Below are positions 1-64,000 of a stretch of DNA of 64,000 nt, piece after piece; within the stretch, counting starts at the first letter, position 1; every line of letters starts with the position of its first letter. Origin of the DNA: Bryum argenteum (Eukaryota; Streptophyta; Bryopsida; Bryales; Bryaceae); contig CM073323.1 in the NCBI GenBank assembly GCA_037043015.1, positions 26,874,758 to 26,938,757 of the forward strand, read 5' to 3'. The translations under genes were made by a program, and so were the position numbers. The notes under the pieces were generated by a model that had not been told where the DNA came from, made no database searches, and was given only the letters and a program-made list of their open reading frames with translations.

Positions 1-247
1 GATGCCGTGTCGTCTATTATTGATTTGAGCGCGTCATGCAAAGTTGACAAAAACGACCCATGCTGTATATTTTATGCTTTGAAACAATTAAATACTCACT
101 GCCTTCGAAAACAAAGGTATCGCTGCCACCAGATACTCCTGCCTACAGAAAGTTCGGAAGAATCAAAATACTATTTTAGTTCAACGTCGGAAAGTGCTGC
201 TAAGATTCTCCTCGGATATTCGGATTTGACAAGGCCTCGTGCTTATC
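1..247. repeat. Duplicated segment, copy A, piece 1
   Basis: This stretch matches 58063-58306 (copy B) at most positions. Shared landmarks include GATTTGAGCGCGTC, AAAAACGACCCATGC, GGTATCGCTGCCACCAGATA and CGGATATTCGGATTTGA. The two copies part at about 247: copy B jumps to sequence that copy A only reaches near 7480. Either copy B lost, or copy A gained, the roughly 7.2 kb that contains the kinase gene. An ORF here is not conserved in copy B and is not considered a gene. Confidence 0.8.
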
Positions 248-1299
248 TTATCTTTTCGCCCATTGTGCACCTGGCCGCTTAAACATGTTCAGTTAACCTT
301 GCCAGCATCTCCAGAACATTTGTTGACCTCTTCCTAACGAACGTGCAGCTTCCTCCATCCTCCTCCTACAGACTCCTTGCGAACTTCTTCCTTTATGTTT
401 ACTGCCGGCGTGCTGCAGAAGCCCCTCATTTCTGCACTAGAGGTTGAAAGTCCAGCTTTCCGTTGGAGCAAGATACTGCCATCATTTGAGGAGGAGTTTT
501 GCCGGCCCGCTTTGTGAAGCTGGTCACTGAAGTAGGCGCTGTGATTTGGCTTGTGTTTTGTGGTATTATACGAGCTTCGACTTGTGGCGCTTTCTTTCGC
601 TTGCGGTATTCAGCAAGCCTCGATATCTCTAATCGTTCATCACGCACAACTCATCTGGGCGGACGTTTGATCATAGCCTGTTATTCGAGCACGGCATTCC
701 AGGTACGACTAGTTCAATGTGTCACAAGCTTTTGCATGGGGGTCGACTATTGTCCCAGAATATGTGGGCTAATATGGATTAGTGCTGGCTCGGTGCATTG
801 GAGCAGGAACCCGCTGCGTTCGGTACTGTCATCTGTGTAGTGGAGGTTGTAGGTCTCTAGCGTTATTTTGCACTTGCTCATACAGCACTCGGCAGGAGAG
901 AGGAATAATCAACAGCATAAGAAGAGAAGCTTGGCTGTGTGAAGATGGATTGCTGATGTTGGCACTTTGGCTTGTGGTAATCAATACGAGCCTCAGGTTT
1001 CTTGTGGAGTCCATCTCGTATCCGGTGTTGACGTTCGATTTGTCTGCACAGAGAATATTCTTATCCTAAGGCTTATATCTGAGCAGAACTTTTCCAGGTG
1101 AGATTGATTGAAGCAGAAACAAGCGTCTGGTCGCGGATTGTCTTTCCTGATCGGAACATGTGTCACGTTTGAGGGTTAGGAGTTATTCATTTCCGAATGC
1201 CTGTTCGCATTCTGAGATGTGGGATCTTATGTTTTCGTAGGATTACGTCAGGAATTAAAGGGCTACATTGATAAGCGTAGTGAGTACGCATCGAGCATC
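248..1299. other. Gene-free upstream region of the kinase
   Basis: No ORF here has protein-like composition and I see no repeat with other parts of the window. It probably holds the kinase promoter and 5' leader. A TTTCGTAG/GATTACG splice-acceptor-like site near 1245 could end a 5' leader intron. No convincing TATA box was singled out. Confidence 0.4.
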
Positions 1300-3078
1300 A
1301 TGGAGGGCTCAAGTGACTGCGAATTTCTCTCTGCTCAGTCGGTGGTTGCGACCGTGTCTGCTACTGCTTCTTCGAGCACGCAATATGAGAGTGCAGAAAA
1401 TGAGAGCATGATGGAGAGTGAGAGCCTGTCTAGCAGCATGGTGCAGGAGAGGATTGACGCATCGAAGGTGCACTGGAGTGAGCTGTCGGATAGTGATCGC
1501 AGCTTGAGCGGGGTGGAAGTGGCAGCAGATAATAAAGAAGTGTTCAGGACTCTGCAGTTGCATCCGGAATGGGGTCACATGTTTTGGACATTTGATGAGA
1601 ATTCATATGGTACATTGGTGGTGGGTGAGAAGTTTGCGGAGGGTGGGCAAGCCGAGCTTTTCAAGGCCGATGTCACTTGGAATGATCGAGTTTACAGGCA
1701 ATATGACTTGGAGAACAATGTGAAGTTTGTGTTGAAGGTTTTTAAGGAAGGGACTTTGTTACGGGATTTACAAGGACAATGGCCCCATGGATTTTTGAAA
1801 TGGGAAAGTGATGATCATAATCGTCGTGCAAGGAATCAATTGCCAACGTCGACATGTCGATTTTATCGTAATAGACCCATATGTGGAACAATATTGGAGA
1901 ATGGGAGATTTGCTTTTTTGATGAGAATGCAAGGTGAGGATCTTCAAAGCCTGATTCAACAACGGATGCATGGACGAAAATATGGGTGGGGACCACTTTC
2001 AAAGAATGAAAGTGAGGCATTCATGTACAAGATTGGACTTGGGGTGTTATGGTTGCATGAGCATGATGTTGTGCATAGAGACCTCAAGGCCGCTAATGTA
2101 TTAATAAGCAAGGATGGATATAATTGTTATGTGGCGGATTATGAGTGTTCGATTGGTGTGATAGGAACAGGGTATTGGAGGGCTCCTCAAATATTGCATG
2201 CTTGCAAAGAAAAGACTGTAAGCCAAAAGTCAGAGTTGTTTTCAAAAGCAGCAGATGTTTATAGTTATGCAATGACATGTTATGAGCTCTTGTCTGGGAA
2301 ATTGCCATTTGAAGGTGAAATGGTGACGATGGAATCGGTTATTGAAGGTCAACGACCGATAGTGCCAGCATATGTAGATGATTGGACAAAAGAACTTCTA
2401 CATAGATGTTGGGACTCTAACCCTAGTGAGAGGCCTATAATTCAAGAGATCTTGAGTGTTATTGCATCAAACACAAGTATACCATGGATCAAAGATGGAG
2501 ATGAGGTGCGGATGAGGACAACGATTACAGATGTTGAAGAGTTACAACTTGGTTGTGACAACCATTTACACACTGCCTCAAGACTTGAAAGTGGAAACTT
2601 CAAGTGCATATTGTGTCATGAAACATGCAATGATTCATCTTTCATGAAGTGTACGACGTGTACAGACTTCTATCTTCATTCAAGATGTGCAATCATAGAA
2701 GATTACTTTAAATCTTCCATACACCCGCATCGATTAAGAATTGAAATTGCTGGCTTGAAGGGTAGTTCAGGAGTGGTATGTGATGGTTGTCGATTAGAAA
2801 TTGGGGAGGAATCTTGGTATAGTTGCCCGGTTGGAGAGTGCGATTTTGATTTGCTTCTTGAATGTGCAAAATATGTTGATAGGATTTTACATTCCTCACA
2901 CAATGAGCACAATTTAGTACTTTCTTCAAGCTCTTCATCAACTAGTTTGGAGGATTCAATTATCGCTTGTGAGTGTTGCAAACTCCAAATCAAATCCATG
3001 GAGTTTGCATATCATTGTGAAGAGTGTGTATTTTACATTCATCCAAAATGTGCAGTACCAAATTTGAAGGTCCATTGA
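1300..3078 (+). CDS. TKL-type protein kinase with C-terminal DC1 (C1-like) zinc modules
   Basis: Encodes 592 residues from the ATG at 1300; the frame is open further upstream but has no earlier ATG. Residues 1-105 are Ser/Glu-rich. The kinase domain spans about 108-390: a glycine loop (GEKFAEGGQAELFKA), the ATP lysine in FVLKVFK, and the catalytic loop HRDLKAANVL. The usual DFG is DYE (YVADYECS) and the usual APE is APQ (YWRAPQIL). The lobe ends with CWDSNPSERP, typical of tyrosine-kinase-like kinases. The C-terminus (about 420-590) has three Cys/His modules (CxxC...HxxC patterns such as CILCHETC, CDGC, CECC...CAVP) of the DC1 type found in plants. Both the Asp of DYE and the catalytic Asp are kept, so activity is possible but unproven. 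It is a single long exon. Substrate is unknown. Confidence 0.85.
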   Translation: MEGSSDCEFLSAQSVVATVSATASSSTQYESAENESMMESESLSSSMVQERIDASKVHWSELSDSDRSLSGVEVAADNKEVFRTLQLHPEWGHMFWTFDENSYGTLVVGEKFAEGGQAELFKADVTWNDRVYRQYDLENNVKFVLKVFKEGTLLRDLQGQWPHGFLKWESDDHNRRARNQLPTSTCRFYRNRPICGTILENGRFAFLMRMQGEDLQSLIQQRMHGRKYGWGPLSKNESEAFMYKIGLGVLWLHEHDVVHRDLKAANVLISKDGYNCYVADYECSIGVIGTGYWRAPQILHACKEKTVSQKSELFSKAADVYSYAMTCYELLSGKLPFEGEMVTMESVIEGQRPIVPAYVDDWTKELLHRCWDSNPSERPIIQEILSVIASNTSIPWIKDGDEVRMRTTITDVEELQLGCDNHLHTASRLESGNFKCILCHETCNDSSFMKCTTCTDFYLHSRCAIIEDYFKSSIHPHRLRIEIAGLKGSSGVVCDGCRLEIGEESWYSCPVGECDFDLLLECAKYVDRILHSSHNEHNLVLSSSSSSTSLEDSIIACECCKLQIKSMEFAYHCEECVFYIHPKCAVPNLKVH

Positions 3079-3141
3079 AGTTAGTCGTTAACACATTACA
3101 TAGCTATGTAAAATGCAAGACTGTAAAATGCAAGACTGGAA

Positions 3142-3671
3142 TGTGTTATGTGGCGGATTATGAGTGTTCGATTGGTGTGATAGGAACAGGGTATTGGAGG
3201 GCTCCTGAAATATTGCATGCTTGCAAGTATAAAACTGTAAGTCGAAAGTTAGAGTTGTTTTCAAAAGCAGTGGATGTTTATAGTTATGCTATGACATGGT
3301 ATGAACTCTTGTCTGGGAAGTCACCATTTGAAGGTAAAATGGTGACAATGGAATTGGTTATTGAAGGGCAACGACCGACACTGCCAACATATGTAGATGA
3401 TTGGACAAAACAACTTCTACATAGATGTTGGGACTTTAATCCTAGTGAGAGGCCCTTAATTCAAGAGATCTTGAGTGTTATTGCATTAAATACAAGTATG
3501 CAATGGATCAAAGATTGGAATGAGGTGCGGATGAGGACAAAGGTAATAGACACTAAAGAGTTACAACTTGGATGCGACAACCTTTTTCACACGGCCACAA
3601 GACTTGAAAGTGGAAGCTTCAAGTGCGTATTGTGTTTCGAAACAAAAAATGTGAAGGTACATAGGTGTTGA
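3142..3671 (+). pseudogene. Partial tandem duplicate of the kinase C-lobe
   Basis: Starting with TGTTATGTGGCGGATTATGA, this stretch repeats 2126-2625 with scattered substitutions and no large indels. It covers the activation segment, the C-lobe and the first part of the first DC1 module, then jumps to the 3' end of the gene (KNVKVHRC compared with NLKVH). It lacks the glycine loop, the ATP lysine and the catalytic loop, so it cannot be a kinase. Unlike the full gene it keeps APE (RAPEIL), so the APQ in the full copy is probably derived. Sequence after the stop also resembles that after 3078. Confidence 0.8.
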
Positions 3672-3945
3672 TTGTCAACATATTACATAGAAATGTTGTT
3701 CTTTCGTGTTTTTGAATGGAGGATGTTCACTGTGAAGGTGTATATATAAAGATGTTTTATAAAGTATTTTTCTTTCTATTCTTAAGATAGCCACAATAAT
3801 GAATGGTGTTTGAGTAAATTAAAGTAGAAGAATTTATGATCGTTTGCTTCACTCCATGCTTATTAAGCCCTGGATGGATTGACTCGTTTCTAGTAAAAGC
3901 AACACATTTTTAAAAATGATTCCATCATTGGATATGAACGTAGTT

Positions 3946-3967
3946 GGGTGAAAGCGCACTAAGGTGG
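3946..3967. repeat. Solo relic resembling a terminal inverted repeat of element 1
   Basis: The 22 bases starting GGGTGAAAGC and ending AAGGTGG differ from the left end of the element at 8622 at only two positions. No matching right end was found nearby, so this is probably a decayed or truncated relative. Confidence 0.5.
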
Positions 3968-4971
3968 GTGCACTTCTGAAAGCCCATTGTACTAAAAAAG
4001 TAGTAAATGTCAAGTTGTCAACTTGTTTTGAGAGGCAAACTTATGTGGTACTTTGACTAGAAATTTTATAGGGTTACAAATAACTTAAAGGAAAATGGAT
4101 GAAATTCAATGCGAGGTGCGATAACGTACTAAAATTACTAAAGGCTTTTAATTCTAGAAGTGATCAACGATGTATGTCAAACCTATTTATGAGAAATGGC
4201 TGCTATTTTGAAGGCAGCACCGCAGCACACGTACTAACATCACGAATATGTAGTTTCCTTATAAATAAAAAGAGATAAAATTACAACATTTTTGACCATA
4301 TTTAATCTCTACCCACATTCTAAGGGCAATCTTGAGAAAGGGTGAGTATAAAAGAACCAAGTTTGGGTCATTTCTGAGTGAATTCTACCCCAAAGCACTT
4401 TCAGCACTTTGACCGTAAATATCTCTATGACCGATAGAATTCCACCAACATTGTTAATGTGCATTTGAACGCTTAATACATGTCTTTACATAATTGTTAT
4501 GTGAATTTGTACTATCCCCCTTATAAAACATAAACTTTGTACTTTTGTGTTTTTTTGGAAGATTGTGATGTAATGTAATGTGAAAAAGGTGTAAAAATAC
4601 ATATTTAGAAGTGTTGCCTATATTTTTTGAAATGAAGGACAATGAATTTATAATATTCATAAGTAATGTCATTATTGGCCCTCAAAAAATTAGTACTTTA
4701 GAATTGAGATCTAAATTGGGCCTTGAAGTTGGTTACTTCTTGAAAGAATTGATTGTGACGTACTAGTCTTCCACCCTAGCATGCTTTTGCCCAGTTATTC
4801 ATTACTTGTAGTTTACTTATTGTATGTCTTGTGTACCAAATATGACATTGCACACTGATTACAAAGTCATAACGTATGAGTATTCAAAAGACATCACAGT
4901 ATCTCAACAATTGCACTTTTGAATGAAAATGCTAGGAATACACTTACAAGATTTATTTGCGCTTAGATAAT

Positions 4972-5760
4972 AGCCTTGCAACTATGAAATTTTTCATAAA
5001 TTTTACAATGGAAATATTTCAAAAACTAGGCTTGTTGCACAAAAATAAATACCATAACTTCCCCTCATTTTCAATGGATTTAAGAGTTCCACTACAAAGA
5101 CTAGATCAAATTTGGAATCCAATTTAACAAACAAAGTTGACGCCAACGGTGGAAAATTAGAAACATCTTCTCAAAAATCAAGTAATTTATACACTCTTTT
5201 CAATATAGAAAAGAGTGTACAACGAACATCACTGCACAACAAAATTATACTTTACTCAGAAAGAAACAGAATCCTTCAACTACAAAGTTGTTGGATTTCA
5301 TCTTGAGATTGTAGTTATCCAAAAAAACTCCATGAAAACTAAATTGAATTCTCATGAAGTGTTCTAAGAAATTAACCTTCATGAAGTGATCTAAGGAATT
5401 AGCCTTGCAACAATGGAATCATTCTCAGAGTTTACAAAGGAATTATTACAAAAACTAGGCACATTGTACAAAAATGAATACCATTACTTCCACACATCTT
5501 CGATGGATTTAAGCTTTCCACTACAAAGACTAGATCAAATTCGGAATCCAATCTAACGAAAAAAGTTGAAATCCAACGGTGGAAGATAAGAAAGTATTTC
5601 TCAAAAACCAAGCAATTTATAGTCTTCTCAAGATAGAAACATCCTTGAAAAACCAACACCTAATTTATTCAAAACAAAAATCTTCCAACTACATAGTTGT
5701 TGGATATCATCTTGAGATCATAGTTATATGAACAAAAAACCATGAGAACTAAAATGAATG
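4972..5760. repeat. Imperfect tandem duplication, unit about 430 bp
   Basis: 4972-5350 and 5405-5760 share blocks in the same order: AAAAACTAGGC, ATGGATTTAAG, CCACTACAAAGACTAGATCA, CCAACGGTGGAA and GTTGTTGGAT.TCATCTTGAGAT. The copies differ by many substitutions and small indels, so the duplication is old. No coding potential is evident. Confidence 0.75.
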
Positions 5761-7034
5761 GTAAAACATGCTCCATGTATAAAAACTGGCCAATAAGAAG
5801 AGTTGCCTTCATTAAAATGCACACCATCAATTTACACTTTATTTGCAGTTTTTAGCACACAAAGTAAACTTAATTTGGGACCCAACCTAGGTGATTTCAT
5901 TCAAAATGGAATTCAAATGGATAACGAAGCTCTTTTCTCTTCAAAGCCGTTGCATGTCATCCGAAAATGTTGTTTCTCGACATTTAGCCGTGTGAAATTT
6001 AAGAAGATTAAATATGTGCATATTAAAAGACCATCACGGTTTCAAAATAGTTAGCCTTTTTGGGGCAATTTTAGGTAATTTATAAACTTAAAAGACAAAT
6101 CAACTCATTTCTAAAATCCACATATTAAAAGAAAAGAAAACTCTCTAAACCATATTCTTCAGCTTAAGGGATTTCATTCCCATAAAGTTATCTCCTCGTA
6201 AGTGAAGAACTTCAATCTCCATATTAATTGAGGTCTTGAGCTTTAATCATGTGATACGGTGCCCAAAGTAATCGATTAAAAAAATTAAATATACTTGCAT
6301 CCATAATGTTCATAGCGTTCGGCATTGCAGTGAAAAGTTGTGAGCTAAAATGGTTTACATGTCACATAATGGCTTGGTGACATGTAATAACGTCAAACTT
6401 GGATAGTTCATCAAGCTTCGGTGGTGACATTTGAGAGGTGATGATGGGTGAGTTTCATTCTTGAGGGCACTTTTGCCATGAGCCCCATTTGAATACATCA
6501 AGGTGCATTGTTATCGTATCACTTACTCCAACTCCCTCCTCCTATTAGAAAACTTAACCCCTAAAAATTCAAGCGCTTCCTCACCCTCCAAAACCAAAAA
6601 CTATTATTTTTTACCTCTGTTGGGGAATTGGGAAATGGAGAAACTTTTTTTTCTTGTTTTAGACTTTGAACCGCAAGATCTTGTACCTAACTTGTATACA
6701 AAGGACTAGTTAGAATTTGAACCGTTGGATGTTTGTCATTTGTGAGATCATAACAATGAAAGTTTGTCCAACACTTTTTTGTTTGCCCTTGTCCGAGAGG
6801 CATTGTCGAAACGGGTGCCAAGGGCAACTTGACGATTGTTACTCCAAACATTTTTCTGTCATTTTTTTCCATGTAGGTAATGAAGTTGGGTATGAAAAAT
6901 TTTAGAGACTGATTCCACTTTTTGACCTTAATGTACATTATTTTATGAAAAAAGGTCTCAAAACAACAATATAGTAAAAAAAGCACGACATATGATATAT
7001 TAAGTTTAATTTTTTGTGAGAAGGGACCGGAGTT

Positions 7035-7055
7035 TATATCTATCTATCTATCTAT
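7035..7055. repeat. TATC microsatellite
   Basis: A short run of TATC units (four to five copies) lies in AT-rich DNA. Confidence 0.8.
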
Positions 7056-7479
7056 TAAGTTTAAGAAAAATTTGGAAGGTGAGTAGGTGCCTTTATGAGT
7101 ATGTGAATTTTGAAAAAAATAAAAGTATTGGAAAAAATCCAAAATCCCAAATTTTGGCAATTTTTGAAAGAAAAAATTGTAAATTACTAGAAACTGTGAA
7201 GATTATTTTTGAAAGTTTTGGAGGCTGCCCTTCTAAAATTGGTAAACTTTTTGACTTCGAACACTTCGAAAGTTGAATAATCATTTGGTAATGAACATAT
7301 TTTCAAAAAAATACTTTCAAAAAGCTAAATTTAAACTATATGTTTCGGACTTAAAACCTAAAATTTCTAGATGAAGGTTTTAAACTCAAAATTTGGCTTT
7401 GCAAATTATACCACATACACAATACACTATGGGGACCACCTAGTAAAACTCTTCACCAAAATATCGATGTATCTTCTGA

Positions 7480-8621
7480 AAATGAGCTGCATGAAATCTC
7501 AAAAAACCAAACCGTTTTCCTAGGGTTAAAGAACATGCAAATAGCCTAGGCATATAGAAGGTTATGAAAGCTTACTATCCGTGTTGATACTTGACGAGCA
7601 AGTGTTTGAGACGCTAAGCCCCGTCATGAAGTGATACATATAAAAAGAGGATTTAAATATGAATAGACTTCTCCCAAAGTACTTGAAAATTTCATTTTTC
7701 TTATTCTTTACTTGCAATGCAAACCGGACAATAGTGCACTTAATATGTAATGGTTATACTAAAGTCAATCATACAAGTTCAATATCAAATGACTTATATA
7801 ACAATTCTCTCAAATTATATATGTACACTTCTATGTCTATTCGTCACCCTTTTTTAGATTCTAAATTCTAGTTCCCTTACTCTCAATCAAGTACAGATTT
7901 TCAACTTTCCATTTGACTCTTAACTCTTAACTCTTATAAGTAGAGTATATCTTCATTATTTGAACTTTTAAATGGTTTACTAGGCAGACCGCAGTGGCAA
8001 GCATTCAGGCAGCAGCAGCGGGGTGGTAGAGCTGAGATGCGAGTTGCCACCATCTCTCGCCACATATCACCAGCTCTTTGTTCAGCATCAAACCCATTTC
8101 TGGTAAGAATCCACACGTGACTCGCACAGATTATGGAATTGTTATAAAGTCTTTGTTTGTTCCAGCAGGTGAGTTCTCAAGCGTATGGCGATGGCTGAAT
8201 TCAAATCAAGGCGGATGTGAGAGATGCTCTGAAGCAAGGTCTCGCTGTAAGTTGCTCTTGAATCAACCATCATATTGCATGGTGCGCTCTACCACCTCTC
8301 CGAAGCCAAATATCAATTAGTACTCCTTAGGGGTCTTGGGGCACAGCTTGGGGGTGGACAATTGAAAGCGTGCAAAGTTGTAAGGATGTAAGAATACAGA
8401 ATGCTTGTAAAATCTTAGGATTTTATAGTTTCTAAAATGTTTTTAGCTTGGAGCCTTCAAAATTGAAAGCTTATAAGATTGTAAGGATGTTACACTGTGT
8501 TGATTGTGTAAATAATTTGTGCAAAGGTTGGAATCAACCATTGTTGAAGATTGATGAAATCCATATTGTTGATGAAGTAGGATAGGTGTTGATGAATGGA
8601 GTTTGACTTCAAATGCTTGCA
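7480..8621. repeat. Duplicated segment, copy A, piece 2
   Basis: This piece aligns with copy B 58330-59475 over almost its whole length (for example ATGAGCTGCATGAAATCTCA, TGGTTATACTAAAGTC and AGTAGAGTATATCTTCAT). It ends abruptly at the left end of element 1; the homology resumes at 33846. The last four bases, TGCA at 8618-8621, are the target duplication. Confidence 0.9.
8037..8332 (+). pseudogene. Pseudouridine-5'-phosphate glycosidase fragment, copy A
   Basis: Exon 1 (8037-8102) encodes a 22-residue Ser/Arg-rich leader starting MRVATISRHIS, and GTAAGA follows. A second exon from about 8166 reads QVSSQAY...IQIKADVRDALKQGLAV. One base later the frame continues VALESTIILHG, close to the VVALESTIISHG signature of the pseudouridine-5'-phosphate glycosidase (IndA-like) family. 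Copy A carries a TGA where copy B has GGA, plus a one-base insertion shared with copy B. The rest of the enzyme is absent, so this is a truncated pseudogene. Family assignment rests on a short motif. Confidence 0.6.
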
Positions 8622-8643
8622 GGGTGAAAGCACACTACGGTGG
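8622..8643 (+). repeat. Left terminal inverted repeat of element 1
   Basis: Reads GGGTGAAAGC...ACTACGGTGG and is the inverse of 33820-33841 with one mismatch at position 6. Confidence 0.9.
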
Positions 8644-9479
8644 ATCAAAAAGTACGTCACGGAGGAGTTTAACAGGGAGCTTTGATTTTCAATGGCTTGT
8701 TTGGCAAAGTTTCCTTAGTGAAAGTACTTATGTTTTTGAGAATAAAGTTGCAAACACTTGTGAATATTTAGATTTAGTTGTCTCCCATTCCTAAAAATAG
8801 ATGTAACTATAAAATATTTATACTTTTCCAACATTTTAGAAGTACATCACGGTACAGAATTTTGCGAAAAAGTACTCAAAAGTACTAAAAAAAAAGATGA
8901 TTTTACAATTTGGAATAGATATTCTGAAAGGGGCTGTTTATTGCCATTAGCTGTACCTGCAAAAACTGTGAAGACTTTCGGGGATCATGGAGGAAATTGC
9001 GGTCAAACCCTTGAAACAGTATTTGGGCCATAACTCCCTTAAAAAAAAAGATTTTGTATTTTTTTTTTGCTCTGACGAGCTTGAAAAGGAGTGCCTGTAG
9101 CGGGGGTAAGGCTCCTTTTTCATAATTCTTTACTTTTTAAGGTCTGAGGATACTTCTTCTATTCGGCGGTTTTAAGTACTTCTGTACTGCAGTACAAGTT
9201 TTCGGCCACGAATAGCAACTGTCGACGCCGCCACGCCTGACACATCTTCGCTGGATCACCTAAATTTATGATTCGACGTTGTCGTTACTTTGCTTTTGAG
9301 ATATTGCATAGGATTCGTTAACGGCGCCGCATCGTCTCTCCCCGATAGTATCGGGAGGTCGTCTCTCTCCGCTAGTTCGGGGACCTCGTGTCAAACCTCA
9401 TTTTTTCGTTTTTTGCCCCAATTTGGTCCGGATAGTACTTAGTAGTAGTTAAATAGAATAAATAACGCCTTGGTAATCA
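8644..9479. other. Left subterminal region of element 1
   Basis: No gene was found. The stretch has repeated GTAC-containing words (AAAAAGTACGTC, AAGTACATCACGGTAC, AAAAGTACTCAAAAGTACT, TTCTGTACTGCAGTACAAG), as do the other non-coding parts of this element. A short hairpin (CCCGATA/TATCGGG) lies near 9339. Confidence 0.5.
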
Positions 9480-12400
9480 CCTATCCGGGTAAAAACCGGG
9501 TAGAGTTAGCCTAGCCAGGGACCTGCCTGCCCGGGGACATCCTAAAGCTTAGTAGGCAGGTTGGGATAGCGGAAATTCTAACCCGCCTTTTGCTTTCTAA
9601 TCTTTTCTTTTGAAACCCGGGCACGGACTCACCGTACCTAGCCCGACCACTGAGCGCCCGGGTAGGGCTTAGCCGACCGATCTCGAGTCTGTCCCAACCC
9701 GGGAAGGCATATGCTGACCCGGTTATGTGCCGATCGGGCATGTGCCTACCGGACATGAGAGGCCCGGGTACGATCTGTCCGGGCATGACCCGGACAGTCA
9801 TGGCCCGGACCGGCTATGGTCCGACCAGTCATGGACCGACCGGTTATAACCCGGCCGGTTATCAATGGCCGGAGAGGCCGCCGGGCGGAAGGACGGGCCG
9901 GGCAGTATAACCACCGGCGGCGCCGACAGCCCGGGCTGACAAGCCGTGATTAAGGCCGCGCCGCCAAAAAGTACCGCCACCTCCCCCACTCCCTTTTGTC
10001 GTTAATGGCACGGGGAAGGCCGTTGTCCTTCCTTTTTGATTTCCTCCTCCTCTCCCTCTTCTCTCTTCCTCGTTTTTCGTGCACCATTGCCGACCGTGCT
10101 GCTTCCCCAAATCTTGCACAAGCTTGTACACGCGGCCGCCCTGCACACCATAGCCCGGAGAGGAGGAGTACGGAGACATGGCCGGGGAGAGAGCTTCGCG
10201 GGTGAGGAGCAAGATTATCCAGGCTGGCATTCCAATAGCGGTGGATGCCAGGGCGCAGTTGGTGCAGGACTTGACGCGGATGGGGTGCGTGGGATTGTAC
10301 TGGGTGCCCTGGAATGTGGAGGATGCAGGGATTATCGAGGAGGCCGTGTCCGGACAGATCCACCGACTTTCGCCGACAACCCCTGTCGGGCCAAGCCGCA
10401 CTTTTGGCGAGAGGCGTCTTTGGAGGGCGACGTATGGCTTTCCGGATTCCTCCACCGGTACATCCGGTGAGGAATGATCCTCCCGGAGGAATGTTCCACA
10501 ATCCCCCGCACAAGCATGACGGCTACCGAGTAGAGGATTGCGCAAATGCTCGGGAGCGGCGTCACGAGGTTCCTGGCACCGATCTTCAACCCGGAGAAGC
10601 CACAGTTTGTGTCAAACCGACTCCTGAAGGCAATCATGGAGTCCTACCTGGGACGGAAGCGCGTAGGATGGGGGCACATCCTCGAGGAGGTGGTCGTCCG
10701 GGCCTCGAAGAAGGCCACCAGTGTGAAGGGCTGTCCCCTGGCACCATACGTGTACCACAGACGCGCATTACGAGTGCCTCAATCCGGGTGAGATCACCCT
10801 CCTCGGGATGCTCATGGGAGAGGCGGACAGACATGTTTCCCGGGGAGCAGATCCCCGAGGTGGGAGTCCCTGCTGCGGCCAAGCTGCTCCCCAGGATGCC
10901 CGCCCCCGGAGCAGGGGCACTCCCACCTCCTCCCCCTCCTGCACCACCCGGACCGCCGGGCCTGTGAGAGAGCGGCGACCGAGGAGGACAGAGAAGAAGC
11001 ACCCCGGCGGGAGATGATGAAGGAGCGCCAGACCGGTGCGGAGAGAGGAGACCATCCTCTCCAGAGGGAGGTTGCTCCGCTACCCCGCCCGGGAGGGAGC
11101 CACTACACCCGGCCACCACGGCCCACGGGATGGCAACCCGGAGTGGAGCCGCAACCGGATCGAGCCACCGAGCCCGATCCTACCCGGACCGGGAGGAGAG
11201 CTCCCAAGAGCCATGGCAACCCCTCCGACCTCTCGCGATCGCCTCCCACCACCTCTCTCGGACCGGTGCGGGGAACGACGGTGACGGAGAGGAACTCCCC
11301 GTCCTACACCGGAGAAAATCCGGACGGGTACTAAGGTTTGTGGAGGCAGAGGCTTCCTCTCCCGGTAAGCGGAGAGGAGGTAGTTGTAGCACAACCAGAG
11401 AGAGAGGCCGAGGCGGAAGGAGCCCCTCGAGGAGATCCTACCCCGGAAGCACCTACTCCGACCCGGGAAGTACAGGCCGAGAGCATACCTGCCGGACTTC
11501 TTCTCCTAGCAGACAGTCCGGTAGGTGACACCGTGCCCCCGCCAGCTGCAGGGGAAATTGAGTGGGGAGACCCAATATACGCCAAGAAGAGGAGGGCGGA
11601 CCTCCCCGCCGAGAGTCCTCGACCCCGGGTTCGGAGGAAACTTACCAGGCCCAGGGAAGACACTGCCGCGACCCCTGCTACTTCCCCTGCTGTCCGGGCC
11701 GGGCCCCTCGAACCAGTCGTCAGGACTATCCCGGCCATGCAACGACCCATCTCGCCCGGGGAAGGAGAAGTCCGGAGGAAAGGGAAGAGAGTGATGGAGG
11801 AGTCCTCCGACTCGGAGGAGGAAGGGGCGACTGGACAGTACTCTCCTGTCCCCACTACCCGGGCACAAGGAGAGACGGCACCGGCCAACACCGACCGGTT
11901 ACCCGGGTAGGAGGATTTCACCCCGCGGAGACAGGAGATCGATCTACACCTCCCGGTACCCCCATTCCGGATAACGGAGGAACACCCCTTGCAACCGATC
12001 GCCCACGCTTTGCACGTATGCACGCAGGAGCATCTGCAAATGCATAAGGCCCTGCGCGGGATATCGGTAGCTCTCCGGACTGGCCAGGTGGAGCGGTACC
12101 CCGACATGGTGCGGGAGCTAGTCCAGGAGAATGCGGCAGCCCGGGCAAGCAGCAACGAGGGGTCCCTCATCATCCTTCGGCAAGCCCGGGAAATCCAGCA
12201 GTTGGAGGAGGAAGTGTCTAAGCAGCAGGGGTACGCTCGGCAGCACCTTTTCGGGCTCAGGAGACTCCTGTATGCACCCGGAGAGGCACAGCTGAAGGCT
12301 CAGCTGCTCGACGCCCAATTCCAGGCATCGGGATCGGACCTCCCAACCCGGATGGCGGCATACATGAAGAAGGCCGCAAAGAGGATGGAAGGAGCCCTCC

Positions 12401-14290
12401 AGGAGATGAGGACCCTCATCGGGGAAATGGCTAAGGCTTTTTCCGGAGAAGCACCCCCATCGGAGGTAGTTGAAAACCCTCCTACCCGGGTAGCATCCGA
12501 GTTTGTGGAGGCTGCCCGGGCAGAGGAAGAGGAGTCTGCCGACCCCGTAGCCATGGAGGAGCCCATTCCTCCACCCGTCCGCAGCCCGGAGAAGGTTCCG
12601 GCCGGGGCAAGCGTACTGCCACTCCTCCCCCAGGATACCCGCGAAGAGACAGAGGCGGCCAAGGGAGGGGTACATCCCGAGGAGGAGGCTACCCGGATAG
12701 AGGAGGACCTCAGTCGGGTGAGGGCTTCCTCACCAATCCCACCCGACCGGATAGTGGACCCCCTGGACGAGAGTCCTGCTCCCGCCCCAGAGGCCACAAT
12801 CCAACCAGGGGAAGAAGGGAAGACCGGCCTCCCTCCACCCGGGCAGGAGGTAGAAGCGCCCCAACCTCTCCGAGAACCGGAGGCAGTCCCCCTCTCAGGA
12901 CCTCCAGAGCCCGAGGGGTCCCCTGACACAACCCACGCCCCGGAAGCTACTCCCCTTATCCCCGAGGAGCTGGTGGAAGTCCCGGAGACTGGGGAGGTAT
13001 GTCCGGATACCTCGGCCCCCGCCCCTTCCGGAGACAGAGCTCGTGGACGGTGGGGAAGCTGACCCGACACTTGGCCAGGAGGGGGAGGAAGAAGAGATTA
13101 CCTCCCAACCCGGGCCGAAAGTGCAGGGAGACGGCACCTCCGCGACTGCCGAGGCGCTGTAACCGTCAGAAGGGAGGAGAATGACCAAGACTGAGGCAGC
13201 TGTGGGCGGATACCTCGGATCGAGATTTAGTTGTGCTTTTATTGCAGATAGGAGAATGACGGCGCTAGGCTGACTAGGGGTAGGATTTAGAAAGATTCCC
13301 TGGCGAGGAACTTTTGTCCTCTTCTGGGATGCCAGGGAGGACCTGCTACTTAGCCGAGGGGAGGATACCCCCTCGGGGTCTTTTTGTGCCTTTGCAATAC
13401 CCTAACTTCAGCGCAAGTACGCCTCTTTCTCAATTCCCTCGTGTGTGCGTGTGTTTGTGTGATTGTGTGTCCTTCTCCTTTTCCTGTCTTGTCTGCTGGG
13501 TCGGGATGTGTGCAGAGTTCAGAGGACCCTTGCTGTCCGGGCAAGAGGTACCGGTTCCGTCTTTGAACGGAGAGTAGTGAGGAGAGTAGAGAAGCTGACA
13601 GGAGAGGCGTGCGGCCGATAAACAGCACTTCTCACTGAGGGCACCGATTCGGCCCACCCGTGCAGCATTCAGGATTACGGCGGCCAGGAAGGGATTCCTG
13701 CCGCTTAACCGACTCCCGAGGCCGCACTCGGTTGAGTTCCCCCTGGATTGCTGAAGTCCGGGTAGGCTGGTTAGTGTTTAGGTGATAGTGGTGAACTCCG
13801 GGTCAGTCGCACCACCCCCAGTCCAGTAACCCGGAATCCACTACCCGGGTAGTGAGTTTTGATAACCGGACCATAGGAGAACCGGATACCAATCTTTGTG
13901 ACATGCGTGTGGATTTAGAGTCCGGGCGTAGAGGGAGGTATAAGGGAAGTTCCTAACAGGGTAAGGAGATAGAGAGTCTCGGCGACCTTTCCGGTCACGT
14001 TAATCAACGGGAGCAGTGGTCTAATCCCCCCGCTTACATAAATCCGGGAAAACCCCTCTGAGGTGAATACAGAGGCTAAACTAAACCAGCAAGACTAAAT
14101 TCCCTCCTTTCTCCTGTCCGGGTAGCTTTTCCAGGACAGGATATAGGGCACGGGGGTGATAGGACAGTACCCGGATAGCACAAATCCGGGTTAGCTAACT
14201 GGTGGAAATTGTGTTCTTGCACTTCACAGGATCTCCGTGGAACGAATACTCGGGTTCTTGTTTGGGAAACCTCTTTTACCGCGAAAAAGG
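9480..14290. mobile_element. GC-rich decayed retroelement-like segment nested in element 1
   Basis: Composition changes sharply to GC-rich DNA full of CCGGGT and CCCGGG words, unlike the AT-rich flanks. It holds a broken coiled-coil ORF on plus (10178-13062). The ORF order resembles the accessory region between pol and the 3' LTR of the Ty3 element at 18301-27710. I could not find direct terminal repeats or a target duplication, so borders are approximate and the class (non-autonomous LTR element or other) is an inference. Confidence 0.4.
10178..13062 (+). pseudogene. Broken retroelement accessory ORF with coiled coil
   Basis: Protein-like sequence runs from MAGERASRVRSKIIQAG (10178) through LKAIMESYLGRKRVGWGHIL (about 10620) to a Pro-rich linker and a long Gln/Glu-rich helical region (about 12000-12440). 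Keeping it open needs frame changes near 10340, 10480 and 10760. Two stops interrupt the last frame (TAA at 11332, TAG at 11908). The final open piece ends at 13062. The block containing APYVYH and the following coiled coil resemble in order the 24976-26481 ORF of the nested Ty3 element (GPFLSTYIMRY, then coiled coil). No enzyme motif is seen. Confidence 0.45.
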
Positions 14291-14439
14291 ATTATCCGGG
14301 CACGAATCGGAAAAGCACTTTACGACACCTCGGAACAATCGTCATGCATGCTAGCTTACACTGTGGAACTTCGTGAAAGACTGGCGACTGGATTTTTGGT
14401 GGAGTGACGTGTGAACCTTCTTCTGTGAAGTAGTTTGTC
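13063..14439. other. Gene-free 3' part of the GC-rich segment and leader of the transposase gene
   Basis: The sequence remains rich in CCGGGT words until about 14290, then returns to ordinary composition before the ATG at 14440. Only short ORFs without protein-like character are present. A TG/GT-rich run occurs near 13440-13480. Confidence 0.4.
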
Positions 14440-17400
14440 ATGGGAAACGCTAGGAATGGCGCGCGGCGACTTGGTGTCATCCGGCCTGGACCAGAAGCGA
14501 GGGTAGCAGCTGTTAAATGTGCAGAGGCTGAGCGGAGGGTTCGCGCTGAAGGTGCGCGGATTCGTCAAGCTAGGAGGCGTGAGAAACTGGCGGAATTGGG
14601 TGAGACTGGACAGGCGCTCTTACAGCCTAAGGAAGGTCAAGAGTTTGTTGTCTTGTCGGAGAGAGACGTCTCTAGAATTTCAAATAAGTGTGCAGCTTAT
14701 CTTACTGATGTTTTGAAGGATTGCCCGAATCCTGAGTCTATACGTTTAGTCTTGGAGAAGCTTCTGAATCATAACAATATTTGGCCGGTTTTACCTCCTT
14801 ATTACCCTAGGCCGTGTGAAGCACGAGCACAATACTCCTTTCTGGCGTCTTACATGACAGGGTTGAAGACGGTGAAGTCTGCTCATTCGAATCACCTTCT
14901 GGCCCGGAAATGAGCACTTCTGGACGCTGCTGTGAGCGAAGGTATTGATGGGCATCGAGCACTTTCTCGAGTGCTGAATGTTCATCCAAGGAATATCAGT
15001 GCTGCGTTAGAACGAAAGGACCAACTGCAGACAGCCTTCCATCACGGCCTTCTTCAGAGATCAAAGCACGCTGGTCTAAACCAATTCGTGAAAGACAAGG
15101 TTCAGGCGTGGTGGCACGAGCACACGCGTGTTAGTCCAAACAAGAAGGATGTAACACGAAAAAGACTTGGGAAGAAACTGTACGACGTGCATGCGACACA
15201 TTACTTGACAGATACTCAGGTTCTTTTCTACTGCTTTCTAGTCTAGGGTTTTAGTATTTCTTGGATGTGCTTTGTTGCAATGTTGTAGCTCTGGCGAGCA
15301 TGTTGTTTAAACGTGCTTGATTAGATTTGAGTTTACCTCTTGCCTTCGAAGCTCTGGTTTAAGGAAACCGTATAGCTTAGGGTTTTGAGTCTTAACAGAT
15401 TAAGATGCGACAACTGGATTGTACGTCGTTGGGTATCCATGTAATCTAGTTGCATCAATGAATACTCCTCTAGGTGCTACTTCAGGAGATGTGAAATTGG
15501 ATTAGTATTTTTGCTCACAGGGTAAGTGCTTTAAGTGCAGTATCCGATGTTTCTCCTGGTCGGTGCGAGTAGAATACTGATACACTGTACCTCTCAAGTA
15601 CCTTGTGTTGCACGTAATTGTATGTCTAACACAAGTTTGGTATTACTGCTGCATTATTAAGACACCTCTGTCCTTTCATAGTACTTTCTGAGAGGAGATG
15701 TGGTACTCTTGCTTCACTTACACAACTAAGGTGCTTGTTTATGACAAAGCTCTGGTACTTTCTACAAAGGTAAGTGAAATATGGGTATGCTCTCATGTAG
15801 TTTTTGTACAACGAAGTATTTCAGAGTACTTACTATGTATGATTAAAGTCTTTTAATCATACAACAATGGTTACTTAAATATTCTAAGTATTGAGTGATT
15901 GGTTTTGAGTTTGTAATCTAGTACGAGGAACTATGTACTTTGTACTATGTTCTAGCTAAAGTAGTACAAGTATATTCTTTTTGTAACGCAATGTAATTGT
16001 CTTGTACAGACCCAACTATTTATGGATTTCAGAGAAGCTCATCCGGAGTGCCGTATTAAACAGAGGGCATTTGAGTCTCTGAAACCGTGGTACGTGAAGG
16101 ATTTAAAAGATCAGAACTCATGTTGTTGCGTTTATCATGTAGAGATGGATATGATCAGAACTGGCTTGAATGCCCTCAGGTCTAGCACGTCAGAAATTCA
16201 CGGAGGTGGTGCTTGTCATTGCATATGTGATGTGTGTGGTGATGGCTCAGGGCAATGTCTAGCTCATAGCCATTGCTTTGACAGATTAACTTTGCTTTGG
16301 TTGGCATGTGTTTGTCCAAAAGGAGAACTTGACAAGTGGCATAGACTAGAATGCTTGATGGGTCGTTGTTCCCATTGTGGGGTGAAAAAGTTAGAGTTCT
16401 GCCCAGGTGAGCTATCTCTCTCTGATGAGAAGAAATTAAAGTGGAAGCGTTTTGAATATGTTACTGTTGGGGTGAATGAGCACACTGGTAATGACAAAAA
16501 GCGGATTTTTGAGGTTTTTAAGGAAACCTCACCAGGTGAGTTTGTGGCTCACTTGAAGTCCAGCGTAGGAACTTTTATAACGCACAATTTTGTGGCTAAC
16601 TGGCAAGATGGAGAATGTAGGAATATGATGAAGAATGTTCCTGAGAATGTGCTAATTAGTCATATAGACTTTGCCGAGAATTACACTTTTGCGATCCAGA
16701 ATGAAATTCAATCAATGCATTGGTTTTCATCTAGCATCACAATCTTAGTTCACATTACACTTTGTAGAATGCCCCCTAGTGTAGAAGGTGAAGAGGGTGA
16801 GATAGTGAAACACACCCACTATTACATATCGGATGATAAAAAACATGATACTCTATTTGTGCAACATTGTCTTCTCTTGCATTGGAACTGGCTACTGGCT
16901 ACAGGATACAGGCCAACAGAGCACTGGGTATACAGCGATGGGTGTGCAAGTCAATTCAAGGGGTCCAGGGCAATGTACTTTGTTGCTAGGTACCCCGGGC
17001 TCACTGGTTGCACCATACGATGGAACTACTTCGGTTCGGGCCATGGAAAAGGTTTGTGTTAACAACCTAGGTCTCTACTTTAGGTACTAGTTTAGTTACT
17101 ATTTGGTAGTATGAGTACCCGAATTACTGATGTGGTATATTTGGGAACAAAAAGTTTAGGCGTTGGTGCCAATTACTGTGTCTAGCTCTTATGGGTGTTT
17201 TGGCTTCCAATGTTTTGGCTTCATAGGCGAATGGGACGGAGCAGGGGCCGTGGTAAAGAGGGCGCTCCGAACGCACCAGCTGCAACATCCTGAGGACGAG
17301 TTAGCAAACGCCTTTCAATGCGTTGAGTTTCTGAAGTCGAGGTTTTCAGAGCGTGTGCCCAGCTCATATAACAATTCGAGAGAGTCGCCTATCTCTCGGG

Positions 17401-18101
17401 AATTTTGGCACATCAGTGTGGACGACGTTGACAGATCTCATTCCTGGTCTTGTAGAACCATACCAGGATCAAGGCAATTTCACTCAGTTATGGCGTCATC
17501 CAAATCTGATCCGACTCTTCTTCTGGTCCGAGACTTGGCGTGTTTCTGTGCTCCTTGCATAAACCAAGATTGGGCAAGGTGCGAGCAAAAGTCACACGTA
17601 GCACCACCACGTGTGGTGCGTTTGAGACCGTACGATACTTCAGCCGTGCAGACTCAAATCGAAGAGAACAACGACTCTTTGAACTGGCATCACGGTGGAG
17701 TTGACAACGACCACGCGGATCTGTGTCAAGTTGGTGACAACTTTATGGTACCTGCCGCTGCAGATAACGATGAAGGAGTTGAATGGTATATTCTTCAATG
17801 TACAAAAGCGAAGTATCAGGTGGAGACAGATTTTGTTTGCCCATGGGGTACCGCATTCAAAAGAGGTGACTTTGCCATTGCGGGATTTTATTATCAGAAA
17901 TCTGGTACAGGTAGCGATACTTATGTGTTGCTCCATGCCTCAGAAGTGGCCTATGTTGAGCCTTATTTAGTGAGAGCATGTAAGTTCCCGATGGTACTCG
18001 CTCCCCATACCGTCTCTGGTAATACGGCTGTGTATAAGTTGACTCCAGATGGATTAGCTGTGATCAAATCAGCTCTTGTAGACTGGTTTGAGAATGAATG
18101 A
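14440..18101 (+). pseudogene. Putative DDE-type transposase gene of element 1 (three exons, one in-frame stop)
   Basis: Exons 14440-15219, 16010-17051 and 17227-18101 join in phase with GT-AG introns to give about 898 codons. Codon 158 is TGA (14911-14913); the frame continues with protein-like sequence (ALLDAAVSEGIDGHRALSRV). The N-terminus is basic and helical. The middle has Cys/His clusters (CHCICDVCGDG, CSHCG). The C-terminal half has a transposase-like core: HIDFAENY, then VYSDGCASQFKGS, then NYFGSGHGKG and, across the last intron, EWDGAGAVVKRA. The acidic residues in these blocks are the likely DDE/D catalytic set. Similar proteins occur in repeat families of plants and invertebrates, but I cannot name the superfamily. 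A single TGA could be a recent nonsense change (CGA to TGA). Confidence 0.7.
15220..16009. other. First intron of the transposase gene, GTAC-rich
   Basis: The intron starts GTTCTTTTC after CAG and ends TTGTACAG before ACC. The half from 15541 contains twelve GTAC tetramers in 470 bases, where chance would give about two. Confidence 0.75.
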
Positions 18102-18295
18102 TACAATCTAGTAGTATTTAGTAGACAAATGGTAATGCCGTAACTTTCCTTCTATGTATCTATTGGTGCATATCCTTGCGGTATAAAGGACTTGGGAGTA
18201 TTGACATGTTACTTGGAAAGGGTTGGTGGATGGATCCTTATGTCTATTCTTTAGATATTGATGTGGTTAGCAATGGCATGAGGTTTTAATCAGGA

Positions 18296-18300
18296 GGGGC
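18296..18300. repeat. Target-site duplication of the nested Ty3 element (left)
   Basis: GGGGC here is repeated at 27711-27715 directly after the 3' LTR. Confidence 0.9.
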
Positions 18301-19071
18301 TGTTACCCGATGACGTCAGTCGGGTAACCACGGCGGCCCATGCGGGAGCAGCAGCGGCAACAGGGATAGCGCAGCATTTTCGGCGGAGGCACCAACAGTT
18401 AGCTGCAGATGCCTCCGCAGTCGATTGCGGCACCGTTCGGTGCCAGGGCTATCCACGGCAGCCGTAGTATAAAAGGCAGTGAAAAATAGGAGAGAGCACT
18501 CGTTTTTTGGTAGTCACCGTAGAAGCATAGTTCGACGTACACTGAGTAGACACACACTCATATGTATTTTGATCGGATGTTTGGAATATGAAGGCCAAGA
18601 GCCGCAGCTTTTCTCTCCAATGTCTGTGTACTGAATCTCTTTCTCTCCCTTTCGTCTACCCGGCCTGCTGTCAAGGATGGCAATAGTCAGCCTTGAATAA
18701 ACCCTAATATTCCTCTTGGATTGTATGTTTCTATCCTCGGTTACAGCTGTGTCTCCGCGGTTTTCCTTGCTTACATCGTTGGATCTCGAGAGAGGCGATC
18801 CGGCCTCGGTAGAAAACCCGCACCGAGCCTCGGACTTACACTCCCGAGCTACGAGGATACCGGGCCAACACCCTCTTCCCCTCGGTATCCGTGGTCACCG
18901 GGGCCTCGATCCTCTCCGGACCTTAGGCCGGTATCACCAAAGTCAACTCTTCCTCTCCCTGGCCGAAACTGGTCAGGGTCAAGACTTCGATCGCACCTAA
19001 AACTCACCAAAAACGTTATCTTGGTGCCGTGAGCTCGTAAAGCATTCCATCCTCGATAACCCATGACAACA
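18301..19071 (+). repeat. 5' LTR of the Ty3 element
   Basis: Starts TGTTACCCGATGACG and ends ACAACA. It differs from the 3' LTR by scattered substitutions and small indels, so the insertion is not recent. Confidence 0.92.
18467..18475 (+). promoter_or_regulatory. LTR TATA box
   Basis: GTAGTATAAAAGGCAG lies in the 5' LTR and has a counterpart GTAGTATAAAAAGCG in the 3' LTR near 27097. It is likely the promoter of the genomic RNA. Confidence 0.65.
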
Positions 19072-19145
19072 TTTTGGCGACCATGCTGGGGATGGAATGT
19101 TGAGTCAGACCGAAGAATAAGAAAAAAGACACCGAACAGGGCAAC

Positions 19146-20110
19146 ATGCCTCCACGAAAAGCAACCGAGAAAAATGCGGAACCTGAAGAGGCCGCACCCC
19201 AAGATGACCAAGATACCACAAGAGAATTGCTCCAAGTGGATGAAACAACAAATGACTGACTTGGCGGCAAAAAACGACGCCACCAATGCAAAGATAGAAT
19301 TACTAAACGCACACTATCTCCAAGGGGTGGGAACCTCAACAACTGTTCCCCCCATGGTTACCTTGGCCGGACCATCACAGCTACCACCGATGGATCCAGC
19401 CATGGCCGCTTCTATGGCGTTTAGAGAAAGAGATAGGCTCATCAAGTTGCCAAAGATACCGTACCCAGTCTTTGATGACTCCGGCGACCCTGACTGGCAC
19501 ATACGTCGATTTAAGGTGATAGCGCGGACCAACGGTGTCACCAAAGCACAAGACTTGCAGAATATCTTCGGAACCACGCTCCAAGGCAACCACATCAATT
19601 GGTACATAGATTTCGAAACCGAGCATTTGTTACCAATATGGGATGAAATGGAGCGTAGCTTCTTACAAAAATTCCGAAAACTAAAAACGAGCTCGGAAAT
19701 ACTTCGAGCTTTAGGAAACATCTGAGAAGAAAGAAGCGAACCCGTGGACAAGTTTTTATGATGATTCAAGCGGTGGCCGACAAACTACCAACGGCCCGAG
19801 GAAGACTACTTATGCGAATGGTTCAAAAAGGGCCTCGCTACGTGGATACAACAAGGCATCATTATCCGCGGTGTTAAAACATTGCAGGACATACTCACCG
19901 CCAACGATATCGTTGAGGAATTGGGCGTCATCGACAAAACACCGACACCGTTGCTTCCACCGCCAACACCAAGGATACCTGTTCGGGCGACAACATCACC
20001 ATGTACTACTTGCGGTAAACTACACATGCGGGACGCTGTTGGTTTTCCAACACACCCACTAAAGCAGAAGATATCCGCCCACGCGAACTAAGACAAAGCA
20101 TCCATGTACC
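19146..20110 (+). pseudogene. Ty3 gag, frameshifted
   Basis: The ATG at 19146 opens MPPRKATEKN; the frame breaks near 19245. An adjacent frame then carries the capsid-like region (IPYPVFDDSGDPDWHIRRF, WDEMERSFLQKFRKL) to a stop at 19723. Further gag-like sequence continues in other frames (WFKKGLATWIQQGI; a knuckle-like CTTCGKLHMRD). There are at least three frame breaks, so no full-length Gag can be made. Confidence 0.7.
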
Positions 20111-20674
20111 CGAGAAGAAGTTGATGTGGGACGCGTTCCAACCTGGCGGAAACGATGGATGCCGGGAATGCGGATCCTTGCACCACCGACGAGGGCCCGG
20201 TGCCGGTGTTGAAACAACGCCCAGGCCAACACACGGCTACCGCGGAAACCTGTGCACAAAACCGGCAAAGACCAAGCCAATACAGCAATGTAAGAGGGGA
20301 GTTACACTTCATCAAGTCCACGGCACTAACGTGGCTACCATAAGCACCGCCGCGGTAACCACAAGATCAAAAGCTACCTTAGATACCGATAAACATGTCA
20401 TAGAACACCGCAAGCCTTTCGCAGAACGGCATTGGGAAAGGTTAAACACCGGACGCAAATTCAAACCGACCGAAAAAACGGTAGTCCTGCACTGCAACGG
20501 GTATTGGAAAAAAACCGATGTACGATTACGTTAATCGATCCGTTGAAAATTAGCCCGGAATTGCAAACATACCGCAAAATATGCACAAAATCACAATCGC
20601 GCGCCACGACAACCGTAGAGATTAATGCGACAACCATAGACACCGATGTCGCATTGTCATACATGTCCGATTAG

Positions 20675-20895
20675 GACAAAGACCAATTGGCCAATGTGTT
20701 AGTTGATGGAGGCTCCGGAGTCAACGTTATCAAGAATCACCTACGACAACGGCTAGGATCGCCACACCCAACAACAAAACCGAGTTCGTCTTAAGAATGG
20801 CAAATGATGCTCGGTGACTCCATTGGGGATATCGGCCCACCGTAGCCATCACTACTCACGGAATCTCTACACCGGCAACCTTTGTTGTCATCGAC
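20675..20895 (+). pseudogene. Ty3 aspartic protease remnant
   Basis: After an in-frame TAG at 20672 the sequence reads DKDQLANVLVDGGSGVNVI, an aspartic protease active-site motif. Frame breaks follow before the conserved ILGRPWL, which lies at the start of the pol ORF. Confidence 0.6.
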
Positions 20896-23730
20896 ATGCC
20901 GGATAGTAGCAATTTCCCTATGATTTTGGGCCGACCTTGGTTAAGAGACATGAATGCAATCCATGATTGGGCAAGAAATCAAATCAGAATCCGAAGATAC
21001 GGGAAGACCATGATTATTCCCGTGGACAGCTGCATCACTAGAGAAAAAGTCAAACAAATTAGGAATCAAGCTGGTACAGCCTGGGGGCGAGGTCTTACGC
21101 AAGAGCAAGAAGCCTTGGTGTTCCACGCCGACCCAGATCTGATCCCACTAGCGGAGATTCACTTGGCCAGCGTGGTCTCAGAAGAAGATACCCTCGATAT
21201 TCCCCACAGGTTCACCACCGAAGTTTCCGAAACAGTCCTCATTGATAAAACCTCGGCAACCGAAGCTTTAAGTGAAAAAGTAGTAACCGGGTGGACAAAT
21301 GGTTCCACAGAACAGGTACAATTGGTCAACCTTGGCACCGAAAACAAACCAAAGCATGTCAAAATCAACGCCGACGCACCGCATGATATCAAACAGGCAA
21401 CCATAGCTCTCTTCAAAGAATACCAGGATATTTTTGCCTGGACGCACGAAGACTTGAAAGGGATACCAAGGACAATAGCCGAACACACTATCGATCTGGT
21501 ACCAAATGCTCACCCAGTACAACAACGCAGGTACCGCATGAATCCAAACTACGCAGCCAGAGTCAAAGCAGAGCTGGACAAACTGCTCGATGCCAAGTTC
21601 ATATCACCGGTAGACTCGGCACCATGGCTGTCCCCGATGGTCATCATTCCTAAAAAGAATGGCGCCTTGCGAATCTGTGTGGATTTTCGTAAACTCAATG
21701 CGGCAACCAAAAAGGATCACTATCCTTTACCTTACATGGAAGAAATCATTGACGAAGTAGCAGGACATGAGATGTACTCATTTCTAGATTGTTTTTCCGG
21801 ATATTATCAAGTCGCCATGGCAGAACAAGACAAGAGCAAAACCGCGTTTTCCACGGAGTGGGGTCCTTACCAATTCGAAAGAATGCCGTTTGGAGCAAAA
21901 AACACACCCATGACATTTCAACGTGTCATGGAGTTGATTTTTCGTCCCTACTTGAAGAAATTTTTCCGCATATACCTAGATGACGGCACAGTGTACGGGC
22001 GTATGCAAGACCATGTTAGCCAATTAAGACAAATCTTTCAAGCATGCAGGGAAAACGGGGTAAGCCTAAATGCCGACAAATGCATGTTTCTATTCTTCGC
22101 AGGAGTCATCTTAGGTTATATTGTTTGCAAATATGGCAAACTTCCCGACCCCTCCAAGATCCAAGATATCCTGGACATGACTCCATCTAAAGATCAAAAT
22201 GGCGTCCAAAGATTGCTTGGCATCTCACAGTTCAACCGAATGTACATTGAAAAGCTAGCACACCTGACGGCACCGATAGCTGCCTTAAACCGTGCCGGGT
22301 ATTCCTACCCCCGAGACTGGACCCCGGCAACCCAGACAGCGTTGGATAAAATAAAGCAAGCATATTCACAGGCGCCAATACTATTGGCACCTAATTGGGA
22401 CAAACCGTTCCACGTCCACACAGATGCCTCCAAGATCGCCGTGGGGGTTATGTTGGCACAAAATGTCAGCGGCAAACACGATCAACCGGTGGCCTACGCT
22501 AGCAGGTTGCTAAACCAAGCAAAACGAAATTATTCAACCACGGAGAGAGAAGCCTTAGCGATGGTCTACGCAGTCAAGAAATTCCGACATTACTTGTTGG
22601 GAAACAAGTTCAGATTCATGGTGGATCATCATAGTCTGTCTTACTTGGTGAACCAACCATTGATCACCGGAAGAGTCGCTCGGTGGATCATGATTCTCAT
22701 GGAATATGACTTCGAAGTGGTCTTTGTGCCAGGGAAACGCCACATCGTGGCAGATTACCTTTCCCGAGACACCAATGCTACCGAAGAAGGCATAGACGAC
22801 TCGTTTAATGAGCCATATATACAAGCTGCGTTAGTACAGACCACCATGGATACCGCGGAAACTCCAGCCGACTACAGACAGGACATCATGGCTTACTTGG
22901 ATCAAGGAATCATACCCAATGGACTAACAGGCAGCCAAAAAATCAACTTTGTGAGAACCACGCTACCATGCACCGTGGTTGACGGCAGATTATACCGAAA
23001 AGGCGCAGATTTGGAAGTTAGGCTCTGTGTACCCACCAGAGACCAACAACAGATCCTCGATAGCCTCCACGCAGGCCCCGCTAGCGGACATCAGGGACCA
23101 GATACCACAGTACAGAAAATACTGGCTGCTAAATATTGGTGGCCAACGTTACATAAGGATGTCCTCGCATACATTAAACAGTGTCACGTATGCCAAACAG
23201 CAACCACAAACTTTCAGCATCAAGGCAAAGTACCGCTCAAATCAATACCACCGTTGGGACCTTTTCAACGATGGGGGCTTGATTTTGTCGGACCAATTAA
23301 ACCAACCTCAAAGCAAGGATACAAGTATATTTTGGTAGCCACGGATTACACTACCAAATGGGTAGAGGCCAAACCACTGCGCAGCAATACTGCAATGGTA
23401 ACAGCCACTTTCCTCTATGAAAACATAATTACTCGCTTTGGATGCCCCTTGGAAATCATCTCCGATCAAGGTACCAATTTTGTCAACGCAGTCATCGAAG
23501 ACCTCATGGACAACCATATCATCAAACACAGGACAAGTACGGTCTATTATCCTCAAGGAAATGGACAGGCAGAATCCACCAACAAGACCATTTTAAACAT
23601 GCTACGCAAATTTGTATTGGCAAACCAAGGTGACTGGGATGACTGTCTACCCGCAGCACTGTGGGCCTACAGGGTGGCCACAAAAGCAGCCACCCAGTAC
23701 AGCCCCTTCGAATTAGTTTATGGAGTGTAG
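20896..23730 (+). CDS. Ty3 pol: protease end, reverse transcriptase, RNase H, integrase
   Basis: The ORF has 944 codons. It begins with the protease tail (MILGRPWL). Reverse transcriptase spans about residues 200-390, with [18 protein letters not shown], the [12 protein letters not shown] block and the catalytic YLDD at about 360. RNase H follows (HTDAS near 508, then [12 protein letters not shown]). The integrase zinc module is H...H...CHVCQ (about 730-770). The integrase core has LDFVGP (about 794), ISDQGTNF (about 854) and QGNGQAES (about 890), giving the D,D,E triad. It stops after FELVYGV; the normal chromodomain-side tail is out of frame downstream. Confidence 0.93.
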
Positions 23731-23867
23731 CCGCTGTTGCCGACAGAATACATCATACCAACCTTCCAATCCATACAACCACGAGACTATCAGCCTCACC
23801 GCGTCTTGGCAGCCCGTGTACAGGACCTACACAGGCTCGAGGAATTCCGTGGAGAGGCCAGGCTTAA

Positions 23868-24836
23868 ATGCTTAATATACTACGGAGACAAGCACTGAGC
23901 GCAAGGTACTTTCAGGGCACAAAACCTCCTCGCATATTCCAAAAAGGAGATCGGGTACTATGGTGTCCAAGAGACCCAAAAATTAGAAAATCCAAATTAG
24001 GGACAATTTGGCACGGGCCTTACAGGGTACAATTAGTATTGCCAAACAATACAGTTCTTTTGGTTAACAATGACAACTATGATAGCCAGGCCACCATTGT
24101 TAACGCAGCAAAATTAAAAAGTTATCATTCCAACACCCCGAACCAACAGCCAACGGTGAGTTTGGGTCAACTACAAAATTTACTGGCCACGGAAGCCAAA
24201 GGGCAAAAATCGCAGCAGGACATCGAGGACCCCGAGGAGGCCAAAGATACCGCAGATAACACAGTTACCCAAGGGGCAAACCTGCCTATTATTTATTTAA
24301 ATCACGTCCAAGTCGTCTTTTTGGACACCCAAAAAATCTCATGCGGTAATCATCACATAGACACCGAGGATATTGATGCCCAAGGAAGAGACCTTCTCGA
24401 GGGGCCTACGCTAGATCACAGGTACCTTCACAGGCCATCAACCGCCGCCGAAATGGCCTTTGGCCGATTGGCACTGACAGTCTTAACTCCCACTCAGCCG
24501 CCTTTCCCTCCCACTACCGCGGTAACCGAGGACAACAAAAGGCCGTTGGAGTCTCTCTGTCCTCATTTGCAGCCTCACACAACGCCTCTCTGTCTCACAG
24601 CTCGAGCTCCCTCGCCGCGCCGTTGCTTTTCATCATTCTCTTCCTTGCAGATTGCGCCACACATTCCACACACACGGTGTTTTTCCACGGTTTCCATGGC
24701 TTCTCGTAATTTGACTCCAGTAAAACCGGCCGCAGGCGCCCTTCTTCATGCCGAGGCACCTCCTCGATTGGCGAGCGAGGATCGATGGTGTGTGGACGCA
24801 AAAACACAGGGCTTCACCGATTTTGGGAGGACATGA
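23868..24836 (+). pseudogene. Ty3 integrase C-terminal part, separated by frame breaks
   Basis: The open frame contains FQKGDRVLWCPRD and KLGTIWHGPYRVQLVL, typical of the integrase C-terminal region. It is detached from pol by a TAG at 23728 and a further break near 23880. The downstream half is low-complexity Thr/Pro-rich and may be non-coding. Confidence 0.65.
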
Positions 24837-24975
24837 AAACATGGAAGCTCAATGTTAACCACTGCAGGCAATTCGTGGAGACTATGAAGCCTCAGAGCTG
24901 TGGAGGAACTTACCCAACCGCTACCGTGGATGGCGTGGAAGTTCACTTCTCTGCAGCCTATCTCTACCACCCGAT

Positions 24976-26481
24976 ATGGGTGGGGACGGCACCGGCATCA
25001 CACAATGGACAAAAGACTGCGGTTTCCAAAGGCCAGACATTGCACAGAGGATACCGGGGTTGGAGCCAAGGGAGAAGGGCTACGATACGTACGCAGTTGG
25101 AGCCATGTTGAAGGAGCCGTGGTTTGCGCGCATTCGCGGCATCATCGCCCCATTCTTGCGGTGCAATCGCAACTATGTGTTACCCGCACAGTTAGAGCTT
25201 CTATTTCTCGCCGATGCAGGAGCTAAGGTGAACTAGGGCATGCTTTTCGAGGATCACCTGCGTCTTGAATTGCAAAACCATCAGAGATTCAGCGATTATT
25301 CTAGTCCCATCGGGCCGTTTCTGTCCACCTACATCATGCGCTATCTACAGTATAACAAGATGAATGGAAAATTGCCACCGATGGCAACCTTCGTGGAGAT
25401 TCAACATCGGAAGCTGCCATCACCGATGAAGCCTATCAGGGACTCCGCGGCACCAACCACACACAAGAGGCAGCGAACGGATGACGAGAAACCCTCCACC
25501 GACGCAGGGCACACACTGGCCGACCAACTCGAAGCCCAAGCGTCCGCCATGGCAACCTGTGTAGACAAAGTGCTGAGGCACTTGCAAGCCACCGAAGGAC
25601 AACAGCGGCAACTGCAGGAGGAGAAGGACCGACACTCCAAAACTACACAAGACCTGCACACAAGATTGCGCAAGAAGGAGGAGGAGTTAGGTCAAGCCAT
25701 TCAAAAGATGGATGAGGCTAACCGCGCTGCCCAGACCTTACAAAGCCAGCTCGCGGCCAAACAGATTGACATACAATCAGTAACATTTCAGCTGGAAGGA
25801 GTGACTAAGGAGAGGGACGGTGCCAAGGAGCAGTTGATGTCCCTGATATCACAGAATGAGGAGCTGCGGCAACAATGCCGGAATTTGATCGACACCAACC
25901 CATCGAATCCGGAGGCACACAGTTTGGAGGAGCGGCGCAGAGCGTTGGTGATCGAGGAAGAGAATTTCGAAGCCAACAAGCAAGCCTGGGTCCACGATGC
26001 CGCAGCAGTTTTGGGAGAAATATTATTCAGGGCAATCCAGCGGGACCCTCCGCAGACAGACGATATCGCAGTTAACATGGTGGCCGCCTGCATCGAGGAG
26101 ACACTCACCAAATTGCAGTTAAATGCAGACTACGAGGGAGAATGGCAAGAGTCCAGCCACGATGACACCAATATGCCCACGGAGGCCGCGGTCATCGAGC
26201 ACCAAAGGTCTCCACAGCAGATCACCGAGGCACCAGACTTCCCCGAAATCGTGGCACAGGACGACACCACAGGCACCGAGATGGAAGGTCAGGAGACTCG
26301 GGATGTAGACATGCCAGAGGAACAGTTACAGGATTGCGTGCACATCCCGGAACACCTTACCGACACCGAACAGACACTCCAGGCATCACCGAGGCGTGAG
26401 AGAAAAGAACTCCTCACCAGCACATCCACCGACATCCTCAACGACATCCACGGCTCAACCATCGACTCCGGTAACTCCTAA
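24976..26481 (+). CDS. Ty3 accessory ORF with long coiled coil (one in-frame TAG)
   Basis: Between integrase and the 3' LTR lies an additional ORF. The first part (to the TAG at 25234-25236) reads ...REKGYDTYAVGAMLKEPW...; the same frame continues GMLFEDHLRLELQNHQRF to 26481. From about 25480 it has heptad-rich helices (QLQEEKDRHSKTTQDLHTRL, LRKKEEELGQAIQKMDEANR), followed by an acidic tail. No env, enzyme or membrane feature is seen. Extra sense ORFs at this position are known in some plant Ty3 elements, function unknown. Confidence 0.65.
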
Positions 26482-26482
26482 A

Positions 26483-26959
26483 ATGTCATTTGCAACTCAT
26501 CGACAGGCTTTGATACAGCTATCCGATGATAACACGTGGCATGTGGAACCTGAGAATGACAGCGATGCCGATGAGGAGTACCAGGATGCACACGATGAAG
26601 TTCAAAAATACTTCAACAAACACCCTGATTTGGCTCAACGTTTCGCGGATCACACCGCTAGTGATGTTCAATGTCCCGGTTGTAACAAAATGTTGGGCAA
26701 AACCGTCTTTGATGTCCATGAACATGCTAACACAATCCGCAATCGACGCCATCGCACAGGGGCATTGCCGCTGCCATCGAGAGCGCTATACGATGATCAA
26801 CCTCCACCACGCCGACAACAAAGAATGGCCACGAGAGCGCACTCGCCCCGACCGGGCGCCTCGCAGCGAGCGGCGTGCCAAATCGATCGAGCAATCCGAG
26901 GACGGATTGCGCTCTCACGAGAGGAGGGCAAAATGTTACCCAATGACGCGGTCGGGTAA
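26483..26959 (+). CDS. Small Ty3 accessory ORF with a Cys2-His motif
   Basis: The ATG lies one base after the stop of the coiled-coil ORF. It encodes 158 residues with an acidic middle and CPGCNKMLGKTVFDVHEH, a possible CxxC...HxH zinc module, then an Arg/Pro-rich tail that runs 26 bases into the 3' LTR. The close spacing suggests re-initiation or readthrough. It could also be fortuitous. Confidence 0.45.
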   Translation: MSFATHRQALIQLSDDNTWHVEPENDSDADEEYQDAHDEVQKYFNKHPDLAQRFADHTASDVQCPGCNKMLGKTVFDVHEHANTIRNRRHRTGALPLPSRALYDDQPPPRRQQRMATRAHSPRPGASQRAACQIDRAIRGRIALSREEGKMLPNDAVG

Positions 26960-27710
26960 CCACGGCCGCCCATGCGGAGCAAGAAGGCAATGGGATAGCG
27001 CAGCATTTTTCGGCGGAGGCACCAACGATTAGCTGCAGATGCCTCCGTTGATCGATTGCGGCACCGTTCGGTGCCAGGGCTATCCACGGCGGCCGTAGTA
27101 TAAAAAGCGATGAAAAAAATAGGAGAGAGCACTCGTTTTTGGTAGTCACCGTAGAAGCATAGTTCGACGTATAATCGAGTAGACACACACTCATATGTAT
27201 TTTGATCGGATGTTTGGAATATGAAGGCCAAGAGCCGCAGCTTTTCTCTCCAATGTCTGTGTACTGAATCTCTTTCTCTCCCTTTCGTCTACCCGGCCTG
27301 CTGTCAAGGATGGCAATAGTCAGCCTTGAATAAACCCTAATATTCCTCTTGGATTGTATGTTTCTATCCTCGGTTACAGCTGTGTCTCCGCGGTTTTCCT
27401 CGCTTACACTGTTGGATCTCAGAGACAGCGATCCAGCCTCGGTAGAAACCCCGTACCTGAGCCTCGGACTTACACTCCCGAGCTACAGGATACCGGGCCA
27501 ACACCCTCTTCCCCCCTCGGTATCCGTGGTCACTAGGGCCTCAGTCCTCTCCGGACCTTAGGCCGGTATCACCAAAGTCAACTCTTCCTCTCCCTGGCCG
27601 AAACTGGTCAGGGTCAAGACTTCTGATCAGTACCTAAAACTCACCAAAAACGTTATCTTCGGTGCCGTGAGCTCGTAAAGCATTCCATCCCTCGATAACC
27701 CAGGACAACA
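26934..27710 (+). repeat. 3' LTR of the Ty3 element
   Basis: Starts TGTTACCCAATGACG and ends GACAACA, followed by GGGGC (27711-27715). Confidence 0.92.
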
Positions 27711-27715
27711 GGGGC

Positions 27716-28458
27716 TGTTCTTATACGGCTTCCTTCCTAGGACAAGTAAAACCTATGCTTATTTACGCACTTTCACATTTATGGGATTCGTCCATGTTAT
27801 GACTGAGAATGAAGAAATGCAGAGAGACCACTTTCAATTAGAAAGCTTTGTGTTGTGGCTTATTTCTTACACAATCAACCTCTAGCTGCAACAGCAAACA
27901 AACTCACACAACAAAGAAACGACTCAGCTTAAGCAATCACAGAAGTTGCAAAATTATACGAGTTTTACTTAGAGTTTCTCAAAAGCTGTACACTATGCAC
28001 ATAGTTTAGTCCAAGCCTGTACCAAGGCTGTACTATGTATACAAAGGGTGTACTCAGTATATACCACCGGTAGCCAGCGCGTGTACTCAGTATGTACTAT
28101 CTATCAGTGACGTCTTGTGCGACCAAAAATCTCAGCAAGGGTCGGACCACTTGGAGACAATGCAATCTCTCACTCTCGAACAATGCCTCTGAAGCTGTGT
28201 CTACCATAGCTTGCTGTGACACAAGACACGGGTAAAACGAATCATGGGGCAAGTGCCAGCCACGGGTGTTTCAATTGAAACTTCATGCTTTCCATTCCTT
28301 AAGCAATGTTTGAATCAATCGACCAAGTCACCTGCTCAAAGAGACTGCAGAACAAGAACACATATGAAATGATGAAGCTATTTTTTCAGTAAATGGAAAT
28401 TGATAAGTTAGTAACTTATCTTACATCCCACACCCAAAGCATAAAGTGAACCCAACAT
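27716..28458. other. Gene-free part of element 1 right of the Ty3 insertion
   Basis: This continues the sequence interrupted at 18300. No gene is seen. Six GTAC tetramers fall within about 100 bases near 28000-28100 (CTGTACAC, CTGTACCAAGG, CTGTACTATG, GTGTACTCAG twice, ATGTACTATC). Confidence 0.5.
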
Positions 28459-29894
28459 TCACCGTTTCCCTGCCCTTTTCCTACCGGCTGCTTTAGACTC
28501 CCCGCCCGGCTGTGAGATAATATTAGATACCTGCTTCATCTTCTTCTTTGCTGCCGTACTTTTCAATGCTCCGTGGTCATCAACCTCCATTGGTTTGACG
28601 CCATCACCGACCGCCACAGCAACAGTCGCGGTTGATCTCGTAAGTCGGGAGTTGCCACCTCGCTCGGGCGGTAAAGTGGAAGCCCCGCGCACACCCATGT
28701 CGCTGAGTCGTCTAAGACGCGACATACGATTGCGCTCAGTACTTGGCACTTCTGGACTGACTTCACTTGCCACAGGGGGAGATTCAAGGTTGGCAGGCGG
28801 AGATGCGTCAACAGTAGGAGTCGGGTCGTGAATTGATACCGCAAGTTCGGTAGCCTCCGCTGCAAGAGCCTAGTTGCTAACCTCTTCACCAGCCGAATTT
28901 CGTAGAATTCCATCGGTGCTGTCAGATCCTCCGCTCGTCTTGACTTGACGCCCAACTTGTAATGGTAAAGGGGTTTGCACTGGATTCGCATGTGCTTCGT
29001 AGACAACTCCGTCTTCACAATCAGAGGCCTCCGTGTCTGACGAGATTGACGAAAGCAATGATGGCAGGGGGATCTTTACAACAGCAGGATTAGATTTGGC
29101 ATATAGCTCGTCCATTTCCCTACGTAGAACTGCAACAACAAAGATGAAATGAGTCAGGCCTAAAACCATGGTACCGTAGAAAACGAACGAAATTTGGTAG
29201 AATTCTTACCATCATCAATGGCGTCCTCGCACACTGCTGGGGCGACCTGGCACAAGGCTCGGGCCGTGGTGGTTGGAGCCTTGGATGATGGTGACGCCGC
29301 AAGTCCGAGTACCTTTTGGGCTGGCAGTTCGTCGCCTTCACCCTCCTCACGAGCTACGGAATCCTCTACGTTGCATTTACTCTGGTCGCCCGCCACAGAC
29401 TTCTGGAAAAGCTTAATTGCATCCGCGGTCATCTCCCCCGTAGAATGTTGACTTGGTAGAAGAGTCTTCTTCTTCAACACAGCTTTTGGAGGAGAATGCG
29501 CTGATCCCACACCAACGGCACGAGGAGACTGCGAGCGAGGAGCTGCCATACCAAAATCCGTCCTTAAATGTCTTGTTGAAGGCTTGGGAGACGCCGGTGT
29601 TGTTGGCTTGGAAGATGGTGGGGTAGAAACAAGGGTGCCCATATCCTCACTCGCTGGTATCGGACAAGGTGAAAGAGGTTCGAGTGCTACCTCTGGGATC
29701 TTCTCGCTTGGACCCGCCACTACATTTCTCTCAAGACCTGGAAAACAAAAGAGAGATGTATAAGACTAAATCTCTATGATCAAAAAGTTTGAATGCATGC
29801 CTAAGAAGGGTGAGAAAGCACTGCTTACCAGTTCTCTTGACAACGCGAAACTCTTTTGACTTTGCGCTCGGTTCGCCAACGTCCTTTACTGCTG
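28459..29894 (-). pseudogene. Ser/Pro/Ala-rich protein of element 1 (three visible exons, one in-frame stop)
   Basis: Exons 29829-29894, 29210-29737 and 28459-29129 (read on minus) join in phase through GT-AG introns. The product is low-complexity: Ser/Pro/Thr-rich stretches (SPCPIPASEDMGTLVSTPP), an acidic block and a Lys/Arg-rich C-terminus (STAAKKKMKQVSN ... GRKRAGKR) that looks like a nuclear signal. A TAG at 28870-28872 interrupts the last exon; coding-like sequence continues to the TGA at 28459. The 5' end is unresolved. Reading phase would allow the RING exon (30913-31657) to splice directly to 29894, so this may be the C-terminal half of the RING protein rather than a separate gene. 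No known domain. Confidence 0.5.
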
Positions 29895-30728
29895 CTAGAA
29901 TGCAAACATAGAGTTAGATATTTGTTAAACACAAAATTGCTAAACCAGCAAGTGCAAAATTAGTACAGAAGCAATGCATAACAGTACTGAAGTGCTCTGA
30001 TATGTACCTAAGGTGACATCAATATGTACCTATGGATAGCTCCTGTATTAGTATGATATGAAAAGTAAGCACATCGGACCCTTAATCACCTTCAAAACCA
30101 AACCGAGTACCTAGATTGCACCTTCTATTGGTATATTTAAACCTTTAAATCAAATCCAGTACCTAGTTTGCACATTCTATTGATACTTCTACACTGCCTA
30201 TGGTACTTACACATTACCACTTATCCAAAATCTAGTACTTCTAGTACAAATGGAAGGTGCAATCAGAACTCAATACTACCCACTAAATCCAACATGTATT
30301 TAATGGTGAAAAGTAAGGTACAGCTACAACCCACCCTATACCTAAGTAACACAGGTACCCATCAGCTGTATCAAACATATACACACGTGTTGAATGCTCG
30401 TAACATTAATACTACATTCTGAACCTAGTACCTATCCTTAATCGTTGTTTAGGTACTAACTCTACCAATAGGAATTCCCGAATTGGTGCTCATCTCAGTA
30501 CTTTTCCGCGATAACATTACCTACTTCACACAAGAGAACAATTAGTACATGCCAGCTTGTGCTAAACTACCGATAATTAGGTGTGAAGAAACTAGCAAAC
30601 ATGACAGGACACTGCTATTTGGCTGCGCCCACGGTCTTCTACTTTGTACTACCACGCTCCTCTACGATCAAGACAAATGTGAACCAATTGAAGGCAATAA
30701 CATGTGCTAAACATTAAAACAACTTATA
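29895..30728. other. GTAC-rich intron or intergenic stretch
   Basis: There are no exons that I can support. The stretch 29941-30560 has fifteen GTAC tetramers in 620 bases, mostly as AGTACC/GGTACT-type words. Chance expectation is about two. Confidence 0.6.
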
Positions 30729-32587
30729 CTACTCATTGTCCTGCACTCTTTCATCCAACATGTTCCTCCGACACACAGTACCTGAAATACAAGAGAATGA
30801 GTGAGATAAGGAGCAATGTGGGAAGAAATTACAAATGCAAGTATGGCAGTTAGAAGGCACATGCAGGAATTAGAGTTTGAACACTTATGCAATGTTAATG
30901 CAGACAGAACTCCTGTATCCATTGCATCAAGTGCCACGGGCTGGGTGATGGTAGTCTCCTCAATTGCAGTAGCCCACCCGAAACTCTTGCTCCAATTCGG
31001 ATTCACCGTACCCGGGCAATCTCCATACACGCACTTGTTAGCTTTTCCGAAAACAATAACAGCACACCACGGATGATACAAGTGCTGACATGAAGCTACA
31101 ATGATATCCCAATATGGAAATTGAGCCGCACACAAACTACATGTGGTCACTACGAGAGACCTCGATTCAGTTACAAAATCAGATTCCTTCGGATAAAGCA
31201 TAGGCCACGGCAGCATAACCATGGGACGGCTCCCCATCTTCAGCAAAGAATGCTCCTCGGAATATGCTGCTATTTGCAGTTGTACATTCCGGATCCTTGC
31301 ATTCACAGCCTGCACGTCCCTCTCACGTAGAAGAGCAGTCGCCTGAAGACCCTCCAACTTCTCGGTGTTCAGCTCCTTCATAGAAGCCCATAATTGACGC
31401 ATGCCCTCGTCTGAATCAACTTCCTTGATCTTGATGTCACAGGATTCAAGAAATATTCTAGTGTTGGAGGCCTCGGTGTTAGCCTTCTCACTCAATGTCT
31501 TTACGTCTGCTAGGTCCTTCTTGAATCGAAGCAGATCACTAGATAGCTCCTGGACCTTCATCTCGAGTTGCAATACTCTCTCCTCTGTCCTGTTGTCCAT
31601 CTCGATTTCTAGTCGAGTGGGAATCCTCGATGCGCACATCTCCAGCCCTGACTCCTGCTGCAACCACCACCAATACAAGCACAAGAAACTCGAATTAAAA
31701 CTACAAATTGGACAGGTGTTCTATTCGTGTACGTAAAAGTCTAAGGTTAAGTACTCACTGATCCCCTTCCTTCAATCGGTAGAATATCGACCAAGTTGAC
31801 TACAGCCTTCCATCACAGCCTTCCATCACGACAGCTTACTCTCCAAACTTCCAACACTTCTACGACCTCGTGAAACTCTATCTCAAGCTCACCACTCTAC
31901 TTTCAAAGACTCAATCTGAAATCTGAAATTGCAGTTAGAATTCGACCTTACCTTCTTCGAGTCGCCACGGTTGAGCAAGCCCTTGTCCACCTTGAGTTTC
32001 TTGAACTCCTCCTTTGTTAATTCACCACCCTTGTTCTTTGCGCAAATCAGCTTATTTCTCTTCCTCGCAAGCTGTTTCCGCTGGGTTTTGTTTGTCTCCT
32101 CTCCAAACGCAGCCCAATCAACTGACCCTCTCCCCTCCGCATTCTCCACCGCAATCCCTTGGGCGAAATGTATTTTTACGTGGCTGGGCATCGCACGCTC
32201 GTCGTGGGAGTATAGAATCGGGTGCAGAAACCGCACTCTCTTCAAGATCTCCTTGTTCTTGATATCTTGCCACCGATAGCGAGCGCGGCCGTTTTTCCCA
32301 CACCGCTTCCCGAAGATCGCCGTCACCAACTCCTCCGAGACCTCCTGCTTCGTGAACCGGTGAGGGTTGATACCTTCGTTCTCCAGCTGCCACTCCTTCA
32401 CGAAGTCTTCCTCCGTTCGCACAGGTAGAGCACTGCGCAGTCGACGAAGCCCCCCATCGACGTCAAAAAACTCCATGTCGCAGTCATCTTCGATGAAGTC
32501 CTCCACCTCGTCCTGCACCCCCTTGGACCTTCCGCCCGAGTGTGCCCTCAAGACAGTAGGCCTGTCGCCACTCTTGCCTTTTACCAT
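30729..32587 (-). CDS. RING/treble-clef zinc-finger protein of element 1
   Basis: Exon 1 (31952-32587) starts MVKGKSGDRPTVL and encodes 212 mostly charged residues ending in a Lys-rich helix. Exon 2 (about 30913-31657) has a coiled coil (LQLEMKVQELSSDLLRFKKD, then LREREDVQ-like helices), then CSLCAAQFP...ASCQHLYHPWC...CVYGDCPGTVNPNW, a CxxC...CxxxxHxxC...CxxxxC arrangement like RING/treble-clef fingers. A last exon 30729-30781 fits in phase and would end RRNMLDERVQDNE. The exon 2 donor would be G/GA rather than G/GT, so that junction is uncertain or mutated. It could be an E3 ligase or a DNA/chromatin adaptor encoded by the transposon; no activity is shown. Confidence 0.6.
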
Positions 32588-33819
32588 TGCTCACACCTGT
32601 AGCAAAATGTAAAGCTCGAAAAAACTCTCAATCCGTGCTAATTCAGTAGACCCTCGCAGCTCGAAGCACTCATTCAGTGGACCCTCACAAATCTCAAGTC
32701 GAACCACTGATACAATACAGAATGCAACTTCTAAAACGGGTAACCCTGAACACGGAGAGCTCCTGTTGCAAACCCTGCACTACACAACAATAGCCTACCC
32801 AAATGTTCAACGCAAGCCCGGAAAACAAGGAGCGCCGGGAGAGAACGAACCAGACGGGAAACCAGCGACGCCAACAGAGAAAGGAGCAAAATTACTCTCA
32901 CCTAAAACCCTAGACAGAAGGAGCACCGCTCGAAACCGAAGACGACGGAGTGAAACCCTAAACTAATCCGTTCAGATAGTGCTGCAACTCAGTCCCTCTC
33001 CTCGAGAACACGCAGCCTTGCACGAAAGCATCGACCGACTCCGAACAATGAACACTCTTCCCGTTGCGGTAACACTCAACAAGTGCTAGGAGCAAGCTAG
33101 CGACTGAACTGAATGAGAGCGAGGAGCTAAACACTGACGAACACGAACGGCGCAATTTAGTACCCGGAACACTAGGAGCAGTAACACTACCCACGAGGAG
33201 CGATAACACTACCCACGAGAGAGAGCTCTACGAAACAAAGCAGACAACTACGCGAGCAAAAACCCTGCACACGAGGAGCGAAAAACACTACGACGCAAGC
33301 TGCAACACTACCCACGAGGAGCTCGATAACAGTACCCACGAGATAAGCTATCAAACAGACCACACAACGACGCGAGAAAAACCCTCCACACACGAGCAAA
33401 AACCCTGAAAAACGAGGAAGCGAATCCCTGCACACGAGAGCGAGCAGCAAAACACAAAACGACGACAGCAGGTCCCTGAGCACGAGGAGCGAAGAGCGGG
33501 AGAGAAACTAAACTTTGCCAAAAAAATGAAAGCCGCCAAGGAGAGAGACGACGGCCACCGGTGGTCACCACTTCCACCACATACTCCACCGGTGATCACC
33601 GGTCAGCACTTCTCAAGCTGTCAGATCAATAAAGCGCTCCTCGGGTACGATGGGCGATCCCCTAAAACCGCGCGCTAGAAGACAGAGTATAATTAAAGGT
33701 ACACCCTGGAACCGCCCAAAAATACAAAAGGCACTTAACAAGTACCCAACCTCGAATCCTACCACCAAAGCGTTGACTCATGTACAAAATTAGGTAGCTT
33801 AAGTATGCCGAAAGTGTAG
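32588..33819. other. Right subterminal region of element 1 and RING gene promoter
   Basis: No gene is supported. Between about 33170 and 33500 the words ACACTACCCACGAGGAGC, CACGAGGAGCGA and GATAACACTACCCACGA recur in direct orientation several times. They could be transposase-binding subterminal repeats. ACCGGT-rich words lie near 33550-33600. Confidence 0.5.
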
Positions 33820-33841
33820 CCACCGTAGTGTGCTTCCACCC
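33820..33841 (-). repeat. Right terminal inverted repeat of element 1
   Basis: Reads CCACCGTAGT...TTCCACCC, the inverse of 8622-8643 with one mismatch, followed by TGCA at 33842-33845. Confidence 0.9.
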
Positions 33842-33845
33842 TGCA

Positions 33846-34242
33846 ACCGTTTCATGCTCATGGTGGTTTGGAGGTTTGCATTGGAATTTGTATGGTCATT
33901 GTGCAATTAGGGAGGAGAGTTGTTGTTGTCCTCTTATAAGTTCATGGGTTACCCGAAACCTCTCTCTCAACCCACTGACCCTAACCAACTATTTTTACTT
34001 ACACCAACGTCTACCCCAAACTATACCTTAACCCTCCTTGAAGCAGAGTCATACCCAAACTACCCTTTTGGGCAAAGTAAAATTGAAAGTGCAATAAATC
34101 ACCGCAAAAGGTCACCACATCAAGATGATAGGATTATGCATCCATCGTGCAAAATTGAGCAAACAATATTCATTCTAACATTTTTAGGTGTTGTGACCAA
34201 AACCTCAGAAACCCAAATCGGGTTTTTCATACAGTAAGTGAG
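33846..34242. repeat. Duplicated segment, copy A, piece 3
   Basis: Matches copy B 59478-59870 (CGGTTTCATGCTCATGGTGG / CCGTTTCATGCTCATGGTGG, then TTGGGCA.AGTAAAATTGAAAG and CCCAAATCGGGTT). It ends with CAGTAAGTGAG (34232-34242), the target duplication of element 2. Confidence 0.9.
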
Positions 34243-34310
34243 GGGGAAACCACCGGTGTGAGCGTTGAGCGGTGAGCGGTGAGCGGTAAAGTTTGAGCGG
34301 TAAGAAAAAA
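34243..34310 (+). repeat. Left terminal repeat of element 2
   Basis: Contains TGTGAGCGTTGAGCGG followed by two TGAGCGG units (one more than the right end), a degenerate third copy (TTTGAGCGGTAAG) and a run of A at about 34304-34324. Confidence 0.8.
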
Positions 34311-34324
34311 AAAAAAAAAAAAAA

Positions 34325-35219
34325 GTTAATGGCCCTATTACCATGGAATGCGTGGTTCTGAAATATTGAAATGGTCACTTTTAGGCATACAAGTACCCAA
34401 AACCGTGGACATAGGTCATACAAATATTTCATAAATTATCCACACTTGCAAGTTTAAATAAAAGTTAATTAAATTTTGGGCTAGCATCATCATGCGTTAC
34501 CAATACAATTCAAATCATATCCAAAATATAAACCGAAATTTGGGATGACCCATTTAGGTAATCAACAAGTTTAATTTATCGACAGTAAGCTTTAGAGACT
34601 AATTAGGGCTGACGTCATCAATAGCTTATTGCACATGTTTTAATTATATGTAAATGCTTCGGCATATATTATCTGAAAATTATCACTACATGTCGTCTTC
34701 ACGTGTCTCCTTGTAAGGTGTACGAAAAGACATTCACGTGGCATTGTAGTGGTCCGAGTTCGATTCTCCTCGGCCTCGTTTGAGCGTTGCACTGCGTTTT
34801 AAAGCAGCTATCCTGAGCTATACAAATACTGGACTATAGCCCCTACCAACATTGGCAAATTTCAATCACTCCAATGGAAATAAAAAAAGACTTTCTCAAA
34901 TTTTTAATCTGCATCGAGTTTAGAACTTAAGCATTTACATACACCGGTGCATTGAAATTGGAGTTTAAGAAGTTACATCAAAACTAGGGCTGACGTCTTC
35001 ATTACAGGCAAGCATGGCTTTAGATTACATTGTAATAAGATACTTAGAGTAATACTTGAAACACTTAGTGTAGCTTAAGCTATAAACGATAATCACAATA
35101 AATAGATATATAAAACCATATATATTGCAAAACACAAATAGATAGTATAGCAGTATTAGATCACGGTAAACGAATACTCTAGTACCATGTCTAGTACCTA
35201 TCAGAAAACAAATCACACT
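34325..35219. other. Gene-free left part of element 2
   Basis: AT-rich, with no supported gene. A tRNA B-box-like word (GAGTTCGATTCTCC) occurs near 34759 without a matching A box or cloverleaf. Confidence 0.4.
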
Positions 35220-37562
35220 CTAGGCAGAAGGTGTAGAACCATTAAAGTGCTGATCACACTGATCAGCCTCAAAGTCTATAAACTTAAGCACACTATTGCT
35301 ATAACGTCGACGTGGAGTGTCAGAGAGAATGGGAGATGGAGCTTGAACAAACTCTTGAGCAAGACGCTCAGCGTACGATGGTAGTGTGAAGTTTGATGGA
35401 GGGCTCTTGTAGAGATGAGCGTTGCAGGTCAATTTCTCCTTCAGACCTGCGATCCTAAAAGTACAAAGAAAGTCAGTACTACATATTTGTAAGTGTGTAA
35501 TCTTAATTTGAGAAAGAGAACAGAAGATGGAATTACGCACCAATGAACTTCCGTGGCTTCTTTACAACCGGTTCATCAGAGTCATAATCCGCGGGAGGCG
35601 CTGATTCTCTACTTTCTTCATCACCGGGAGGACCATTCTTGTAATCCGCTAGTACACCATCGAAAATTTCTTCGTCAGGTTCCATGGCGATGAGGTGTCG
35701 GTTGGAGCGCGCGCAAGCAATCACGGATGCACCTAAAAAATCAGAAGCCCACGTTAGACATGAAAAATGTATAAACGAATTCTACTGTAGAGTTGACGCT
35801 AACATTACCTGTACTTGCGCTCCAGTCGAAGACTATACCCCCATCGTCCGTGAGACAATCGATGAAACATTGAATGAAGGAGGGGTCCTTCTCTCGTGAG
35901 CCTCGCCACGGCGTACCGTCCGGACGATATCGCAAGGTTTCTTTCTCTGCAAAGTTACAGAGGTGGTCTTCCTCATCAGGTACGATTGACACACCCGCAT
36001 ATGCGTGTGCGACTTGCCGAGTTTGGAACTTCGAAACAAACTCTTTGCGAACATACACTTTGATATGGAAGCAGTGAGTCTGCAAAACACAAGTATAGAT
36101 ACATTAATATAGATGCAAAGAAGGCAATTACCATGAGTTGCGAAATTGATAATTAGAGTCTGATACGTACCTCTTTCGGTTTAGGTACGGTAGATGCCAT
36201 AGGAAGGGGATTATATCCCCACCAGTCTCGAACAAGACGGAAACTATATGTATGGGACTCGGCATCGAGAGTACGCTCGATTCTATGACACTTTGGATGC
36301 ATCAGAAGAATCGCACCAACGTCTGTCAAGTGATACGCGGCAAACACGAATAGGCTCTCAAAGTACGTTTTGTCACGCCGGTTCCAGGATGGAATTTCTG
36401 TTGGAGACACACCTGGTACATGCAAGTTTTCGGGAGCATCTGCAAAAATGAGATCAATTCCTGGATGCTTGGGTTCATACTCCATCGCCAAACACGGGTA
36501 CCTACGATCTTTGCCAATCTGAGATACAAATCAGAAATTAGATAGTGGCATATAGATTTACAAGTAAGATTTATAAATAAGAGATTATAAATGACAAATG
36601 TAAGAAATACTACCTTTTTGATGTGCTCGACGATATCGAGGATTTGCGAATCCCATTTTGCAGTCTTCGACGACTGATGAACCAAATCTCCAATGTTGCC
36701 CTTCTCGAGATACATTGGCAGAGTGACTGTAATTTTAGACGACGAGCTGCTACCAATGTGATTGGGTTTCGGAAGAGGGCGTTTAGCAAATACTGGCTGG
36801 CTGAGGCGACGCGGGGACTGCTGAGAGTTGTGGTCAACGGTGAATGATTGAGGAGGGGACCCAGCATTTGTAAGTCCACCAGTAGAAAGTTGAGTCAGTC
36901 TTCCACTGCGTCGATTGGCATTGTTTGTAGCTCCCTCTAAAGCCTGAGTCAGATCAGCATCTTCTGGCCCTACAATGTCCTCTGGGGGAGGAACAATATC
37001 TTCCAAATCTTTGTCCACTTCAATAACAGGCTCTGCAACAACGTTGCGACGCTTCCGGTTTGCGCGAGACTTGGGCACTGCAACTGGTGAAGAAGGAGAA
37101 GAGATTGGATCGGATGCGACTGGTATAATGGATAGGTCGTCATCGTCGTTGTCGTCAATCTCCAACGGTGCGGAGTCAGTAAGGTTTGAAGCCAGGTTTC
37201 GAAGAAGATGCTTCTCCTCTTTGTGCACGTAGTTGTCGTCGCACTCTAGGAACCATCCACCGGTCGTCAATTGGGAGTTTGTAAACCGCTCTTGTTGGGC
37301 TGAGGAGAAAAAGCTGCGGGGATCATTCGTCACTGCCACGTCCTCGAACTCCATTGGAATGGAAAACGAAGGTAATGTTCCCTTGGCAATGAGTTCCAGT
37401 TTCAAATACCTACAACAAATTGAACAAATTAGATAGGAGAAATTGAATACGTTGATCCACTTTCAATGATATTTAATAAGAAATGAAATACATACCTGAA
37501 TAAAAGTCGTTTAATTGTAGCTTTGCCTCCAGTAATCTTGCGGAGATCCGAGCCTTTAATGA

Positions 37563-38452
37563 TGTTAATGGCATATTAGTATTTGTTAGTGAATCCGACA
37601 TATACCGGTCAACCCGACCTGTACTAGTCGACCCGACCTACCAGACGACCCGACGTTTACCGGTCGACCCGACCTTTACCGGTCGACCCGACCTTTACCG
37701 GTCGACCCGACCTTTACGGTCGACCCGACCTTTACCGGTCGACCCGACCTTTACCGGTCGACCCGACCTTTACCGGTCGACCCAACCTTTACCGGTCGAC
37801 CCGACCTTTACCGGTCGGCCCGACCTACCAGTCGACCCGACCTTTACCGGTCGACCCGACCTACCAGTCGACCCGACCTTTACCGGTCGATCCGACCTAC
37901 CAGTCGACCCGACCTACTAGACGACCCGACCTTTACCGGTCGACCCGACCTTTACCGGTCGGCCCGACCTACCAGTCGACCCAACCTTTACCGGTCGACC
38001 CGACCTTTACCGGTCGGCCCGACCTACCAGTCGACCCGACCTTTACCGGTCGACCCGACCTACCAGTCGACCCGACCTACCAGTCGACCCGACCTACCAG
38101 TCGACCCGACCTACCAGTCGACCCGACCTTTATCGGTCGACCCGACCTTCCTGTAATGGTTTCAACTAGACTCTGTAGCTAGATCTAGATTCAGATCTAG
38201 ATCCAGATTCAGATTCAGATCTAGATCCAGATCCAGATCCCGATCTAGATCCAGATTCAGACCTAGATCCAAATCTAGATCTAGATTCAAATCTAGATCT
38301 AGATCATGGATCTCCCCTTTGTACCTTCTTCTTATAAGTAAAGGTCTTCTTGTGTGATGAAACACATTGAGGTTAGGCATGTTTTACAATGTAGTGGCTC
38401 TTCTGTCTTGTTTGCCCTACCGGTAGGTAGAGCATGTATTTCCTCATTAACA
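37563..38452 (+). repeat. 5' LTR of the small LTR element, with internal minisatellites
   Basis: It contains about 25 units built from ACCTTTACCGGTCGACCCG and ACCTACCAGTCGACCCG (37600-38155), then AGATCCAGATTCAG-type hexamer repeats (38175-38305). It is 234 bases longer than the 3' LTR because of unit number. Confidence 0.88.
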
Positions 38453-39688
38453 TTTGGCGACCATGTAGTGTTTCGTACCATGATCTCTTGTGAGAGATGT
38501 GTTGTGCCCATGGAGTTGTTTGTTTTCTCTTGTTCTAGTGTTTGATAGAACCGACATAAAGCTGTCTGGTCGCAGCAGTCATTCCCTGGTCGGTAGAGTA
38601 AACCCCTCTTTCATCTTGTTAGTAGCAGTTTCTGTGATCCAACGTAACTGTGACTGGTAGGAGAAGTAACTTAGACACGTTAGATGAGTTTCTAGAATAA
38701 ACCCCGATGTTTTGAAGAGTTTTATAGAATGGTGCCTCTTATTGAGAGTTTTTGTTGCTCTTCAATCTAGTAAGTACCTTTGTCAATGAGATTTCGATTT
38801 AGAGCAATACTCTTGAAGAACTTAGTGAAAGATCTTTGTTTTGATGAACTTAGATGAGGTGAGCCATAGAAGCAAGATACCATCAAGCTAGGAGAAGAAG
38901 CACGATCTGAAGAACTAAGAGAAGAGATGTTTGACTCTGATTTGTTTTCTTTTAGTCATGTTATGTCTGTATGGGTCCAACAGCAGTCAACCAGGGAGTC
39001 TTCCCGACAGCAGTCGACCAGGGAGGTGGCCCGACCAGAAGTCGACCAAGGAGGCGACCCAACTAAAAGTCGACTAAGGAGCCGACCCGACCAGTCAGTG
39101 ACTAGGGAGGCCATCTGACTAGAAGTCGACCAGAGGCCGAGCTGACCAGAAGCCGACCCGACCACAAGTTGACTAGGAAGCCGACCCAACGAGAAGTCGA
39201 CCTTGTATCCGACCCGATCAGTAGTCGACCTGGACCTGACCATATCCGTTGTATGTAAGTTTGCAGATTTCTTGAGAAGTTAAGGAGTTGGAGGAGAAAC
39301 TACCGGATGGAGATTTTTGAAAGGCTAGCCGACCAGATGAAGACTAGTGTCGGTTGGAGATCAATCGTTTGGACGGCCCTACAATAACTACCTACTGAAC
39401 CCGGTACTTCTAGTGGTGAAGTGACTACCATCAAGAGGAGCATAGAACACCCATTGGACTCATGAAGAACCGAGAAGGAGTAATCGAGCCAGATTTAGAG
39501 GAGTGAATACCAGATGACGAGGACGTTTTAAATGGCAGCAAGACTTTTGAAGGAAGGTTTCCAAGACAAACATCTAACCTATAGTGTAGACACTACCAGC
39601 CACCTTTAACTATATGTAGAATGTGTAATATGTAGTCTTCGTTCGATATAGCGTTTACGAAGGCGTAACGCGTTCGGAGGGAGGGTAA

Positions 39689-40344
39689 TGTTAATGGCAT
39701 ATTAGTATTTGTTAGTGAATCCGACATATACCGGTCAACCCGACCTACCGGTCGACCCGACCTTTACCGGTCGACCCGACCTTTACCGGTCGACCCGACC
39801 TTTACCGGTCGACCCGACCTTTACCGGTCGACCCAACCTTTACCGGTTGACCCGACCTTTACCGGTCGGCCCGACCTACCAGTCGACCCAACCTTTACCG
39901 GTCGACCCGACCTTTACCGGTCGGCCCGACCTACCAGTCGACCCGACCTTTACCGGTCGACCCGACCTACCAGTCGACCCGACCTTTATCGGTCGACCCG
40001 ACCTACCAGTCGACCCGACCTTTATCGGTCGACCCGACCTTCCTGTACTGGTCTCAACTAGACTCTGTAGCTAGATCCAGATTCAGATCTAGATCCAGAT
40101 TCAGATCTAGATCCAGATTCAGATCTAGATTCAGATCCAGATCCCGATCTAGATCCAGATTCAGACCTAGATCCAAATCTAAATCTAGATCTAGATCATG
40201 GATCTCCCCTTTGTACCTTCTTCTTATAAGTAAAGGTCTTCTTGTGTGATGAAACACATTGAGGTTAGGCATGTTTTACAATGTAGTGGCTCTTCTGTCT
40301 TGTTTGCCCTACCGGTAGGTAGAGCATGTATTTCCTCATTAACA
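39689..40344 (+). repeat. 3' LTR of the small LTR element
   Basis: Same ends and repeat types as 37563-38452, with fewer ACCGGTCGACCCG units. Confidence 0.88.
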
Positions 40345-42491
40345 AATGAACTTCGGACTTGCAGTTGGAGCAAGATAGTTTCCGAATGCCTTCTCCCATA
40401 AGAGCAATCTCCACTTCTCGATATATGCAGATGGCTTTAGGACAACACTAGACCACTCAATATTGAGGTTCTCGTTGTCTACCAGATTCTGCAATTCACT
40501 TTCAAGTGATTGCTCAAGCTGAGAATACAGGAAACATGTTAGTATTAAAAGTATCATATAATCTCAAATACTGTAATCACAGAACGAATATGCAAGTTAC
40601 CTGTGTCCAAAGAGAAGCACGATGTAGAAATGAAACCAAAGCTTTGTCTTTCATCGGGCGTTCCTCTAGGAATCGAAATGATCGCCGAACTTCGTTTGGT
40701 GAGTTCCACCACTGCAGCCACTTTGCCTTGAAATCAAAGTGAACATTGCTAGTGGCTACCATGTGTAAGCGTTCAAGCGTCATGTCGGGTTTCATGTTTT
40801 GGCTGTAATGAGAATTAATCTGCATATCGCAATCACAGTTTTGATTAGTGCAGTTGAACGTACAAACAACAAAAGTGTCACAGATCGCGGAACCCAGGCA
40901 GCAATACCTCTCTTGCAAAGACTTTTCCGAGTTTGATATTGGCCACCGCGACCATTTTGTCGAAATTCTTGCCACGTATTACTTTGATTTCAGCCTTGAT
41001 GGCGTTATCCATGGCACTCCATACTCCCGGTCCAGTTTGTTTATCCTTTGGAACCGTGGCGTAGTACGTAGCTTCAGCATCGTCGGATTTTTTGGCTAAC
41101 CTCCTCTATATAACCACCAGAACACAAATGAGAAGTTGATTTAAATAAACTATAGCAAAAGGAGTCGATAACAATCATAGCGAACGTACCGCGTATAGAA
41201 ATTTTACAAAAACGTCTATTGTCACAGGATACCACGTCTCCTTTTTGCTTTGGCGTTCTTACAGATCCTGTAATCTTCGGGGGAGATGAGGTCCTTGAAA
41301 TCTTCGAGTTTCAGTTTTCCAAATTTCCTCATGCGTTGCAGTTTCGCACACAAAATGTCTTCGACATGATCATGTTCAGTGGACCTACAACATAGAACGA
41401 AAGATGAGAAAACTTGTACATGTCATAATCATAAAAGAATTTGATATTAATGAATGACGCATTTTCTTACCAGTTTACGTCGTTCATAGCATCAAGGAGA
41501 AGATTGCTTTCTCCACGAGCATCGAGTACGATGCAGTCAACGGAAATGTACCACAAGGGATCATTCTTGTGGTATCTCTCGATATGACGCATCCACGCTG
41601 TAACACGGTGGTTACCTTCGTAGACAAAGAAATATTTGTCACAAAGGTTATGAAGATCTGGATCGGACCGCAGCGTACTCTCGAACTCATCATTCGCGGC
41701 TTTCCAAAGCGGGTTCGTCCAAAGTACCTCTTGAGGGTCAACGTCTTTTTCTCGGCCTTTTCTATCAAAGGGAGACACGTACATTACACGATCGCCTTCG
41801 CGGTAGCCTTTGTTGAACTCATTCTCCAATTTCCGGACGTCTTGTTCAGAGATCGGCCGAACCTTCGGATAACAGACGAGGCGACAAAGTGGAATTAGCA
41901 TACGAGACTTCTTAACAGGTTTGTAACGTAACCTGTTGATGATTGCTATGGAATCACTCTTGTGGAGCATTCGCATCTCGTTAGCACTCCAGTCGGGGTC
42001 CTTGTTTTGAAGATGTGTGGGCATGTGGATCATTCCAACGTTGACACCTTCAGGCAAAGTAGATTCTTCATCATCCGAGAGGGATTGGTGTCCATCATGG
42101 TCTTGCGTTGGTAGGTGAATATCTGCAGCTTCTAGAGGATCGTCAGTTGAAACTGCATTGCATTCGCCTTCCACAAGTTCGCGATCAGATTCCGAAGGAC
42201 TCTCTTGCAGAACTCCACTTCTGAAGTAATCAACATTTCTCACACTATCAAGTATGAGTTCATCTCCGACGGAATGTACAGTTTGTGGAGGATTAAGATG
42301 AGGCGGAATGACTTCTTCATCTTGAATGAGATGGTCTTGAGCTATGCTCATCTGGAAATCCAAGAAATCAAATACAACACAACACAATAAGCATAAGATA
42401 GTATAAAATGAATAATAATATATAAAAAGTAGTACATAACCTTATTGTGACTTAGTATGTGACAAACATATCATATAATGTTCCGATAAAA

Positions 42492-45400
42492 CTAAGAAGA
42501 TTGCATCTTTGCGGCAAGTCGCGGAGAACGTCTAGGTGCAATTCTAGCAAATTCCTTTTCCTGGAGACGACGAGCTTTTGCCTCAATCTTTTTTAATCGC
42601 ATGTTATCAGCTCGTGTAACCCGATCAACGTCAACATGTGAATTGTGACGGACAGGGGAGGCAGGAGGTGGCGTTTCCGGAACCGAAGACAATGCTATAA
42701 CTAATCGACGAGACTCCACTATAGCCAACACATGGTCTCTTAGAGCGGAGAGGTCGCTATCTGCATCGGATTCCACTTCAGGATGAACTCCATGTCGCTT
42801 CAGAGGATCCTGCAAAAACACCACAATCCCAACAATCAACTACCAAACATCGAAATCAAAACTTTAGGACAAACAAAACTAATTCAACCCACTACTGATT
42901 CACAAAGTAGATCGTATCAATTACAAATTCAATATCCATCGTCCATTTCAAAATCAACCATCAAATAAAATATTAAAAATAATAACGCAATTATTAAGCA
43001 CGTTTCCAGCCTTAACAAGGAGCTTAATCAGCGAGTAAAGGCCATATTTTAGCGTCATTGCCAAGCCCACGAGCACCCTCGGAATGAGAGGTTGGCCCCC
43101 CAGAAGCCTTCGAACTCATTGATAACCCAACAGACCAATCAGCAAGTTATTAACGAAAATAAAGACAATTCAAATTCAAAATCAAGCATCAAAAACAGAA
43201 GACTCAATCCATCACGAAGTCACGAAGGCTGGGAACCGAGCTCAGCTCGCAGCTTCACAGCCCGGCTCGAGAGGCAGCGTTGGGATTCAATCAACCACCA
43301 CGAGCACGAGCTCATGGGTGCAAGAGAGCTTAGCCCCCCCCCTTAAAGCGAGCCCGAGAGCTCCTCGTTCACGAAACAGACCATCCAGCAGGTAGTTTGA
43401 GACAAAAAACAAGAATTCGATCCGACAAGTGTCAGACTTGTGTCGACGCAAGTCTGACACTTGTCCAGTCAAATCCAACTTTCAACACCACCATTCACAA
43501 TCAACCATCAAAAACAGGAGACTCATTCCATCACGAAGTCACGAAGGCAGGGAACCGAGCTCAGCTCGCAGCTTCACAGCCCGGCTTGAGAGGCAGCGTT
43601 GGGATTCAATCAACCACCACGAGCACGAGCTATGGGTACAAGAGAGCCAAGCCACCCCCCACCCCGCTCACGGCGAGCCCCCAGCTCCTCGTTCATGCAA
43701 CAGACCATCCAGTAAGTAGAATGAGACAAAAAACAAGAATTCGATCGGACAAGTGAGTGACTTGCGTCGACGCAAGTCTGACACTTGTCCAATCAAATCC
43801 AATTTTCAAGACCACAATTCACAATCCACCATCAAAAACAGGAGTTTCAATTGATCACGAAGTCACGAAGGCTGGGAACCGAGCTCAGCTGGCAGCTTCA
43901 CAGCCCGGCTCAAGAGGCTAGGCAGCGTTGGGATTCAATCAACTACCACGAGCACGAGCTCAGGGGTGCAAGAGAGCCTAGCCCCCCCCTCACAGCCAGC
44001 CCGCGAGCTCCTCGTTCACGAAACAGACCATCCAGCAAGTAGTTTGACACAAAAAACAAGAATTTGATCCGACAAGTGTCAGACTTGCGACGACGCAAGT
44101 CTGACACTTGTCCGATCAAATCCAACTTTCAACACCACCATTCACAATCAACCATCAAAAACAGGAGACTCATTCCATCACGAAGTCACGAAGGCTGGGA
44201 ACCGAGCTCAGCTGGCAGCTTCACAGCCCGGCTCGAGAGGCAGCGTTGGGATTCAATCAACCACCACGAGCACGAGCTCATGGGTCCAAGAGAGCTTAGC
44301 CCCCCCCTTAAAGCGAGCCCGCGAGCTCCTCGTTCACAAAACAGACCATCCAGCAGGTAGTTTGACACAAAAAACAAGAATTCGATCGGACAAGTGTCAG
44401 ACTTGCGTCGACGCAAGTCTGACACTTTTCCAGTCAAATCCAATTTTCAAGACCACCATTCACAATCAACCATCAAAAATAGGAGACACAATCCATCAAG
44501 AAGTCACGAAGGCTGGAACCGAGCTCAGCTGGCAGCTTCACAGCTCGGTTGCGAGGCAGCGTTGGGATTCAATCATCCACCACGAGCACGAGCTCATGGG
44601 TGCAACAGAGCCTAGCCCCCCCCCTCGCAGCGAGCCCCGACCTCCTCGTTCACGAAACAGACCATCCAGCAAGTAGTTTGACACAAAAAACAAGAATTTG
44701 ATCGGACAAGTGTCTGACTTGCGTCGACGCAAGTCTGACACTTGTCCGATCAAATCCAACTTCCAACACCTCCATTCACAATCAATCATCAAAAACAGGA
44801 GACTCATTCCATCACGAAATCACGAAGGCTGGGAACCGAGCTCAGCTGGCAGCTTCACAGCCCGGCTTGAGAGGCAGCGTTGGGATTCAATCAACCACCA
44901 CAAGCACGAGCTCATGGGTGCAAGAGAGCCTAGCCCCCCCCCCTCACAGCGAGCCCGAGAGCTCCTCCTTCACGAAACAGACCATCCAGCAAGTAATTTG
45001 ACACAAAAAACGACAATTCGATCGGACAAGTGTCAGACTTGCGTCGACGCAAGTCTGACACTTGTCCGATCAAATCCAATTTTCAACACCACCATTCACA
45101 ATCAACCATCAAAAACAGGAGACTCATTCCATCACGAAGTCACGAAAGCTGATACCGAGCTCAGTTGGCAGCTTCAGTGTGCGGCTGAGAGGCAGCGTTG
45201 GGATTCAATCAACCACTAGGAGCACGAGCTGTGGGTGCAAGAGAGCCAAGCCCCCCCGCTCACGGCGAGCCCCCAGCTCCTCGTTCATGCAACAGACCAT
45301 CCAGCAAGTAGAATGAGACAATAAACTAGAATTCGATCGGACAAGTGTCAGACTTGCCTCGACGCAAGTCTGACACTTGTCCGATCAAATCCAATTTTCA

Positions 45401-48400
45401 AGACCACCATTCACAATCAACCATCAAAAATAGGAGACACAATCCATCACGAAGTCACGAAGGCTGGGAACCGAGCTCAGCTGGCAGCTTCACAGCCCGG
45501 CTCAAGAGGCTAGGCAGCGTTGGGATTCAATCAACCACCACGAGCACGAGCTTATGAGTGCACGAGAGCCTACTCCCCCCCCCCTCACAGCGAGCCTGCG
45601 GGCTCCTCGTTCACGAAACAGACCATCCAGCAAGTAGAATGAGACAAAAAATAAGAATTCGATCGGACAAGTGTCAGACTTGTGTCGACGCAAGTCTGAC
45701 ACTTGTCCGATCAAATCCAACTTTCAACACCACCATTCACAATCAACCATCAAAAACAGGAGACTCATTCCATCACGAAGTCACGAAGGCTGATACCGAG
45801 CTCAGTTGGCGCCTTGGTGTGCGGGCCGAGAAGCGTTGGGATTCAATCAACCACTAGGAGCACGAGCTGTGGGTGCAAGAGAGCCAAGCCCCCCCCTCCC
45901 CGCTCACGGCGAGCCCCCAGCTCCTCGTTCATGCAACAGACCATCCAGCAAGTAGAATGAGACAATAAACAAGAATTCGATCGGACAAGTGTCAGACTTG
46001 CCTCGACGCAAGTCTGACACTTGTCCGATCAAATCCAATTTTCAAGACCACCATTCACAATCAACCATCAAAAATAGGAGACACAATCCATCACGAAGTC
46101 ACGAAGGCTGGGAACCGAGCTCAGCTGGCAGCTTCACAGCTCGGTTGAGAGGCAGCGTTGGGATTCAATCATCCACCACGAGCACGAGCTCATGGGTGCA
46201 AGAGAGCTTAGCCCCCCCTCCTTACAGCGAGCCCGCGAGCTCCTCGTTCACGAAACAGACCATCCAGCAAGTAGAATGAGACAATAAACTAGAATTCGAT
46301 CGGACAAGTGTCAGACTTGCGTCGACGCAAGTCTGACACTTGTCCGATCAAATCCAATTTTCAAGACCACCATTCACAATCAACCATCAAAAATTAATGA
46401 CACAATCCATCACGAAGTCACGAAGGCTGGAACCGAGCTCAGCTGGCAGCTTCACAGCTCGGCTGAGAGACAGCGTTGGGATTCAATCATCCACCACGAG
46501 CACGAGCTCATGGGTGCAAGAGAGCCTAGCCCCCCCCCCTTACAGCGAGCCCGCGAGCTCCTCGTTCACGAAACAGACCATCCAGCAAGCAGTTTGACAC
46601 AAAATACAAAAATTTGATCAGACAAGTGTCAGACTTGCGTCGACACAAGTCTGACACTTGTCCGATCAAATCCAATTTTCAAGACCACCATTCACAATCA
46701 ACCATCAAAAATAGGAGACACAATCCATCACGAAGTGACAACGGCTGATACCGAGCTCCGCTGGCAGCTTCACAGCTCGGCTGCGAGGCAGCGTTGGGAC
46801 TTGGGATTCAATCAACCACCACGAGCACGAGCTCATGGGTGCAAGAGAGCCTAGCTCCCCCCCTTTACAGCGAGCCCGCGAGCTCCTCGTTCACGAAACA
46901 GACCATCCAGCAAGTAGAATGAGACAAAAAACAAGAATAATGACAATTCAAATTCAAAATCAAGCATCAAAATTAGGAGACTCAATCCATCACGAAGTCA
47001 CGAAGGCTGGAACCGAGCTCAGCTGGCAGCTTCATAGCTCGGCTGAGAGGCAGCGTTGGGATTCAATCAACCACCACTAGCACGAGCTATGGGTGCAAGA
47101 GAGCCTAGCCCACCCCCCCCCCCTCATAGCGAGCCCCGACCTCCTCGTTCACGAAACAGACCCTCCAACAGGTAGTTTGACACAAAAAACTAGAATTTGA
47201 TCCGACAAGTGTCAGACTTGCGTCGACGCAAGTCTGACACTTGTCCGATCAAATCCAACTTTCAAGACCACCATTCACAATCAACCATCAAAAACAGGAG
47301 ACTCATTTCATCACGAAGTCACGAAGGCTGGGAACCGAGCTCAGCTGGCAGCTTCACAGCCCGGCTTGAGCGGCAGCGTTGGGATTCAATCAACCACCAC
47401 GAGCACGAGCTATGGGTGCAAGAGAGCTTAGCCCCCCCCCCTTACAGCGACCCCGCGAGCTCCTCGTTCACGAAACAGACCATCTAGCAAGTAGAATGAG
47501 ACATAAAACAAGAATTCGATCGGACAAGTGTCAGACTTGCGTCGACGCAAGTCTGACACTTGTCCGATCAAATCCAATTTTCAAGACCACCATTCACTAT
47601 CAACCATCAAAAATAGGAGACACAATCCATCACGAAGTCACGAAGGCTAGGAACCGAGCTCAGCTGGCAGCTTCACAGCTCGGCTGAGAGGCAGCGTTGG
47701 GATTCAATCATCCACCACGAGCACGAGCTCATGGGTGCAAGAGAGCCTAGCCCCCCCTCCTTACAGCGAGCCCGCGAGCTCCTCGTTCACGAAACAGACC
47801 ATCCAGCAAGTAGAATGACACAAAAAACGAGAATTTGATCGGACAAGTGTCAGACTTGCGTCGACGCAAGTCTGACACTTGTCCGATCAAATCCAATTTT
47901 CAAGACCACCATTCACAATCAACCATCAAAATCAGGAGTTTCAATTGATCACGAAGCCACGAAGGCAGGGAACCGAGCTCAGCTGGCAGCTTCACAGCTC
48001 GGCTGAGAGGCAGCGTCGGGATTCAATCAACCACCACGAGTACGAGCTCATGGGTGCAAGAGAGCTTAGCCTCCCCCTTACAGCGAGCCCGCGAGCTCCT
48101 CGTTCACGAGACAGACCATCCAGCAAGTAGAATGAGACAAAAAACAAGAATAATGACAATTTAAATTCAAAATCAAGCATCAAAAACAGGAGACTCAATC
48201 CATCACGAAGTCACGAAGGGTGCGAACCGAGCTCAGCTGGCAGCTTCACAGCCCGGCTTGAGAGGCAGCGTTGGGATTCAATCAACCACCACGAGCACGA
48301 GCTCATGGGTGCAAGAGAGCCTAGCCCCCTCCTCACGGCGAGCCCGAGGTCCTCGTTCACGAAACAGAGAAACGGCTGCAGAGGCTAGTTCGGGATTCTA

Positions 48401-48912
48401 TCTAACACAACGAGCACATGCTCAATCAGCAAGATAGCTTGCCCCCCTCCCACCGCGAGCCCTCGAGCTCATCGGCAATTCAAAGCAGTAGACAGAGGCA
48501 TCAGAGCGGACAGCTCCATCAATCTCTGTGACACATTAACCTCCCTCGAGCTCTGCGATAACATTTTACGGAGGACGCCTACTTACAAAGCCTCCGCATC
48601 TGAAACACATTGACAGTGAATGCAGGAATCTCCCACTTCTCTAGAAGTCATTCTACGATTTAGGGTTTTCAAATAACATTCAATCTTAGGAATCAGTATG
48701 ATTTGTGGAATACATACCTTGAAACCTTTGGAGTACAACGCCTCCAACTCCGCCCTAGTCTTGATTGCTTCCCCAGGAGCATATTGATGCTCACTGTAAA
48801 ATTCGGCGAACAAACTAGACTCTGACGTATTGGAACTCACATTTTCCAAAACTTCATCGACGTGCACTCCAGCTCCTACCGTTGCCACCTCATTCTCGAC
48901 CAAATGCTCCAT
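42492..48912 (-). CDS. Unidentified small nuclear-type protein of element 2; intron holds the satellite array
   Basis: On minus, an exon from the ATG at 48912 encodes MEHLVENEVATVGAG... to ALYSKGFK, followed by GTATGT. A second exon (42492-42809) after TTTTTGCAG reads DPLKRHGVHPEVESDADS and ends IAPRRSPRLAAKMQSS before TAG. The phases agree, giving about 170 residues: acidic, then a basic helix with an SPRLAA motif common in chromatin proteins. The intron would be about 5.9 kb and contain the tandem array. Alternatively the 48912 exon is internal (acceptor TTCTAG/GAAGAAG) and belongs to the same gene as the exons at 49862-50503. No known domain. Confidence 0.45.
43140..48380. repeat. Satellite-like tandem array, ~320-bp unit, with a 52-bp palindrome in most units
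   Basis: About 16 units share the words CATCACGAAGTCACGAAGGC, AACCGAGCTCAGCTGGCAGC, GGCAGCGTTGGGATTCAATC and ACGAAACAGACCATCCAGCA, plus a run of six to nine C. Fourteen units carry a palindrome reading GATCGGACAAGTGTCAGACT... with GTCGAC at its centre. Starts are near 43419, 43743, 44067, 44385, 44699, 45020, 45335, 45660, 45977, 46298, 46616, 47199, 47518 and 47837. Copies at 45020, 46298, 47518 and 47837 are perfect over 52 bases. Spacing is 314-325 bases except one 583-base step that contains a unit without the palindrome. Many ORFs here are by-products of repeat phase and are not genes. Confidence 0.93.
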
Positions 48913-49189
48913 TCTTTCTTCTTCCTAGAATGCGCCAACTCTCAAACAACACATCAATATGCAACCCTTCCTGGTATGAAATGAGAGGATCCAATTTTCT
49001 CAGAACACTCTCATCACTATCTGCCAATTCTGTGTAATGCCGCCGAGCGCGATCCCTCCCTACATCGGCGTAGCTAAAAAGAACAAAACGACAATACGCG
49101 GCGGAAGGCGGAGCTGTGCCCAGCAATTCCTGCCGCACCGAACAGCGGCCACATCGGGAATCTTCAGGGGCTCGACCCTGACGGGCCTT

Positions 49190-49535
49190 CTAACGGAGCG
49201 GGCTTCGGCTAACCGGCGCCGGGCTTGCACGTCGCTTCCGCGAGCGGGCTTGATCGTTCGGCGAGCGGGCTTAGATCGATCGGCAAGCGGGCTTGGGTGT
49301 CAGATGTCGGCGAGCGGGCTTGGGTACTGTATCGGCGAGCGGGCTTGGGTACTGTATCGGCGAGCGGGCTTGGGTACTGCTTCCGGCGAGCGGGCTTGGG
49401 TACTGTTTCCTGCGAGCGGGCTTGGGTACTGTTTCCATCGAGCGGGCTTGGGTACTGTTACGGGTGAGCGGGCTTGGGAACTGTATCCTCCGTGCGGGCT
49501 TGGGAACTCGAATCAATGGGTGGGCTTTGGTTCGG
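49190..49535. repeat. Minisatellite, 25-31 bp unit
   Basis: About twelve units of GCGAGCGGGCTTGGGTACTG-type sequence with variable spacers (TATCG, CTTCCG, TTTCCATC). It lies between the minus-strand exons 49862-50029 and 48912. Confidence 0.88.
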
Positions 49536-49861
49536 GTTCGGGTTTTATTACGTAAAAACGTTTATACATTAACTTTAATATCATTGTCATTAGTCACATA
49601 TTCTGAAAGTATGAACATCGTAGGCAAAATTTTGAAATTGAATCCCGCAAGAAGGAGTTATGGACCAGAAACAATGAGACACGGTTTTCACTACAAAATC
49701 TCAATAAAAGATATTCTCAATCTTGCCTCCATATATGTCATGCAATTATATCATGTCAAATGTCCAAACTACATCGAATTGAAGAATGAACTCTCGTTGA
49801 TTGTATACTTAACCAACCCTAGATCCTCCCAGTAAACCAAGAAATAGGGTTTCTCATGTAC

Positions 49862-50503
49862 CTCCTCTAATTCTTCAGCACTTGTCTCAAATCCATCCTT
49901 TTCATCATCTTGTGTATCCAGAGGATAAGAGGCTTCTGCTCTTCCGCCCGTATCCGTGACTCTTTTCTCCTCAAACATTGTTGCTTCATCCTCTGATCCC
50001 TCATCTTCCTCTTCCGATCCTCTGCGACCCTAAAGACAACACATGATAATCTTGATTCATATATGTATCCAGAAATAGTTTGACCTTTACAAATATTCAA
50101 ATAGTTCTAAAATATTCTGCTTCATTACCTCATGTGTAGACTCCACACCTCCATTGTCATCCCCTTCCACGAAATCAAACTCCCTAGACGTCCTAAAATG
50201 CCTTCTACTCCCTTCTTCCTCCTCTGCTTCAGCTTCGTCAATCCCGACACTCTCGGGAATACTGTCGAGGTTGAGCGATCGCATCTTAATAGTCCGCCTA
50301 AACGGCGGTAGCACATCGTCGTCGATTAGAATATCGTACCCGTCCGGCTCCCGATCATCGCCACTACAGCTTCTCCCATCGCGCTTCCGCAAAGCACTAC
50401 GCCTCAGTGCTTTAGAATTTGTGAACTTCGTACCTCCTCTCCGCTTCTTCTTTTTCTGACCTATGTCCTTTCCTCTCTCACTACCGCTAGCGGTCTCGTC
50501 CAT
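49862..50503 (-). CDS. Acidic/basic nuclear-type exons of element 2
   Basis: Exon 1 (50129-50503) starts MDETASGSERGKDIGQKKKK, a Lys/Arg-rich nuclear-signal-like stretch, and continues with Asp/Glu-rich sequence. GTAATG follows. Exon 2 (49862-50029), after GTCTTTAG, reads GRRGSEEEDEGSEDEATMFE and ends SAEELEE before GTACATG. Phases agree (0/0). The downstream partner is uncertain; the 48912 exon is a candidate, making one gene of about 350 residues that crosses the minisatellite. No family recognised. It is transcribed away from the transposase gene. Confidence 0.5.
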
Positions 50504-51033
50504 GCTGCTTGTGTGAAGATAACTTATGAAACGTTGTACCGAACGAGTACTGAAATTCTCACTGCAAATGAAGAGGTTGGACTTCGGTTTTCAACTCCAA
50601 TATATGAGATCCCCGATGCGGCTAAGAAACCCTAATCACCGAACGCGTATTTCCTAACATCCCGCTATGACCGTGTCTGACAATCTATAATAAGTTACAT
50701 TTTAAACCTATCTAAAATCCAACGCATCTAATTATCTGACAAAGACTGCCGCCGTCACTTTACCTTCTACACCTACTTATATTATCGTGGGATCTAATAT
50801 TTTTAATCCAAAGTACTTAATGCAATTATGTCAGTCCAAACATTTTTAGTATTCAAAGTAACGTGCTTCCTAATTTTCATGCTCACGATTAAGAGTTTCA
50901 CATATCTGTACGATTTTTTAATATAAAATTAAGTCTAGTAGGTATTCAATACGTACACAAGAACCGTACACCAATTCTTTATATTTGAACATTCGAAACG
51001 CACCTCAGTCTCTCTTTCTCTGCTTACTTGTTG
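50504..51033. promoter_or_regulatory. Divergent promoter region of element 2
   Basis: These 530 bases separate the start codons of the minus-strand nuclear-type gene and the plus-strand transposase. The stretch is AT-rich with no ORF, and likely drives both. No TATA box could be assigned with confidence. Confidence 0.5.
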
Positions 51034-54000
51034 ATGTTGTCTTCCACGCCTGCGTCTATCATGGCATCCTCCGCTCCCCTACCTCCCGCTCCAAACGTCA
51101 TTGCCATTAGGTCTGAAGACTTAAGTCCCCCTATCTGCATTCCTCCGGGGGTGGATGGAGTGGCAGAAGTCACTCCGTCTTGGCTAGCAATTCGTTTCGG
51201 GTTTGATGAGTCCTCTCTGTGGTTAGAGAAACATGTCTTGGATCCAAACTGTAATCTTGTTCAATACTCCGTCCTTGTCGAACCAGTCGACCTAGAGAGT
51301 AATTGCAAAATGTATAGGCTACAGCCCGGACAGTATCGACTCTATGGCCTAACAGAGTCCGTCATGAACGCCTCCACCGTGCTCCTCACTCCTCGTAGCT
51401 CTTCTACCATATCCACAGTTGTTCCAGTTATTGCTCCTGTCAAGGTCGAACCCGGACTCGAAGTCCCAATCGATATTTCTGATTCATCCGACGATGAACG
51501 AAAAGTGTCCATCCAGTCCCGTCATTTATTATCGGATCTGCCTCCCCCATTGTCTGGTTCTGAATACAGTCTTAGAACCACCCCCGTTTCTCTTCCCACG
51601 TCCAAAGTCGTAAAATCCAAAACCATTCTTTCCTCGCTCCGTAGACTAGGTAGTATGTCTCGCAACAAAACTATACTCAAAAAAATAGATTTCCATTCCA
51701 TTCGTACTCACAACGTTTCTTTCCTGCCCCCCACTTTCAACGGTGATGTCCTCTACATTCTCCCTCCCGTTCTACCAACTACTACGGTCAGGGTAGCCAA
51801 ATCTATGGAAGGGATGGACAAAAGATACGACGGTCATGTGTGGACCAGGACAATGACTACTAACATCAGTAACAACCTCGGTTTGTCATTCCGTTACTCT
51901 AACTGTGCAGGGCATCTTCAATGCCACAATGACAAGTGCGGCTTCTTGCTACGACCTGACCGCAGAGCCCAGGTGAATGAGGTGGAGTTCGAGGGCTTTA
52001 CCAAGGACCCCTTCTTTGTCGGCCACGCGCCTCCTCCTTCTTCAACTCTGGTCTGTAAGATCTGCAAAGAACCTCCCGTTTGTGTTGCACTGTGCCCTTC
52101 TAAAATATTTTACGTCTTCGGAGAGGAGAGTCAAGAGCGTGCTTGTGTGCATATCGGTACCCACGATTATCCTGTCAAGATCGGAGACTACAGATGTGCA
52201 CGTAAAATAATTGATGAGTTAATAGAGGAGCACGTAGAACGTAACCCACAAGCTACCACGTCCAAAATAGTCATGGAGGCCAGCAAGGACTTACTCGGAA
52301 ACTTACTTCTCCGTGAAGAAGGTGACCCTGTAACCTCGAAGCTCACCCTCCAGGAGCTAGAACCTATCTTCGATCAGTGTAAAGAGCTCAACTCTCCCAA
52401 CATTAGAAATCGTATTACCACTTTTAAGCACTTGCGCAGATACGGTGTTCTTGATGGGATCACCAAGCTTCGAGGCCTCAGCAACTGGGCTTACATCCAA
52501 CGTAATCAGTTCCCGCGCCAAGGAGATGAAAGTGACAAAGTGTTCATTTTCAAGATGTCCGAGGTCGGCCCCGGAAGCGGTGTTGACCTTGTTCGTCGTA
52601 TGCAACCCGGAGGCGACCTGTCCCATGCTTGGATGATGTTCGACCACGTCAAGCGTGTCAAGAACTGGACCACCATGGCATGCCACGTTTATGACTCAAA
52701 AATCTGCCGCATTCTAACTATTGCATGCTGTGATTTCCAGTCTGAAGACGGGGATGCTCAAATCGTCTTCTGGAAGAACCTAAACCACGTCATGGGCAGG
52801 AACGGAGTGGAAGCGCCGCAGTTTCAAGGGTTCATGGCCGACAGTGCGCAAGCCAACTGGAACGCTGTACGGATCATTTCCGGCTCCGGAGACCCTAAAG
52901 AGCCTATGGAAGGCCGCGAGCGGACTTGCTACTTCCATTGGACGCAATCCCTAGAGAAACACACCAAACAATACATCGTGCACGAGCTACAGGATCAACA
53001 TCGTCATCTTTGTAAGCAATACAAAGATGCACGCACCATGGCTGAGGCGGAGACAAGATACTGGGCGATCCGAGCGTGGTGGGCATCGGCGCAGGCCACC
53101 TCCGAAGTTGGATTAGGTCACCTCGAACACTGGCTTGCATTCTGGCATTTCCGATATCGGCAGTGGGGTGGCTTCATGGAATTGGTGAGTCCACAGTCAC
53201 TGTAGCAATTATGTACAAGTGAATTGATGTCTCGTAAATCTTTAAAATATATTTACTTTTTAGTATAGAATATTATGCTTTTTTAATCTTTTTCAGTAAC
53301 AGTTTTTTCATAAAAAATTTAAAATTGTTCTATTTTAAGATCAGACTTGCTGTGACGCAAGTCTAAACCGCTCTGGATATCGTGATCAACTTTTTTTGTT
53401 ATTAAGTCATAAGTCTTTGCACCTTGCAGGAAAATAAATATTCAGCACAGGAGTTGGCGGAGATGCCTTCATGTAACCTCGCAGAATCTATCCATAACAA
53501 ATGGTTGCAAGCGTCCGGCAACAAAGGTGGAGACTTGTACGTTGCAGTTGTTGATGATTATGTTCGTGCTTTCCTTCAAGTAGTAGGTTACCACGACTTC
53601 AACGGAGGTGGCAAGGGTGGTAGTGGACCAACATCCGAAGAATTGTTACTTCGTGTTGCCCATAAAGCTCAACGAACCGGTGATCCATCATGCCTCACAA
53701 AGGCAGTTGCTGACTATCCAGGAGCTGAAAATATTTGTACCCGCGACGCCCACCTTGAGGGGGCCGAGGTGTTCGGATCCAAGAAACGTAAGGCTGATGT
53801 TCCAATTGGAGCTGATGATGAAACGCATAGACCCGACACCGTGAGCTATTCACGTCCCCGAATTGGGAGAAGGGTTACCCGAGCTTGTGCTGAAAATCTG
53901 AGTACTATCCATGAAGAGGATGAAGTTGAGGAGCTACCGACAATACCATCCACTTTTGCTGGACCTAGTATTGAACGTGTGACCGCTGTTCAGGAGACAA

Positions 54001-54863
54001 AAGTAGACGAGAGGTTGTGGCACATTGCTCGTTTGAGGGAGAATTCCGCCAAGGCTTGTTGGGGTATCATGCGTAAGAGTAAAAAAAGATGTGACTCACG
54101 AATTATTCAGAAGGGGAAGGCGACCGCAGCTCCAACTTACACCGGAGTATCGCAACGCCCTCAAGAGGGGCCAAGAAAAATTGATCAGTTCTTTTTTTGC
54201 GCGGATGATATTGACAGGTGTGTGAAGGGTCATCGTCGCAAGTGGATTGAGCCATTCTCTCTAAGCCAGGACAGACCCCCTATTCCTTCAATATGGCCTG
54301 TAAAGATAGGGACTAACCTCACACGTGATGAAATGGAGGCGTTAGAGAATGCGGGCTTTCGATTACCACAAAAAGAACAGCTTCCTACGAATCGCACTTT
54401 CAATAATGGTGCCCCACCAAGAGACTTGTCGCATATTCCAGTCCCGGAGAAGCCGGACGTGTACCCAAGGTCAAGAAGATCAAAGAACATGAAACGCATT
54501 CCAGCTATGACTTCAAAGCACATGAAGAATATTGAGTCTGCCACCTCAATGCAGGCCAAAATTCTAAGGGTGACCATGATCCCGCAGCCTGGTTTTGGGT
54601 GTATCGTTGACTTGGAGTCGGATGCAGTTTATAGACTTTCAATTAGTAAATTTCCGGATTGCTCATGCCCAGTGTTCAAGAAAACCATTTCTACGTTAGG
54701 AAGAAGAGATCCATATCGACCGTGCAAGCACCTGTACTTCATCACGGTATTGGTTTGCAAATTTGATCCGGATGCAGACCTATTCATCCACGCGGCCACT
54801 CTTAGTTTCAACGAGGTGAAGAAGATTCTGGAGGGAGGAATCCTAGATCATGCTACAGATTAG
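51034..54863 (+). CDS. Mutator-like transposase with SWIM zinc finger (two exons)
   Basis: Exons 51034-53184 and 53430-54863 join in phase (GAATTG/GTGAGT ... CTTGCAG/GAAAAT) for 1,194 residues. The N-terminal ~250 residues are low-complexity. A Cys/His region follows (YSNCAGHLQCHNDKCGF ... CKICKEPPV ... RACVHIGTHDYPVK), like the zinc/FLYWCH-type N-terminus of MULE enzymes. The transposase core has FDHVKRVKNW, GFMADSAQANWNAV (second Asp) and CYFHWTQSLEKH (C..H block). Exon 2 opens with NKYSAQELAEMPSCNLAESI, like the asparagine-rich post-core block of MULEs. Near the C-terminus SKFPDCSCPVF...RPCKHLYF is a SWIM finger (CxC...CxH). The frame is open throughout, so this gene may be functional. It is the likely mobiliser of element 2. 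Confidence 0.85.
53341..53365. repeat. Palindrome related to the array, inside the transposase intron
   Basis: AGACTTGC and GCAAGTCT arms flank TGTGAC. The array palindromes have the same arms around GTCGAC, with the same overall spacing. It occurs once, in the 245-bp intron 53185-53429. Confidence 0.7.
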
Positions 54864-55310
54864 AATACCTTATATCTCCTCATCTACGTACGCTATATGT
54901 TAGTCTTATGATTGGGTGCTCCTCACTGTATGTAATATTTCTTCACAACTTATTTAAAATTATTATACCAGAGCCTACATGTACAACAAACCTTGCCAAT
55001 TTGTCTATTCACTTAGAAATATTACCTTGCAAAGCTCTTCACATTTAAAAATTTGAGATTTACTGTCGAGTTTTGTAGCTCAAGTCTCACAAAATTCAGG
55101 GAATTTAAGCCTTATTTCCACGGGTTTGGGTCACGAAATCCACGGTTATAAGTCTAGAATATTCGAATATTCTTGAGAATATTCGAAAGATATTCCCAAA
55201 ATCTTTTTTAAAAACTATTTTTAGAAATATTTTTACTAAAAATACAAGTTAAGCCTTTAAAATTTTAAATCTTACCGCTCACCGCTCAACGCTCACACGG
55301 TAGCAATGTC
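54864..55310. other. Right end of element 2
   Basis: Holds the transposase 3' region and the right inverted terminal repeat (55274-55310), which reads CCGCTCACCGCTCAACGCTC on plus. Interrupted AT-rich palindromic words (AATATTCGAATATTC) occur near 55157. Confidence 0.7.
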
Positions 55311-55690
55311 CAGTAAGTGAGTAAGGGGCTAATTCTTCATATCAAATGAAATATGTCATTAATTATTTTTTCAGCCATATATCGTGCTTCCTTAAATTAT
55401 TATTTACATGTTTGACTTTGATCGAATTGAGAAGGAAGAAATTATTGATGAGAATCAAAGTGATAGTCCATTATCTAGGGATTGAGTGGTTGATGTAAGG
55501 TCAATCAACCTCTTCTTGTGAGTTTGAGGAGTTCATCGGCTAAGTATAAAATCATTGAACAAGTTTTGTTTTGTGATGTATGAAATTTATTCAAAATAGT
55601 ATTCAAAATGTATTTTGCCATTCTTTGTGTGTTTATTGAGTATTTAAGATTAGACAAGTTGTAAATGATATAGTAAGGCATGGGGCCGCT
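55311..55690. repeat. Duplicated segment, copy A, piece 4
   Basis: Starts with the second CAGTAAGTGAG and continues TAAGGGGCTAATTCTTCATA, matching copy B from 59869. The homology fades near 55690 (TAGTAAGGCATGG compared with TAGTAAGGGCTGG). Confidence 0.88.
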
Positions 55691-56760
55691 AAAAATCTCT
55701 CCATGTTGAACTTACTTGCTTTTCAAATTGTTCGTCTTTTGGAGATAGTGTATTTTATCTCCATAAGGTGTTCTTTATTTTAGAGAAGGATGACAAATTG
55801 AGCCGAGCCAAAAGTTACCCCAAATTAAATAGAGTTCTTCTCATGTTCCTTGCACATTTACTGAACAAATTAAACTCATAGGCATGAAATTTATCATGTT
55901 ATATGTTTGTGACACTTGCTTACCTCCAGAGTTTCAAAGTGCTTAAATGGTTTGGTTTGCCTTTGATCAAGTTCCCATATACTTGAATGACGTTGGCCAA
56001 TGAAGTTGAACCCTTTTGCAAATTATAATGTTGTTTTCAAGAGAAATTTACTCCTGAAGTCCAAACAATTACACTAAGAGCACGTTGAAATTTAGTGAGA
56101 ACTACAACATATTTCTTCTTACACTTAAAACTTTCCCAACGTCGAATTAATCAAAAATTCATGAAAAGTTAAAGCTTTACTATTATTTCAAACTCTTCTC
56201 AAATCTTTTTTTACATGTGTATAAGAAATATTGATGTATGTTTTGACCCTCTCTTCTCTTTTCTTTTTCCCCTTATACTAACAACAATTTTCTAATTGAC
56301 GTCTTTATCCTCAAAAAACGACATTCTATATGAATTTTAGTTATTGAAACTTCACATTGGAGGATTTGAGTATTTTCATATTTCAAGGAGCCCCACAATT
56401 TACATTTTACTATTTGATTAATACTTTGTCCACACATGCAACCATGGGGAGCCTCCAATGTGTTACCTCTAATTGAAGTGCTTTCGGTCTGCAAGTAGTT
56501 AAGTGTAGCATAATAACTGCCTATTCTTGGTTGGAGCATTGACTTAAAAGTGGCCATAACATGACTTACTCTAAAACTGTGCAAAACTCATTCGAACAAA
56601 TTCTTCATGAAGTGATCTCAGAAATTTTGGGGGGAGGGGGGGCTAAGGCCAAGGCCTTCTACGGCCCACATTCACCCTCATCCGCCCTCATATGCTGAAT
56701 TCATTTTGCAAAAACCTACAATGCCTTTGAAAAAAATAAAATAAAATAAAATTGGCATAC
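55691..56760. other. Gene-free AT-rich stretch
   Basis: No protein-like ORF or repeat with the rest of the window was found, apart from a short match near 56606 (TTCATGAAGTGATCT) to 5371-5395. A G-rich run lies near 56630-56643. Confidence 0.45.
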
Positions 56761-56992
56761 CTTGTTTATTTGTTGCCTTTGCAAACTCCTCATCCATCTC
56801 TCCCCTCAAAGCAATCAAGGTTTCTACTTCAAAGTCCCTCCACTTGGTTTTCATATCTTCCTCATCATCCATGTCTTCAAGATTTATAATGGTAGTTCTT
56901 GCTTTCTTGGTGAGAGATTTCTCCTTTGGTGGACGTCCTCTCTTCTTGGAGGAAGATCTTGATGTCTTTCCTTCTTCTTGCTCCACCTCCAA
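56761..56992 (-). pseudogene. Orphan exon with AT-hook and trihelix-like segment
   Basis: On minus the exon reads ...SKKRGRPPKEKS (an AT-hook-like basic patch around GRP), an acidic stretch, then TKWRDFEVETLIALRGEMDE, resembling the start of a trihelix/Myb-SANT-like domain (W...E...LI..R.EMD). It ends at CAAG/GTATGCC, a good donor. No following exon could be found before 55690, and there is no ATG between the preceding stop and the exon. It is probably a captured or truncated gene piece; the limits are approximate. Confidence 0.4.
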
Positions 56993-57000
56993 AATCTCCT

Positions 57001-58062
57001 TTCCTCTTAAAAACTGACTATAAGGGATTTAAGTTCCAATCTCCTCTAACTCTCTCTCACTACAAGGGAGTTTTTGATTAGGAGGTGAAGAGAGGGAGAG
57101 TGATCATTCTACTAAGATGAGAAGAAAAGAGATTTGGAACATGCTGAAATTGCAATGGAGGGATTTCAGCAGGCACATGGTTTGGAGGCATTGAAAATCT
57201 CATCACTCTGAACTTTGGGACCAACACTGTTCTACAGAAATCCTAATTTCCCCATCTGCACCATACCTCTCCATTGATGTAGAAATTGCAATTTTTTTTT
57301 TGCGAAAACCAGCAAAAAACTGTGCATACTCAAAAAACTGTATGGAGAGAGACAAAGAAGATAGGAGAAAAAATTCTCTTTATTCCTTTCTCTACAGTCC
57401 AACGGTCTTAAAAAGCTAAGTAAAAGAATTCTATCCCAACGGTCTACAGTAACGTCAAAAAAATCAGGAGAAAAAAATTTCTAAAAAAAAAAAAATCAGC
57501 CAATGGTTGATCTTCAAACTAACGGCTCCCTTGATTTCTGCTAAGTCGAGCATTTTGCCTCGACTCAACGGAAAACCCGTTGGACCATATCAGATTATCC
57601 ATTTGGCTGATTTTAGTACTTTTGGGAACCTCAAAGTTAATGATCATTCTTTCTTTTCAGGGTAGTGTAAAGCCAAGTGGGACCAAGTGGACTTTTCTCT
57701 CCAATCACAGATTTTAGAGGGCCGTGGTCAATCTTCATGGTCCATGGTGTAAAGGGACCCTTAGTTTTTCTTCAAACCCCTCCCGCCTTTAAGGGATATA
57801 TATTATTTTCTGCTGAAGTTTTCAGAATTTAGATATGAACCTACGTGGGCAACTTCGCATGAGACTGATATTAGATATCACTTTACACTTTTACAGTAAA
57901 CAAAGTAGATGTTGACACAGGATTGAGCATAAGAGAGCGGTGCACTCAAGAATTCAACAACTACTTATTTTTCAACTGATAATACACTGATTGCCTCTGG
58001 AAAGAAAGGAGGAAGAAAGAAATGTTTTTAAAAATCAAGAACTCCACCGTGACACAGCCCAT
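57001..58062. other. Gene-free stretch left of copy B
   Basis: AT-rich with A runs (57485-57500). No ORF worth calling. Confidence 0.45.
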
Positions 58063-60240
58063 GATGCCGCGTCGTGTATTATTGATTTGAGCGCGTCGTG
58101 CAAAGCTTCACAAAAACGACCCATGCTATTTGATGCTTTGTATATTTGATGCTTTGTATATTTAATGAAATACCCACTGCCTAGGTAAACAAAGGTATCG
58201 CTGCCACCAGATAATCCTGCTTACAGTAAGTTTGGAAGTATCAAAATATCATTTTAGTTCAAAGTCGGAAAGTGCTGCTAAGATTCTACTCGGATATTCG
58301 GATTTGAGCTTAAGTGATATCATTCCAAAATGAGCTGCATGAAATCTCAAAAAACCAAACTGTTTTCCTAGAGGTTAAAGAGCATGCAAATAGCCTAGGC
58401 ATATAGAAGGTTATGAAAGCTTACTATCCGTGTTGATACTTGACAAGCAAGTGTTTGAGACGCTAAGCCCCGTCATGAAGTGAATTATACTTATGAAAAC
58501 AGGATCGAAATGTGAATAGACTTCTCCCAAAGTACTTGAAAATTTCATTTTTCTTGTTCTTTACGTGCGGTGCAAACCAGACAATAGTGCACTTATGTAA
58601 TGGTTATACTAAAGTCTATTATACAAGTTCAATATCAATAAACTTATATAACAATTTTATCAATTTATATATGTGCATTTCTATGCCTATTTGTCACCCT
58701 TTTTTAGATTCTAAATTCTAGTTCCCTTACTCTCAATCAGGTATAGATTTCCAACTTTCCATTTAACTCTTAACCCTTAACTCTTATTAGTAGAGTATAT
58801 CTTCATCATTTGAACTTTTAAATGGTTTCGGCAGACCGCAGTCGCAAGCATTCAGGCAGCAGCACCGGGGTGGTAGAGCTGAGATGCGAGTTGCCACCAT
58901 CTCTCAGCACATATCACCTGCTCTTTGTTCAGCATCAAATCCATTTTTGGTACGAATCCCCACGTGACTAGCACTGATCATGCAACTATGATAAATGCTT
59001 TGTTTGTTCAGCAGGTGAGTTCTCAAGCGTATGACGATGGCGGAATTCAAATCAAGGCGGATGTGAGAGATGCTCTGGAGCGAGGTCTTGCTGTAAGTTG
59101 CTCTTGAATCAACCATCATATCTCATGGTGCGCTCTACCACCTCTCCAAAGCTAAATATCAATTAGTACTCCTTAGGGGTCTCGGGGCGCACAGCTTGGA
59201 GGTGGATAATTGAAAGCGTGTAAACTTGTAAGGACGTAAGAAAATTGAATGCTTGTAAAATGTTAAGACATTATAGTTTCTATAATGTTATTAACTTGGA
59301 GCCTTCAAAATATTAAACAATCGAAAGGTTATAAGATTGTAACGATGTTACATAGTGTTGATTGTGCAAATAATTTGTACAAAGGTTGGAATTAACCATT
59401 GTTGAAGATTGATGAATTCCATATTGTTGATGAAGTAGGATAGGTGTCGATGAATGGAGTTTGAATTCCAATGCTTTCAACGGTTTCATGCTCATGGTGG
59501 TTTGGAGGTTAGCCTTGGAATTTGTATTGTCATAGTGCATTTAGCGAGGAGAGCCATTGTTCTCCTCTTCCAAGATCATGGGTTACGTGAAATCTCTTTC
59601 TGAACCCAGTGACCCCAACGAACTATCTTTACTTACCCCAACGTCTACCCCAAACTTTAGCTTAACTCTCCTTGATGCACAGACATACCCAAACTGCCTT
59701 TTTGGGCACAGTAAAATTGAAAGTGCATTAAATCACCGCAAAAGGTTACCACATCAAGATGACAGGATTATGCATCCACCATACAAAATTGAGCAAACAA
59801 TATTCATTCTAACATTTTTATGTGTCCTGACCAAAACCTCATAAACCCAAATCGGGTTATTCATACAGTAAGGGGCTAATTCTTCATATCAAATGAAATA
59901 TGTCATTAATTAATTTTTCAGGCATATATCGTACTTCCTTCCATTATTATTTACATGTTTGAATTTGATCGAATGGAGAAGGAAGAAAATATTAATGAGA
60001 ATAAAAGTGATAGTCCAATATTTAGGAATAGTCCCTTTTGGTTGATGTCAGGTCAACAAACCTGTTCTTGTGAGTTTGAGGAGTTCATGGGGTAAGTATA
60101 AAATCTTTGAACAAGTTTTGTTTTGTGATGTATGAAATTCATTTAGAAAAGTATTCTAAAAATATTTTAAAAAATAGCCATCCTTTTTGTGTTTGTTGAA
60201 TATTTCAAATTAGACAAATTGTAAATGGTTTAGTAAGGGC
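58063..60240. repeat. Duplicated segment, copy B (uninterrupted)
   Basis: Collinear with copy A pieces 1-247, 7480-8621, 33846-34242 and 55311-55690. It lacks both giant transposons and the kinase region. Several small indels and many substitutions separate the copies, so the duplication is older than both insertions or of similar age. Confidence 0.9.
58884..59170 (+). pseudogene. Pseudouridine-5'-phosphate glycosidase fragment, copy B
   Basis: Exon 1 (58884-58949) begins MRVATISQHIS. Exon 2 from 59012 reads QVSSQAYDDGGIQIKADVRD, then ALERGLAV and, after one extra base, VALESTIISHG, the family signature. It lacks the TGA of copy A but has the same one-base shift and the same truncation. The parental gene is not in the window. 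Confidence 0.62.
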
Positions 60241-61452
60241 TGGTTTACATTACGGTGGAGAAGTCCACCGGTCATAAAAAGAAGAGGAATTCTTGATTGC
60301 GATTGGTTGAAAGCGTGCTTCTTGACCGGTGGGTGTTTACACTAGGTGAAGAAAGCAATGGTGCTGAACATATCTCTTGGATGATAAAATGACATGGTCG
60401 TCTACGTGGCAACACTTTTTGAAAAAAGGATTCTCCGGAGGTGAAGTTTCTTGTCTAGCCTCAAGAAACCGGACAAGAAATCACCGTTCCGGAGAACATC
60501 AATTGAATTTCTAAAATATATATTTAAAGCACATCCACTATAGAATGCAGAGTCATTATAAGAAAATCAACACTGTAGCATGGGAGTAAAGTCGGATTTC
60601 AAGGATATCACTATTTTGAGAGTATAAAATATACCTATTTGAACATGATTACTCGTATTTGTTTTTGACCTCATGATGCCCCCATGCGCATGCGGTTGCA
60701 CTTCATGACCATACACATATCATTTGTGTTAAACCATTTAATCAGTACATGATCATTTTTTTTCATCTCTATCTTTGTGAATTTTCTTTATGTAGAAGAT
60801 AGGTGAAATTAGTAAATTATGTTTTTATATTCTTTATACGCTCTTAATTGAATGTGTATTCTAGTTTGTAGAAAGAATGGGGTTTTATTTAAACTGTAAA
60901 GTTTCCTTCACCGCATGGTTTTGGAATGGATAAATAATTGAAGTTTTCTAATAAACTATTGGTATGTATTTGAATGTCTAATTCATAGGATTCGGTTTTG
61001 TTCTTGAAGGTTTTATGGTTTTTGAAGTAGAGTTCTTATTTTGTCCATTATTGGATTCTAATGTTTTTGTCGGGACCAATTTAGATCTATTTTTGTAATA
61101 AAAACCTTAATACTATCCAAGATGTAAGGAAGTTACAGCATTCATGTTTGTGCAAAGGGCCTAGTTGTGAACATTTTTTCTTTTGTAAATCTTTAAGCAA
61201 TTTTCACCATTGTAAAGTCATTATTTCCGCAAACAAAGTTTTCTCATGGATTTTTCACTAATACATTATGAGCTTACAATATATGAGGCCTCGTGACTAA
61301 AAAATTTATCCACATGATGTACAATATGTCTACTACAAAATTGTACGGTTGATATTTAAGAAACTTAAATTTTTTTTCATTTATGACACTTTTCTTAAGA
61401 ATGTGATCTTTTTGCTACAAAATGAGTCAAACCATTTAACATCCAAGAAAAC
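60241..61452. other. Gene-free AT-rich stretch with a short inverted repeat
   Basis: CCACCGGTCA near 60269 and TGACCGGTGG near 60324 form a 10-bp inverted repeat around about 45 bases. GTTTACA.TA..GGTG-type words occur at both sides in direct orientation. This could be a small MITE-like insertion. Downstream is AT-rich with no gene. Confidence 0.4.
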
Positions 61453-61645
61453 TGTTGAGATAAGGATAAGGCGCCCTTCGGAACTTAGAGAAAATTAGAA
61501 GCTTCCACTTAGACTTTAGTTCAACTGCTAGTTCAATAACGTAAAAGGTTCTGAATCCTTCAATATAAATATGTGGTCAGGGAACACTCATAACATATAT
61601 TTCTCATTATCTTGATATACTCATTGCTCTCTGTCTCTCTCAACA
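61453..61645 (+). repeat. 5' LTR of the copia element (193 bp)
   Basis: TGTTGAGA...TCTCAACA gives perfect 8-bp inverted ends. It contains a TATA-like TATAAATATG near 61563. Confidence 0.75.
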
Positions 61646-61693
61646 CGTTATCAGCACGATATCTCTATAGCCTTCTTTTTCGTTATTTTTACA

Positions 61694-62909
61694 ATGGCAG
61701 AGGCAATCTTCGAATCTCGTACCCAGGCGCTGGTGTTTACCGCATTGGCACCCGATGGCAACAATTTTCTTGAATGGGACAACGACATGACGACTTACCT
61801 GATGGCGGAGGAGCTAGCCGATGCTTTGTACGCTGTGTCCGGTCTTGCGATGCCCGTCTCACATCGTTATCAAGCACTGGTCATCATCCGACGCCATCTG
61901 CATCCAACACTTCGGAAGCAGTACCTCCAAGTCGACACTCCTTGGATATTATGGGCGCAACTCCAGGAGCGATTTAACTATAATCAACAACTTTTTCTTC
62001 CCCCAAGCTCGCATGGAGTGGTCCAACTTACGAGTTCTCGACTTCCCGGATCTCCAATCCTTCAACACGGAGCTTCACCGAATTACCTCTCAACTCCGAC
62101 TCTGCGGCGAGATTATCACGGACGCCGAACTCATCGATAAGACTTTATCCACCTTTCCTCCTGCTACTGCCATTCTTTCTCAGCAATATCGAAATATGCA
62201 TTTTCCACGCCACGCGGAACTGATGTCTTACTTATTTGTAGCGGAACGGCAACAACAGATGTTATTGAAGAACGCCGAATCACGGCCAGCTCGTGAAGTC
62301 CATATCACGGAGTCCTCCCCGTCCGTTCCACCCAAATCTGTTTCGGTACCTACCCTGACGCCGACACCTCCAGCCCCAGCAATCACCCCGGAGGTTAACA
62401 GTACAGAGGCTGCAAAGCGGAATCCCACGAGCGGCCGGGGCCGTGGCCGTGGCAGGGGGCGCGGTGGCAACTCTGGGCGAGGTGGATACTCTCACCACGG
62501 TGGCCGTTCGGGCAGATACTTCGATTCTTGTGATCGTGATTATGATAACGACCACAGGTATTACAACAACCAACACCCTTATGACAGGCCCTCTAACTCT
62601 CGTCGTCATAGTCCGTCTAGAGAGTCTGAGGGGTCCGGACCCGTCACAGGAGCTTGTTATGAATGTGGTGATCCTAGTCATTACGCTAGGTCGTGCAGAG
62701 CGTCACCGTATGTTCGCGCAATGTTTAGACAGTTTCAGCGAATGAAGGAGGCAAAATGGGAAACTCACACCCTTGATGCCCCTTCCTTCACTAGCTTCGA
62801 TATCGAGAACCATATGGTCGTCCGTTCTCGGGAGGAGTCTTATACAGATACTGCCTTACTTGACTCCGCCTCGACACATACTATCCTACGTGACCCCATT
62901 TTCTTTTAG
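61694..62909 (+). pseudogene. Copia gag-protease, one frameshift
   Basis: The ATG at 61694 opens MAEAIFESRTQALVFTALAP, with the retrotransposon-capsid LxWDxxM-like block FLEWDNDMTTYL. An extra C in a run near 62000 shifts the frame. The second frame continues MEWSNLRVLDFPDLQSFNTE, a Gly/Arg-rich RNA-binding stretch, the zinc knuckle CYECGDPSHYARSC and the protease-like ALLDSASTHTIL. It ends in TAG at 62907. Confidence 0.8.
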
Positions 62910-62934
62910 TCTTGGTCATGCGAGAGATACTGGT

Positions 62935-64000
62935 TGAATTGTGACCTTGTCACGACACGAAGCCGAAACTTGCGGTTTCGGGAGGGCGGGCAAGAGTGGT
63001 TCCGCGCGGGATTCCCCTCGGTATTGAGAGAGCTATGTATGCTCGATGCACCCCGGAGCCTCGATCGGCTCACGGGATCTACGTGCAAATGGCATTCACG
63101 CTTCCAGCTGTGGGACGGGAAGGCAATGATTATGATGATGCCATTGAAGCTGCGCAAAGATAAGCGAGTTCGACTAGAGTGATACGGGACCGATCGCCTT
63201 TACGCATTACCCATCATGGCGGACGCGCCAAGGGAATGTAATTTGGCGGTGCTTCAAGGCCCATTTGTGGCATAAGCGACTTGGACATCCTGGCACGACT
63301 TTGTTTCGTCGGATGGTCCCGATAATCACCGGACACAACTTGAGTCCTGGCGATACGGACAAAGTGGCGGAGTGCCTTGCTTGTATTCAAGGCAAGTTTG
63401 GAGGGCGCCCGCGGTCGCAGATTGCCCTCTGTAACTCCTCGGCCACTCCAGCGCCTACATGGCGACATTTGCGGGCCTATTGAGCCGCATTCAGTCCGTT
63501 TTCTTACTTCTTGGTACTTGTTGACGCCTCGGCACACACGCTGAAGTTTCCTTACTCACCACTAGAAACATGGCCTTTCCCAAAATCTTAGCCATGCTTA
63601 TTCGTTTTAGAACCCACTTTCCCGATAGAAAAATCCAAAGTTTACGAATGGATAATGCAAAGGAGTTTAGATCCCAAACTTTTGAGGACTATCGACACCC
63701 ACGGGAATAGAGCTCACGTATCTTTGTCCCATACGAGCATTCCCAAAACGGTCTAGTGAAGCTTTTATCAAGAAGATTCACTTATCACCGCCCCCTCCTT
63801 ATTCATGCCAATATGCCTACCTCTATGTGGGGACATGCGGTTCTTCACGCCGCAACCCTTCTCGGACTTCGCCCCACACACGTTAAATGCCCGGACTCCC
63901 TTAGAGATGGTTTCCGGTAGAACTCCCAATATTAGTTATCTTGAGTGTTCGGTTGTCAAGTTTGGGTTCCGGCCCGGAACCTCAACTTCGCACTATTGTC
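62935..64000 (+). pseudogene. Copia GAG-pre-integrase and integrase remnant
   Basis: WHKRLGHPG...CLACIQGK (63266-63410) is the integrase zinc module (H...H...CxxC). LVDASAHTLKF (about 63520) and SLRMDNAKEF (about 63640) match the first two core blocks. The QNGLVK block near 63750 has Lys where the catalytic Glu is expected. There are several stops and frame changes, so it is inactive. Confidence 0.7.

Follow-up and report, generated by a model that had tools for sequence, protein, structure and literature searches.

Introduction

The Sola1-1_Ec32 transposon of Ectocarpus carries a ParB-like/methylase accessory protein (PMC12477816). The moss element described here, likened to it by description, shares a single protein, about 1,100-1,190 aa long, in which a ParB-like and an N4C/N6A methylase-type domain are joined, a fusion gene lying on the strand opposite the transposase, and the format of a giant DNA transposon of about 21 kb. 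It differs in residing in a land plant, in having a MULE-like transposase and a 10-bp target-site duplication (TSD) instead of belonging to Sola1, in the degenerate motif-IV position of its methylase-like domain, and in the palindrome array shown here. The VANDAL MULEs of Arabidopsis, which encode VANC anti-silencing proteins (PMC5735166, PMC10398659), are likewise MULE-superfamily elements with extra genes, and they too have a short motif that returns again and again in non-coding tandem repeats of rapid divergence. The moss motif, in contrast, is a long palindrome and a candidate binding site only. To our knowledge, VANC contains neither a ParB nor a methylase domain.

The bacterial ParB-parS and KorB-operator systems resemble the moss element in the ParB/Srx fold and in palindromic sites clustered beside the gene, but no ParA-like gene was noticed by eye in the moss element, whose protein has a methylase-like C-terminus and is encoded by a eukaryotic transposon. 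Bce_0392 of Bacillus cereus is reported to join a prokaryotic ParB domain to a DNA methylase domain (PMC5512222); the moss protein departs from it in its degenerate catalytic motif, the roughly 600 residues between the domains, nine introns and the MULE context. DNA methyltransferases also occur in DIRS, other retrotransposons and viral Mariner elements (PMC5890265, PMC3627910), which thus share a transposon-encoded DNA-methylase-type protein, but these enzymes are Dam-like, C5 or other, and the accessible portions of the two sources describe no ParB domain or palindrome array. The preliminary description of this locus took the combination of fusion and MULE to be apparently undescribed. No report of a ParB-methylase fusion in either MULEs or land plants, or of the palindrome array, was found in the open-access literature, but the fusion itself is reported from algal transposons, and what is new here is the combination of moss, MULE, degenerate methylase and palindrome.

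Results

The window, a stretch of 64,000 nucleotides of Bryum argenteum contig CM073323.1, contains a DNA transposon of 21,069 bp (21.07 kb; 34243-55311) that encloses the ParB-methylase gene. It is best read as a three-gene MULE-superfamily transposon of the moss with hundreds of copies, encoding the ParB-methylase protein, a MULE-like transposase and the product of a small third gene:

34243..55311, no strand: whole DNA transposon (ends agree across copies; perfect 10-bp TSD)
34243..34283, plus strand: left terminal inverted repeat (GGGGAAACCACCGGTGTGAGCG...; end position common to copies)
55271..55311, minus strand: right terminal inverted repeat (inverted match to the left end; ends agree across copies)
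50989..54863, plus strand: MULE-like transposase gene with two large exons and a SWIM-like C-terminus (from open reading frames; divergent to the ParB-methylase gene)
50090..50590, minus strand: main exon of the third gene (KKKRRGGTKFTNSKA...; conserved in four of the five other copies fetched there)
49772..50029, minus strand: second exon of the third gene (reading frame recurs in L049, L051 and L052)
42480..42811, minus strand: small conserved reading frame or exon upstream of the ParB-methylase gene (recurs in L010, L018 and L020, 3/3 translated copies)

The perfect 10-bp TSD AGTAAGTGAG stands at 34233-34242 and 55312-55321, and the terminal inverted repeat extends over about 32 bp (34252-34283 matches 55271-55301 inverted at 93.75%) and recurs in copies. 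Eleven elements have both ends located; the TSD is a perfect 10 bp in eight of them, matches at 9/10 positions in one, has 9 bp in one and is absent from one. Such a 10-bp TSD and the inverted repeats fit the MULE superfamily, which has TSDs of 8-11 bp and terminal inverted repeats and whose further hallmark is a DDE transposase with a SWIM zinc finger. Within these boundaries the transposase and the ParB-methylase gene form a divergent pair, in agreement with the association first proposed for them. The D..D..CxxH and CxC..CxH patterns of the transposase were seen by eye; its second exon gives only a SWIM match in Pfam (E 0.39), the joined protein matches no family, and two PDB matches (E 0.053 and 1.7) were taken as chance. 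The third gene has a Ka/Ks of 0.04-0.24 over 75 codons, and the reading frame at 42480..42811 is possibly its last exon. CpG observed/expected is uninformative: four parts of the element give 0.81-1.02, four further parts of the window 0.52-0.86.

The ParB-methylase gene lies on the minus strand, with the start codon at 42351 and the coding end at 35221, and the ten exons first proposed for it are separated in the window copy by nine introns, each with GT/AG ends:

41471..42351, minus strand: exon 1, ParB/Srx-like domain with the YEGNHR box (gene model; fold comparison)
41190..41384, minus strand: exon 2, frameshifted in the window copy (195 nt against 196 nt elsewhere)
40908..41105, minus strand: exon 3 (gene model)
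40601..40819, minus strand: exon 4 (gene model)
37496..40518, minus strand: exon 5, with an LTR-flanked insertion inside it from 37563 to 40344 (gene model; empty sites in copies)
36614..37409, minus strand: exon 6, acidic and Ser-Pro linker region (gene model)
36171..36518, minus strand: exon 7, methylase-like motif-IV position, DAPE (gene model; motif placed by eye)
35809..36079, minus strand: exon 8, first part of the methylase-like motif I, DWSASTG (Pfam and PHROGs matches)
35537..35732, minus strand: exon 9, remainder of motif I with the acidic residue, NRHLIAMEPD (gene model; PHROGs)
35221..35454, minus strand: exon 10, C-terminus (gene model)

The claim that all ten exons join in phase fails for the window copy and holds for three others. 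This copy is broken by a frameshift in exon 2, which is 196 nt long in 16 of the 18 other aligned copies, and by the insertion in exon 5, which has 5-bp duplications (AATGA); the spliced window row contains 29 stops. The insertion site is empty and aligned straight across in 18 of 20 fetched copies, the other two (L013 and L014) being rearranged there. Three of the 18 other aligned copies (L016, L019 and L028) are intact, with ten exons in phase, GT/AG throughout, zero stops and proteins of 1170-1191 aa. Each of exons 1-9 surpasses its following intron in conservation (9/9; exons 0.847-0.946, introns 0.700-0.879), and Ka/Ks among four open copies is 0.13-0.20 for the whole protein at a Ks of 0.32-0.47, falling to 0.04-0.12 in the ParB-like and methylase-like blocks. 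The in-phase intact copies, the excess of exon over intron conservation and the low Ka/Ks establish the exon set as real and exclude a chance origin. Host gene capture is common in MULEs, and the gene might on that ground be a captured passenger without function for the element; this is very improbable and was rejected on Ka/Ks, and it also sits poorly with the 376 exact codon matches that the genome contains for the YVYEGNHR box (control 0).

For the N-terminal part, which contains the YEGNHRVTAW box first noted there, modelling supports a ParB/sulfiredoxin fold, as the preliminary description had supposed. The AlphaFold2 model of the domain has a mean pLDDT of 75, mostly above 90 over residues 131-290, and the best rows of the Foldseek and VIA fold comparison are ParB, Noc, KorB, PadC and Srx, with a modest Z just above 8 and no Foldseek match at E <= 0.001. 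The G-x-x-R box (G246, N247, H248, R249) is kept in at least 90% of a 55-row alignment. The Pfam matches listed for the 55 members, up to an E of 10, include no ParB family, the ParB alignment used as a profile against the PDB produced a single match (E 2, taken as chance), and no relative of the domain was confirmed in the bacterial genomes and viral contigs scanned. A TAZ1_RBM match on exon 1 (E 0.08-0.09) was also taken as chance.

About 600 residues after the YEGNHR box, methylase-like blocks follow, with the IV-like block ahead of the I-like one as judged by eye, an arrangement that agrees with the initial reading. Profile comparisons suggest that the C-terminal domain is related, around the SAM motif, to N6/N4 DNA methylases: Pfam N6_N4_Mtase matches the exon 7-9 piece of the window at E 0.0053 and reaches E 0.00049-0.034 in 2/17 and 3/3 members, the shown scores being below the 26.7-bit cut-off; the NCBIfam scores shown likewise fall short of cut-off; and the PHROGs DNA methyltransferase family is matched by 5/5 members (best E 8e-6). 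In the PDB profile search with the methylase alignment, an N4C methylase and DpnA appear at E 0.25-0.59; the top match, a dynein light chain (E 0.004), covers another region and was taken as chance. A model of this half from the Ceratodon protein P0001, predicted with 3 sequences in regard to a Rossmann methyltransferase fold, has a mean pLDDT of 28. By its motifs the domain is classed as beta (IV before I) with a degenerate catalytic motif. Ten alignment rows span the motif-IV position in frame, and none has [DNS]PP[YFW]; as placed by eye, nine of them read D[ATV]P[ESD] and one reads DNAS. The position is DAPE in the window copy, in three Ceratodon proteins and in P0066 and P0067, and DAPS, DAPD, DTPS or DVPE in other relatives.

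The methylase identity proposed at the outset is supported as probable relatedness at the SAM motif but not at motif IV, and the further suggestion that the element marks itself with 6mA or 4mC is doubtful, because the catalytic motif is missing from all ten rows. An active N6A/N4C methylase, fused to the ParB domain and modifying the DNA of its own element, would agree with the match of motif I and its flanks to N6/N4 methylases, with the strong purifying selection on the domain, with the prediction of the algal relatives as 4mC or 6mA producers (PMC12477816) and perhaps with the GTCGAC centre of the palindrome described below, which would suit a methylase site. Such activity nevertheless appears rather improbable in view of the DAPE-like motif-IV position, a motif I of DWSASTG instead of DPFAGSG, in which glycines are partly replaced, and Pfam and NCBIfam scores that are sub-threshold where shown.

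Upstream of the ParB-methylase gene lies a repeat array with regularly recurring palindromes:

43174..48151, no strand: non-coding array of ~318-bp tandem repeats (repeat analysis)
43434..47873, no strand: 14 palindromic sites with the 22-bp core AGACTTGCGTCGACGCAAGTCT, 0-1 mismatch (roughly one in each repeat unit)

The genome contains 383 occurrences (control 0) of a perfect 20-bp palindrome, GACTTGCGTCGACGCAAGTC, which the initial reading did not mention. This palindrome is found upstream of the ParB-methylase gene in 20/20 fetched copies, exactly or with 1-2 mismatches. It is more conserved than the repeat around it, in a comparison for which array sites were selected at <=3 mismatches, so that core deviation is capped, and in which L013 shows little contrast (0.058 against 0.070). 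An unrelated 18-bp palindrome lies at about 55164 in the window.

Tandem arrays are reported for 14 of the 20 copies, with repeat units that differ between copies, and perfect dyads of up to 60 bp occur among the sites of the window array. A dyad of 60 bp forms a hairpin of -34.3 kcal/mol (z -14.2), which, with the frequent location in arrays of differing units, would suit a structural role without a dedicated protein, as a hairpin or cruciform for array expansion, a replication or recombination site, or a hairpin RNA. This role is improbable, because it would not require one fixed sequence, and the same 20 bp are kept across the differing units, beside ParB-methylase genes whose aligned pieces are only 52-88% alike.

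Discussion

The conserved gene and the palindromes clustered in the non-coding DNA of the element lead us to propose that an element-encoded protein, most likely the ParB-methylase protein, recognises the palindromes and controls element copies, a reading to which we assign a probability of about one half. The protein of about 1,190 aa combines an N-terminus of ParB/Srx fold with a conserved mid-region and a degenerate methylase-like C-terminus, and would act as a dimeric DNA-binding protein at the palindromes of its own copies, where recognition may control chromatin or transcription through anti-silencing or autoregulation. The analogies are VANC at the motif repeats of VANDAL MULEs and ParB or KorB at palindromic sites. 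Both the binder and the direction of the effect are inferred, and the methylase-like domain would read DNA or bind SAM rather than methylate. Points against this model include the following: a cluster of five exact sites (L055) has no element gene within the ~2.7 kb read on each side, in a survey that left three clusters unread, and gene conversion within the palindromes could also maintain their symmetry.

Linkage within one element does not separate its genes, and the transposase or the third-gene product could bind the palindromes, as cis sites for transposition or its control, with the ParB-methylase protein serving an unrelated role, for example as a nickase or NTPase in transposition. 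Prokaryotic ParB-domain proteins can be nicking nucleases or NTPases (PMC5512222), a palindrome with 3 mismatches lies inside the transposase intron, the third gene is also under selection, and the L058 cluster has a transposase but no ParB-methylase gene in the stretch read. We consider this assignment unlikely: the element ends inspected by eye lack the palindrome, and the sites adjoin the ParB-methylase gene in 20 copies, although the transposase shares the element. A more specific form of recognition by the ParB-methylase protein, which is tentative and has a low probability, would be a ParB-parS-like system, in which the ParB-fold protein, with a DNA-reading domain that derives from a methylase, would load onto arrays of palindromic 'parS' sites in the element copies, spread over them and prevent host silencing, or pair or segregate copies.

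The moss element extends the class of ParB-methylase transposons to a moss and to MULEs, and the suggestion made for the algal elements, that accessory proteins bind their own element, gains a concrete protein and a concrete candidate palindromic target. If the methylase domain is inactive, the likely function moves from 6mA/4mC self-marking to self-recognition, in parallel to VANC anti-silencing.

A ten-exon gene under purifying selection

The ParB-methylase gene lies on the minus strand; in the model its coding sequence runs from the start codon at 42351 to 35221, and the limits assigned to it in the preliminary description are right to within a base. In the genome (259 Mb in 25 contigs, with the window at 26874758-26938757 of contig C3), the codon pattern for YVYEGNHR has 376 matches (190 + 186) and its reversed control none. 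Twenty copies were taken as 10-kb pieces for comparison with the window, and 18 of them were aligned with it, L013 and L014 being excluded. The ten exons proposed for the gene can be transferred across this alignment; in L016, L019 and L028 every splice signal is intact and the frame stays open over 1170-1191 codons, L010 has an open frame with one altered acceptor, and the other 14 copies contain stops or altered lengths. The proposal that all ten exons join in phase does not hold for the window copy, in which exon 2 is 1 base shorter than in 16 of the 18 other copies and exon 5 holds an LTR-flanked piece (37563-40344, target site duplication AATGA), and the window copy is therefore dead. This insertion is TRIM-like, with LTRs at about 37562-38452 and 39688-40344 that are about 91% alike and abundant ACCGGTCGACCCGACC-type repeats; visual inspection showed no polyprotein in it.

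Purifying selection acts on the gene, with Ka/Ks values in six pairs among four copies of 0.13-0.20 for the whole gene, 0.04-0.12 for the ParB block, 0.04-0.11 for the methylase block and 0.23-0.54 for the N-terminal 150 columns. Protein relatives of full-length type were found only in the moss Ceratodon purpureus, as three hypothetical proteins with 50-54% identity across 71% of the query, in keeping with a probable moss host. Many of the copies listed lie on the 44-Mb contig C1, a number of them with stops; C1 would fit a sex chromosome. A related Ceratodon ORF, KC19_VG030900 (P0018), is on the V chromosome, judging by its name.

The MULE-like carrier

The element that carries the gene includes the following features:

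34252-34283 and 55271-55301: inverted repeats of about 32 bp
50989-54863, divergent to the ParB-methylase gene: transposase gene
50090-50590 and 49772-50029, perhaps also 42480-42811, minus strand: third gene, near the transposase start

Among copies whose fetched stretch reaches the ends, most alignments end on the left at 34241-34243, and on the right they end between 55295 and 55315 (at 55311-55312 in 6 of 11). Flanks were examined for the window and 11 other elements, excluding the sampled element pair1 because its fetched stretch stops short of the left end, and both ends were located in 11 of the 12 (pair4 is without the right motif). These 11 elements show a perfect 10-bp target site duplication in eight cases, a 9/10 match in one, a 9-bp duplication in one and none in one. 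The assignment as MULE-like is made from duplication length, terminal inverted repeats and motifs seen by eye; a Pfam search of the transposase assigned no family name. Directly outside the left end (33844-34238) and 4 kb past the right end (59478-59872) lies a 395-bp direct repeat, 88.9% identical.

When 150 scored ParB copies were compared with 150 scored transposases, each set drawn from more than 1,100 candidates, at least 52 ParB copies had a transposase within 20 kb, at least 49 of them divergent and upstream (a lower bound), against a mean of 1.3 and a maximum of 5 under random placement. The third gene is present in four of five other copies examined and was not seen in L048; its Ka/Ks is 0.04-0.24 over 75 codons. 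Upstream of the transposase, at 49281-49543, is a 26-bp tandem repeat (GAGCGGGCTTGGGTACTG...), and L013 carries a similar 27-bp repeat. Elsewhere in the window are a Ty3-type LTR retrotransposon polyprotein (20019-24836, by eye in the ORF list), a protein kinase joined to C1_2 domains (1216-3078; Pfam 4e-22 and 1e-18) and, by eye, a partial downstream copy of that gene (3021-3671).

A methylase-like domain with a degenerate motif IV

The Pfam N6_N4_Mtase model matches window exons 7-9 (E 0.0053) and the three Ceratodon proteins (E 0.0024-0.034) below its curated cut-off; two of 17 family members, many of which are fragments, are matched (best E 0.00049), with the scores shown also below cut-off. 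The PHROGs DNA methyltransferase families match five of five members (best E 8e-6), and the NCBIfam CcrM model two of five (best E 0.019, below curated cut-off). These matches cover the motif-I region close to the C-terminus; among the better relatives motif I is DWSASTG or DWSPSTG. In beta-class enzymes motif IV lies ahead of motif I, and the apparent placement of the motifs here agrees with that order.

The motif-IV position, placed by eye, is GIDLIFADAPENL, and 10 of 17 alignment rows span it in frame. It reads DAPE in four (Bryum argenteum, Ceratodon and the related proteins P0066 and P0067), DVPE in two, and a single row each has DAPS, DAPD, DTPS and DNAS; DAPE also occurs in two further Ceratodon proteins. 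None of the 10 covering rows has [DNS]PP[YFW]. Of the methyltransferase motifs first described in IV-then-I order, motif I falls in the region of the matches, which are below cut-off in Pfam and NCBIfam, and motif IV does not keep its catalytic form in the rows that cover it. On this sequence evidence we call the domain methylase-like, and to judge from its motifs classical N6A/N4C catalysis is unlikely.

A conserved palindrome upstream of the gene

When 9-mers were counted in the non-coding DNA upstream of the gene in the window and 20 copies, one was found to be common to the copies despite differing tandem repeat units; a tandem array was reported in 14 of the 20 copies and none in six. The shared 9-mer belongs to the perfect palindrome GACTTGCGTCGACGCAAGTC, which, scored as a 22-bp core, occurs in the window 14 times at 0-1 mismatch, about once per 318-bp unit, with one further site (3 mismatches) inside the transposase intron, and 200 control palindromes with shuffled half-sites gave no match there. 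The third-gene exons may flank this array, which would then be intronic. In the 20 copies every perfect palindrome of 18 bp or longer, two-letter ones excluded, is found upstream of the gene; the gene side has none. The identical core is present in 17 of the 20, two of which additionally hold a changed-centre variant; L010 has a variant altered on both arms, L011 and L019 have no perfect palindrome of at least 18 bp, and all three have sites with 1-2 mismatches.

Genome-wide there are 383 exact sites (reversed control, 0) and 758 at up to 2 mismatches (control, 1). Fifty of the exact sites, all on C1, form 20 clusters, and among the sites listed 11 of these clusters lie upstream of a ParB copy, at distances of 1.7-4.5 kb, where random placement gives a mean of 1.0 and at most 6. 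Six of the nine other clusters were read. Diverged ParB-methylase genes, 52-88% identical over the pieces that align, are present in four, and one of the four has a transposase as well; a fifth cluster contains a transposase only, and the stretch read around L055 contains neither.

Across 71 sites from 24 sources, dyad pairing extends to ±30 bp (copy-averaged 0.36-0.92, with 15 of 20 positions reaching 0.5 or more), with A/T as well as C/G pairs at some positions. Of the five positions beyond this, four drop to 0.22-0.27 and the fifth to 0.46. All 13 arrays compared have a core that departs less from their consensus than the remaining unit does, as in L016 with 0.000 against 0.273; the contrast is weakest in L013, with 0.058 against 0.070.

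Relation to known elements and possible function

The class of ParB-methylase transposon proteins is already known from an Ectocarpus report, which describes a protein of the same kind (1104 aa, on the opposite strand) in a Sola1 element of 21.5 kb, refers to further cases in green and red algae, and suggests that the protein binds and epigenetically modifies the element's own sequence (PMC12477816). In both elements the protein is encoded opposite the transposase, but the carrier is Sola1 there and MULE-like here. The combination had appeared undescribed; the fusion class is familiar from these algal transposons, and the MULE-like carrier in a moss, the degenerate motif IV, the evidence that the protein is under selection and the array of palindromes are new as far as the open-access literature searched shows.

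The element is a unit in which a selected gene with a ParB fold is linked to a conserved palindrome, and we infer that the protein binds it. ParB-superfamily proteins commonly act at palindromic sites. In Arabidopsis MULEs a second protein, VANC, is reported to bind short motifs lying within the tandemly repeated non-coding DNA of these elements and to induce methylation loss (PMC5735166; PMC10398659). It is possible that the transposase or the third protein binds the palindrome instead. By analogy, the matching arrangement in this element suggests that the ParB-methylase protein would read the palindrome in element copies and may thereby protect or regulate them.
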